A stretch of DNA of 42,884 bases from Candidatus Hydrogenedentota bacterium (GTDB lineage: Bacteria; Hydrogenedentota; Hydrogenedentia; Hydrogenedentales; JAEUWI01), in NCBI GenBank assembly GCA_016791475.1, contig JAEUWI010000059.1, positions 1 to 42,884 of the forward strand, given 5' to 3'. Numbering within the stretch: position 1 is the stretch's first letter; each line of letters starts with the position of its first letter. This document shows, piece after piece, positions 1-42,884 of the stretch. Below the pieces are notes generated by a model. That model was given only the letters and a program-made list of their open reading frames with translations, was not told the origin of the DNA and did no database searches. Made by a program: the position numbers and the translations under genes.

Positions 1-80
1 TCGCCTAACAGTTCCCACTATCAGGGCCTGTAGAGGACTTACACCTCATAAGTACGGGGCCATGCCTGGCACACAAACAG

Positions 81-113
81 CGATGGACGCAAACATCCCG
101 TTTGCGTCCATCG
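81..113 (-). terminator. Perfect 14-bp hairpin, probable terminator
   Basis: Positions 81-94 (CGATGGACGCAAAC) and 100-113 are exact reverse complements separated by a 5-nt loop. The hairpin lies 27 bp beyond the stop of the minus-strand gene at 140-703. Read on that strand it is followed by a moderately T-rich tract (CTGTTTGTGTG), not a clean U-run, so intrinsic termination is likely but not certain. Confidence 0.6.
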
Positions 114-139
114 GTAATGATCTATCGGTTCGGGTTCCA

Positions 140-703
140 TTACCCGTGCAGCTTCATATCCAGCTTGCGCATGAGCTTCAGCAGTTTGTAGCTGCTGTTG
201 GCGCACTGCGGGTTCTTCCAGCGCTCGCTGTGAAAGTACACGCAGCAGAAGTAGTAGGCCTTCTCGTAGTCCTTTTCTTTCGCGTAGTGGTGCACCAGGT
301 ATTCAAAGGCCACGGCCCAGGGTATCCCCTCGGCCACCAACTTTTCCCAGCGCGCCACCTGCTCCAGGCGATCCGGGCAATTCGCGGCCGCCTGAATGCC
401 GTGCTGCCAGTAGGCGTCGTTCGAAATGGGCGGAAACTGAGCCCGGGCGCGCTCGTAGTTGTCGCGGCAGAACTCGAAGTAGGAGGTGCGCTGGCGGTAC
501 CAGTCCTTGGGCTGGGCCGCCACCGAGACTGGCGGCAACGCCGGGGCGGATTTCTCCGAAATGGTGATCCCGCCCCCGCAGGTGTTGCACTGGCCACTCT
601 GGCCGATATACTGCTCGGGCACTTGTCGAACGGATTGGCAATGGGGGCAGGTAAACAGAATGTGAAACGGAAGCAGGGTTTCCTGAATCAGGGCATTGGA
701 CAT
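140..703 (-). CDS. Zinc-ribbon protein of unknown function
   Basis: A 187-residue protein with no recognised full-length family. The N-terminus carries a zinc-ribbon/MJ0042-like motif of two CxxC knuckles (C19/C22 and C39/C42) in the order CPHC...CNTC. The rest is aromatic- and charge-rich, predicted helical, with segments such as YEKAYYFCCVYFH near residues 145-157. There is no signal peptide and no membrane segment, so it is probably cytoplasmic. The ATG at 703 has a purine-rich GAAAGAGAG upstream that can serve as a ribosome binding site. It appears monocistronic: a hairpin follows its stop and 223 bp separate it from the next gene. The ribbon suggests binding of nucleic acid or protein, but no function can be assigned. 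Confidence 0.75.
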   Translation of the reverse strand: MSNALIQETLLPFHILFTCPHCQSVRQVPEQYIGQSGQCNTCGGGITISEKSAPALPPVSVAAQPKDWYRQRTSYFEFCRDNYERARAQFPPISNDAYWQHGIQAAANCPDRLEQVARWEKLVAEGIPWAVAFEYLVHHYAKEKDYEKAYYFCCVYFHSERWKNPQCANSSYKLLKLMRKLDMKLHG

Positions 704-926
704 GGGGTGCTCTCTTTCCAGCTTGGTGCAGACGTGACCGGCTGCAAACGCGAAGCAATTCCGATACCAACTCGACCCGATCGTACAAGGTCTTTATTCA
801 CGAGCGGTTAGGAACCATACCACCCAATGGCGATCTTTATTCGCTGGCCTACTACACCATAGTATGGCCAAGGTGGCTCATGCGTGGTCGGACTCACCGC
901 GCCCGCCGCGAGGGGCGGACGAGATG

Positions 927-2837
927 CTAGTCAAGTACTATATCCCCATTTTTCGCAGAAAGTTCCATCTTAAACTGACCCTGCCTCGGAAATCCCCGAT
1001 ACTTGGCCTGATTTCGGCCCAGAATGCTCCCCTCCAGAGGTATTGCGCTGTCCACCGTGCCCTGCTCCACCGCCACGCTCAGCTCGCTGTAGGCCTTGTC
1101 GCCCAGCACCACGCTCAGGTCGCCGTCTTCCACCTTGATATCCATATCGCCCGCCATGCCATCCAGGGCAAGAACGCGGACATTCCCCAGGCTGTTTCGC
1201 ACAGACACCGCGCCCCCGGGTTTGTCGATGACGGTCCCCCCCTTCACACAGGTTGCCGTGAGCGTCCCGGTCACGCGCTCAAAAAAAGAGTCTCCATAGC
1301 GCGCCGATGCTTCCACCGTGCCCGCAGCCCCGGAAACCCGAATACCCCCGTTCTTATTGGTCAGTGTGAGCGGCCCGGCGCAGTCCGCCGCGCTGACCGC
1401 GCCCGCCGTCTGCTCGATGGTGGCCTGGCCCACGCTGCCGCTCACCCGGGTGTGACCATCCTCGGCCATGACGGCAATCGGAAGATTCCGGGGATATCGT
1501 ATTTTGAGGTTGATGCGATAGTCGCTGCACTCAAGCGCGGTCAGGTCGCCCGTGAGCAACGTGCGCACGGTGAGCCGGTCGGCGTCCTTCTGAACTTTCA
1601 AGGGCAGCGCATCAAGCGCGGCACGGGCTTTGGAGGGACTCGGCACCCAGGCGATTCGGGTGGCGGAGATATTCACGCCGGGATCATCGGAGGCTTCCAG
1701 CACAATGTCCCCACGGACCGCCTCGATCTGGAGGCGTGTGTAGGGCGTCACCGTGTGGTTCTCCGACACGATTTCGTCGTAGGGCTTGTCGTCGCCCTGG
1801 GGTCCGGTCGCCACGCCGCTGGGACTGCCCTCAAATTCCACCCGTATCTCGCCGATGGTCGCGCTGATGTCGATTCGCTGCTTCGCGTCCGGGCTTCCAT
1901 GGCGCGCCAGGATCCGGGGGCCCTGCTCGGAGCGCGTCACCGGCAATTGGGAATCGATGGAGCCGTAAAGCGCCGTTGCGGTCAGATCGGGCTTTGCATC
2001 GCGAGGCAGCAGGAGGTGGATCGCCGTGCTGTAGCCGATCATATCGAATGAGGCCTCGGGCTGCAGGCCGCGCACCGCCACGCTTCCGCCAAAGCTGTTC
2101 ACTTGAAGTCCACCGGTCACCTCGCTGAACTCGGCCTGGCTGTCGTGAAGCTGAAACTGCCCGCCCGCCTTCAGACCGGCCGCGCGCAGAGGAAAGGGGC
2201 CCCGCACCCGGGCCTTCACCGCACCCCCGATATCGCCCAGATCCACCAGGCCATGCTGGGATTCCAGCGCGACGAAGCCGCCCACGCCGCGGACGTAGGT
2301 GTCGCCGAACGCGTTGTCCACCACCACGTTGGCCCCCCGCGGCGCGGTGATATACAAATTCGCCTGCATGGACACCGCGCCCATGTCGAGGTGCCGATCA
2401 GGCAGCACCGGGCGCACCTGCACCAGATCCTCCCCGGTGGTTATTTGCACATCGATCGAGCGCGACAGTTCCTCGGCTACGCTGGCCGATTCCGCCCCGG
2501 CAATCACCTTGGCGTTGATGCGCACCACCCGCTCATCCCACGTGTCGATGTGGATCTCGCCAAATTCGTTGGAAACCGACACCAGCGGCGCGGGACCGGT
2601 TTCTTTTCGCTCGCTGACATCGCGCTCTTTGGTGAAGTCCGCGGGCTTCTCCTGATCCAGCCCCATCCCCGGGCCGAAAATGCCTTCGGCCTTTTCGCCG
2701 AAGTTACGCATGCCCTTGCCCACTTCATCGAGAAAGGACTGGGTCTTTTCCAGCAGGCCCTTTTCGGGCGCGGGCCCCTGTGCCAGTGACACGGAGCAAA
2801 AAAGTAACAGCGCGGTACAGGTGCCAAAGCGGGACAT
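927..2837 (-). CDS. Secreted DUF4097-type beta-repeat surface protein
   Basis: A 636-residue protein with a signal peptide (hydrophobic ALLLFCSVSLAQ near residues 9-20, cleavage probably after A19). The mature region begins with about 60 charged residues. Two long stretches of short alternating beta strands follow (about 85-330 and 350-636), with recurring patterns such as GEIHIDTWDE, GDIVLEASDD, GGIRVSGAAG and GDIVLD. This periodic parallel-beta pattern is typical of DUF4097/putative adhesin proteins. The family is often coupled to ECF sigma/anti-sigma pairs, and here it is the third gene after one (131 bp beyond the anti-sigma stop). Likely localisation is periplasm or cell surface, with a sensing or envelope-stress role inferred from context only. 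The ATG at 2837 directly precedes the signal peptide. Confidence 0.75.
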   Translation of the reverse strand: MSRFGTCTALLLFCSVSLAQGPAPEKGLLEKTQSFLDEVGKGMRNFGEKAEGIFGPGMGLDQEKPADFTKERDVSERKETGPAPLVSVSNEFGEIHIDTWDERVVRINAKVIAGAESASVAEELSRSIDVQITTGEDLVQVRPVLPDRHLDMGAVSMQANLYITAPRGANVVVDNAFGDTYVRGVGGFVALESQHGLVDLGDIGGAVKARVRGPFPLRAAGLKAGGQFQLHDSQAEFSEVTGGLQVNSFGGSVAVRGLQPEASFDMIGYSTAIHLLLPRDAKPDLTATALYGSIDSQLPVTRSEQGPRILARHGSPDAKQRIDISATIGEIRVEFEGSPSGVATGPQGDDKPYDEIVSENHTVTPYTRLQIEAVRGDIVLEASDDPGVNISATRIAWVPSPSKARAALDALPLKVQKDADRLTVRTLLTGDLTALECSDYRINLKIRYPRNLPIAVMAEDGHTRVSGSVGQATIEQTAGAVSAADCAGPLTLTNKNGGIRVSGAAGTVEASARYGDSFFERVTGTLTATCVKGGTVIDKPGGAVSVRNSLGNVRVLALDGMAGDMDIKVEDGDLSVVLGDKAYSELSVAVEQGTVDSAIPLEGSILGRNQAKYRGFPRQGQFKMELSAKNGDIVLD

Positions 2838-2968
2838 AATAGCGTTCCGGAGTCGGTGTCAAAAAAAATGAGCACAGATCGCAGATGCCCCACAAAGGGC
2901 CTTCCGGCTGTGCTTTCACGCCCGGGGGCGCGGACTGCATTTGTACTGTTCGTATGCGGGGCGAGCCC

Positions 2969-3664
2969 TCAGAGGCTGCCGCCCGCAACATAGAGGTTGC
3001 GCAGGTCTTTCAGATAGGTATGGAGCACGTGGGTCGCCCGGACATTGTTCGGGTTGCGCTCCAGCGCCGAAATCGCCGCCGCGATGTCATCATCGCGCGA
3101 CTGGACTATGCGCATCTGCTCCTGCTCCTGGGGCGAATGGGGCGCCGCGCCGCTTTTCGACTTGATCGCCGCCGATAGCGTCTGCACTTCTTCCGCTACA
3201 TCCAGCGCCGCCTGGCGGATGGCCTCGGGCGACTGGCCGCTCTCCGCCACCACGGGAACGCTCGGCTGAAACACCGGCGCCGCGTTCTTCTGCTCGGGCG
3301 CACCAACGAAGGCCGCGAAGGTCAGCCCGGCCACCACCACCATGCCCGCCGCACACGCGCAGGCCTGGGCCACTTTCCACGCGGCACGCAACGGCCCCGA
3401 ACCGCGCTTCATCTCCGAGCGGGCCTGTTTGCCCGCCATCAGAATCTGCGCGGTGAACTCGCTGTCCGGCTCCAGCGCGGGCGCGGAAGCCACAAAAGCC
3501 AGCGATTCCTGTATGGCGCGCACTTCCGCCTGACAGGCCGCGCACTGGCTTAAGTGCGCTGCGAGGGTGCGGTCAATCGCGGCGCGATTGTCCACCAGAT
3601 TCTCCGCATACGCCAGCAAGGCCCGCTTGCCGGGGTGGGGCCGAATTTTCGTTGCTACTTGCAT
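2969..3664 (-). CDS. Zinc-binding (ZAS/zf-HC2) anti-sigma factor
   Basis: A 231-residue membrane protein starting at MQVATK. A longer reading is open from a TTG at 3724, but its extra 20 residues are low-complexity and there is an ATG at 3664. The N-terminal cytoplasmic part has the HX3CX2C anti-sigma zinc motif (H37, C41, C44; HLSQCAAC). One transmembrane helix lies near residues 92-118 (ACAAGMVVVAGLTFAAF), and a periplasmic tail of about 110 residues contains helices. It follows the ECF sigma gene by about 100 bp on the same strand, the usual arrangement for a sigma factor and its cognate inhibitor. It is expected to hold the upstream sigma factor inactive at the inner membrane. The signal that releases it is unknown, and no protease-site motif is evident. 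Confidence 0.85.
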   Translation of the reverse strand: MQVATKIRPHPGKRALLAYAENLVDNRAAIDRTLAAHLSQCAACQAEVRAIQESLAFVASAPALEPDSEFTAQILMAGKQARSEMKRGSGPLRAAWKVAQACACAAGMVVVAGLTFAAFVGAPEQKNAAPVFQPSVPVVAESGQSPEAIRQAALDVAEEVQTLSAAIKSKSGAAPHSPQEQEQMRIVQSRDDDIAAAISALERNPNNVRATHVLHTYLKDLRNLYVAGGSL

Positions 3665-3766
3665 TCGCCTATGTACCCTGTAACGCAATCTTCCATCCGG
3701 AGCGCCCGCCTCGGCCCCTCCCAATAAGGGCCGCGCGCCACGGCGCTCTCCCGGAACCGGAAACCA

Positions 3767-4438
3767 TCAAATATACTCGCGATATTTCTCCAGATAGGGC
3801 CGCAGCGCCCGCTCCGCACGCACGATGCGCGATTTGATGGTCCCCACCGGGACTTCAAGCACTTCCGCGATCTCTTCGTAAGAGAGATCCTGAAAGCGAC
3901 GCAATACAAAGGTCTCCCGCTGGTGCTCGGGGAGGTGGCGGAGCGCTTCATTCACCGCTTCCGACACTTCGCCCCGCTGGAACGCCGCCAGAACGTTCGC
4001 CCGCTCATCCCCCACATGATCCATGGGGTTGAAGGCTTCGTCGTCCTCGTGGTTCCACCAGCTTGAGATGCTGAAGAATTTCGGGCGCCGCTTGCGCCGC
4101 GCCCATTCCTTGGAAACAATATTCGACGCAATCGTGTAGAGATACGTGGTGAACTTTGCCGTCGGCTGGTAGCGTCCGCCATTGCGAACCAACGCCAGGA
4201 AAACCTCCTGCGTCAACTCTTCCGCGATGTGGCGGTTCTGCACCATCCGGTAAACATAGTTCAGCACGCCCTTCTGGTGGCGCCGCACCAGCACGGCATA
4301 GGCCTCTTCCGAGCCCTGGCCATGCTCCAGCATGAGCGCTTCGTCCGTCCAGGTCGCCAGCGGGCCATCGCCGCGCTCCACAATCCGCAATAACGGTTCC
4401 GCGCGTAACGGGACTACGTTTTCTAAGCCATCGGCCAT
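3767..4438 (-). CDS. ECF-family RNA polymerase sigma factor
   Basis: A 223-residue sigma-70-family factor with region 2 (about residues 40-105: YAVLVRRHQKGVLNYVYRM...AEELTQEVFLALV...FTTYLYTIASNI) and region 4 (about 150-215: LPEHQRETFVLRRF...LSYEEIAEVLEVPVGTIKSR), with little between, as in ECF sigma factors. A long upstream extension (MDFCPGSAIL...) is open, but the ATG at 4438 (MADGLEN) gives the normal family length. It leads a three-gene minus-strand unit with the zinc anti-sigma factor and the DUF4097 protein. It probably drives its own operon and unidentified envelope genes. Confidence in the sigma-factor assignment is high; the regulon is unknown. Confidence 0.92.
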   Translation of the reverse strand: MADGLENVVPLRAEPLLRIVERGDGPLATWTDEALMLEHGQGSEEAYAVLVRRHQKGVLNYVYRMVQNRHIAEELTQEVFLALVRNGGRYQPTAKFTTYLYTIASNIVSKEWARRKRRPKFFSISSWWNHEDDEAFNPMDHVGDERANVLAAFQRGEVSEAVNEALRHLPEHQRETFVLRRFQDLSYEEIAEVLEVPVGTIKSRIVRAERALRPYLEKYREYI

Positions 4439-4507
4439 AATCGTGTTTTCATCCCCGGGGTTCTGTCCCAACTGTTCTGAGGGGATATATCCTATGGGTT
4501 TGGGAAA

Positions 4508-4553
4508 GGTTCCAGAAAAAAATATTTTTTCCGACACGCGCACCAGTATAGCA
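4508..4553 (-). promoter_or_regulatory. Candidate promoters of the ECF sigma operon
   Basis: On the minus strand an extended -10 box (TGC TATACT, 4545-4553) lies about 107-115 bp upstream of the sigma ATG, with no good -35. Closer in, GGAACC at 4508-4513 matches the -35 preferred by many ECF sigma factors and could mark an autoregulated promoter, but its -10 is not clear. Between them is a near-palindromic A/T run (4515-4531). Only the extended -10 is reasonably supported. Confidence 0.35.
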
Positions 4554-4650
4554 GAGCCGGGACAAAAATCCACCTCGGATCGACCCCAAAATTAGGCTTG
4601 ACCTAACCCGCAGGCCCATCTGCTCCGTCTGATCGGTCCGATTTCCCGTC

Positions 4651-5745
4651 CTACTTCGTCGCCTTCTTCACCGTTTTCTTCACCGGTGCGGCCTCGCCCG
4701 AACCACCCTTGAGATCCTTCGGGTTCTTCATCAGCGCCAGAGCGTCTTCTTCGGAAATCTGGCCGCCGTTGTACAGGTTCTTCACCGAGCGATCCATGGT
4801 GATCATGCCCTCGCGCGTGCTCGTCTCCACCACGCTGTACACCTGGTGGGTCTTGCCTTCGCGGATGAGGTTGGCCACCGCCGTGTTGTTCACCAGCATC
4901 TCGCAGGCGAGCACCCGGGCCGTATTGTCCAGATTCGGCAGGAGCCGCTGGGAAATGATGGAGTGGAGCGTCATGGAGAGCTGGAAACGGATCTGCTGCT
5001 GCTCATGACCGGGGAACACGTCAATAATGCGGTCCACGGTCTGAATGGCGTCGTTCGTGTGGAGCGTCGCGAAAACCAGGTGGCCCGTCTCCGCCGCCGT
5101 CAGCGCTGCCTTGATCGTCTCCAGATCGCGCATTTCACCAATCAGAATCACATCCGGATCCTGGCGCAGCACGTACTTCAAGGCCGTGGGGAAGCTGTTC
5201 GTGTCGCCGCCCACCTCGCGTTGATCCACGATGGACCGTTTGTGGGTGTGCACGTATTCGATCGGGTCTTCCACGGTGATGATGTGGCAGGCGCGGTCGT
5301 TGTTGATCAGATCGATGAGCGCCGCCTGCGTCGTCGTCTTGCCGTGGCCCGTCGGCCCCGTCACCAGCACCAGCCCCTGGCGCACATTGGCAATTTCGCG
5401 CACGGAAGCCGGCAGGCCCAGATCGTCAATACTCGGGATCTTCTCCGGAATCGGACGAAAGGCCGCCGTCACCGCGCCCTTCTGCCGATAGACGTTTACA
5501 CGAAAGCGATGGCGCCGCCCCGAAGCCAGTGAAAAGTCCAGCTCCTTATGGGCCAGGAAATGCTCGCGCTGATCTTCCGTGAGAAAATCGAATATCAGCT
5601 TCTCCGTCATCTCCGGCGTCAGGGCATCCGTCCGGCTCCGAAACAACTGGCCGTGGATGCGCAGGATCGGCGGCGCCCCGGCGCTGATCAGCAGATCGGA
5701 GGCCTTTTCCTGGGCAACAAGGTCAAAAAGATCATGAATATCCAT
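4651..5745 (-). CDS. pilT: PilT-type twitching-motility ATPase
   Basis: A 364-residue retraction-type secretion ATPase starting at MDIHDLF. An AGGAG box sits 10 nt upstream of this ATG, and an N-terminal extension to 5838 is low-quality sequence. An N-terminal PAS-like N2 domain (ASDLLISAGAPPILRIHG) is followed by a RecA-like core: Walker A GPTGHGKTT at 130-138, Asp box (ITVEDPIEY), Walker B-type DPDVILIGEMRD at 196-207 with the catalytic Glu, and a His box (FATLHTND). The C-terminal retraction signature is present as AVANLIREGK (289-298), corresponding to AIRNLIRE of PilT. Walker A has H and T in place of the usual S and S. The tail is Lys-rich (KKTVKKATK). It should power depolymerisation of type IV pili. 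No other pilus gene except a second PilT-like ATPase at 34077-35579 lies in the window. Confidence 0.93.
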   Translation of the reverse strand: MDIHDLFDLVAQEKASDLLISAGAPPILRIHGQLFRSRTDALTPEMTEKLIFDFLTEDQREHFLAHKELDFSLASGRRHRFRVNVYRQKGAVTAAFRPIPEKIPSIDDLGLPASVREIANVRQGLVLVTGPTGHGKTTTQAALIDLINNDRACHIITVEDPIEYVHTHKRSIVDQREVGGDTNSFPTALKYVLRQDPDVILIGEMRDLETIKAALTAAETGHLVFATLHTNDAIQTVDRIIDVFPGHEQQQIRFQLSMTLHSIISQRLLPNLDNTARVLACEMLVNNTAVANLIREGKTHQVYSVVETSTREGMITMDRSVKNLYNGGQISEEDALALMKNPKDLKGGSGEAAPVKKTVKKATK

Positions 5746-6092
5746 GCGGGGAACGCTCCTGCGGCTCACATTCGGTTGCGGTAACGGTGCAGGGCCATGG
5801 GGGATGCGCACAAGACTCTCCCATCCTCCTCGGCCCACTCTTCAGGACGCCATGATAGCCCACGCCATGCTCCGATGCAATTGGCGTGAAAAAACGCCCC
5901 CGGGGGGCCGAATTCCCACCCAATCGCGGCCCAGTGTCCGAAGCCCCCTGGAACGGACCGCGGACATGCTGGCGGGACCTGGGCCAATGATAGCGGGACT
6001 GCTCGCGCTCCAACCGGGGAGGCGCTCCCGTGGCTCCTGTCGAGAGCGCAACCGTAAACGCGCGCGGAGGGGGCACTCTCCGAAAGCGAGCC
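5746..6092. other. 347-bp intergenic region without a gene
   Basis: This stretch lies between the start of pilT and the stop of the next minus-strand gene. Open frames crossing it have low-complexity translations and no ribosome binding sites. It should contain the pilT promoter, but no convincing -35/-10 pair was found. At 5889-5909, read on the minus strand, a CCCCC/GGGGG self-complementary block is followed by six Ts, which could weakly terminate the upstream gene. Confidence 0.5.
5889..5909 (-). terminator. Weak terminator-like GC palindrome with T-run
   Basis: On the minus strand GGCCCCCCGGGGGCG is followed by TTTTTT. The stem has almost no loop, so the hairpin would be short. It lies 184 bp beyond the stop of the gene at 6093-8546. 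Confidence 0.3.
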
Positions 6093-8546
6093 CTACTTCA
6101 CCGTCACCGGGAAGCGGTGCTCGGTGCTCTTCACCAGGGTCTCCTTTGCCGCGATAAAGACCGCCGCCTGGGTTGCGTCGGGCTTCACTTCATCGTCGAA
6201 GGCGGTTGTAATGCGAATGACCACCTCGGTTTTCGGCGCCTTCTCCGACGGTGTGCCCTGGACCACGCCCGTGCGTTCGTCGACGCTGAGCCATTCCGGC
6301 CCGGACACTTTTTCGAAGCGCAGGCTCTCCTTTTCCCAATAGGCGTCGCCCGGCGCGTCGTAGCGGTGCTGCAGATCGCCCATGGAAGTCACCGCCTCGA
6401 TCGGGTATTGGAATGCTTCGCCCACCGTGGCCTTGGTCACCGGCGTGCTGTAGACCAGCGGACGGGGCAGTTCGACATAGTCCGATGGGCAGCTTTCCAC
6501 GCCGGCCTTGTCCACGGCGACCACGCGATAATAGGCCAGGTTCGCCAGGGGGCCGTCGGCCTTGCGTCCACCCACCACGAGCTTCGGGCGCTTGGTCTCC
6601 ACCATCACAATGGGCGGGCCCTGGTGGAGCGCCTGAATGGCCTCGCCACCGACGCTGAAACCCTTTTCATTGCTGCCGTAGACTTTGTAGCGCACGGGCT
6701 TAATGCCTGACGGGTTCGGCGCCCAGGTCAGCGTAATCTTGTCCTCACCCTTCTGGTCCAGCGCGAGATCTTTCGGAACCGTCGGGCCGGCCCAGGTGAA
6801 GGACCAGGTCTCGCTCCAGTTGCCCCACATCCCGTTGGCCAGCCGTGGGCGCACCCGCCAGTAATAGGTCTCACCGGGGGAGAACATGCCGGCGAAAGGC
6901 ACTTCGTACTTGTTCTCGGTCAGCACCACATCGTAGTTCGGTCGATAGGGGTACTTGAATTCCGGATCGCGACTGACGCGCAGCCAGTACGCGTCGCAGC
7001 CCTCCACGGCGGGCCAGGCAAAGGGCACATAGGTGGCATGGACTTCGGCGGCGACTGCCGGAGATTCGGGCGCGGCCGGGGCCGCGGGGGCCTGCACGTT
7101 GCCCGATTCCTTCCAGCGATACGTGACGCGCACCGTGCGCCCGGCGGGTGATTCATCCGAGTAGGCCACACTGTTGTCGCCCACGGACAGGCGCGGCAGG
7201 GCGATGGGGTAGGTGTACAGGTCCGTCCGCAGACGTACCGCGCGCAGTGAAGCGCCACGGGCGTTGATGCACGATACGCGCAGCCAATACGTTCGCTTCG
7301 GGTCGCCGCCGTGGATTTTCAGCGCCTCGTCCAGCGGCACCTGCACGGCCCAGCGGGGCATGGCCGTGCGGCGGTAGATCTCTTCGTAGTTCTGGCCGTC
7401 GAGGGAGAGTTCCACGCGAAATACGGCGTTGGGTGGGAAGTTCGGGCTCGCCTGGACCGCCAGGTTGCCGCCGCAGATCGTATAGGGCGAGGCAACGGGA
7501 ATCGTCATGGAGGAGACCTCCGCCGCCATGAAGAAGGCGTCGCGCGCCACCTTGAAACCTTCCAGCACCACGTCCGTGCCCGAAAGGCGCGAGGGATCCG
7601 CCGGCAGCGTATAGAGCAACTCGGAGTTGCCATAAAAACGATGTTTCCGTTCCTTTTCCTGCCAGGGCGTCTTGCCCCGCCCCTCCCAGAAAAACTCGAT
7701 CTGCTCGCCGGGACGCAGGCTGTAATTCATCGTGTGGCCCGTCTTCCAGTATGGGCTGCGCTCATCGTCCGCGCCAAACATGGCCGCATTGCGCGCGGGA
7801 ACCTCCCATCCGGGGAATATGGGGCCGAAGGCAAGCTCGCGCCGGGCATAGTCGTGGTCCCGCGTGGCCGTGTCGCCGCTGACCGGCTTGCGATTCTCGC
7901 GATCGAGGAAGAAGGTGCTCTGGTCAATGTCCATCCACTGGAAGTCGCCATCGTGCCATACCTCGCACATCACATGGCCGTGCAGTCCGCGAACAAAGGG
8001 GTCCTGGCCACCGGCTTCGGCGTTGAAGCCCGCGAGGTGGAATAGTCCAGTACCGATGGCCCCGGAATCATCGCAAAAGCCCCCGCCATAGCAGTTCAGA
8101 AAGCGCACCGGATCGTGGTAGTCGCCTTTTTCGAAGAGGGGGGCGTCGTGGTGGCGGTTCTGCCGCAGTCCCTCCCAGATCATATAGATCTTTTCCTGGG
8201 GATCCTTCGCGCCCGCCGTGAACTCCGCCAGCATCGACTCCGCCGTCCGCCACTGACGCTTGCCGTTGGTGACAATGCGCGGGTTCACCACGGTGCTCGT
8301 GCCCGTATTCTCAAGGAGCAGCGAGACATTGTTCTGAAAGCCGACGTCCCAGGTCTCGTGCCGCCGTGTGGCCGTGTTGTCCATGTCCGCGGTACCGCCC
8401 ATCGGGATCGTGTAGGTCTGATTCGCCTCGCGGATGACCTGCACATCCTTTCGCTCGCCCGAGACTTCGAAGGGCTGGGCAAGGACCGCCAGAGGAAAAG
8501 CGGTGAACGCGAACAGAAGGAGGGGTGTCGGGCGGCGATGAAACAT
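6093..8546 (-). CDS. Secreted transglutaminase-like protein with FN3 domains
   Basis: An 817-residue exported protein. The start at MFHRRPT (8546) is chosen because AGGAG lies about 10 nt upstream and a signal peptide follows directly (LLLFAFTAFPLAVLAQP). Residues about 100-260 resemble the transglutaminase-like core: a Cys in GGGFCDDSG (C158), a His in LHGHVMCEVW (H189/H191) and an Asp in WMDIDQ (D206/D208), giving a plausible Cys-His-Asp triad. Beta-sandwich regions follow. Two read as fibronectin type III-like (VHATYVPFAWPAVEGCDAYW...; DKITLTWAPNPSGIKPVRYKVY), and a C-terminal Ig-like segment contains WLSVDERTGVVQGTPS, typical of putative-Ig/cadherin-like modules. It may be a secreted protease, cross-linking enzyme or peptidoglycan/polysaccharide-associated protein. 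The enzymatic class is inferred from the triad only. The gene stands alone. Confidence 0.7.
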   Translation of the reverse strand: MFHRRPTPLLLFAFTAFPLAVLAQPFEVSGERKDVQVIREANQTYTIPMGGTADMDNTATRRHETWDVGFQNNVSLLLENTGTSTVVNPRIVTNGKRQWRTAESMLAEFTAGAKDPQEKIYMIWEGLRQNRHHDAPLFEKGDYHDPVRFLNCYGGGFCDDSGAIGTGLFHLAGFNAEAGGQDPFVRGLHGHVMCEVWHDGDFQWMDIDQSTFFLDRENRKPVSGDTATRDHDYARRELAFGPIFPGWEVPARNAAMFGADDERSPYWKTGHTMNYSLRPGEQIEFFWEGRGKTPWQEKERKHRFYGNSELLYTLPADPSRLSGTDVVLEGFKVARDAFFMAAEVSSMTIPVASPYTICGGNLAVQASPNFPPNAVFRVELSLDGQNYEEIYRRTAMPRWAVQVPLDEALKIHGGDPKRTYWLRVSCINARGASLRAVRLRTDLYTYPIALPRLSVGDNSVAYSDESPAGRTVRVTYRWKESGNVQAPAAPAAPESPAVAAEVHATYVPFAWPAVEGCDAYWLRVSRDPEFKYPYRPNYDVVLTENKYEVPFAGMFSPGETYYWRVRPRLANGMWGNWSETWSFTWAGPTVPKDLALDQKGEDKITLTWAPNPSGIKPVRYKVYGSNEKGFSVGGEAIQALHQGPPIVMVETKRPKLVVGGRKADGPLANLAYYRVVAVDKAGVESCPSDYVELPRPLVYSTPVTKATVGEAFQYPIEAVTSMGDLQHRYDAPGDAYWEKESLRFEKVSGPEWLSVDERTGVVQGTPSEKAPKTEVVIRITTAFDDEVKPDATQAAVFIAAKETLVKSTEHRFPVTVK

Positions 8547-8651
8547 GGGGGATACTCCTGAAAGATGGGCGTAAGACTCACGCTGGATGCGCCATACCAT
8601 AGCAGGTTGGCGGGGGCGCTCGAAAGACCTGAGATTCCCGGGTCCGCAGGC

Positions 8652-9158
8652 TCAGGCCTGAAGATTCAACCGGGTCCCCGGCGCGGCGGATGCGTCGATG
8701 GAAGGCGCGGCGCCATTCGAGACTTCCGTAGGCGCGGTATCCTCTTCCGGTCGTTCCGCCGGCGGGCTTTCCCGCTCGAAGAAATTGCGGACGGCGGGGC
8801 TGGCCTCGGGGCGCACCCGTTCAGGCTGGCGAAACTCGACCGGCTCCGCTTCCCGTGCGGCGACCGCTTCCTCCCGCCGGGCCTGGGCCAGTCGCGCCCG
8901 CTCTCGAAGCTCTTCCACCGTGGGTACAAGCTGCTCGGCGGCGCGGAGGTTGGCATCGAGGGTCTTGAGCGCGGCACCGGATGGAGAAAGGGTGCCTTCA
9001 CCAAATCCCGCGCGGACGGCGGGTGCTTCTTTGTCCCGCACGAGCTGACCCGGCTTCTCGGCACTCTGATTGGATGCGGCACTGCGAACCGACCGGGAGA
9101 CCCCAGCCGATGCCAGCGGTAGTACCGCTTGCGATGTCGCTCCAATGTTGAGTGCCAC
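8652..9158 (-). CDS. Small disordered protein of unknown function
   Basis: A 168-residue reading frame starting at GTG (9158). It is Ala/Glu/Pro-rich with a central predicted helix (about 63-108: AALKTLDANLRAAEQLV...ARREEAVAAREAE) and a disordered acidic C-terminus. No signal peptide, membrane segment, cysteines or recognised family. The opening MALNIGATSQAVLPLASAG loosely recalls flagellar or secreted-substrate N-termini, but nothing nearby supports that. The ribosome binding site is weak (AGGCATAG). Its minus-strand orientation matches its neighbours and codon use is GC-rich, so it is probably real, but it could be a chance open frame. Confidence 0.5.
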   Translation of the reverse strand: MALNIGATSQAVLPLASAGVSRSVRSAASNQSAEKPGQLVRDKEAPAVRAGFGEGTLSPSGAALKTLDANLRAAEQLVPTVEELRERARLAQARREEAVAAREAEPVEFRQPERVRPEASPAVRNFFERESPPAERPEEDTAPTEVSNGAAPSIDASAAPGTRLNLQA

Positions 9159-9420
9159 GGTTTTCTATGCCTCGGATTGACGCTTTATGGCGCGATCGCC
9201 GGGGCGGGAAGTGCCTAAGCTACTGCGCCACCTTAATTTTCCCACAGTCGGGTGGGTGTGTCAAGGCTAAGAATGGGACCGATAGCGCCGATACGACGGA
9301 TGATGAGAAGCATATCGCTCCTTTTCCCGCTTGTCGCCGCCGCGCGCCGCCGTGCTATCATCTCCCCGGCGGTGCCGTGATCGGGTGGCCCGCGCGATCC
9401 GAGGATACCTGGCCCACACG

Positions 9421-10191
9421 ATGGAAACCCTTCTCCAATCCCTGCGCAGCGGCGTGCGCTTTCCGCTCGTACTGTTGTGGACCGCCGCCATCTGGAGTGT
9501 GCGTCTGGCCTTCTGGCCCATCGGATGGTGGTCTGAGGCGCTGGACCGTCGAGGGCGCCGCTGGATCATGCGGGTCTGGGGCCAGGGCTTCCGCCGCATC
9601 GTGGGCATGGCCCTGGAGGTGCACGGCCCCCTGCCGAAGCCGCCCTACTACCTCGTGGCCAACCACCTCGGCTACCTGGATATCTTCACCCTCGCCACCG
9701 TACTCGGATGCACCTTCGTGGCCCGGGGCGATCTGGAGCACTGGCCCGTCATCGGCTGGGTATCAAAATCGCTTCACGTGCTTTTCATCAATCGCGAGCA
9801 GCGGCAGGACGCCGTCCGGGTAAACCAGCTCATCGCACACACCCTGGCCGAGCGCGACGGCTTGGTGGTCTTTGCGGAAAGCCGCATCTCCCGCGGCCTG
9901 GCGGTGGAGCCATTCAAGTCGGCGCTGATCCAGCCCGCCATCGACAACGGCCTGCCGGTCCACTACGTCACCATCAACTACAGCACGCCCAACAACACGC
10001 CCCGACCTTCGGATGTGGTGGGCTGGTGGCGACCCGAGGGCTTTTTCTTTCACGTGCGGCGGCTGCTGAGGTATCCGGGCTTCAAGGTGACATTGCACTT
10101 CGGCGAAGGGCCAATTTCGGGCACCGATCGTAAGACTCTGGCCGCAGCCCTGCACGAGGCGGTGAAGGCGAAGTACGTACCGTTTACGTGA
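9421..10191 (+). CDS. PlsC-type 1-acylglycerol-3-phosphate acyltransferase
   Basis: A 256-residue acyltransferase of the PlsC/LPLAT family, which transfers an acyl chain to lysophosphatidic acid or a related acceptor at the inner membrane. An N-terminal hydrophobic segment (FPLVLLWTAAIWSVRLAFW, about 14-32) anchors it. The catalytic HX4D is NHLGYLD (H82, D87). A binding-motif region contains FINREQRQD, and motif III reads VFAESRISRG where most relatives have FPEGTRS, so the acceptor pocket may differ. ATG 9421 was chosen as the first ATG before the hydrophobic helix. An in-frame GTG at 9385 is possible and no strong ribosome binding site decides it. It is a single plus-strand gene between minus-strand neighbours. 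Confidence 0.85.
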   Translation: METLLQSLRSGVRFPLVLLWTAAIWSVRLAFWPIGWWSEALDRRGRRWIMRVWGQGFRRIVGMALEVHGPLPKPPYYLVANHLGYLDIFTLATVLGCTFVARGDLEHWPVIGWVSKSLHVLFINREQRQDAVRVNQLIAHTLAERDGLVVFAESRISRGLAVEPFKSALIQPAIDNGLPVHYVTINYSTPNNTPRPSDVVGWWRPEGFFFHVRRLLRYPGFKVTLHFGEGPISGTDRKTLAAALHEAVKAKYVPFT

Positions 10192-10306
10192 CGGCGGATT
10201 GGGAGCGTTGGCATCCCTGTCGGCAGACCGAAGGAAGTCACTCCAGACGAACAATCGGTATCAGAAAAGGTGGCACACCATGGTCGTCGTTGCAGACTCA
10301 AAAAGC

Positions 10307-11437
10307 CTATGCTCGCCCCAGAATCCGTTCGTAGATCCCCTTAACCTGCTCCGCCTGTGGCCCCAGGGCGTAGCGCGTCTCCGCGAGCCTTCGGGCACCC
10401 CCCGCGAGTGCGCCGCGCCGCTCCGGATCGCGCCCCAGCGACAGCAGCGCGTTCGCCAGCCCCGCCACGCTACCGTCCGTCACAATGCCCGCTTCTCCGT
10501 CGGGTACAATTTCTTTCAGCATGCCCCGATCCGCCACCACCACCGGCTTTCCCATGGCCAGGAGCTCCCGGGCCGCGCGGCAGGTGCCATCGCTGCCGGG
10601 CACGAGGTAGACCCCCACGTCCATTGCCGCGATCGCGGCGACAAAGTCATCGCCCTCAATATAGCCCGTGAAGATCACCTGCCCGTCGAGACCCAGTTTT
10701 CGTGCCGGTTCCATGGCCACTTTTTCCTGGTGGGTGCCCCGGCCGATGATCACCAGCCGCGCTTCGGGCAGGGCATCCACCACGTGTCGCATGGCCTGGA
10801 GCAAATCCTCGAAGTGGCGGTGGGTCTGCATGCGCGCGACAATGCCGATTACATAGGCGTCGGCCGTCAGGCCTAGTCTTGTGCGCGCATCGGGCAGAGA
10901 ACGTTTCGGGTCGAAGCGGGTGATGTCGATCGCGCCGGGTACCACTTCGGTTCTATCGGGCGCAATGCCAAAGGCCGCAATGTCGTGGAGCCGGGCCATT
11001 TCGGAGGGCTCCAGCAGGGCCGTGGTGCGCGCGAGCATCCGCTGGCGTCGTGTATTACGCTCAAGACCGGTGCCCTCATAGCTGGAGCGCACCAGGGGGG
11101 TATTGCCGCCCTGGAGGGCACGTGCAGCGATCTCGTGATCGTTGTCCAGATGACAATGGACGATATCGAAGGGGTGCTCGGCCAGATAGCGGCGAAGCCG
11201 CCGCACGTCCTGGAAGTTGTACCAGGGATGGCGGTGCTTGCGCAGGTGAAAATCGAGGATTGGCGTCAGGCCCCGCGACCGGGCCGACTCCACCACCATA
11301 TTGACGGATTTCCCCGCGTCCGGCGCGCAGGCGAACTCCGTTTCGACGCCTTCGTCGCGCAGGGCGCGGCAAAGGTTCAGGGCCGGCTCAGCCGGCCCTG
11401 TCCATTTGCAATTGCTGAAAAGGTGGAGGACTCTCAT
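10307..11437 (-). CDS. Family 4 (GT-B) glycosyltransferase
   Basis: A 376-residue GT-B glycosyltransferase. The N-terminal Rossmann half begins MRVLHLFSNCKWTGPAEPALNLCRAL, with the glycine/acceptor loop, and includes FDIVHCHLDND. The C-terminal donor-binding half (about 190-360) contains IGIVARMQTHRHFEDLLQA, RLVIIGRGT, VIFTGYIEGDD and SDGTCRAARELLAMGKPVVV, the region that contacts the nucleotide sugar in GT4 enzymes. No membrane span; it probably acts at the cytoplasmic face of the membrane. Its ATG overlaps the stop of smc by 4 bp (ATGA), so the two are translationally coupled, an unusual partner for smc. The acceptor is unknown: a cell-envelope glycan or glycolipid is most likely. Confidence 0.85.
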   Translation of the reverse strand: MRVLHLFSNCKWTGPAEPALNLCRALRDEGVETEFACAPDAGKSVNMVVESARSRGLTPILDFHLRKHRHPWYNFQDVRRLRRYLAEHPFDIVHCHLDNDHEIAARALQGGNTPLVRSSYEGTGLERNTRRQRMLARTTALLEPSEMARLHDIAAFGIAPDRTEVVPGAIDITRFDPKRSLPDARTRLGLTADAYVIGIVARMQTHRHFEDLLQAMRHVVDALPEARLVIIGRGTHQEKVAMEPARKLGLDGQVIFTGYIEGDDFVAAIAAMDVGVYLVPGSDGTCRAARELLAMGKPVVVADRGMLKEIVPDGEAGIVTDGSVAGLANALLSLGRDPERRGALAGGARRLAETRYALGPQAEQVKGIYERILGRA

Positions 11438-14400
11438 GCCGCGTCTTCGTCTTTGACATCCTCAAATTTGACGGAGACCAACTGGGACACGCCACGCTCC
11501 TGCTGCGTCACACCGAAGATGGCGCCCGCCTTGGCCATCGTCTGCTTGTTGTGCGTGATGATGATGAACTGACTCTGGTCCGTAAATTCGCCCACGAGCT
11601 CGAGGAAGCGGCCCACGTTGGCGTCGTCCAGAGGCGCGTCCACTTCGTCGAGCACGCAGAAGGGGCTCGGCTTCGCGGTGAAGATACTGAACAGCAGCGC
11701 GATGGCGGTCATGGCCTGCTCGCCGCCGGAGAGGAGCGAAATGGTCTGGGGCTTCTTTCCGGGCGGGCGCGCTTCGATCTCGATGCCGCTTTCAAGGGGA
11801 TCGTCCTCGTTGAGCAGATAGACCCGGGCCTGGCCCCCGTTGAAGAGGCGGCGGAAGTAATTCTTGAAGCACTCGCTCACGGTTTTGAAGGTGTCCATGA
11901 AGAGTTCTTTGATGGTGGTATCGATACGGTCCACCACGCCCAGCAAGGTTTCGCGGGCCTTGCGCAGGTCCTCCTCCTGGGAGCAGAGGAACTGATCGCG
12001 CTTTTCCAGCGCCTCGTATTCCTCGATAGCCATGAGGTTCACCGTGCCCAGGCGCTGGATGTCCTTGCGGTGTTCCTTGATCAGGTTTTCCCGCTCTTTT
12101 TCGTCGTACTCGTCGGTGCCCACCTGCTTCTCATCGAGCGAAGCGAGGCCCAGACCGTACTCTGTCGCGATACGCTCCTGATGGTAGGCGATCCGGTCTT
12201 CGCGCTGGGTCAGCTCGAGTTCCAGGGCGTGAACTTCCTTCTGGCCTTTCGCCGTCTCGATGCGCAGCTCCTTGAGGCTTCGGGCAAGGCCGGAGGCCTC
12301 CTCGTTCAGGGCGTTGTGCTCCTTCTGCGCCTCCAGCACCTTGTCGTGGGCCTCTTCTTTGGTCTCGGAGAGGGCCTTGGCGCGCTCCAGATGATCGGCG
12401 ATGCCCGCCTCCAGATCGCGGGCCTTCATCATCAGACTCTCGATCATCTTGTCGCGACGCGCGGCTTCTTCGAGGGCCTCGCTGTGTTCGCGGGCCTCGC
12501 GCAGCCGGTTGCGCTCCGCCTCTTCCAGACTCTGAGTCAAGGAGGCCAGCTTGATGCGCAGTTCGGCGAGCGCGTCGCTGCACGTCGAAAGGGCAATGCG
12601 CCGCTGAGCCGCGTCTTCCTGCGCCTGGGCGGTTTCCCGCTGGATCAGGTCGTCGTCACCCTCCATTGACGTGATGCGCTCCGCCGCCTCCTTGCGCCTG
12701 GTCTCCAGCGCCTCGCGCTGCGCCAGGAGCGCGTCGCGCTGCTCGCCCAACTGCGAGCCGGAACTGGTCAGCGTGTCAAGCTCCGTGCTCAGGCGCGCGA
12801 TTTCCACGCCCGCCTTGTTCATTCGCTGGCGCAGGCTGTCTTCCTGTTCCGTCAGCGTCGCGGCTTTCTTTGAGAGTTCCTGCAGTGCCCCAGTCATCTG
12901 CTGGGCCTGCTGGACCAGAATGTTGATGCGGCCCGTGGCCTTCTGCACCGCGCCTTCGAGATCTTCGATCTCCGCGCTGCGGCCCAGCATGCCCTGGCTG
13001 TCGTTCTTCGTCTGACCGCCGGTTACCGCGCCGGAGGAAGTCACCACGTCGCCGTCCAGCGTGACGAGGCGGGGAAAGCGGCGCTCCGCGCGGGCGATGC
13101 GGATGGCGTCGTCGATGGTCTCGACGATCATCGTGTTGTACAGCAGGTACTCCAGGGCGGGCATGATGCGCGCGTCGCACTGGACGTAATTGATGGCCTT
13201 GCCGATAACGCCGTGAGAACCGCGGAGCGTGTCCGTGTCGTCCCGGTTGTTGCTGCGAATGGTGTCGAGCGGCAGGAAGGTCACGCGGCCCGCGCGGTGC
13301 TTCTTGAGGAAGGCAATGGCGGACTTTGCCGCGTCGGCGTGATCGCAGATGATGTTGTTGATGTTGCCGCCGAGGGCCGCTTCGATGGCCTTGCCGTATT
13401 CCTTGTCGGTCGAGAGCAAGTCGCCCACCGGGCCGATGATACCGTCCACTTCGGGCATTTCGTGCTGGCGGGCCTTCATGACGGCCTTAACGCCGACCGC
13501 GAAGCCTTCGTAGTTGTCGCGCAGTTCGCGCAGCGAGTTCAGGCGCGCTTCCTTGCTGCTCTTCTGCTCGCGGAGCTGCTGCCACTCTTCGTTGGCGGCC
13601 TTGAGCTCTTCGGAGATTGTCCGGTGCTTTTCCTGGGTGCCCTTGCGGTCGGTCACGGTCTCGGTGAGCTGCTTCTGGACCTCGCCCTCTTCTTTGCGCC
13701 GCTCCTGGAGCTGGGTGGAGAGATCCTCGTGGCGCGTGTTCTGCACCTTCTGGCGCCCGAAAATTCCTTCGAGCTGATCGTCGATGTTCTGCAGACTCAC
13801 GCCCACCGTCTCCAGCTCGGTCTGGGTTCGGTTGCGTGTGTTGATCGTGTCCAGCGTGCGGGCGCGTGCGGATTCCACGCGCTGCTCGGCCTCGGCCACG
13901 GCGGCTTCGGCCTGCGCGTACTCCGCCTGCTTTGCCTTGAGCGCCGCCTCGGTACCCTCGATTTCCTGGGTCAGCTCCGAGGAACGACTGCCGGTCTCGC
14001 CCTGGCTGCCCTTGGCGTTCTCCGCGCGCTTGAGGAATTCTTCCTTGTCCTTCTCAGCCTGGGCGCACTGCGTCTTGGAGAATTCGATCTCCTTACGGAT
14101 GAGGGCGATCTCGCTCTCGATCTTTTCCATTTCGGAATCGACCTGGTACTCGCCCTCGCGTCGGGCCATGAGCATGCGCTCCAGCTCCACCCGCTTGACC
14201 GCCAGTTCTTCCTGGCGCGCCTCCATCTTCGCCGTCTGGGTCGAGGCCTTTTCATAGGCCTTCTCCGCCACGGTGTAGCGCTCTTTCAGATCTTCGATCT
14301 GGCCGCTCAACTCGTTGTAGTGGAGCCAGGCGTTGCGGATTTCCAGGCCGCGCAGGGCTTCGGTCAGTTCGCGGTGGCGAATCGCCGCGTTCACCTGGCG

Positions 14401-15018
14401 CTTGAGATTGCGCATCTGGCGCTGCACTTCGGCGATGATGTCGGTGAGGCGCAAGAGGTTTTGCTCGGCGTTGTCGAGCTTGCGCATGGCCACCTTCTTG
14501 CGCGCCTTATACTTGATGATGCCCGCGGCCTCTTCAAAGAGGAAGCGGCGATCTTCCGGCTTGGAGCTCAACACGAGGCTGATCTTGCCCTGGCCGATCA
14601 ATGAGTACGCATTGGTGCCGATGCCGGTGTCCATGAAAAGTTCCTGGACGTCCTTAAGGCGGCACGGAGCCTTGTTAATGAGGTATTCACTTTCGCCCGA
14701 GCGGTAGACGCGGCGGGTCACCTGCACCTCGGCGAAATCGAGGGGCAACTTGGAATCGGCGTTGTCGAAGGTCAGGGTCACCTCGGCCATGCCCATGGGT
14801 GACCGTTGCTCGCTGCCGTTGAAGATAATGTCCTGCATGTGGTTGCCGCGGAGTGCCTTGGCGCTCTGTTCACCCAGGCACCAGCGCAGCGCATCGAGAA
14901 TATTACTCTTGCCGCAACCATTGGGCCCCACGATGGCCGTGGTGCCCGACTCCAGATCGATGTGGGTCTTGTCCGCGAAGGACTTGAACCCGAGCATTTC
15001 TACGCGTTTAAAGTACAT
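11434..15018 (-). CDS. smc: Chromosome segregation ATPase SMC
   Basis: A 1194-residue SMC protein of full family length. The N-terminal ATPase half has Walker A GPNGCGKSN (31-39) and the Q-loop in YSLIGQGKISLVL. Long coiled coils (about 170-500 and 670-1000) flank a hinge around residues 505-660 (GIIGPVGDLL...AIEAALGGNINNII...GRVTFLPLD). The C-terminal half carries the ABC signature LLSGGEQAM (1095-1103) and Walker B FCVLDEVDAPLDD with DE at 1124-1125. As bacterial condensin core it homodimerises through the hinge and, with ScpA/ScpB (not in this window), compacts and segregates the chromosome. The downstream glycosyltransferase overlaps its stop codon. A 7-1-7 inverted repeat lies 20 bp upstream of its ATG. 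Confidence 0.98.
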   Translation of the reverse strand: MYFKRVEMLGFKSFADKTHIDLESGTTAIVGPNGCGKSNILDALRWCLGEQSAKALRGNHMQDIIFNGSEQRSPMGMAEVTLTFDNADSKLPLDFAEVQVTRRVYRSGESEYLINKAPCRLKDVQELFMDTGIGTNAYSLIGQGKISLVLSSKPEDRRFLFEEAAGIIKYKARKKVAMRKLDNAEQNLLRLTDIIAEVQRQMRNLKRQVNAAIRHRELTEALRGLEIRNAWLHYNELSGQIEDLKERYTVAEKAYEKASTQTAKMEARQEELAVKRVELERMLMARREGEYQVDSEMEKIESEIALIRKEIEFSKTQCAQAEKDKEEFLKRAENAKGSQGETGSRSSELTQEIEGTEAALKAKQAEYAQAEAAVAEAEQRVESARARTLDTINTRNRTQTELETVGVSLQNIDDQLEGIFGRQKVQNTRHEDLSTQLQERRKEEGEVQKQLTETVTDRKGTQEKHRTISEELKAANEEWQQLREQKSSKEARLNSLRELRDNYEGFAVGVKAVMKARQHEMPEVDGIIGPVGDLLSTDKEYGKAIEAALGGNINNIICDHADAAKSAIAFLKKHRAGRVTFLPLDTIRSNNRDDTDTLRGSHGVIGKAINYVQCDARIMPALEYLLYNTMIVETIDDAIRIARAERRFPRLVTLDGDVVTSSGAVTGGQTKNDSQGMLGRSAEIEDLEGAVQKATGRINILVQQAQQMTGALQELSKKAATLTEQEDSLRQRMNKAGVEIARLSTELDTLTSSGSQLGEQRDALLAQREALETRRKEAAERITSMEGDDDLIQRETAQAQEDAAQRRIALSTCSDALAELRIKLASLTQSLEEAERNRLREAREHSEALEEAARRDKMIESLMMKARDLEAGIADHLERAKALSETKEEAHDKVLEAQKEHNALNEEASGLARSLKELRIETAKGQKEVHALELELTQREDRIAYHQERIATEYGLGLASLDEKQVGTDEYDEKERENLIKEHRKDIQRLGTVNLMAIEEYEALEKRDQFLCSQEEDLRKARETLLGVVDRIDTTIKELFMDTFKTVSECFKNYFRRLFNGGQARVYLLNEDDPLESGIEIEARPPGKKPQTISLLSGGEQAMTAIALLFSIFTAKPSPFCVLDEVDAPLDDANVGRFLELVGEFTDQSQFIIITHNKQTMAKAGAIFGVTQQERGVSQLVSVKFEDVKDEDAA

Positions 15019-15037
15019 TGAATCACCGTTGGTTGAA

Positions 15038-15052
15038 CTGGGAAATTCCCAG
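15038..15052. promoter_or_regulatory. Inverted repeat upstream of smc, possible operator
   Basis: CTGGGAA-A-TTCCCAG is a perfect 7-bp inverted repeat around one base, centred about 27 bp upstream of the smc ATG. It could be a transcription-factor half-site pair or a short hairpin in the leader. No matching -35/-10 pair was found nearby. Confidence 0.35.
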
Positions 15053-15061
15053 GAAATTGCG

Positions 15062-15079
15062 TATGGGTCTTATGGGTCA
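15062..15079. repeat. Two-unit 9-bp direct repeat (TATGGGTCN)
   Basis: TATGGGTCT followed directly by TATGGGTCA. The reverse complement, GACCCATAN, matches the 9-bp unit CATACGACC tandemly repeated at 38601-38650, so the same short repeat type occurs at two distant places in the window. Confidence 0.5.
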
Positions 15080-15180
15080 AGATAGCTATGGGCCTTCGTT
15101 ATGATACTGATTTCGTGCTCTGCCATCGTGCTTGCGATGGGGATGGGCAATACTCATTCATTGTCGATAGCGACGCTCTT

Positions 15181-15380
15181 CCGGCCCGAAGGGCCAGTGC
15201 AGTTTCCAGCCCAGGGCAACGCCCTGGGTAATCGAGAAACACACGTTCCGCGCCCTGAAAGGGCAGCGCAGTTTAAGCACGCGCTGTACTGCGCTGCCCT
15301 TTCAGGGCTATTACAACGAGACACCCCTATTCCCAGGGCGTTGCCCTGGGCTGGAAGCTGCATTGCCCCTTCGGGGCGCG
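15181..15380. repeat. 200-bp nested palindrome made of six small hairpins
   Basis: Six hairpins occur in mirror order: GGCCC-GAA-GGGCC (15183-15195), CCCAGGGC-AAC-GCCCTGGG (15210-15228), GCCCT-GAA-AGGGC (15252-15264), GCCCT-TTC-AGGGC (15296-15308), CCCAGGGC-GTT-GCCCTGGG (15332-15350) and GCCCC-TTC-GGGGC (15365-15377). The two halves are also complementary to each other: 15252-15272 pairs perfectly with 15288-15308 (21 bp), 15204-15228 with 15332-15356 (25 bp), and the outermost pair imperfectly. This is a REP/BIME-like or MITE-like element between ymdB (3' end) and smc (5' end). Frames running through it are artefacts of the repeat. Confidence 0.85.
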
Positions 15381-15443
15381 CACCTTGTTTCTTCAATTTT
15401 CGATCTGCCGCCGACTTGTTACGAGATTGAGTCATTAGACCGT

Positions 15444-15463
15444 CTCGCCCGCTGAACGGCGAG
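15444..15463 (-). terminator. Weak hairpin downstream of ymdB
   Basis: CTCGCC (15444-15449) pairs with GGCGAG (15458-15463) around an 8-nt loop, 30 bp beyond the ymdB stop on the minus strand. No U-run follows, so terminator function is uncertain. Confidence 0.3.
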
Positions 15464-15492
15464 TTACAAATTGCGCTCCAACAAAGCGACGC

Positions 15493-16290
15493 TCAATTCT
15501 TCTTCACCTTCTCGTCACGGATCAGAATCCGCTCAATCGCGCGGGCCTGGCCCGTGGCGTCGTCAATCTCGATGGCCACCGCCGACAGCAACGCTGTTCC
15601 CGTCGCCACGTCGAATTTTTCCGGCATGCCGGAAATGAACTTCTTCACCACCACATCCTTGTCCGTGCCAATGACGGAATGGATCGGGCCGCACATACCC
15701 ACGTCGGTGATATAGGCGGTGCCGCCGGGCAGGATCCAGTTGTCCGCCGTCTGCACATGGGTATGGGTGCCCACCACCGCGGAGCAGCGTCCGTCGAGGT
15801 GCCAGCCCATGGCGATCTTCTCCGAGGTGGCCTCGGCGTGCATGTCCACCAGGATGGTGCGGGTTTCCTTGAGCAATTCCGGCAGCAGAGCGTCCGCCGC
15901 GCGGAAAGGGCAATCGAAAGGCTCCATGTATACCCGACCGATCAGGTTGAGCAGGCCCAGTTTGCGCCCGTCCGGCAGGGTGATGACCGTGGCGCCTTTA
16001 CCGGGCAGGCCCGGGGGAAAATTGGCGGGTCGCACCAGCTCCGGAAGACCGGGCATGGCGGCGATAATGGTTTTCTTGCGCCAGGTGTGGTTGCCCATGG
16101 TGAAACCACCGATTCCGAGTCGCTTGAGTTCGTCGATGACTTCCGGGGTCGCGCCCAGGCCGCCGGCGGCATTTTCGGCGTTGGCCACGATAATATCGGG
16201 CTGCCAGAAATCGCGAATTTCGCGGATCCGCTGGGCGACAATCTGCCGCCCGGGCTTGCCGACAATATCGCCGATAAATACCAGTTTCAT
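15493..16290 (-). CDS. ymdB: YmdB-family metallophosphoesterase (TIGR00282)
   Basis: A 265-residue calcineurin-like phosphoesterase starting at MKLVFIGDIVGKPGR. An upstream extension to 16389 has no support. Metal-binding motifs in order: D8 in FIGDIVGKPG, VANAENAAGG, TMGNHTWRKK, ILVDMHAEATSEK and VVGTHTHVQTAD, all diagnostic of the YmdB/TIGR00282 group. The studied Bacillus protein is a 2',3'-cyclic nucleotide phosphodiesterase affecting biofilm and motility decisions. The gene lies downstream of rny on the same strand, as in Firmicutes (ymdA-ymdB), which supports a shared RNA-metabolism role. Cytoplasmic. A hairpin at 16375-16405 separates it from rny, so it may be partly uncoupled from rny transcription. 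Confidence 0.92.
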   Translation of the reverse strand: MKLVFIGDIVGKPGRQIVAQRIREIRDFWQPDIIVANAENAAGGLGATPEVIDELKRLGIGGFTMGNHTWRKKTIIAAMPGLPELVRPANFPPGLPGKGATVITLPDGRKLGLLNLIGRVYMEPFDCPFRAADALLPELLKETRTILVDMHAEATSEKIAMGWHLDGRCSAVVGTHTHVQTADNWILPGGTAYITDVGMCGPIHSVIGTDKDVVVKKFISGMPEKFDVATGTALLSAVAIEIDDATGQARAIERILIRDEKVKKN

Positions 16291-16374
16291 GTTTACGAAG
16301 TCGCCATGTTGGAAAAGTCTGGATCGAAAAGAAGGGCCCGCCCAGCGCTCACGCCCTTCGTGACTAGAGTAAAG

Positions 16375-16405
16375 CACGGGCGCGGCCATGCGGCGCGCGC
16401 CCGTG
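16375..16405 (-). terminator. 10-bp GC hairpin between rny and ymdB
   Basis: CACGGGCGCG (16375-16384) pairs perfectly with CGCGCCCGTG (16396-16405) around an 11-nt loop, 27 bp beyond the rny stop. Read on the minus strand it is followed by CTTTACTCTAGT, a poor U-tract, so it may act as an attenuator or mRNA-end stabiliser as well as a terminator. Confidence 0.5.
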
Positions 16406-16431
16406 AGGCAGAATTTTACGTTCCGGCGCCT

Positions 16432-17994
16432 TTACTTCGCCATTTCCACCGCGCGGGTTTCTCGAACTACGGTAACGCGGATCTGGCCGGGATAGGTCAT
16501 TTCGGTTTCCACGCGTCGGGCCACGTCGCGGGCCATAGCGGAGGCCTCGGCATCGCTCACGCGGTCTGGCTGGACCACCAGGCGCACCTCGCGGCCCGCC
16601 TGAATCGCGAAGGCCTTTTCCACGCCGTCAAACTCGTTGGCAATCTGCTCCAACTGTTCGAGGCGCTTGATGTAGTTCTGCATGGTCTCGCTGCGGGCGC
16701 CGGGACGCGACGCCGACATGGCGTCGGCCGCCTGAACCAGCACGGCGATAACCGAGTTCATGGGCATTTCGTTGTGGTGGGCGCCAATGGCGTTGCACAC
16801 GGTCTCGTTCTCGCCATGACGCTTGGCTATGTCGTGACCCAGGATGGCGTGGGACCCTTCCACTTCGTGGGTCAGGGCCTTGCCCATGTCGTGGATGAGG
16901 CCGGCGCGCTTGGCTTCCTGGATATTCAGGCCGAGTTCAGCCGCCATGATACCGGAAAGGTGGCAGACCTCGATGGAGTGCTGCAAAACATTCTGGCCGT
17001 AGGATGTACGGAAGCTCAAGCGGCCCATGAGCTTGACGATTTCGGGGTGCAGACCGTGCACGTCGGCCTCGAGGCAGGCGGCCTCGCCGCGCTCTTTGAT
17101 GGTCTTCGCCATTTCCTCGTTGACTTTTTCCACCATCTCCTCGATGCGGGCGGGGTGAATGCGACCGTCCTGAATCAGACGTTCCAGGGTGATGCGGGCC
17201 ACCTGGCGGCGAATCGGGTCAAAGCCCGACAGGATAACGGCTTCGGGGGTGTCGTCGATGATGACATTGATACCCGTGGCGTTTTCCAGCGCGCGAATGT
17301 TGCGCCCTTCGCGGCCGATGATCCGGCCCTTCATCTCGTCGCTGGGCAGGTTGACCACGGAAACCGTCGTCTCGGCCACGTGATCCGAGGCGCAGCGTCC
17401 GATGGCTTCGCTGATGATCCAGCGGGCCTTTTTCTCGGCCTGCTCCTTCAGCTCGTCTTCCGTGCGCTTAAGCTGGAGGGCGCAGTCGCGCTTGACCTCG
17501 TTTTCGAGCGTGATAAACAGTTCACGGCGGGCCTGATCCGCCGTAAGTCCAGAGATATCTTCGAGTTTCTGGGTCTGGTCCTTGATGAGCGCGGCGACCT
17601 TCTCGAGTTCCTTTTCGAGGGCCTTTTCCCGCTTGACGAGCTCCCGTTCCTGGGTGGCGAGGGCCACGGCGTTCTTGTCGAGGACTTCGGCGCGCTTGTC
17701 GACCGCCTCTTCCTTGGTCAGGATACGCTTCTCAATGGAGGCGATTTCCTTGCGCTGCTCCCGGGCTTCCTGCTCCATTTTTGCGCGCAGGTCAATTTCG
17801 AGCTCTTTGACGCGGGTCTTGGCTTCCTTCTCCCGAGTAGCCGATTCCCGTTCCACGTCCGAAAGGAGCTGGGCCGCATCGCGGCGCGCCTTCCCCAGAA
17901 GGCTGTTGCCCCGGGCCTGCGACAAGACGACACAGGCGACGTAACCCACAATCAGGCCTCCGATTCCGCCTGAGATAACGCTTGCAATATCCAT
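16432..17994 (-). CDS. rny: Ribonuclease Y
   Basis: A 520-residue RNase Y of normal family length. An N-terminal transmembrane helix (about 5-25: [19 protein letters not shown]) is followed by a long coiled coil (about 30-195). A KH domain includes [10 protein letters not shown] (about 220-229), and the HD domain has H-HD residues around [18 protein letters not shown] (HD near 369) and [10 protein letters not shown]. The C-terminal part is the conserved RNase Y tail ([12 protein letters not shown]). It is the membrane-anchored endonuclease that starts mRNA decay in bacteria lacking RNase E. An AGGCGGAGG-type ribosome binding site precedes the ATG. Upstream lies a 250-nt leader from a strong promoter. 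ymdB follows. Confidence 0.98.
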
Positions 17995-18243
17995 TTACAT
18001 AAACCTCCGCCCTGTAAAGGGTTATACAGTATTAACAACCGGCGGAAGGTGCTATGAACAGGCAAGGATTTAGATCAGATTGTCAGTCCAGAGGGTAAAT
18101 TTGGCGCTGCGTGCCTGAATGACAAGATACGACATTAAAAAATCACCGTATGAATAAATAGCCGGAAACCCAAAGGTTGGGGCCGGATATTGACCTGAAT
18201 CCTTGCTTCTCACATACCTGATGCCGGAGCAGAAATATTAGTT
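17995..18243 (-). ncRNA. Structured 250-nt leader / candidate regulatory RNA upstream of rny
   Basis: Transcription from the promoter at 18251-18279 would start near 18244 and read through about 250 nt before the rny ATG. Two helices can form. Helix A pairs 18213-18222 with 18142-18152 (AUCA/UGAU plus GUAUG/CAUAC) and is followed at once by six Us (18137-18142), like a terminator. Helix B pairs 18191-18206 with 18062-18077 (15 of 16 pairs, including GCAAGGAUU/AAUCCUUGC). A small hairpin CCGG-AACC/GGUU-CCGG lies inside. Helices A and B interleave, so they form either a pseudoknot or mutually exclusive states. No known riboswitch consensus was recognised; it could be an attenuator or a separate short RNA. 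Confidence 0.45.
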
Positions 18244-18250
18244 GCCCCTC

Positions 18251-18279
18251 ATTATAGGGTTGCGGATGGGGGAAGTCAA
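18251..18279 (-). promoter_or_regulatory. Strong sigma-70-type promoter reading toward rny
   Basis: Minus strand TTGACT (18274-18279), 17-bp spacer, TATAAT (18251-18256). This is one of the best consensus matches in the window. It points at rny, whose ATG is about 250 nt downstream. Confidence 0.75.
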
Positions 18280-18311
18280 CGCGGCGCGGGGGCTTGGGGG
18301 GCGCGGGATGG

Positions 18312-18779
18312 TCAGCGGACGGAAAAGCCGTTGGCGTCGAAGGTGAAGCGCATTCCGCACTCGACACAGAGGCCGACGCTGATGATGGGATGGGGAATGT
18401 CCATGAAAATGACCGGAGCGAAATCCAAATCCGGGATCCCGGGGATATTCAAGTCCACCCAAAATAGATAACGCCATTGGGGCACGCTCTCCACGCCGCT
18501 GATTGGTGCGTGATAGATCTCGTGACTTACCATGGTCACAATTTCTTGCTTCACACCAAGGTTTAGCCAAACTTGTATTTCCGACTCAGATCGAGCGTCT
18601 TCACGGGCGTGTAGCGTTGGGCAACTGCCGGGCAAAATGTGTGCTGGTGAGGCCGTGTCAACGACGGCATCGCTCCAAGTATGTACAATTTCATACGATT
18701 CAGTAGTGCGCGGAAAAGTCGCACTCAGGGGTGTTCGCCACTTTAACCGCTCAAATGTACCGAGTTTACGATGTTTCAC
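18312..18779 (-). CDS. Putative retropepsin-like aspartic protease (clan AA)
   Basis: A 155-residue protein with a weak but suggestive clan AA signature. The stretch DAVVDTASPAHILP (about 37-50) resembles the active-site loop (hhDTGAxxSllP), with DTA in place of DTG. Further on, beta strands (YLFWVDLNIPGIPDLDFAPV) and a C-terminal HPIISVGLCVECGMRFTFD segment resemble the 'iLLGxxfL..xxxhxFD' end of bacterial retropepsin-like proteins. The Gly to Ala change in the catalytic triplet could reduce activity. No signal peptide. It is divergent from the DUF5678-like gene at 18928, a family that frequently neighbours such proteases. Assignment is by pattern only, and it could simply be a hypothetical protein. 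Confidence 0.5.
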   Translation of the reverse strand: MKHRKLGTFERLKWRTPLSATFPRTTESYEIVHTWSDAVVDTASPAHILPGSCPTLHAREDARSESEIQVWLNLGVKQEIVTMVSHEIYHAPISGVESVPQWRYLFWVDLNIPGIPDLDFAPVIFMDIPHPIISVGLCVECGMRFTFDANGFSVR

Positions 18780-18915
18780 GATTGGACTCTCCGTCCATGA
18801 TACGCCCTGGAAGTGCGTTTGGCAAACGGTGCGAAAGTTTCCAAGGCTTTTGCACTCTTGATTGAGAGACTATAAAACCTTAAATCAAATGCTGGACGGC
18901 TTGGGCAGCGAGGGG

Positions 18916-18921
18916 TATAAT
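18916..18921 (+). promoter_or_regulatory. Consensus -10 box seven bases before the ATG
   Basis: TATAAT at 18916-18921 is followed by AGGTGT and then ATG (18928). A start site at normal distance from this box would coincide with the ATG, giving a leaderless transcript. The -35 (CTGGAC, 18892-18897, 18-bp spacer) is weak. A second possible -10, TATAAA, lies at 18871-18876. Confidence 0.5.
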
Positions 18922-18927
18922 AGGTGT

Positions 18928-19215
18928 ATGAGCGCCACTCTTACCAGATCCGAGACCGAAGTCGAGGCGAACGCCGCATTCGACATTCTCCGCGACGAAG
19001 CATTTTTTGTTGCGCATGAGGCCGAGTTCATGCGGGACTATCCGGGCAAGTTCGTCGCGATTCGGGGCGAAGAGGTTTTTGGTGTTTCGGACACCCGTCG
19101 TGGGCTTATTGAGTTGGCCTATGAACGATTCGGACGAGATGTCTACTTCTTCGCCCGAAAAGTATGCCCGGAGTCGTTTTCCGCTCCTGATGATCCGGTG
19201 TTCCTGGTTTTTTAG
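18928..19215 (+). CDS. DUF5678-like small protein
   Basis: A 95-residue cytoplasmic protein from ATG 18928 (MSATLTRS). The frame is open 22 codons further upstream, but that part is not conserved-looking and contains the -10 box. Residues about 25-85 (FFVAHEAEFMRDYPGKFVAIRGEEVFGVSDTRR... RDVYFFARKV, quoted in parts) match the general DUF5678 pattern: a helix, 'hPGKWVAI', a short hairpin and 'VYFxxV'. Such proteins often sit next to retropepsin-like genes, and here the candidate protease at 18312-18779 is divergent rather than downstream. Role unknown, possibly a small adaptor or antitoxin-like partner. Confidence 0.65.
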   Translation: MSATLTRSETEVEANAAFDILRDEAFFVAHEAEFMRDYPGKFVAIRGEEVFGVSDTRRGLIELAYERFGRDVYFFARKVCPESFSAPDDPVFLVF

Positions 19216-19266
19216 AACAACCAGACCCGATATGTGTGCGCAAATCGCTCATTGGTTTTTTGTTCC

Positions 19267-19692
19267 TCACGGATACGCATCAAACGTCGCGAAGCTCAGA
19301 TTGAAGCCCCGCAGCACCAGTTCCGCATCGCGCGAAACTACGAGCCGCAAATCTTTCGCAATTCCGAAGTCGTGCTGACCCGCGACCCCGTGGAGCTTCA
19401 TCCAGATAAACTCCGGCAGGGGTTGGTTCGGGTAAAGGTCGCGGTAGTTGTCCGATGGCGATACCGTCATTTCGTGAAAGGTGACTCCGGTCAGTTTCGA
19501 GGCTTCTATCGCAACTCGCACGCGGGGAACCACGAAGAAACAAGGGAATTCCTCCAGCACTTCGCCGGACGGCCAGTAGTCTAACTCGATTTCCAATTCG
19601 TGCACGATCGGTGGATGGACGGATGTGTCCAGACGAGTTCTTCCAACCATGCTACTCGCCACTTCTGGTTCAATGCAGGAAAACCCTGGCAC
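19267..19692 (-). CDS. Protein of unknown function coupled to the sigma-54 activator
   Basis: A 141-residue protein with alternating beta-strand character and many aromatics (PCFFVVPRVRVAIEA; LPEFIWMKLHG; LRLVVSRDAELVLRGFNL). No signal peptide or known domain. The GTG at 19692 is chosen because it lies 3 bp after the stop of the sigma-54 activator, and GGAGGGGTGA, overlapping that stop, provides a good ribosome binding site about 10 nt upstream. That implies translational coupling. ATG 19650 is an alternative start. The spacing of HExT...W..L.G....DF is loosely like the protein at 18312-18779, but homology is not established. Confidence 0.6.
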   Translation of the reverse strand: MPGFSCIEPEVASSMVGRTRLDTSVHPPIVHELEIELDYWPSGEVLEEFPCFFVVPRVRVAIEASKLTGVTFHEMTVSPSDNYRDLYPNQPLPEFIWMKLHGVAGQHDFGIAKDLRLVVSRDAELVLRGFNLSFATFDAYP

Positions 19693-19695
19693 GCC

Positions 19696-21087
19696 TCACC
19701 CCTCCAGCCCGTATTCCTTCATCTTCCGCCACAGGGTTGAGCGTGAGATTCCCAGCAGCTTGGCGGCTTTGGTCTGATTGCCTTTGAGCGACTCCAGCGT
19801 GGTCTGGATGTGGTTCTTTTCCAGTTCCACCAGGGTCATGACGCTGCGCTCAGCCTGGTGGGCGATGCGCAGGCGGGGCTTGATGCCGAACTGGACCTGG
19901 TCGGGCAGGTCGACCGCGTGGATGTGGGGGCCGTCGGCCATGATGACGGCGTGGGCGATGATGGTCTCCAGTTCGCGCACGTTGCCGGGGAATTCGTAGT
20001 GGGCCAGCAGACTTTTGGTTTGGTCGTCGAGCCCGGAGACCTGTTTGCCATAGCGGCTGTTGGCGAGCTTGATGAAATGCTGGATCAGGCTGGGCAGGGC
20101 TTCCATGCGTTCGCGCAAGGGGGGAATGCGAATCTGCACCACGTTAAGCCGGAAGTAAAGATCCTCGCGGAAGCGATTCTCCTCCACGGCGGTTACCAGG
20201 TCGCGATTCGTCGCCGCAATGATGCGGACGTTGACGCGCGTTGACGTGCTTGCGCCCACGCGGCGGATCTCGCCGTTCTGCAATACGCGCAAGAGCTTGG
20301 CCTGGGTAATGGGGGCCATGTCGCCGATTTCGTCCAGGAAAATGGTGCCGCCGTTGGCTTCCTCGAAGAGGCCGACTTTGTCTTGATTCGCCCCGGTGAA
20401 GGCGCCCTTCACGTGGCCAAACATCTCACTTTCGAGCAGGGCCTCGGGCAACGCCGCGCAGTTGATCGCGACAAAGGGCTTGTCCTTTCGCGCACTCAGG
20501 CGGTGGACCGCGTTGGCCAACACCTCTTTGCCCGTGCCGCTCTCGCCGAGAAGGAGGACGGTGCCGTCGGTGGGCGCGACCTTCTGCAGCAGCCGGATGA
20601 CCCGCTGCATGGCCGGGCTGTTGCCCGCGAGTTCCTCCACCATCCCCTGCTCATAGCGGTCCGCCGTGGTGGCCAGCGCGTGGACCTGCCGCGCCTTGGT
20701 CACCACCAGCGCCACATCGGAAGGCGGGCTGGACTTGGGCAGATAGAAAAAAGCGCCCTGACGGACCCCTTCCAACGCCCGATCCATCTCGTAGATATCA
20801 AATAGCAGAATAAGCCGCGCCGCCGGATTCTGCTCGCGGATAAACGAAACCAGATCGACGTCACTGTCCTGATTCAAATCGAGATCGAGGATGATGACGT
20901 CAAAGGGATGCCTCCCCACCAGACGCAGCACCCCCGCGGCGTCATGACAACGCTCCGTCCGGGCATGCTCCGTGGACAGGAAGTGCCCCACCGTATGGCC
21001 ATAGGCCACATCGGCACAGGCGATCAAAATATCCCCAAAGCGGTCCCGGAGGGGTGCGCTCTTCATTGCAACACGTGAAGCTTTCAT
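19696..21087 (-). CDS. Sigma-54-dependent transcriptional activator with degenerate receiver
   Basis: A 463-residue NtrC-family regulator. Order: receiver-like domain (about 12-125), AAA+ domain (about 145-380), Fis-type helix-turn-helix (about 420-460: NQTKAAKLLGISRSTLWRKM). The AAA+ part is intact, with Walker A GESGTGKE, the sigma-54-contacting GAFTGA loop, Walker B GTIFLDEIGDM and an arginine-finger region FREDLYFRLNV. The receiver keeps the phospho-acceptor position (VIILDLDLN) and the Lys (FYLPKS). The acidic pair after strand 1 is replaced (ILIACAD), and the usual Thr/Ser after strand 4 is absent (LILLFDIYE), so phosphorylation is doubtful. No histidine kinase is nearby. Start chosen at MKASRV; a long upstream extension is unlikely. 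Confidence 0.9.
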   Translation of the reverse strand: MKASRVAMKSAPLRDRFGDILIACADVAYGHTVGHFLSTEHARTERCHDAAGVLRLVGRHPFDVIILDLDLNQDSDVDLVSFIREQNPAARLILLFDIYEMDRALEGVRQGAFFYLPKSSPPSDVALVVTKARQVHALATTADRYEQGMVEELAGNSPAMQRVIRLLQKVAPTDGTVLLLGESGTGKEVLANAVHRLSARKDKPFVAINCAALPEALLESEMFGHVKGAFTGANQDKVGLFEEANGGTIFLDEIGDMAPITQAKLLRVLQNGEIRRVGASTSTRVNVRIIAATNRDLVTAVEENRFREDLYFRLNVVQIRIPPLRERMEALPSLIQHFIKLANSRYGKQVSGLDDQTKSLLAHYEFPGNVRELETIIAHAVIMADGPHIHAVDLPDQVQFGIKPRLRIAHQAERSVMTLVELEKNHIQTTLESLKGNQTKAAKLLGISRSTLWRKMKEYGLEG

Positions 21088-21094
21088 GCCTGCC

Positions 21095-21124
21095 ATTGTA
21101 CCATAATGAAGCGAAGCCGTGAAA
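21095..21124 (-). promoter_or_regulatory. Promoter of the sigma-54 activator, likely leaderless
   Basis: Minus strand TTTCAC (21119-21124), 18-bp spacer, TACAAT (21095-21100), then 7 nt to the ATG at 21087. The distance predicts a start site at or next to the ATG. No Shine-Dalgarno sequence at a usable distance is seen before that ATG. Confidence 0.45.
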
Positions 21125-21158
21125 TGAAATCTCAACGCGCACGCGATTGCAACGTTAG

Positions 21159-22700
21159 TCAGCCGGCGGTGTCCGTGAAACCAAAGGCGTAGAGACGGCA
21201 ATCCCGCATGATAAAGCGAAGGCGGACAGGCCTTCCGGCGAGGGACGCAACATCGGAGCCCTCTCCCCAGGACACGGGCGTCCGCACTGAGTTCCCGCAA
21301 AGGAGGGTCGCCTCCGCCCGGGAGAAGCCGGAAATCGGCGCGCCGACTTCGTCCAGCAGCTCAACCTGAACACTACCACCGCCGCCCGCGTCCATGTTCA
21401 ATTCAAGCCGGTTGCCGCTGAAGATCAGGGGACGCGTCGTCAATTCCCCGCCCGTGTAGTCCGCGTCCGCCGATACAAAGCCGTCCAGACGGAGGGTGGT
21501 CACAGAGATACCGCTGAGGAGTCCCTGGGCCGCCGGATCGACAAAGCCATCGTGGTCCTTGTTGGTGCCCGCATAGTAGATCCAGATTTCATCGCCCATG
21601 GGGATCGGGTTGGGAATGGCCCACACCATCTTCGAGTCGAAGGCGCCCGAGAGGCCCGGTGCCAGAAAGGGGCGTCGCCCGCCCACCCGCTCAAAGTGGA
21701 TGCCGTCACGACTCGCGTTCAGGCGCACATCGATCGTGGCCGGGCCGAGATTCTCGCCACTTTTTGGATTCTCCACATCCTTCACGCCCCAGCGCTGGCC
21801 CTCGGGGCGACGCTTGAAATGCCAGAAGGGTTGGCTGAGCATCAGATAGAGCCCCTCTTCGTCGGGATAGCGAAACACCGCGCCGCCGTAATAGTCCACC
21901 GGCGGCTTGGGCGTGGGAGAAGCGTAGGTGGCATCATCCACAGCATCCGCCTGGAGCACCAGGGTTTCGTTCTCCCACTTCGTCAAGTCGTCCGACTCCA
22001 GACGCCGGATGATCCGCGAGCGGGAAGGTGTGCCAGGGTTGGGATTGCGCCGGGTATAGAGCACATAGCGCCCAACCTGCCGATCCCAGAAGGCGATGCT
22101 CTGTGTATCGCAGTCGCCAATGTTCTCATGCATCCATTGCGTCCAGTGGATGCCGTCGTGTGAGGTGTAGGAATAAAGCTGTTGTGCCGTGGGTTCGTTG
22201 TAGCCCTTGCTCTGGCTTCGGTAGCGCTGCTCGGGGGACGCGTTGGGATCGATCCACACCGCGCATCCGCCAATACGACTCGGCATCACGATGTTGTTTT
22301 CCATTGAGCCATTCAGCGGGAAGATTCCCAGCGCCGGCTTCTCAAAGTGGATGCCATCGGTGGACTCCGCATAGGCCACCTGCACCGTATCGCCAAAGCG
22401 CACGTCATACCAGAGCCGCGTCTTTCCGTTCTCCCGAAGTACGCTGCAATACAGGCCGATACTCCCGTCCGCCGCCTCTTCCCACGGCGCATCGGGTAGA
22501 AGCACCGGACCCTCGAGTCGTTTCGACGGTGTATTCATCGTAAAGGTAACGCCCGACGCGGACTCGACTACACTTTGGTCAAGAAAGAGTTGCTTTCGGT
22601 CGCCAATGTCCAACACGCCGCTCGGTTCTGCAACCACCATGCTTCGGGACGAAGCCATGACCGCAACGGTAGCCAGCAGTACTATCAGAAGTGACTTCAT
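21159..22700 (-). CDS. Secreted GH32/43-like beta-propeller protein
   Basis: A 513-residue exported protein. ATG 22700 (MKSLLIVLLATVAVMASSRS) begins a signal peptide, with GGAGG about 11 nt upstream. The mature part begins LDIGDRKQLFLDQSVVE and has repeated propeller-blade patterns: TRLWYDV...VAYAESTDGIHFEKP, YSYTSHDGIHWTQW, RYVLYTRRNP, VRLNASRDGIHFERV and IWIYYAGTNKDHDGF. These resemble five-bladed propellers of GH32/43/68 and related 'hypothetical glycosyl hydrolase' proteins common in planctomycete-type genomes. A C-terminal beta-sandwich (about 400-510) contains GGSVQVELLDEVG, as in carbohydrate-binding modules. Likely a periplasmic or extracellular glycan-processing or binding protein. 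The catalytic residues cannot be assigned with certainty. Confidence 0.75.
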   Translation of the reverse strand: MKSLLIVLLATVAVMASSRSMVVAEPSGVLDIGDRKQLFLDQSVVESASGVTFTMNTPSKRLEGPVLLPDAPWEEAADGSIGLYCSVLRENGKTRLWYDVRFGDTVQVAYAESTDGIHFEKPALGIFPLNGSMENNIVMPSRIGGCAVWIDPNASPEQRYRSQSKGYNEPTAQQLYSYTSHDGIHWTQWMHENIGDCDTQSIAFWDRQVGRYVLYTRRNPNPGTPSRSRIIRRLESDDLTKWENETLVLQADAVDDATYASPTPKPPVDYYGGAVFRYPDEEGLYLMLSQPFWHFKRRPEGQRWGVKDVENPKSGENLGPATIDVRLNASRDGIHFERVGGRRPFLAPGLSGAFDSKMVWAIPNPIPMGDEIWIYYAGTNKDHDGFVDPAAQGLLSGISVTTLRLDGFVSADADYTGGELTTRPLIFSGNRLELNMDAGGGGSVQVELLDEVGAPISGFSRAEATLLCGNSVRTPVSWGEGSDVASLAGRPVRLRFIMRDCRLYAFGFTDTAG

Positions 22701-22892
22701 CGTGACCAGCGCCTCCAAGAAGGATGGGGGATCTTATTGCGCGTAATGGATACCCCGCACTGTGCCGCGCACACCGGAGCCACACCGGGCTGTCCTGTCC
22801 GGCGTGCACCCGACCACAGCGGGGAATAGACCCTGGAAAAGGATACGCGAGACTAATGGTCGCCGCGATGTTTGTACCCGTCCACGGGCACC

Positions 22893-24653
22893 CTACCCCC
22901 GGTCGCTGTCAGTGAGGATCTTTCGCTTGGCCTGGCTTGCCCGCTTGTTTTCGGGTACCAGATCGCCGAACCAGGCGTCGTTCTTGCGCATGATCATGAC
23001 GGCGCGGTGGCACACGTCGCAGGAGACTTCGGCGCCTTCGGTGGTGGATTCGTTGAGCTGGATGAAGGTGCTGCAGAAGGGGCAGGCGATGCTGCGTTCT
23101 GAACTCTTGTGGTAGTCCTGAAGGATGCGGTCGATCTTGCCGTTGCGATAGCTTCGGATGAGGGCGTCGGCGCAGTCCGGGTCGAACTGGGTGCCTTTGT
23201 TTTCTTCAATGATCCTGATGGCCTTTTCTGGATCAAGGCCTTTGCGATAGGGGCGGTTGCTGGTGAGGGCATCGAAGGTGTCGCCCACGGCCACGGCGCG
23301 TCCCTCGATGGGGATCTCTTCGCCGGCGAGGCCATAGGGATAGCCCTTGCCGTCGTATCGCTCGTGGTGGTAGAGGCAATAGGGGATGAGGGGGACGAGG
23401 AAGTCCACGTCGCGGAGGAGCTGCGCCCCTTTCTCCGGGTGCACTTTGATCTTCTCGAATTCTTCGTCGGTAAGGCGGTCGGGCTTGCGGAGGATAGCGT
23501 CGTCTACGGCGATCTTGCCGACATCGTGGAGCACGCCGCCCATACGAACTTCTTTTAATTTTTCTTCGGGCCAACCCAGTTCTTTGGCGACTTCGATGGT
23601 AAAATTGGTTACACGCCACGTGTGGCCCACGGTGTAGTGGTCCCGCAATTCGATGGCGTTGGCGAGCACAAGGAGCGTGTCTTCGTAGGCCTTTTCCAGC
23701 ATGCGGACGTACTGAGCGTTCTTGATCGCGACGCCCGCGGGCCCGGCAAGTGCCACGAGAAGTTCCAGGTCGCTGTTGACGAAGGCGTTGGTGGTGCCGC
23801 GGGTGTCCACGTAGATGACGCCGAGGCATTCCTTCTGGCAGGTGAGGGGTGCGCACATGGCGGAGGCGATATTCTGACTGATGATGCTGGCACCGGCCTC
23901 GAAACGGGAATCGTCGGCCGCGTCGTAGGTGATGATGGCTTCACCGTGCTCGTAGGCGCGATTGACGATGGACGAACTGATTTTGACTTCCGCATTCTTA
24001 TCGCCGGAGCGGACAAACTCGGTGACGAGTTCGTCGCTGCCCGGAACGTGAAGGAGGATGACGCCGTTGTGGGCGGGAATGAGCTGGAAAATTTCCTGCA
24101 TCACCCGCTCGAACAGCTTGTTGAGGTTGCGTTCGCTGGTAATAATCTCGTTGGCGGCGTAGACCGCCCGCAGGCGCTGCTGAATCTCGGCCAGCTTCGT
24201 ATCGTTGGCGGCGGCGCCGGGACTCTGGAAAAACGTTTCGAACACGTTGGACGCTTTGGCGGTTTCAAAGTGCCCGCCCAGGGTGTTGTCGAACTTTACA
24301 CCGCCGCTACTGCCCCGCTCGGCTTCGCGGGTTGCCTTGGCCTGAATTTCCTCCTGGGAGAGCGCCTCGGCCTCGAAGCGCAGTTCCTGGGTGCCCAGGC
24401 GGAGCACATCGCCATGAGACAGTTTATATTCCAGGATGCGCCGATCACCGATGAAACTGCCGTTGCCGCTGCCCAGATCCCGGACAATGGTGGCGTGTTC
24501 GTTCTGCTCGATGACGGCATGCTGCCGGGAGATCTGGAGGTCTTCCAGTTGGAGGTCATTGTCGGGGTTTCGACCAATTGACAGTTTTCGCGTTATTTCA
24601 ATGGAGCGCCCCTGAAGGGGTCCCGTGAGTATGACCACCCGCTCTTTTCTCAT
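22893..24653 (-). CDS. FHA-GAF-HD-GYP c-di-GMP phosphodiesterase
   Basis: A 586-residue cytoplasmic signalling protein with four parts. FHA domain (about 1-95) has SIGR (25-28), ISRQH (41-45) and GSGNGSFI (61-68), a phosphothreonine-binding module. GAF domain spans about 168-312. HD-GYP domain (about 330-515) has LHDVGK (HD 376-377), VHPEKG, YHHERYDGKGYP (HHE 429-431, GYP 437-439) and VGDTFDALTS; all expected metal ligands are present, so c-di-GMP hydrolysis is likely. A C-terminal zinc-ribbon-like segment has CPFC (524-527) and CDVC (545-548). It is divergent from the exopolysaccharide operon that starts at 25157, which suggests control of that operon or of pilus behaviour through c-di-GMP. 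The FHA domain could read phosphorylation by a Ser/Thr kinase not present here. Confidence 0.93.
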   Translation of the reverse strand: MRKERVVILTGPLQGRSIEITRKLSIGRNPDNDLQLEDLQISRQHAVIEQNEHATIVRDLGSGNGSFIGDRRILEYKLSHGDVLRLGTQELRFEAEALSQEEIQAKATREAERGSSGGVKFDNTLGGHFETAKASNVFETFFQSPGAAANDTKLAEIQQRLRAVYAANEIITSERNLNKLFERVMQEIFQLIPAHNGVILLHVPGSDELVTEFVRSGDKNAEVKISSSIVNRAYEHGEAIITYDAADDSRFEAGASIISQNIASAMCAPLTCQKECLGVIYVDTRGTTNAFVNSDLELLVALAGPAGVAIKNAQYVRMLEKAYEDTLLVLANAIELRDHYTVGHTWRVTNFTIEVAKELGWPEEKLKEVRMGGVLHDVGKIAVDDAILRKPDRLTDEEFEKIKVHPEKGAQLLRDVDFLVPLIPYCLYHHERYDGKGYPYGLAGEEIPIEGRAVAVGDTFDALTSNRPYRKGLDPEKAIRIIEENKGTQFDPDCADALIRSYRNGKIDRILQDYHKSSERSIACPFCSTFIQLNESTTEGAEVSCDVCHRAVMIMRKNDAWFGDLVPENKRASQAKRKILTDSDRG

Positions 24654-24718
24654 GAATTCCCAGCTCCTGAGCGCACAGTCGCGCCGCGACGGTTCAAAAG
24701 ATACCTTATCGGATTAAG

Positions 24719-24747
24719 TATATAGCATGATTGTGCCGATAAACCAA
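24719..24747 (-). promoter_or_regulatory. Promoter of the HD-GYP gene
   Basis: Minus strand TTGGTT (24742-24747), 17-bp spacer, TATATA (24719-24724), giving a leader of roughly 60 nt to the ATG at 24653. It lies back to back with the promoter at 24846-24874. Confidence 0.5.
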
Positions 24748-24806
24748 GTCAATAATATATGTAACTCCTAGCGGTGCTTGATGGTGCGCGATCCGGACGC
24801 GGTTTG

Positions 24807-24822
24807 GCCGCCCCCCGGCGGC
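24807..24822. promoter_or_regulatory. GC-rich inverted repeat between divergent promoters
   Basis: GCCGCC (24807-24812) and GGCGGC (24817-24822) flank a CCCC loop. The repeat sits between the HD-GYP promoter and the exopolysaccharide operon promoter, 24 bp upstream of the latter's -35 box, where an operator for coordinate control could be. No regulator can be named. Confidence 0.3.
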
Positions 24823-24845
24823 GGTGGCCCTTCTGCGGTAATTGA

Positions 24846-24874
24846 TTGACAGTATTGAGCGGTTTCGTTATTAT
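24846..24874 (+). promoter_or_regulatory. Strong sigma-70-type promoter of the exopolysaccharide operon
   Basis: TTGACA (24846-24851), exactly 17 bp, TATTAT (24869-24874). It precedes a leader of about 275 nt before the ATG of the ExeA-like ATPase at 25157. The leader (24881-25156) holds a small hairpin CCACA-GGGT-TGTGG (24996-25009) and no convincing gene. It did not match the c-di-GMP riboswitch consensus by eye. Confidence 0.75.
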
Positions 24875-25156
24875 TAGGGTCGCTGAGACAGGTTACAATA
24901 GCCCGTAAAGCACTTGGTGCCTGCGGAGATCCCGCGCCGTTGAACTGGTGTGTTTAGCGCGGTGTTCTCGGTTTTTCCCGGCACAGGGCGCCTGGCCACA
25001 GGGTTGTGGAGGTGACTCGACCGGAGAAACGCAGAAAATCAGATGTGCTCACACGTCGCCCGCACACGGATGTAGGTGCGGCGTGGTCGCAACCAACAAT
25101 GGATGTGGTTGGGATGGACTGGCGCCAGAGCATCGCTAGAATTAGGCAACGTGCGC

Positions 25157-26185
25157 ATGGATGATTCGCAATCGTATCTGGGGCTTCTGGGCCTGCGCGA
25201 GCAACCTTTTGCTCCCACGGCAGACCCGGTCTATTTCTATGCCACGCGCGCGCACAAGGAGTGCCTCTTCCGCCTTTGGAACGGGATTGACGCGAGCCAT
25301 GGCATTGCGGTCGTTCTGGGGAACTATGGCACGGGCAAGACGACGCTGCTGCGCAAGCTGATCACGGGTATGGCGGCGGAGCCGGAGCGTTATCAGACGG
25401 CGGTGGTGGGTTCGCCGATTCCTTCGTGGACCAGTTTTGCGTTGCTGGAGGCGATCGTGGCCCAGTTTGGCCTTCGCCCGGCGGAGCATTCTTTTGTCTC
25501 CCATATGGAGGCGCTGAACCAGCACCTGCTTGAAAACCGCCACCGCATCTGCACGCTGATCATCGACGACGCGCAGAATCTGAACAAGCGCGGCCAGCTT
25601 GAACTACTCCGGCTGGTGCAAAATCTTGAGACGCAGCAGCAGAAGCTCCTTAATCTGGTGTTTTTCGCCCAGTTGGAGTGGATGCAGGTGCTCCGGGCCG
25701 CGCCGAATTTCGAGCAGCGCATCAACCTGACCTATACCCTGGAGCCCATCCAGTTTGAAGAGATGCGGCTGTTTATCGATTTTCGCCTGCACCAGGCGGG
25801 CGCACAACCGGGGCTTGGCCCGTCCTTCGAAGAGGGCGCCCTGCGTGCGATTCACGCCTATGCGGAGGGAAGCCCCCGGGTCATCGTTACCCTCTGCCGC
25901 AACTCTCTGCTGCTCGCGGCACAACTGAAGACCCGGCAGATTACGCCGGATATCGTGCTCCACACCATCGAGAAAACCACCTTGCCCGATGCGGAGAAGC
26001 GCGCACGGGCGGCCCAGGCCGCGGGCATGGCGCCGCCGCCACGAGTCGTCGCGCCCGCCGTGACGGCGGCGGGACTGGTGCGTGAGCCGGTGGCGCGGGA
26101 GCAGCAGTCCCGGGACCGCCGCGCGGCGGACCTGCTGCTGCGATCGGCCCGGGATCGCCAGGGCCAGGGATCGGGGGGCCTATGA
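25157..26185 (+). CDS. ExeA/GspA-like AAA ATPase of the polysaccharide operon
   Basis: A 342-residue AAA+ ATPase starting at MDDSQSYLGLLGLREQPF; a longer frame back to 25076 is low quality. The opening 'YxxLGLxxxPFxxTxDPxxFY' is typical of ExeA/GspA and of the XrtA/PEP-CTERM-associated ATPase (TIGR03015-like). Walker A is GNYGTGKTT (about 75-83) and Walker B is CTLIIDDAQNL (about 135-145), followed by a sensor region NLVFFAQLEW. ExeA proteins work with the bitopic ExeB to place the secretin ExeD through peptidoglycan. Here the gene overlaps by 4 bp a bitopic TPR protein and precedes a secretin, so an analogous assembly role is a reasonable inference. The C-terminal 60 residues are Arg/Ala-rich and lack the known ExeA peptidoglycan-binding domain. 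Confidence 0.85.
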   Translation: MDDSQSYLGLLGLREQPFAPTADPVYFYATRAHKECLFRLWNGIDASHGIAVVLGNYGTGKTTLLRKLITGMAAEPERYQTAVVGSPIPSWTSFALLEAIVAQFGLRPAEHSFVSHMEALNQHLLENRHRICTLIIDDAQNLNKRGQLELLRLVQNLETQQQKLLNLVFFAQLEWMQVLRAAPNFEQRINLTYTLEPIQFEEMRLFIDFRLHQAGAQPGLGPSFEEGALRAIHAYAEGSPRVIVTLCRNSLLLAAQLKTRQITPDIVLHTIEKTTLPDAEKRARAAQAAGMAPPPRVVAPAVTAAGLVREPVAREQQSRDRRAADLLLRSARDRQGQGSGGL

Positions 26186-28590
26186 GCCCAGGGGCCGATC
26201 GAGACCATCGGGACCCTTCGACCGAGGGGGACGCCTACGTGCGCCAGCAACTGGCGTCGATCGACGGCAGCCTGTTTAACGGGATGCCGGTGGATGATCG
26301 CTACGAGAGCGGCGTGCCGGAAACACAGCGCGGCAATTCCCTCGACTTTATTCAAATGACGGGACTGACCCGCCCGCCGCTGCGCCAGGCGCTTCACGGG
26401 ATTGACGGGTCGCTGGCCCACACGCCCATTTATGAAGATCTGAATCCCCAGGGTCCGCTGAGCTTCTACGAGAAGGGTGTGGCGGATGTGGATGACACCC
26501 TGAGCGGCGATTCACTGCTCGGCGGACTGCGGGACATCACGCTCGACGCGGATCTGATTCCCAATCGGAATACCGAATCCCTGGTGGTGGACGGCGGCGC
26601 CTCGCGTTCGGCGCAGGCTTTCCGCGACATCGTCGCGGGGCTCCAGCGCGTGGAGGAAAACCCCTCGGCCGACGCGCCGGTGGATGCGGAAAGCGAAGAA
26701 GCCGCGGATCTCCCGAGTGATCCGGAGGAGTATCAAGGCTCCGCGTCCGGCGCGCTGCTGGCGCTGGTGGAGGAGCTTGAGTCGGTCATGGGCGTGGAAG
26801 CCGCCGATACGGTGGAGCCGGAAGGCACCTCCGACGCGGCGAATGAGACCGATCTCGAGATCGAAGACGAAGCAACGGAGCCGGGTGAAGTGGCCCCCGA
26901 GGAGGCGCCTGAAGCCTCCGCACCCACGGCAAACCTGTCGGCGCCGGCCGCCGAGATTGACGATGACGATTTCGACGCGCTGCTGGCCTCTCTTTCGGGG
27001 CGCGCGACGGAAGCGGCTCCGGAAGAAGTCGATGTGCCTGCGGCGGAGGACGCCATCGAGGAAGAACCGGAAGAACCGGTCGCACCCGAGGCTCCCGCGC
27101 GGGAAGACGACGCACCAGCGGCCCGATCGGGGATTTCCGATGATTGGGACGCCCTGCTCGATTCCATGACGGTCCGCGGCTCAGCGCCGGCGGCTGTATC
27201 CGTGCCGGCCCCGACGGTGTCGCGCACGTCCCCGGCGAGCGGCGCCCTTGCGGAAGCGGAGCAACTGATGCAGGCGCTGGAGAAGCGCGCGCCAATCGCA
27301 CCGCCCGCCGCACCGGCGCCCCTTCCCGTCGTGGCGAAGGCTCCAGGGGCGGCATTGCCCCTTGAGCCGGCACCGCTGGAGGATTTGAGTTACGGGGGCA
27401 CACAGGCTCCCCCTACGGCCCTGGATCTCCGGATGCGCGAGCGGGCGGAAAACACGGTCCCCACGGAGGCGACCCCGACCATTGCTCCCAATCCCGACAG
27501 TGATCTGGCTTTCAACTACGACTACAGCGCCGCGCCTTCGCGCCGCCGCTCGCGCCGCCATTCACGGGTGGCCCGCAAGAGCAGAAAGATTGTCAAGGCG
27601 GTATTTTTCCTTCTATTACTCGGCGGTCTGGCGGGAACCCTCTGGACCTTCGTGATTGGCCCGATGATGCTTCAGGACGAGGACCTGACGGTCCGGGCGG
27701 AGCGGGAGTTGTCGGATCAGAACTATCTTGCGGCGTCCCATACCTATCTGCAACTGGCGTCCCGCATGGCGCCGGGAGAGAAGGGCCGCTCCGACGCGGA
27801 ATTCCGCGCCGCCCACACGCTGACCCTTGGCCCGGCGACCTCCTGGGACGAGACGCGGCAGCGCTACGAGAGCGCGCTGGCGCTTTTCAAGAAGTTTACG
27901 GAAGACTATCCCCAGCACCCCAAGCGCACCCGGGCACTGAGTATCATGGGGCGGCTGCACTACGAGCTCAAGCAATTCGAAGAAGCGATAGCCGTGCTTC
28001 GCGATCAAGTAAAACCGGCGGACGATCCGGCGGCGGCGCTGTCCATGTTGCGCTATCTTGCGCGCTCCTACAGCATGACCGGCAACTACGAACAGGCCGA
28101 GACCTCCTACCTCCAGTCGGCCACGCTGCCCGGAAACTACAGCGCGGAATCGGACTATCTGGAACTGGGAGATCTCTTCCGGCGCCGGGCCGAAGCCGCA
28201 CGGGACGGCGCGGAGCGTGAGCAGTTGAAGGAGATGGCGATGTCGTACTGGCGGAGGGCTATTCAGGTGCCGGGAATCGCCCCGAGTGATCGGAGCAATC
28301 TTGAGGAGCGCCTTCAGTGGCTCTCCTTTGCCGAGCAGACGGACGCCAACGCGACTGACGCGGTTCCCGCCGCCGAGGGCGCCCCGCCCGCGCCGGCAAC
28401 CGCGCCCGCGTCCGTCGCGCCGGCGGAGTCGGAATCGGTGGCGCCGGTGGAATCGGCCATACCGGTTCCACAGGATGAGTCCGGTCGTGCCGAAATTCCC
28501 GGGGCGGAGCTCGAAGCGCTCGTGCCCCCGGCGCCCGCCCCCGAGGCGGCCGCCGGACCGGCCGCCGCCCCGGAATTCGAAAGTCAATGA
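26182..28590 (+). CDS. Bitopic TPR protein with long acidic cytoplasmic region
   Basis: An 802-residue protein whose ATG overlaps the previous stop (ATGA). Residues 1-455 are hydrophilic, largely disordered and very acidic/Pro-Ala-rich, apart from a conserved-looking N-terminus (about 10-150). A basic stretch (RRRSRRHSRVARKSRK) precedes one transmembrane helix (about 474-496: VFFLLLLGGLAGTLWTFVIG), giving N-in/C-out topology. The periplasmic part (about 505-720) consists of TPR-like helical repeats (LAASHTYLQLASRMAPGEKG; ALFKKFTEDYPQHPKR; QAETSYLQSATLPG) followed by a Pro/Ala-rich tail. Same operon as the ExeA-like ATPase and the secretin. The topology parallels ExeB/GspB, and TPR proteins are also common in PEP-CTERM polysaccharide loci. 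Possible scaffold linking ATPase and secretin; function not proven. Confidence 0.8.
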   Translation: MSPGADRDHRDPSTEGDAYVRQQLASIDGSLFNGMPVDDRYESGVPETQRGNSLDFIQMTGLTRPPLRQALHGIDGSLAHTPIYEDLNPQGPLSFYEKGVADVDDTLSGDSLLGGLRDITLDADLIPNRNTESLVVDGGASRSAQAFRDIVAGLQRVEENPSADAPVDAESEEAADLPSDPEEYQGSASGALLALVEELESVMGVEAADTVEPEGTSDAANETDLEIEDEATEPGEVAPEEAPEASAPTANLSAPAAEIDDDDFDALLASLSGRATEAAPEEVDVPAAEDAIEEEPEEPVAPEAPAREDDAPAARSGISDDWDALLDSMTVRGSAPAAVSVPAPTVSRTSPASGALAEAEQLMQALEKRAPIAPPAAPAPLPVVAKAPGAALPLEPAPLEDLSYGGTQAPPTALDLRMRERAENTVPTEATPTIAPNPDSDLAFNYDYSAAPSRRRSRRHSRVARKSRKIVKAVFFLLLLGGLAGTLWTFVIGPMMLQDEDLTVRAERELSDQNYLAASHTYLQLASRMAPGEKGRSDAEFRAAHTLTLGPATSWDETRQRYESALALFKKFTEDYPQHPKRTRALSIMGRLHYELKQFEEAIAVLRDQVKPADDPAAALSMLRYLARSYSMTGNYEQAETSYLQSATLPGNYSAESDYLELGDLFRRRAEAARDGAEREQLKEMAMSYWRRAIQVPGIAPSDRSNLEERLQWLSFAEQTDANATDAVPAAEGAPPAPATAPASVAPAESESVAPVESAIPVPQDESGRAEIPGAELEALVPPAPAPEAAAGPAAAPEFESQ

Positions 28591-28655
28591 GAACGCCGCG
28601 GCGCCGCGCAAGGATGCGCGGGCCGACCAGGGTGTAACCCGTGGAGTAAAAAGTC

Positions 28656-30149
28656 ATGCAGATTTCCAGAGCGTTCAGAACCGCCTTCTCGCTTGTTGGC
28701 CTGTTGCTTTGCGGCGCGGCCGTGTCGCAGGAACCGGAGGCGGAAGCGAAGGCGGCGACGGGCACGGCCCTGGACGCGGGCGATCTGGTTTTTATCAACG
28801 TTCACCGGCAACCGGAGCTATCCACGACGACGCAATTGGATGCGAACGGCAACGTGGAAGTGCCCTACATCGGGAATGTATCCCTCAAAGGACTCTCGCT
28901 GGAAGAGGCGGGCGCCCGGGTATCCATGGGGCTGAAGGCGGTGCTCAAGAACCCGAAGGTGACGGTGTCCCGGAGCACGGAGGGCGAGAAGATTCCGGGG
29001 GGCTACGTGCGCACGGCTTCGATGCAGACCCAGGTGGTGCCGCTGAACAGCGCGGACGCGGAGTCGCTCCAGGCGGCGCTCTCGGGGATGTCGAGCGGTG
29101 GAGGGAGTGTGAGCTTTGATCCGAACACGAACAGCATGATCCTGACCGACGAGCCCGCGGTGGTGCAGAACATGCTGTCGGTGATCCGCGAACTGGACGA
29201 GATGAAATCCCAGATTACGCAGGTCCTGATTGAATCGAAGATTGTGGAAGTGGAGACGGCGGCGGCGAAGGAACTGGGTATCCGCTGGTTCGTGCAGGGC
29301 GACGAGGCGGCGGGCGGTTACAGCCCGGCGCCCCGCCAGGATGCGCTGCTTAACTCCATGCGCCAGTATGCGGGCGCCAACGTGAACGAGGCCCTGCAAA
29401 GCTCCACCCGCACGGGTACGGCGGGCGGGCGGCGCTTCATTGATGAAAGCAATTTTGACCGGCGCCTTCAGGTGCCGGTGCAGGTAGGCACGGCGGGACA
29501 GATGTTCTTCGGCTACATGAACAGCGGCATCGATCTGGGGGTCATGCTGGATGCGCTGGTGGCGGACGACAAGGCGGAATTGCTCGCCTCGCCCTATATC
29601 GGCACCGTGAATCACAAACCAGCCTCTATCCGGATGATCGAGGAATTCCCCTATTCGGAACTGGGCACGGCGGGATTCTCATCGGTCTCAAATACCCGCT
29701 TTCTGGAAATCGGCATCACTTTGGACGTGACGCCCCACGTGCGCCGCGACCCCGACGGTGGGCGCTATATTCTTGTCGAGCTTACGCCCGAGGTCTCCAC
29801 CGCGGTGGGTGTTTCCAACGGCGTTCCGGTCCGCGCGGTCCGCAGCAGCGACAGTCAGCGCATCGTGCGCGACGGCCAGTCCCTGGTGATTGGCGGAATT
29901 GTGATGGCGGACAACCACACGGTGATCCAGAAGCTTCCGGGCCTGGGCAACCTGCCGATTTTCGGAAATCTCTTCAAACACCAGGAGCGGAGCAAGACCA
30001 GCCGCGAGCTCATGATATTTGTGACGCCGACCATCCATGATCAGCCGGAAGATATCCAGTGGGAGCGCAGCCTGGAGTTGCAGGGCTTTGGCCACGACGA
30101 CGCGTTTCTCGCGGCGCTGGAATCTCGGGCGGAAGTGCGCAAGGAATAG
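28656..30149 (+). CDS. Fusion of Wza-type polysaccharide export domain and secretin
   Basis: A 497-residue exported protein (signal peptide about 1-24, no canonical lipobox). Residues about 36-108 form a Poly_export/Wza-like domain: GDLVFINVHRQPELS, LDANGNVEVPYIGNV, LKGLSLEEAGARV, VLKNPKVTV. After a short linker comes one secretin N-domain (about 124-186: TQVVPLNSADAESLQAAL...NSMILTDEPAVVQNM). The secretin beta-barrel domain follows (about 190-470), with VLIESKIVEVE, LLASPYIGTVNHKPA, ELTPEVS, VRDGQSLVIGGIVM and LPGLGNLPIFGNLFK...SRELMIFVTPTI, all typical of GspD/PilQ secretins. It would form a gated outer-membrane channel. It sits between the TPR protein and the Wzz/BY-kinase, so the likely cargo is exopolysaccharide. 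The domain combination is unusual: Wza itself has no secretin barrel, and secretins normally begin with N0 or AMIN domains. Confidence 0.9.
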   Translation: MQISRAFRTAFSLVGLLLCGAAVSQEPEAEAKAATGTALDAGDLVFINVHRQPELSTTTQLDANGNVEVPYIGNVSLKGLSLEEAGARVSMGLKAVLKNPKVTVSRSTEGEKIPGGYVRTASMQTQVVPLNSADAESLQAALSGMSSGGGSVSFDPNTNSMILTDEPAVVQNMLSVIRELDEMKSQITQVLIESKIVEVETAAAKELGIRWFVQGDEAAGGYSPAPRQDALLNSMRQYAGANVNEALQSSTRTGTAGGRRFIDESNFDRRLQVPVQVGTAGQMFFGYMNSGIDLGVMLDALVADDKAELLASPYIGTVNHKPASIRMIEEFPYSELGTAGFSSVSNTRFLEIGITLDVTPHVRRDPDGGRYILVELTPEVSTAVGVSNGVPVRAVRSSDSQRIVRDGQSLVIGGIVMADNHTVIQKLPGLGNLPIFGNLFKHQERSKTSRELMIFVTPTIHDQPEDIQWERSLELQGFGHDDAFLAALESRAEVRKE

Positions 30150-30152
30150 GCC

Positions 30153-32405
30153 ATGTCGAGTATTGATACGCCGATCCTTGAAGAGGGGACGCGACAGCCG
30201 AAAGAGAACCAGTTCCGGTTTCTCTGGAATATCTTTTCAGAGCGCTGGGCGCTGTTGCTTTTCAGCACGATACTCGGCGCGGTTTCCTTCGGCGGGCTTA
30301 CGTGGATGACCCACAAGACCACGCCGACCCTCTATCAGGCCACGGGCATGCTTATCATCAAGCCGACGGAGTATTCCCAGTTGGCGCCGAAGTCGGCCGG
30401 CTCGCCCACCTTGCAGGCGGCCACGCTGGTGGCCAAGACCAGCGAATCCGCGGTGGCAGAGGAAGTCGCCCGGGCGCTGATCCAGCGGGATATTGCGACC
30501 GGCGGCCCGCGCAGCGATGTGGCCACGGAAGAGGAATTCAAGGTGGAGTCGCAGCGCGTCGCCGGGAAGATCAAGTTCTCGACGAGCAAGGACAGCAAGG
30601 ATCAGATAGAGATCCACGTTCAGGGCTGCGAGAGTGCGCGGGAGGCGGAGGACATCGCGGAGTATGCGACGCGGGTGTTCATGGAGATGAACCGCCAGGT
30701 ACACATGGAGGATGTGCGGGAAAAGCACGACTTCATCAAGGAGCACATCCAAAAGCTGCGCGCGGATCTGTCGGCGGCGGAAGAAGCCCGGCTGGCCTTT
30801 AAGAAGGAGCATGGGTTCCGGGCCTATGAGACGGTGGATCAGGAACTGGCGCGGATGGAGCACGCGCTGAGCGAATCCGAATCCACCCGTGAGACGGTGA
30901 AACAGAAACTGGCGGAGTTGGACAAGGAACTGGAGCTGGCGGCGGAGCAGTTTTCCGAGTCGCTGAATCAACCGAGCGACAACATGGTGACGGGACTCTT
31001 CGCGGAGTTGGACGGGCTGCTGGAAGAAAAGATGTCGCTCAGCGCCATCTACCAGCCCACCTGGCCGCGGCTTCTGGAGCTGGAGGAGGAAATCGCCGAG
31101 ACCCAGGGCCTGATCATGGAGGCGGAGCGCCAGAAGTCGATTGGAATCCCCGGCGGCAGCGATATCTGGACGAAGCGAAAAAACATCTACCAGCAGCAGA
31201 TCGACCTGCGCCTCCAACTGACGGGGCTCGAGATCCGGGCGAACGCCATCAAGAAGGAGCGCGACGAATTGCTCCCCCAGGTGCCGGAGCTGGTGAATTT
31301 GAAGATGTCCTCCGAAGAGTTGACGCGCGAGGTGGACAATATCGAGCAGAAGCTCAATGAGGCCTCGGACAAGGAGCTGGAGATCCGGGCGAATATCGAG
31401 CACGGCCTGGGTTCGGTGGAGCGCACGGCTTCGGTGATCAGCGGGGTGCCGACGCCCGGCAAGGGCTCGGGGCGGCAGAGCTGGGTCAACTTCGCGATTG
31501 GCGGCCTGGTGGGACTGGTGCTCAGCTTTGGCCTGGCGATGATGATCGAGTTTAACGACACGTCGATTCGCAGCATCGAGGACGTGAACGAGTATATCGG
31601 CCTGGAGGTGATCGGCACGATCCCGCGGATGCGCTTCGGGCGGCCCCGGGGCGGACGCCGTCGCCGGGCGACCTATGTGAGCACGGTGGACGAGGAGCAG
31701 ATCGACTCGTGCATCGTGACGCAGCACGATCCGAAATCGCCCATCTCCGAGGCCTACCGGACCCTGCGCACGAACTTCCAGTTTGCCACGATCAAGCTCA
31801 AACCGAAAACAGTGATGGTGACCAGCGCGGTGCCGGGCGAAGGCAAGACGACGACGGCGGTGAACCTGGCGGTGACCATGGCGGATCGCGGCATGCGCGT
31901 CCTGATCGTGGACACGGACTTGCGCCGCCCCAATGTACATCGCGTGCTGCGCATGGAGCGGGGCCCGGGCCTCGCCGACGTGCTCCGCGAAGGGCTGGAT
32001 CCGAAGAGTGTCATCCGCCCCACGCGGATCGAGAACCTCTGGATTATTTCCAGCGGCCGGGTGCCTCCGAACCCTTCGGAACTCATTGGCTCCGACCACA
32101 TGGCGGCGCTCATGGGCCAGTTGGGCGACGAGTTCGATCTGGTCATCTGCGACGCGCCCTCGGTGCTGGTGGTGACCGACCCCGTGCTGCTGGCTACGCA
32201 TGTGGACACGTGCATGATGGTCGTTTCGACGAATAACGCGCGGCGCGAGACGGTGGTGCGGGCGAAGAAGCTGCTCACGACGGCGCAGGTGGACGTGGCG
32301 GGCGTGGTGGTGAACGGCCTGGAGACGACGCGTCGCCACTACTATTACTATTACTACTACTATGACGACGGTTCTCAGGGCCGGCGGAAATGGTACCACT
32401 TTTGA
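30153..32405 (+). CDS. Wzz-type chain-length regulator fused to BY-kinase
   Basis: A 750-residue inner-membrane protein, 3 bp after the secretin gene. The N-terminal Wzz domain is bounded by TM1 (about 33-52: ALLLFSTILGAVSFGGLTWM) and TM2 (about 452-472: FAIGGLVGLVLSFGLAMMI), with a long periplasmic coiled coil between (KHDFIKEHIQKLRADLSAAEE onward). The cytoplasmic bacterial tyrosine kinase domain has Walker A VPGEGKTT (560-567), Walker A' VLIVDTDLRRPN and Walker B LVICDAPS. The C-terminus contains eight consecutive tyrosines (730-737), the autophosphorylation cluster of this family. It controls polymer length and couples polymerisation (Wzy, next gene) to export. The family counterpart is GumC/Wzc/EpsB. 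All catalytic motifs look intact. Confidence 0.95.
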   Translation: MSSIDTPILEEGTRQPKENQFRFLWNIFSERWALLLFSTILGAVSFGGLTWMTHKTTPTLYQATGMLIIKPTEYSQLAPKSAGSPTLQAATLVAKTSESAVAEEVARALIQRDIATGGPRSDVATEEEFKVESQRVAGKIKFSTSKDSKDQIEIHVQGCESAREAEDIAEYATRVFMEMNRQVHMEDVREKHDFIKEHIQKLRADLSAAEEARLAFKKEHGFRAYETVDQELARMEHALSESESTRETVKQKLAELDKELELAAEQFSESLNQPSDNMVTGLFAELDGLLEEKMSLSAIYQPTWPRLLELEEEIAETQGLIMEAERQKSIGIPGGSDIWTKRKNIYQQQIDLRLQLTGLEIRANAIKKERDELLPQVPELVNLKMSSEELTREVDNIEQKLNEASDKELEIRANIEHGLGSVERTASVISGVPTPGKGSGRQSWVNFAIGGLVGLVLSFGLAMMIEFNDTSIRSIEDVNEYIGLEVIGTIPRMRFGRPRGGRRRRATYVSTVDEEQIDSCIVTQHDPKSPISEAYRTLRTNFQFATIKLKPKTVMVTSAVPGEGKTTTAVNLAVTMADRGMRVLIVDTDLRRPNVHRVLRMERGPGLADVLREGLDPKSVIRPTRIENLWIISSGRVPPNPSELIGSDHMAALMGQLGDEFDLVICDAPSVLVVTDPVLLATHVDTCMMVVSTNNARRETVVRAKKLLTTAQVDVAGVVVNGLETTRRHYYYYYYYYDDGSQGRRKWYHF

Positions 32406-32481
32406 TGTGGCGCGGGGGCCTGCCCGCCGCCACCCCGGGCTATCGAGCAACAGGTTGGCCATGCGGGCTCGGGAGTTTCCT

Positions 32482-32497
32482 GGGGCTTGAAAGCCCC
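32482..32497 (+). terminator. Hairpin between BY-kinase and Wzy genes
   Basis: GGGGCTT (32482-32488) pairs with AAGCCCC (32491-32497) around two bases, within the 129-bp gap. No U-run follows, so it more likely attenuates or stabilises the mRNA than ends it. Confidence 0.35.
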
Positions 32498-32534
32498 CGC
32501 TCCATAGTTCCGCGCCCCAGGTAGGCTGAAAACA

Positions 32535-34055
32535 ATGCCATTCTTCCGTTCAGAGCGGGGCATCGGCCGCGGTGAAGTCGCGGAGAGCCAGCTCGAAGTG
32601 CCCATTTTTGCGGCCTTCATGGTGATCTGCTGCGTGGGCCTCGTGCTCCAGCACATGATCCTCGGCAATCAAAGCCTCACCATCGCCCTGTCCATCAGCA
32701 TGCTGGTGTTCGGCGGCACGGTCCTCCGGGTGGAGGTGGGGCTCTTTGTGCTGCTGGTGGCCATGCTGCTTTCGCCTGAAATCGAGCTGCGCCCCGGATC
32801 GGGCGGCGACCGCAACGTCAATATTCGCTATGACGACATTCTGATTCTGGTCATTTTCATCGGCGTGATGATCAAGCTCACCTTTGAAGGCCGTCTCACC
32901 CTCTGGCAGCCGAGCCCGATCAACGTGGCGATTGTCGCCTACTTCAGCGTCTGCATCTTTTCCACACTGCTGGCCCTCGAGCGCAGCCTTCCCGCGTGGG
33001 ATCGCCGCGCGGCTTTTTTCGTGTTGCTCAAGATGATGGAGTTCTACCTGATCTTTTTCATGGTGGCCCACTCGGTGCGCCGCTCGCGGGATCTCCGCAC
33101 GCCCATGACCCTGTTTTTCCTGGTGATGCTGATCGTCAGCGTTTTCGGCATGCACTCCATCGGAACGACGCCCCGGGTGAGCGCACCCTTCGAAAAAGGG
33201 GGCACGGAGCCGAACACCCTGGGTGGTTACCTGGTGGTCTGTCTGTGCGTCGCGCTGGGCTTGCTGATCCAGGCGCCGGGGTTTAAGAAGAAGCTTCTGT
33301 TTCTGATGCTGTGCGGCGCCGGTTTCGTGCCCCTCCTCTACACGCTGAGCCGCGCCTCCTACGGCGGGCTGATCGCCGGGATCACGGTGATCGCGCTGAT
33401 GAGCCGCCAGTACGCCATTCTCGCCGCGCTGGCGATCACCCTCGCGCTTTCCTCGGTGATCATGCCCGACGTGGTGATCGAGCGCGTGATGAAAACGGTG
33501 CAGGAGGAAGGCGGGCAGGAAGTGGTGATCGCGGGCCAGGAGCTGGGCAAGGTGGACAAATCGACCTATGAGCGGGTTCACGTCTGGCGAAAGGTGGCCT
33601 TCCTCTTGTCCCTCGGCACGGAGTTCTTCTTGTTTGGCGGGGGTATATCCTGGGAGTCGGTGCTGGACAGCCAATACGCGCGCGTATTGCTCGAGACCGG
33701 ATTCGTGGGGCTTTTTACCTTCCTGTTTCTACAATGGCGACTCCTGCGAACAACGCGGGAGGCCTACCGCTGGACGGAGGACTGGATGGCCCGGGGTATC
33801 GCGCTGGGCATGTTCGGCGCCACGCTCGCGCTGGTCGTCCACTCGATCGGAACCATCTCGTTTCTGATCGTCCGCATCATGGAGCCCTATTGGTTCCTCA
33901 TCGCGCTCACGGTCTCGATCCGTAATGAAGCAATCGCCCGGCACACGGCCCGATTCCTGGCGAAGAAGCAGGCGGCGGCGCTGGCAAAAGAAAAAGCGCC
34001 TTCCGCACCGGATATCCCGGCGGTGGAAGGCGCGGCGGCCTCTGCGGCCCGCTGA
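32535..34055 (+). CDS. Wzy-like O-antigen ligase/polymerase membrane protein
   Basis: A 506-residue polytopic membrane protein with about 10-12 hydrophobic helices. The characteristic large periplasmic loop and Wzy_C signature are present: NTLGGYLVVCLCVALGLL, LYTLSRASYGGLIAG, a loop with YERVHVWRKVAFLL, then GGGISWESVLDSQYARVLLETGFVGLFTFLFLQW (quoted in parts). This matches the O-antigen ligase/polymerase superfamily that joins lipid-linked repeat units in the periplasm. The C-terminal tail is cytoplasmic and Ala/Lys-rich. It is the last gene of the plus-strand cluster, 129 bp after the BY-kinase. Glycosyltransferases and a flippase (Wzx) are absent from this cluster and must lie elsewhere. 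Confidence 0.85.
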   Translation: MPFFRSERGIGRGEVAESQLEVPIFAAFMVICCVGLVLQHMILGNQSLTIALSISMLVFGGTVLRVEVGLFVLLVAMLLSPEIELRPGSGGDRNVNIRYDDILILVIFIGVMIKLTFEGRLTLWQPSPINVAIVAYFSVCIFSTLLALERSLPAWDRRAAFFVLLKMMEFYLIFFMVAHSVRRSRDLRTPMTLFFLVMLIVSVFGMHSIGTTPRVSAPFEKGGTEPNTLGGYLVVCLCVALGLLIQAPGFKKKLLFLMLCGAGFVPLLYTLSRASYGGLIAGITVIALMSRQYAILAALAITLALSSVIMPDVVIERVMKTVQEEGGQEVVIAGQELGKVDKSTYERVHVWRKVAFLLSLGTEFFLFGGGISWESVLDSQYARVLLETGFVGLFTFLFLQWRLLRTTREAYRWTEDWMARGIALGMFGATLALVVHSIGTISFLIVRIMEPYWFLIALTVSIRNEAIARHTARFLAKKQAAALAKEKAPSAPDIPAVEGAAASAAR

Positions 34056-34076
34056 TCGAAAGGACGCCGGATCGGC

Positions 34077-35579
34077 TCAGTGACCGCGCACGGCGTCGAG
34101 CCGAGGCACGGCATAGGTCCCCATGTGGATCTGGTCGAACATGCTCTTGTCCGTGGCAAAGGACTGGGCATGCTCCATGTCGATCTTCCCATCTTTGAAA
34201 AGACTGTGGAGGTAGTGTTCGAAGAGGAAGGAGTGGGACACGGTCTGCTGCATGCCGATACGGATGTGATCGGTGCTGCCCTCCATGATGCCGTCGGCCA
34301 CCGCTTTAACGTCGTTGAGCATCATTTCCAGCGCGGGCACGCGGCCACCGCCGATCCGGGGCACGAGCCGCTGGCAGATGACGCACTTGAGGCAGTCGCG
34401 CAACTGGAGTTTGACCAGGTCGCGTTCGACGGGGTCGAAGAAGCTCACGATACGGTTCACCACTTCCGCGGCGGTATTGGCGTGAAGGGTGCTCACCACC
34501 AGGTGGCCCGTGGCGGCGGCGTTGATGGCCGAGCGGATGGTGTCGGGGTCGCGCATTTCGCCGATGAGAATGACGTCGGGGTCGTGACGGAGCGCGCCGG
34601 TCACCGCGTCATTGAAGGAGTCCACATCGATCCCCAGATTTCGCTGGGAAATCACCGACTTCTTGTTCGTGTGAACAAATTCCACCGGATTCTCGATGGT
34701 CAGAATGTGGCTGGAACGGGTGCTGTTGATCCAGTCGATGACGGCGGCCACGGTGGTGGACTTGCCGCTTCCGGTCATGCCCGTGACGAGGAGCAGACCG
34801 CGGTGGAGACTGGCCAACTGCTCCATGGTCTTGCGGGGGACGTGGAGATCCTCGAAGCTGGGAATCGTTTCCGGCAGGAAGCGCAGCGTGCAATGGGGCG
34901 CGCCCGACTTGATAAACGCGGACACGCGGGAATAGCCCAGGCCGGACTGGTGAAAGTTGAAACTGGTCTGCTTGTGGTTGACGAATTCGTCCCACGCCTC
35001 ATCGAGGGCCATCTCGCGGATCAGTTCGGTAATCTGCACGGCCGAAAGGGCGCCCATCAGCTCCGAGGTGCGGGTATCGCCGTCGATGCGGAAGATGGGG
35101 CTGACGCCGGGAGAGAGGTGGACGTCGCTCGCCTTGTACTGGACCATGGCCTGGAAAAGAAGCTCCACGCTGATGCGGTCGATGCGGTAGTTGCTTCCCT
35201 CCGCGCGCCACACCTCGGGGATTCGCAGTTTTGCGCAGAACTGGTCAAGCGCCAACAGTCTTTCCTCGGTCACGGGACCGCTGGGGGGCACAAAGGAGAA
35301 TTGAACCACGCCGTCCTGCTTCTCGACGGTGCAGGCGTGAGCGAGACGCGCCGCACGCGCCTCCAACTCGGGGACGAGCGGGTCGCCGGTCTGAACGCGT
35401 ACGGTAAAGCGGGTGAAGGGGTCGTCAAATTCCAGGCGTTCGGCTTCGAAGGCAAAGGTGCCGAACCAGGCGGAAATCTTGCGGGGGATGCCTTCCGTGC
35501 GAAGCAGGTGCTTCTCGAGGAGCGTGGTAATCTGGCGCAGGTTTTTTTGCGAACCCGTACCCAGTAGGAACGTAGCCAT
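34077..35579 (-). CDS. PilT/PilU-like ATPase with N-terminal extension
   Basis: A 500-residue ATPase starting at MATFLLGTGS, with AGGAGG 8 nt upstream. Residues 1-135 are an extension not found in PilT. The PAS-like N2 domain begins near 138 (LLFQAMVQYKASDVHLSPGVSPIFRIDG). The core has Walker A GMTGSGKST (267-275), Asp box ILTIENPVEF, DPDVILIGEMRD (333-344) and His box VSTLHANT. The retraction motif AIRNLIRE is not conserved: the equivalent region reads DVKAVADGIMEGSTDH. That places it nearer PilU or a divergent paralogue than the canonical PilT at 4651-5745. It is convergent with the exopolysaccharide operon, only 21 bp from the Wzy stop. Confidence 0.88.
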   Translation of the reverse strand: MATFLLGTGSQKNLRQITTLLEKHLLRTEGIPRKISAWFGTFAFEAERLEFDDPFTRFTVRVQTGDPLVPELEARAARLAHACTVEKQDGVVQFSFVPPSGPVTEERLLALDQFCAKLRIPEVWRAEGSNYRIDRISVELLFQAMVQYKASDVHLSPGVSPIFRIDGDTRTSELMGALSAVQITELIREMALDEAWDEFVNHKQTSFNFHQSGLGYSRVSAFIKSGAPHCTLRFLPETIPSFEDLHVPRKTMEQLASLHRGLLLVTGMTGSGKSTTVAAVIDWINSTRSSHILTIENPVEFVHTNKKSVISQRNLGIDVDSFNDAVTGALRHDPDVILIGEMRDPDTIRSAINAAATGHLVVSTLHANTAAEVVNRIVSFFDPVERDLVKLQLRDCLKCVICQRLVPRIGGGRVPALEMMLNDVKAVADGIMEGSTDHIRIGMQQTVSHSFLFEHYLHSLFKDGKIDMEHAQSFATDKSMFDQIHMGTYAVPRLDAVRGH

Positions 35580-35614
35580 GCAACAACCTCCTGTCTCTCT
35601 CATTTGGTTTGCCC

Positions 35615-35630
35615 GTGAGGGAACCCTCAC
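35615..35630 (-). promoter_or_regulatory. Inverted repeat at the 5' end of the PilT-like mRNA
   Basis: GTGAGGG-AA-CCCTCAC is a perfect 7-bp inverted repeat starting just downstream of the predicted transcription start (about 35631). It may be an operator or a 5' stem-loop protecting the mRNA. Confidence 0.45.
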
Positions 35631-35637
35631 AGGGGGT

Positions 35638-35666
35638 ATACTAGCGCTTGTGTGATGGGAGTTCAA
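35638..35666 (-). promoter_or_regulatory. Promoter of the PilT-like ATPase gene
   Basis: Minus strand TTGAAC (35661-35666), 17-bp spacer, TAGTAT (35638-35643), followed within 8 bp by the inverted repeat 35615-35630 and then the AGGAGG ribosome binding site. Confidence 0.6.
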
Positions 35667-35794
35667 CGAAAATCCGTTTGAAGCAAATTCGTCCCCTCCA
35701 CTATACTGTCCCCGCCTGGACGCCGTCGGCTTCCCGGCCGCGGACCCGCCCGGGACCGCCCCTTTTCCCCCGCAAGCAATCGACGAGGTACCCC

Positions 35795-37192
35795 ATGAGC
35801 AGTAATGAAATTTCGGTGATTAGCCCTTTCAGTGAAGAAGTTGTGTTTCAGGTTGCGGGGCTTGCAGCGGGCGAGGTGGACGGTGTGGTGGCGTCGGCGC
35901 GGGCGGCGTATCTGGGCTGGCGCGGCACCCACATCGCCCAGCGCCAGGCCCTCTGCACGAAGGCGACGGCCTGGTTCAAGGAGCATCAGGAAGCCATCGC
36001 CCAGGATATCACCGCCCAGATGGGCAAGCCCATCGGCCAGGCCCGGGGCGAAGTGAATGGTCTGGTGGACCGGGCAACCCACATGATCGCCATCGCCGAG
36101 GAAGCCCTGAAGGACGACGTGCTCCCCCACAAGGAAGGCTTCGCGCGCTATATCCGCCATGAACCAAAGGGCGTGGTACTCGATATCGCCGCCTGGAATT
36201 ATCCCCTGCTGATCGCGGTGAACGTCGTGATCCCCGCCGTGCTTGCGGGCAATGCGGTGATCGTGAAGCACTCCAGCAAGACCCCCAAGTGCGGCACGGT
36301 CTTTGAAGAGGCCTTCAAGGCGGCGGGCGCGCCCGAAGGGCTGGTGCGGGCGGTGGCGGCGGACCACAAGGTTACCGAACTGCTTATCCAGCACAGCGGC
36401 GTGGATCACGTATCCTTCACGGGCTCGGTCTCCGGCGGTCGCCAGGTGAACCACAGCGCGGCGGATCGCTTTATCGACGTGGGCCTGGAACTGGGCGGCA
36501 AGGACCCGGCCTATGTCTGCGCCGACGCGGATTTCGACTGGGCGGTGGCCAATTGCATCGACGGCGCGTTCTACAACGCGGGCCAGTCCTGCTGCGCGGT
36601 GGAGCGCATCTACGTGGAGGCGCCGATCTATGATCGCTTCGTGGAGGCGGCGGCGGCGGCCGTGCGCGCCTACAAACTGGGCGATCCGATGGACCCAGAA
36701 ACGTCTATCGGCCCGCTGGCCTCCAAAGCCGCCCCGGCCTTCCTCAAGCAACAGGTGGACGATGCCGTGAAGGCGGGCGGAAGGCTCGTGGTGTCGCCGG
36801 ACGAATTTATCCTGCCGTCGAAGGGCTATTTTTGCGCGCCCGCGCTAGTGGCCGATGCGCCGCAGGATTGCAGCCTGATGCAGGAGGAGAGCTTCGGTCC
36901 CGTGATCGGGATTTTGAAAGTTTCCGGCGATGACGAAGCGATCAAGTACATGAACGACAGTCCCTACGGCCTCACGGCGTCCATCTGGACTTCCGACGTG
37001 GATCGCGCGATCAAGATCGGCGAGCAAATCGAGACGGGCACCTTTTTCATGAACCGCTGCGATTTTCTGGACCCGGCGCTGCCCTGGTGCGGCGTAAAAG
37101 ATACGGGCCGCGGCGCGACGCTTTCGCACTATGGCCTGACGGCCTTCACGCGGCTGAAAAGCATGCACCTGCGCACGGAGATTCCGAAGTAA
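35795..37192 (+). CDS. NAD(P)-dependent aldehyde dehydrogenase
   Basis: A 465-residue member of the aldehyde dehydrogenase superfamily. ATG 35795 (MSSNEISVISPF) has GAGG 8 nt upstream; an upstream extension is spurious. Catalytic residues: E232 in GLELGGKDP and C266 in NAGQSCCAVER. The cofactor-binding segment includes SFTGSVSGGRQV, and the end reads PWCGVKDTGRG...HYGLTAFTRLKS. This pattern fits the succinate-semialdehyde / general aliphatic aldehyde group. Substrate cannot be decided from sequence. Soluble and cytoplasmic. Stands alone, followed by an imperfect inverted repeat that may end its transcript. Confidence 0.93.
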   Translation: MSSNEISVISPFSEEVVFQVAGLAAGEVDGVVASARAAYLGWRGTHIAQRQALCTKATAWFKEHQEAIAQDITAQMGKPIGQARGEVNGLVDRATHMIAIAEEALKDDVLPHKEGFARYIRHEPKGVVLDIAAWNYPLLIAVNVVIPAVLAGNAVIVKHSSKTPKCGTVFEEAFKAAGAPEGLVRAVAADHKVTELLIQHSGVDHVSFTGSVSGGRQVNHSAADRFIDVGLELGGKDPAYVCADADFDWAVANCIDGAFYNAGQSCCAVERIYVEAPIYDRFVEAAAAAVRAYKLGDPMDPETSIGPLASKAAPAFLKQQVDDAVKAGGRLVVSPDEFILPSKGYFCAPALVADAPQDCSLMQEESFGPVIGILKVSGDDEAIKYMNDSPYGLTASIWTSDVDRAIKIGEQIETGTFFMNRCDFLDPALPWCGVKDTGRGATLSHYGLTAFTRLKSMHLRTEIPK

Positions 37193-37225
37193 GGATAAGT
37201 TCGCAGCAAAAAATCAGCCTTTTCT

Positions 37226-37298
37226 TTTCCGTGAAATTCCGTGCCGTTCCGTGGTTCAAAACGTTATGACCACGGAAGCACACGGAATTTCACGGAAA
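37226..37298. repeat. Imperfect 30-bp inverted repeat (28/30) around a 13-nt loop
   Basis: 37226-37255 (beginning TTTCCGTGAAATTCCGTG) and 37269-37298 are reverse complements except for a short central mismatch. It lies between the aldehyde dehydrogenase stop and the SGNH hydrolase start and is unlike the surrounding coding sequence. It looks like a small interspersed palindromic element, and as RNA it would also act as a transcript-end hairpin. Confidence 0.7.
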
Positions 37299-37381
37299 TT
37301 TTTCGTGTGATTGCTTTTGATCGTCTTGGGCGTTAGCATGGGTCGGGATTGGTCTCATCGAAACGCGAAAGGAATTGTGCT

Positions 37382-38533
37382 GTGAAGTCGTTGCGGAAGC
37401 ATTTTTTGGTGTTGTTCGTGTTGAGTGCCGCTTTGCGTGCGGGGGCCGAAGCGGGTCCGGTACGCCTATTGTTGCCGCCGGTGATCCCCGCCGTGCCCGG
37501 CGTGGAGGCCAACCTATACTTCGAGAACGTAATCCTCGCGGTCAATCCGGCGAACTATGTTTTCGACGTGGACTGTGAAAAGGGGATGCAGCAGTCGGAG
37601 CGCTGGACCTTCACGCCAACGGCGGAGGACGCCGGAAGCTATGCCCTGAAGCTGCGCGTGATCGACGGCAACAACGCCGTCATCGCCGAGGCGGATTCCG
37701 TCGTGCAGGTGGTGCGCGCGGGCACGGGGAAAGACAGGGCCCTGACCTACCTCGCCATCGGCGACAGCCTCACCCACGCCTCGGTGTACACCCAGACGCT
37801 TCTCGACTATTGCGCCGCACCCGACAGCCCGAAGATCACGCTGGTGGGCAGTCACCAGCCCAAAGACAACCCCTTGAACCGCCACGAAGGCTACGGCGGC
37901 TGGACGGCGGAGCGATTCGCCACCCGCTACACCGGCGCACCCCGGACCGGCGTGTTTCACCCCTGGGGCAGCCCATTCGTCTATAAGAACGGGGACAACC
38001 CGCCGGAGATCGATTTCGGCCATTATTGCGCGGATTACAACGGCGGCGCTTCGCCCAATTTCGTCACGATCTTTCTGGGGTGCAACGATGTCTTTCATGC
38101 GAAGGACGATAACCTCGAATCCACCATCGACGGCATCCTGAGCTACATGGACCAGCTCATCGGCATGATTCACGCCTTCGATTCCAGCACGCACGTGGGC
38201 CTGATCGCGCCCGTGCCGCCCGCGGGCACACAAGACGCTTTCGGTGCGAATTACAACAACGGCCAGACCCGCTGGCAGTACCTCAAAAATCAGCATCGCC
38301 TGCTCGAGCGCATGGTGGAGGCCTACGGCGGCCACGAGGCGGAAGGGCTCTCGCTGATCCCGGCCTATATCAACTTGGATTGTCACCGTAACTATCCCGC
38401 AAGCGAAGGCCCCGCCAACGCCCGCGACACGGGAAGCATTGCGCGCCTAAACAATGGCGTACACCCCAATGACGCGGGCTACCAGCAAATCGGCGATTCG
38501 ATCTACGCGTGGGTCCTTCGGAATTTGGAATAG
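37382..38533 (+). CDS. Secreted SGNH/GDSL-family hydrolase
   Basis: A 383-residue exported protein. GTG 37382 is chosen as start: AGGAA lies 7 nt upstream and a signal peptide follows (SLRKHFLVLFVLSAALRAGAEA). The first 110 mature residues form a beta-sandwich (Ig-like: PANYVFDVDCEKG..., ALKLRVIDGNNAV). The SGNH domain has block I AIGDSLTH (Ser129), block II glycine in GYGGWTAE, block III LGCNDVF and block V GVHPNDAGY (His361). The usual Asp three residues before the His is Asn358 here. Likely an esterase acting on acetylated or otherwise esterified polysaccharide outside the cytoplasm. Its last codons lie inside a 14-bp tandem repeat. Confidence 0.85.
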   Translation: MKSLRKHFLVLFVLSAALRAGAEAGPVRLLLPPVIPAVPGVEANLYFENVILAVNPANYVFDVDCEKGMQQSERWTFTPTAEDAGSYALKLRVIDGNNAVIAEADSVVQVVRAGTGKDRALTYLAIGDSLTHASVYTQTLLDYCAAPDSPKITLVGSHQPKDNPLNRHEGYGGWTAERFATRYTGAPRTGVFHPWGSPFVYKNGDNPPEIDFGHYCADYNGGASPNFVTIFLGCNDVFHAKDDNLESTIDGILSYMDQLIGMIHAFDSSTHVGLIAPVPPAGTQDAFGANYNNGQTRWQYLKNQHRLLERMVEAYGGHEAEGLSLIPAYINLDCHRNYPASEGPANARDTGSIARLNNGVHPNDAGYQQIGDSIYAWVLRNLE

Positions 38534-38548
38534 TGAATTTGGAATAGT
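38521..38548. repeat. Two 14-bp tandem repeats spanning a stop codon
   Basis: GAATTTGGAATAGT occurs twice in tandem (38521-38534, 38535-38548). The TAG stop of the SGNH hydrolase (38531-38533) lies in the first copy, so part of its C-terminus (NLE) is encoded by repeat. Confidence 0.8.
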
Positions 38549-38600
38549 GAATGGGGGACCGGTGATCGGACCGATCAGACGGATCGGACTGATTCGGGGT

Positions 38601-38650
38601 CATACGCCCCATACGACCCATACGACCCATACGACCCATACGACCCATAA
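38601..38650. repeat. 9-bp tandem repeat CATACGACC
   Basis: One variant copy (CATACGCCC) and four exact copies of CATACGACC, followed by a partial copy, occupy the gap just upstream of the PQQ dehydrogenase ribosome binding site. Related units occur at 15062-15079 on the other strand. Confidence 0.85.
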
Positions 38651-38680
38651 GAAACCCCGCGCCGAAAGGGCCCGACGACC

Positions 38681-40792
38681 ATGACCCATGCCCGTATGAG
38701 TGCCTGTCTGTTTTCCCTCTGCGCCCTGAGTGCCGCCGCGCAAAACACCGACTGGCCCGCCTATCTCGGCGGCCAGGACAGCGCCCACTACTCCCCCCTC
38801 ACGCAGATTACACCGGAAAACGCCACCCGGCTTGAAGTGGCCTGGACCTACGCCAGCGAGGGCGGCGACGCCACAAAGCTCGGCCAGATCCAGTGCAACC
38901 CGCTCATCATCGACGGCGTGCTCTATGGCGTGTCGCCGTGGATGAAGGTTTTCGCGTTGGATGCGGCCACGGGCGCGGAGCAATGGGCCTTCACCCCGGC
39001 GGATCGCCAGAAGGCCGTGTGTCGCGGCCTCGCCTGGTGGACCGACGGCGCCGAGCGGCGCATCCTCTTCGCGGCCGGCTCCCACCTCTACGCGCTGGAC
39101 GCGTCCACCGGCCAGGCCATCGAAAGCTTCGGCGCGGGCGGCAAAGTGGACCTCTCCCTCGGCCTGGGCCACGACGGCAAAGACTTCCCCGTCGCCGCCA
39201 CCACCCCCGGCGTGGTCTACAAGGACCTTTACATCCTCGGCTTCCGCACCAACGAAGCCCTGCCCTCCTCCCCCGGCCATATCCGCGCCTTCAACGTCCG
39301 CACCGGCGCCCAGGCCTGGGTCTTCCACACCATTCCCCAGCCCGGCGAGTTCGGCTATGAAACCTGGCCCCCCGAAGCCTACACCTACACCGGCGCCGCC
39401 AACTCCTGGGCCGGCATGAGCCTCGACGCCGAGCGCGGCATCGTCTATGTGCCCACCGGCTCCGCCGCCTTCGATTTCTACGGTGGTGACCGCCACGGCG
39501 ACAACCTCTTCGCCAACACCCTCCTCGCGCTCGATGCGAACACCGGCGAGCGCAAGTGGCACTTTCAGACGGTTCACCACGATCTCTGGGACCGCGATCT
39601 GCCCGCCCCGCCCAACCTCATGACCGTGGAGCACGACGGCAAGAAGATCGACGCCGTCGCCCAGATCACCAAATCGGCCTACGTCTTCCTTTTTAACCGC
39701 GAAACCGGCGAGCCCCTCTTCCCGATTGAAGAAAAGGCCGTGCCCCCTTCTGATCTTATCGGCGAACTCGCCGCCAAGACCCAGCCCATCCCCACCAAGC
39801 CGCCCCGCTTCTCCCGCAGCGCCTTCGGCTTCAACGACATCACCGACATTACCCCCGAGTCGAAGGACTACGTGACCAAGCGCTGGGACGTCATCAAGAA
39901 GAAGCCCTTCACACCCCCCAGCCGCGAAGGCACCCTCGTGTTCCCCGGCTTCGACGGCGGCGGCGAATGGGGCGGCGCGGCGACCGACCCGGAGAGCGGC
40001 GTGCTCTATGTAAACGCCAGCGAGATGCCCTGGATCCTGCAGATGGTTGACATCAACCAGCTCGGCGCCGACCCCGCCCTGCAGGAAGGCGCCATGGTCT
40101 ATGCCCAGCAGTGTCTCTTCTGCCACGGCGTCAACCGCGAGGGCAACCCCTTCAGCATGTTCCCGGCCCTCCAGGGCATCGCCACCCGCACCCCCCGCGA
40201 CGTCGCCGAGGCCCTCACCCAGACCGGCAAAGGCTTCATGCCCAGCTTCAAGCACATCGATCCCGCCAAGATGAAGGCCGTCCTCGACTACATCTACAAG
40301 GCCGATGAAGCGGCCACCGCAACGCCCGCCGCCGAAGGCGACAAACCCGCCGAGGCCCTGCCGCCCCAATACCAGTTCACCGGCTACAACCGCTTCGTCG
40401 ATCACCTGGGCTATCCCGCCATCAAGCCCCCCTGGGGCACCCTCAACGCCATCGACATGAACACCGGCGAGATCCTCTGGAAATCCGTCCTGGGCGACAC
40501 CCCCGACCTCAAAGCCCAGGGCCACGAACCCACCGGCACCGAGAACTACGGCGGACCCGTCGTCACCAAAGGCGGCGTCCTCTTCATCGCCGCCACCAAA
40601 GACGAAATGTTCCGCGTCTTCGACAAGAAAACCGGCGCCATGCTCTGGGAGACCAAACTGCCCGCCGGCGGCTACGCCACGCCGAGTGTGTACGAAGTCG
40701 GCGGCACGCAGTACGTCGTGGTGGCTGCGGGCGGCGGGAAAATGGGCACCGCCGAAGGCGACGCGTATGTCGCGTTTCGAATTAAGAATTGA
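38681..40792 (+). CDS. PQQ-dependent dehydrogenase with internal cytochrome c domain
   Basis: A 703-residue exported quinoprotein with a signal peptide (MSACLFSLCALSAAAQ). Beta-propeller blades show repeated 'hxALDxxTGxxxW' motifs: VFALDAATGAEQWAF, LYALDASTGQAIESF, LLALDANTGERKWHF, LNAIDMNTGEILWKS, FRVFDKKTGAMLWET. FQTVHHDLWDRDLPAPPNL is the conserved PQQ-contact blade. A cytochrome c-like domain (about 465-545) with CLFCH (478-482) and a Met ligand in GFMPSF is inserted between blades near the C-terminus. It should oxidise a sugar or alcohol in the periplasm and pass electrons to its own haem. Similar enzymes are annotated as quinoprotein glucose dehydrogenases; substrate unknown. No PQQ biosynthesis genes are in the window. 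Confidence 0.92.
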   Translation: MTHARMSACLFSLCALSAAAQNTDWPAYLGGQDSAHYSPLTQITPENATRLEVAWTYASEGGDATKLGQIQCNPLIIDGVLYGVSPWMKVFALDAATGAEQWAFTPADRQKAVCRGLAWWTDGAERRILFAAGSHLYALDASTGQAIESFGAGGKVDLSLGLGHDGKDFPVAATTPGVVYKDLYILGFRTNEALPSSPGHIRAFNVRTGAQAWVFHTIPQPGEFGYETWPPEAYTYTGAANSWAGMSLDAERGIVYVPTGSAAFDFYGGDRHGDNLFANTLLALDANTGERKWHFQTVHHDLWDRDLPAPPNLMTVEHDGKKIDAVAQITKSAYVFLFNRETGEPLFPIEEKAVPPSDLIGELAAKTQPIPTKPPRFSRSAFGFNDITDITPESKDYVTKRWDVIKKKPFTPPSREGTLVFPGFDGGGEWGGAATDPESGVLYVNASEMPWILQMVDINQLGADPALQEGAMVYAQQCLFCHGVNREGNPFSMFPALQGIATRTPRDVAEALTQTGKGFMPSFKHIDPAKMKAVLDYIYKADEAATATPAAEGDKPAEALPPQYQFTGYNRFVDHLGYPAIKPPWGTLNAIDMNTGEILWKSVLGDTPDLKAQGHEPTGTENYGGPVVTKGGVLFIAATKDEMFRVFDKKTGAMLWETKLPAGGYATPSVYEVGGTQYVVVAAGGGKMGTAEGDAYVAFRIKN

Positions 40793-40813
40793 GAATTGAG
40801 AATTACGAATTGA
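40779..40813. repeat. 7-bp GAATTNN tandem repeat joining a stop codon to a -35 box
   Basis: Five units: GAATTAA, GAATTGA, GAATTGA, GAATTAC, GAATTGA. The TGA stop of the PQQ dehydrogenase (40790-40792) lies in the second unit. The last unit supplies TTGA of the TTGACA -35 box (40810-40815) of the toxin-antitoxin promoter. Confidence 0.8.
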
Positions 40814-40838
40814 CAAAGTGTAGCCCATGGGCTACAGT
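40810..40838 (+). promoter_or_regulatory. Toxin-antitoxin promoter with 18-bp palindromic operator
   Basis: TTGACA (40810-40815), 17-bp spacer, TACAGT (40833-40838), then six bases to the toxin ATG at 40845. TGTAGCCCATGGGCTACA (40819-40836) is an 18-bp perfect palindrome filling the spacer and overlapping the -10 box. This is where an antitoxin or antitoxin-toxin complex would bind to repress its own promoter. Confidence 0.75.
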
Positions 40839-40844
40839 TATGTT

Positions 40845-41141
40845 ATGCTCGAAGTTCGAAAAACCTCCGAGTTTGCGACCTGGCTGGATACCATGGCCGA
40901 TATCCGGGCGCGGGCTCGTGTGCTCGCGCGAATCGAACGCCTCGCCGCGGGAAATCCGGGTGATGTCAAGCCCATTGGCGAGGGCATTTCGGAATTGAGA
41001 ATTGACTACGGCCCCGGCTACCGCGTGTATTTCAAGCAGCGGGGGAAGACGCTTATCATTTTGTTGGCGGGTGGCGACAAGAGCACCCAGGCCAGGGATA
41101 TTAGAGTCGCCCTCAAGCTGGGGCGCAATTTACCGGAGTAA
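40845..41141 (+). CDS. HI1419-type (RelE/HigB superfamily) toxin
   Basis: A 98-residue protein starting at MLEVRKTSEF. An upstream frame from 40827 would begin inside the operator palindrome and is rejected. It matches the phage-derived Gp49-like/HI1419 addiction-module killer family (TIGR02683): VRKTSEFATWLD, ARARVLARIERLAAGNPGDVKPIGEG, SELRIDYGPGYRVYF, LIILLAGGDKSTQARDI. These proteins share the RelE-type mRNA interferase fold. The antitoxin follows after 4 bp, giving the toxin-first order normal for this family. The mRNA appears leaderless because the -10 box ends six bases before the ATG. Confidence 0.9.
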   Translation: MLEVRKTSEFATWLDTMADIRARARVLARIERLAAGNPGDVKPIGEGISELRIDYGPGYRVYFKQRGKTLIILLAGGDKSTQARDIRVALKLGRNLPE

Positions 41142-41145
41142 AACC

Positions 41146-41445
41146 ATGCCAAAAACCATCACCACCCGTTATGACGTCGCAGAACACCTCAGGACACCGG
41201 AAGAAATGGCGGCCTATCTCGAAGCCGTCCTTGAGGAAGCCGACGGCGATGCCGCATCGGTCGCAAAAGCATTGGGCGACATCGCCCGTGCGAAAGGCAT
41301 GACGCAAGTGGCGCGCGACGCCGGGCTTTCGCGGGAAAGCCTCTACCGAGCCTTGTCCGGCGATCACAGCCCAAGCTTCGACACGATCCTGAAAGTGGTC
41401 GGCGCGCTCGGGCTGAAGTTGCACGCCGAGGCCCATCCGGGTTGA
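41146..41445 (+). CDS. HI1420-type (HigA-like) antitoxin
   Basis: A 99-residue antitoxin with a helix-turn-helix of the TIGR02684 family. The N-terminal part (TTRYDVAEHLRTPEEMAAYLE) is the toxin-contact region. The HTH covers about 48-92 (IARAKGMTQVARDAG, LSRESLYRALSGDHSPSF). GGAG in CCGGAGTAAAACC gives a clear ribosome binding site overlapping the toxin stop, so antitoxin translation is probably more efficient than that of the leaderless toxin. It should neutralise the toxin by direct binding and repress the operon at the palindrome 40819-40836. Confidence 0.9.
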   Translation: MPKTITTRYDVAEHLRTPEEMAAYLEAVLEEADGDAASVAKALGDIARAKGMTQVARDAGLSRESLYRALSGDHSPSFDTILKVVGALGLKLHAEAHPG

Positions 41446-41501
41446 TGAACGCACGTGTGATTCCCGACGCGGAACGGCGCTAGAAAGCTTGGAGCGAAGC
41501 G

Positions 41502-42686
41502 ATGAGAGCTATTACGATTCGATCTGTGGCATCCATTGGACTGGTGTTCAGCGTTTTCTCGGTCTCTGCCGTGGAAGTTGTTGACTACGACATCCAATTG
41601 GACACCATCCACGCCGGCTTCGACAAAAAAACCTGCTGGGTGCACCCCCGCGCGGGGACGATTCCCGGGGAGACCCCGTCCGTCGTGCTGACGATGCAGA
41701 AGCTGCTCCTCAGCGGTTCGGATGTATTCTACGCGCTGAACGAAATGCGCACGGACGACCTGGGCAAGACCTGGAGCGGGCCGACGGAACACGAAACCCT
41801 CGGGCGGCGTCCAAACGACCTGGGCGGAACCTCCGTCGTCTGCGATTTCACGCCCATGTGGCACGCCGCCAGCGGCACGCTCCTGGGTACGGGCCACACC
41901 GCCATGTACAACGCGGAAAACGCCATCGTCGACGAGCGGCCGCGCGCCACCGCCTACGCCGCCTACGACCCCGAGGCCCGCACCTGGACCCCCTGGCGCG
42001 AAATGGAAATGCCGGCCGACCCAATCTTCTACAACAACGGCGCCGGCTGCACCCAGCGCGTGGACCTGCCCAACGGCGACATCCTCCTGCCCATCTACTG
42101 CAAAGGCGCGGCCCCCGGACCCTTCAGCGCCACCGTCGTCCGCGCCCGCTTCGATGGCGAAACCCTCCGCTACGTGGAGCACGGCGACATGCTCAACTAC
42201 GACGTGGAGCGCGGCCTCGCCGAACCCTCCCTCGCCGCCTTCAACGGGCAATACTTCCTCACCCTGCGCAACGATGTAGCCGGGCACGTCACCCGCGGCA
42301 ACGACGGACTACACTTCGATCCGCCCGTCAAATGGACCTTCGACGACGGCGCCGAGCTCGGCAGCTACAACACCCAGCAGCACTGGGTCACCAGCGACAA
42401 GGGCCTCTTCCTCGTCTACACCCGCCGGGGCGCCAACAACGACCACGTCTTCCGCCACCGCGCCCCCCTCTTCATCGCCCAGGTCGGTCCCGAAAAGCTG
42501 TGCGTGATCCGCAACACCGAACGCATCCTCGTCCCCCAGCGCGGCGCGCGACTCGGCAACTTCGCCGTCACCAAAGTCAGCGATGAAGAAACCTGGGTCA
42601 CCGTCGCCGAATGGATGCAGCCCGCCGGTGTGGAGAAGTATGGCTCGGACAATTCCGTGTACGTGGCGAGGATCAAATGGAAGTAA
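41502..42686 (+). CDS. Secreted sialidase-like (BNR/Asp-box) protein
   Basis: A 394-residue exported protein with a signal peptide (IRSVASIGLVFSVFSVSAVE). A six-bladed-propeller, sialidase-like layout is indicated by an Asp-box-like motif RTDDLGKTWSGP (about 84-95), repeated 'hxxP.h....G.hhh' strands (TPMWHAASGTLLGTG; TQRVDLPNGDILLPIYCKG; EPSLAAFNGQYFLTLRND) and conserved acidic/aromatic residues. It belongs with exo-alpha-sialidase-like proteins that are numerous in planctomycete-type genomes. True sialidase activity is not assured because the Arg triad cannot be assigned. It completes a run of secreted glycan-related genes. The GAATTGAG/AATAGTGA repeats begin 15 bp beyond its stop. Confidence 0.78.
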   Translation: MRAITIRSVASIGLVFSVFSVSAVEVVDYDIQLDTIHAGFDKKTCWVHPRAGTIPGETPSVVLTMQKLLLSGSDVFYALNEMRTDDLGKTWSGPTEHETLGRRPNDLGGTSVVCDFTPMWHAASGTLLGTGHTAMYNAENAIVDERPRATAYAAYDPEARTWTPWREMEMPADPIFYNNGAGCTQRVDLPNGDILLPIYCKGAAPGPFSATVVRARFDGETLRYVEHGDMLNYDVERGLAEPSLAAFNGQYFLTLRNDVAGHVTRGNDGLHFDPPVKWTFDDGAELGSYNTQQHWVTSDKGLFLVYTRRGANNDHVFRHRAPLFIAQVGPEKLCVIRNTERILVPQRGARLGNFAVTKVSDEETWVTVAEWMQPAGVEKYGSDNSVYVARIKWK

Positions 42687-42687
42687 T

Positions 42688-42884
42688 CCGCCGGAGGCGG
42701 AAATAGTGAATTGAGAATAGTGAATCCGCGAGCGGAATGGCCAATTAAGAATAGAGAATAGGGAATTGAAACCCAAATGGCAGGCGCAAGCGCTCCAAAA
42801 TCGAATTCCGATATTTCAATTCACTATTCTAAATCCAAGCTAATCCACCGGCTCAGCCGGTGAGAATTCATTAGGCTCTGCCGT
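42688..42884. repeat. Intergenic repeat tract with two hairpins
   Basis: No gene is visible. CCGCC-GGA-GGCGG (42688-42700) is a hairpin directly after the sialidase-like stop and may end its transcript. It is followed by AATAGTGAATTGAG / AATAGTGAAT and AATTAAGAATAGAGAATAGGG repeats (about 42702-42769), then the inverted copy TTCAATTCACTATTCT (about 42817-42832), and CACCGGC-TCA-GCCGGTG (42846-42862). Confidence 0.65.

Follow-up and report, generated by a model that had tools for sequence, protein, structure and literature searches.

Can a secretin export polysaccharide? Secretins export folded proteins, pili and phage, and we know of no polysaccharide-exporting secretin. The question is raised by a gene in the window analysed here (the whole 42,884-nucleotide stretch from position 1 of contig JAEUWI010000059.1, from a Candidatus Hydrogenedentota bacterium, a group that has received little study), in which the D1 domain of OPX proteins is joined to a secretin in one protein.

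Domain content and structure of the fusion protein

The fusion gene (28656..30149, plus strand) encodes 497 amino acids, from an ATG at 28656 to a TAG stop at 30147-30149; a GGAG ribosome-binding site precedes the ATG by about 10 bases. Three Pfam domains, all scoring above cut-off, lie in this single reading frame: Poly_export (D1, PF02563; residues 35-105, 28758..28970, plus strand; E 9.5e-16, 58.2 bits against a cut-off of 28), Secretin_N (N3-like, PF03958; residues 125-186, 29028..29213, plus strand; E 1.3e-14) and the secretin barrel (PF00263; residues 300-460, 29553..30035, plus strand; E 1.9e-34), in which all secretin signature motifs are present. The initial annotation had read from the sequence a Poly_export-like domain at the N terminus, one secretin N-domain and a complete barrel, and had suggested these same three profiles as a check; all three features are confirmed, with a single Secretin_N. 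No Pfam match to STN/N0, AMIN, SLBB or Wza_C was found in the 497-residue protein. The signal peptide, read by eye, is probably of type I, with no clear lipobox.

Among named NCBIfam profiles the best are GspD and PilQ, which match residues 119-468 but score far below their cut-offs (188.8 against 351.35 bits and 181.7 against 284.35 bits, respectively). The Secretin_N domain aligns with the last N domain preceding the barrel in the GspD profile TIGR02517 (profile positions 268-597). OPX profiles (EpsE and XrtA-type) match residues 39-107.

A single-chain AlphaFold2 model was made from an alignment with 14 orthologues (mean pLDDT 64; about 81 in D1, 84 in the N domain and mostly 62-87 in the barrel), in which residues 202-305 are unreliable. 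In a Foldseek search of the PDB, secretins are the top matches (GspD, E 4e-16), several of the matched secretin structures being 13-15-mers, and the OPX proteins WzaB (9n9a) and Wza come next. A single-chain model leaves the relative orientation of the domains arbitrary, which lowers the whole-chain TM-scores, and the per-domain match is decisive: the modelled D1 superposes on D1 of the Class-3 OPX WzaB (9n9a) at 0.9 Å over 72 columns. Residues 26-105 also match WzaB 9n9a by sequence (phmmer against the PDB, E 7e-5), and the C-terminal part matches PilQ/GspD by sequence and by fold. The N-terminal domain is not an ordinary N0/STN domain, the alternative that the initial annotation had raised against itself, as it matches OPX D1 structures; an N0/STN domain mistaken for Poly_export is ruled out by Pfam together with this fold match.

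Judged on the sequence of its barrel, a PF00263 domain preceded by Secretin_N, the fusion is a secretin. It shares the N3-like domain and the barrel with all signature motifs with GspD (T2SS) and PilQ (T4P), but differs from them in having no N0/AMIN, a single Secretin_N, an OPX D1 base and polysaccharide gene neighbours. As it falls below the cut-offs and lacks N0/AMIN, it is not a GspD or a PilQ. With OPX Classes 1-3 (PMC9603273) it shares the N-terminal Poly_export domain and a nearby copolymerase, but it has no SLBB and no Wza_C or GfcC, and the lack of SLBB places it outside the three-class definition. In two large OPX surveys the definition of the family combines Poly_export with SLBB or D2-type domains, and secretins go unmentioned (PMC9603273, PMC9601211).

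Distribution and conservation

Orthologues of the fusion were found computationally in 28 of 68 Hydrogenedentota genomes and 21 of 44 genera, and named records assign the family to Candidatus Hydrogenedentota. All 14 full-length members scanned carry Poly_export, Secretin_N and Secretin, and none of the 14 has a match to SLBB, Wza_C or GfcC. In a tree of 91 secretins, the sampled fused barrels fall together on one side of a fully supported branch (100/100), consistent with a single origin of these barrel sequences. When codons are compared with those of three near relatives, D1 (pN about 0.18-0.20, pS 0.60-0.81), the N domain and, most strongly, the barrel prove to be under purifying selection; the signal peptide and linker show little and are far freer. 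The C terminus ends in a short conserved tail, mostly E-x-R-K-E/D, in 14 of 14 members, preceded by a variable stretch.

The window comes from a fragmented MAG of 529 contigs, so that a gene-prediction or assembly error joining two genes has to be considered. The probability of this is close to nil, and the artefact was rejected: the frame is uninterrupted in many MAGs from separate studies, all domains are present in 14 of 14 scanned members, and both halves are under purifying selection. Recurrence in independently assembled MAGs thus argues that the fusion is not an assembly chimera. In one relative (L046:7741-9232, G023:C135) a frameshift or an assembly error has broken the gene into two overlapping frames (366 and 172 codons), and the copolymerase gene is also split.

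Outside the phylum, a profile of D1 plus Secretin_N (A2), which in a control recovered all six known positives at E < 1e-49, detected no fusion in 40 Sumerlaeota, 297 Acidobacteriota and 334 Omnitrophota genomes (671 in total). Two short peptide patterns searched against genome contigs likewise gave no fusion outside Hydrogenedentota; matches in WOR-3, Idiomarina and others were rejected, as they have no D1. By inspection, the Omnitrophota matches L199, L201 and L202 are ordinary secretins with an N0-type domain, and L200 is an ordinary OPX. Two records with other labels (L063, Nitrospiraceae; L069, Rhodothermaeota) appear from GTDB to be the Hydrogenedentota genomes G052 and G032; the records are probably mislabelled, and thus no transfer is claimed. 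The fusion was not found in viral contigs, and no plasmid record covers 80% of the protein. The initial annotation knew of no characterised protein of this kind, in line with the literature search, in which no paper describing an OPX-secretin fusion and no polysaccharide-exporting secretin were found.

Operon and co-inheritance

The next gene begins 3 bases past the fusion-gene stop and encodes a 750-residue polysaccharide copolymerase and BY-kinase of the Wzc type (30153..32405, plus strand) with a Tyr-rich C-terminal tail, RRHYYYYYYYYDDGS. Its kinase domain is complete (TIGR01007, E 3.4e-53, above cut-off), and the protein matches the chain-length profile TIGR03007 (E 9.6e-19) as well as Wzc structures including the Wza-Wzc complexes 9r62-9r69. 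It is followed by a 506-residue Wzy/O-antigen-ligase-like polytopic membrane protein (32535..34055, plus strand), for which TIGR00947 (E 3.6e-9, 36.1 bits against a cut-off of 366) and PF04932 (E 0.007, 16.6 bits against 31.7) are both below cut-off. Upstream lie an AAA ATPase of the ExeA/XrtA-associated type (25076..26185, plus strand; PF13401; TIGR03015 at E 4.3e-44, below cut-off), in which no peptidoglycan-binding domain was found, and a bitopic protein (26182..28590, plus strand) with an acidic cytoplasmic region, one transmembrane helix and periplasmic TPRs (topology read by eye; TPR_12/TPR_19 above cut-off, YbgF-like E 1.6e-8).

The order ATPase, TPR protein, fusion, copolymerase/BY-kinase, Wzy-like protein is kept across families wherever the contig reaches, and in relatives the operon is bordered by an FHA-GAF-HD gene of divergent orientation and, in many cases, by a PilT-like gene. 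In the window the former (22893..24653, minus strand; PF00498, PF01590, PF13487; GYP motif read by eye) encodes an FHA-GAF-HD(-GYP) protein, a possible link of the operon to c-di-GMP, and is followed by a sigma-54 type response regulator (19696-21300, minus strand). The latter (34077-35666, minus strand), a PilT-like T2SSE ATPase gene, is kept in several relatives, including some without the fusion; a second PilT-like T2SSE match lies at 4651-5838 (minus strand; C59:4888-5406). Among the cluster genes scanned, none was recognised as encoding a flippase, an initiating transferase or a glycosyltransferase. Nor were a pilin, GspE/F/G/C or PilMNOP recognised in the cluster, where the PilT-like gene on the opposite strand is the only one of this sort.

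The initial annotation had suggested surveying genomes for the same architecture beside copolymerase/BY-kinase genes. It was found there wherever the contig reaches, and the fusion and Wzy-like genes occur in an identical set of 28 of the 68 genomes; the chance of this is about 7e-10 when stratified by family, a figure that ignores kinship inside families. In the subset of 38 genomes with a completeness of 90% or more and a contamination of 5% or less, the fusion is present in 17 and the Wzy-like gene likewise in 17. An orthologue of the ATPase is present in 38 genomes, 12 of which have no fusion. At loci without the fusion the ATPase gene is still there, in some cases together with the TPR, FHA and PilT-like genes, while fusion, copolymerase and Wzy-like genes were not found in them; at L163, the ATPase-TPR pair directly adjoins the PilT-like gene and the trio is absent. 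Within genus g44, the ATPase is in all three genomes, and the fusion and Wzy-like gene are together in one and absent from two. Co-inheritance is strong but is not independent evidence, because some of the contigs concerned stop short and neighbouring genes go missing jointly from incomplete MAGs.

The same genome carries other export genes. A canonical Poly_export-SLBB protein is encoded on contig C9 (L002, L049; G000) beside its own copolymerase-like gene, with an exosortase gene about 7 kb away, marking a separate XrtA-like polysaccharide locus, and a further secretin is encoded at C14:65901. Thus, the fusion belongs to an additional system. Overall there are 19 T2SSE matches in the genome, and nine strong GspE/PilB-type matches lie outside the fusion cluster. 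XrtA/PEP-CTERM exopolysaccharide clusters resemble the fusion cluster in that their OPX, copolymerase, tyrosine kinase and TIGR03015-type ATPase profiles match it, although all below cut-off except the general kinase profile. However, the fusion cluster has no adjoining exosortase, and the OPX of XrtA/PEP-CTERM clusters is not known to be a secretin.

A candidate route for polysaccharide export

As the fusion is always found with sugar-polymer genes, polysaccharide probably exits by a route not described before. The reading preferred here, to which we give a probability of roughly 0.7, is that the fusion is a polysaccharide-exporting secretin and serves a Wzx/Wzy-type exopolysaccharide system as its outer-membrane translocon. 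The oligomer, its docking, the polysaccharide substrate and the assembly helpers are what we infer, as follows. The protein would be exported to the outer membrane, where its N3-like domain and barrel domain would build the secretin ring and barrel, with a ring of OPX D1 hanging from the periplasmic end where ordinary secretins have N0-N2. D1 would dock on the helical arms that the co-encoded Wzc-like copolymerase/BY-kinase extends into the periplasm, and polymer from the co-encoded Wzy-like enzyme would pass through the copolymerase into the secretin and outside.

The docking step is modelled on E. coli (capsule/colanic acid), where the helical arms of Wzc touch D1 of Wza in a 2026 cryo-EM study, interface mutations abolish polymer production and deletion of D1 abolishes Wza-Wzc co-localisation (PMC12881504). 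As D1 is where Wza docks on Wzc, the sole OPX domain kept in the fusion is the very one that a secretin would require for attachment to a copolymerase. Both systems have D1 and a homologous Wzc-type copolymerase/BY-kinase, but Wza consists of D1-D3 and an alpha-helical C8 pore, whereas the fusion has exchanged D2, D3 and the helical pore for an N3-like domain and a secretin barrel, suggesting that D1 couples the secretin to the copolymerase and that polymer exits through the secretin. The proposal of the initial annotation that a Wza-type domain replaces N0 as the docking part is supported by this precedent (PMC12881504) and by the lack of N0/STN in the fusion, docking by the fusion itself being drawn by analogy. 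The ExeA-like ATPase and the bitopic TPR protein may aid secretin assembly in the manner of ExeA/ExeB, which act through the N0-N1 domains of the ExeD secretin to assemble it (PMC4098917). Since the ATPase has no peptidoglycan-binding domain and is also present without the fusion, this helper role is speculative.

Class-3 OPX systems of Myxococcus xanthus (EpsY/EpsX, WzaB/WzpB) offer a second comparison. They too have an OPX D1, no helical Wza_C pore and a nearby copolymerase, and in both cases polymer would exit through a beta-barrel. However, their OPX is D1 plus D2 (SLBB) with a separate 18-stranded monomer barrel (PMC9601211, PMC9603273), whereas in the fusion D1 alone is joined to a multi-subunit secretin. 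The fusion would work like a composite OPX/barrel translocon.

The main difficulty for the polysaccharide-secretin reading is symmetry. Wza-Wzc is C8 (PMC12881504), whereas solved secretins have about 13-15 subunits; docking would thus call either for mismatched symmetries or for a secretin that is out of the ordinary. That a giant multi-subunit secretin exports polysaccharide by docking a D1 ring of secretin symmetry on a Wzc-type octamer is somewhat favoured. Also counting against the polysaccharide-secretin reading are the lack of an SLBB domain to contact polymer, the PilT-like ATPase gene adjoining the operon, the scores of the Wzy-like protein below cut-off, the lack of a recognised flippase, initiating transferase or glycosyltransferase in the cluster, and the modest mean pLDDT of the full model with its unreliable residues 202-305.

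The fusion could instead be a protein- or pilus-exporting secretin of the T2SS/T4P-like kind, with D1 only a docking or spacer domain, a protein substrate and neighbours that regulate biofilm. The normal barrel, the GspD and PilQ profiles as best named matches, the ExeA-like ATPase and the PilT-like gene kept beside the cluster would fit this. However, the cluster has no recognised pilin, GspE/F/G/C or PilMNOP, the fusion scores far below the GspD and PilQ cut-offs, and the PilT-like and ATPase genes persist without the fusion while the Wzy-like gene never does. The GspE/PilB-type matches and the secretin at C14:65901 also lie elsewhere in the genome, and overall this explanation is unlikely. 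It is quite improbable that the fusion is a periplasmic or outer-membrane anchor or control element, for example holding the copolymerase under a pore, while polymer leaves through the C9 OPX or another barrel: the barrel is complete and the most strongly conserved part, next to the C9 OPX gene lies a copolymerase-like gene belonging to it, and the fusion is co-inherited with its own copolymerase and Wzy-like genes. This holds even though a canonical Poly_export-SLBB protein is encoded near an exosortase gene and some OPX proteins require a separate barrel (Schwabe et al., PMC9601211).

If the polysaccharide-secretin reading is true, the fusion is a further outer-membrane polysaccharide route in addition to the helical pore of Wza, the composite OPX/18-strand barrel and synthase-dependent barrels. 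How polymers exported by OPX proteins without a helical pore cross the outer membrane has been an open question (PMC9603273, PMC9601211), to which the fusion would add a further answer. It makes the question of symmetry, C8 versus about C13-C15, a pointed one, and would be a natural experiment suggesting that, of Wza, D1 alone is required to couple a pore with a copolymerase.
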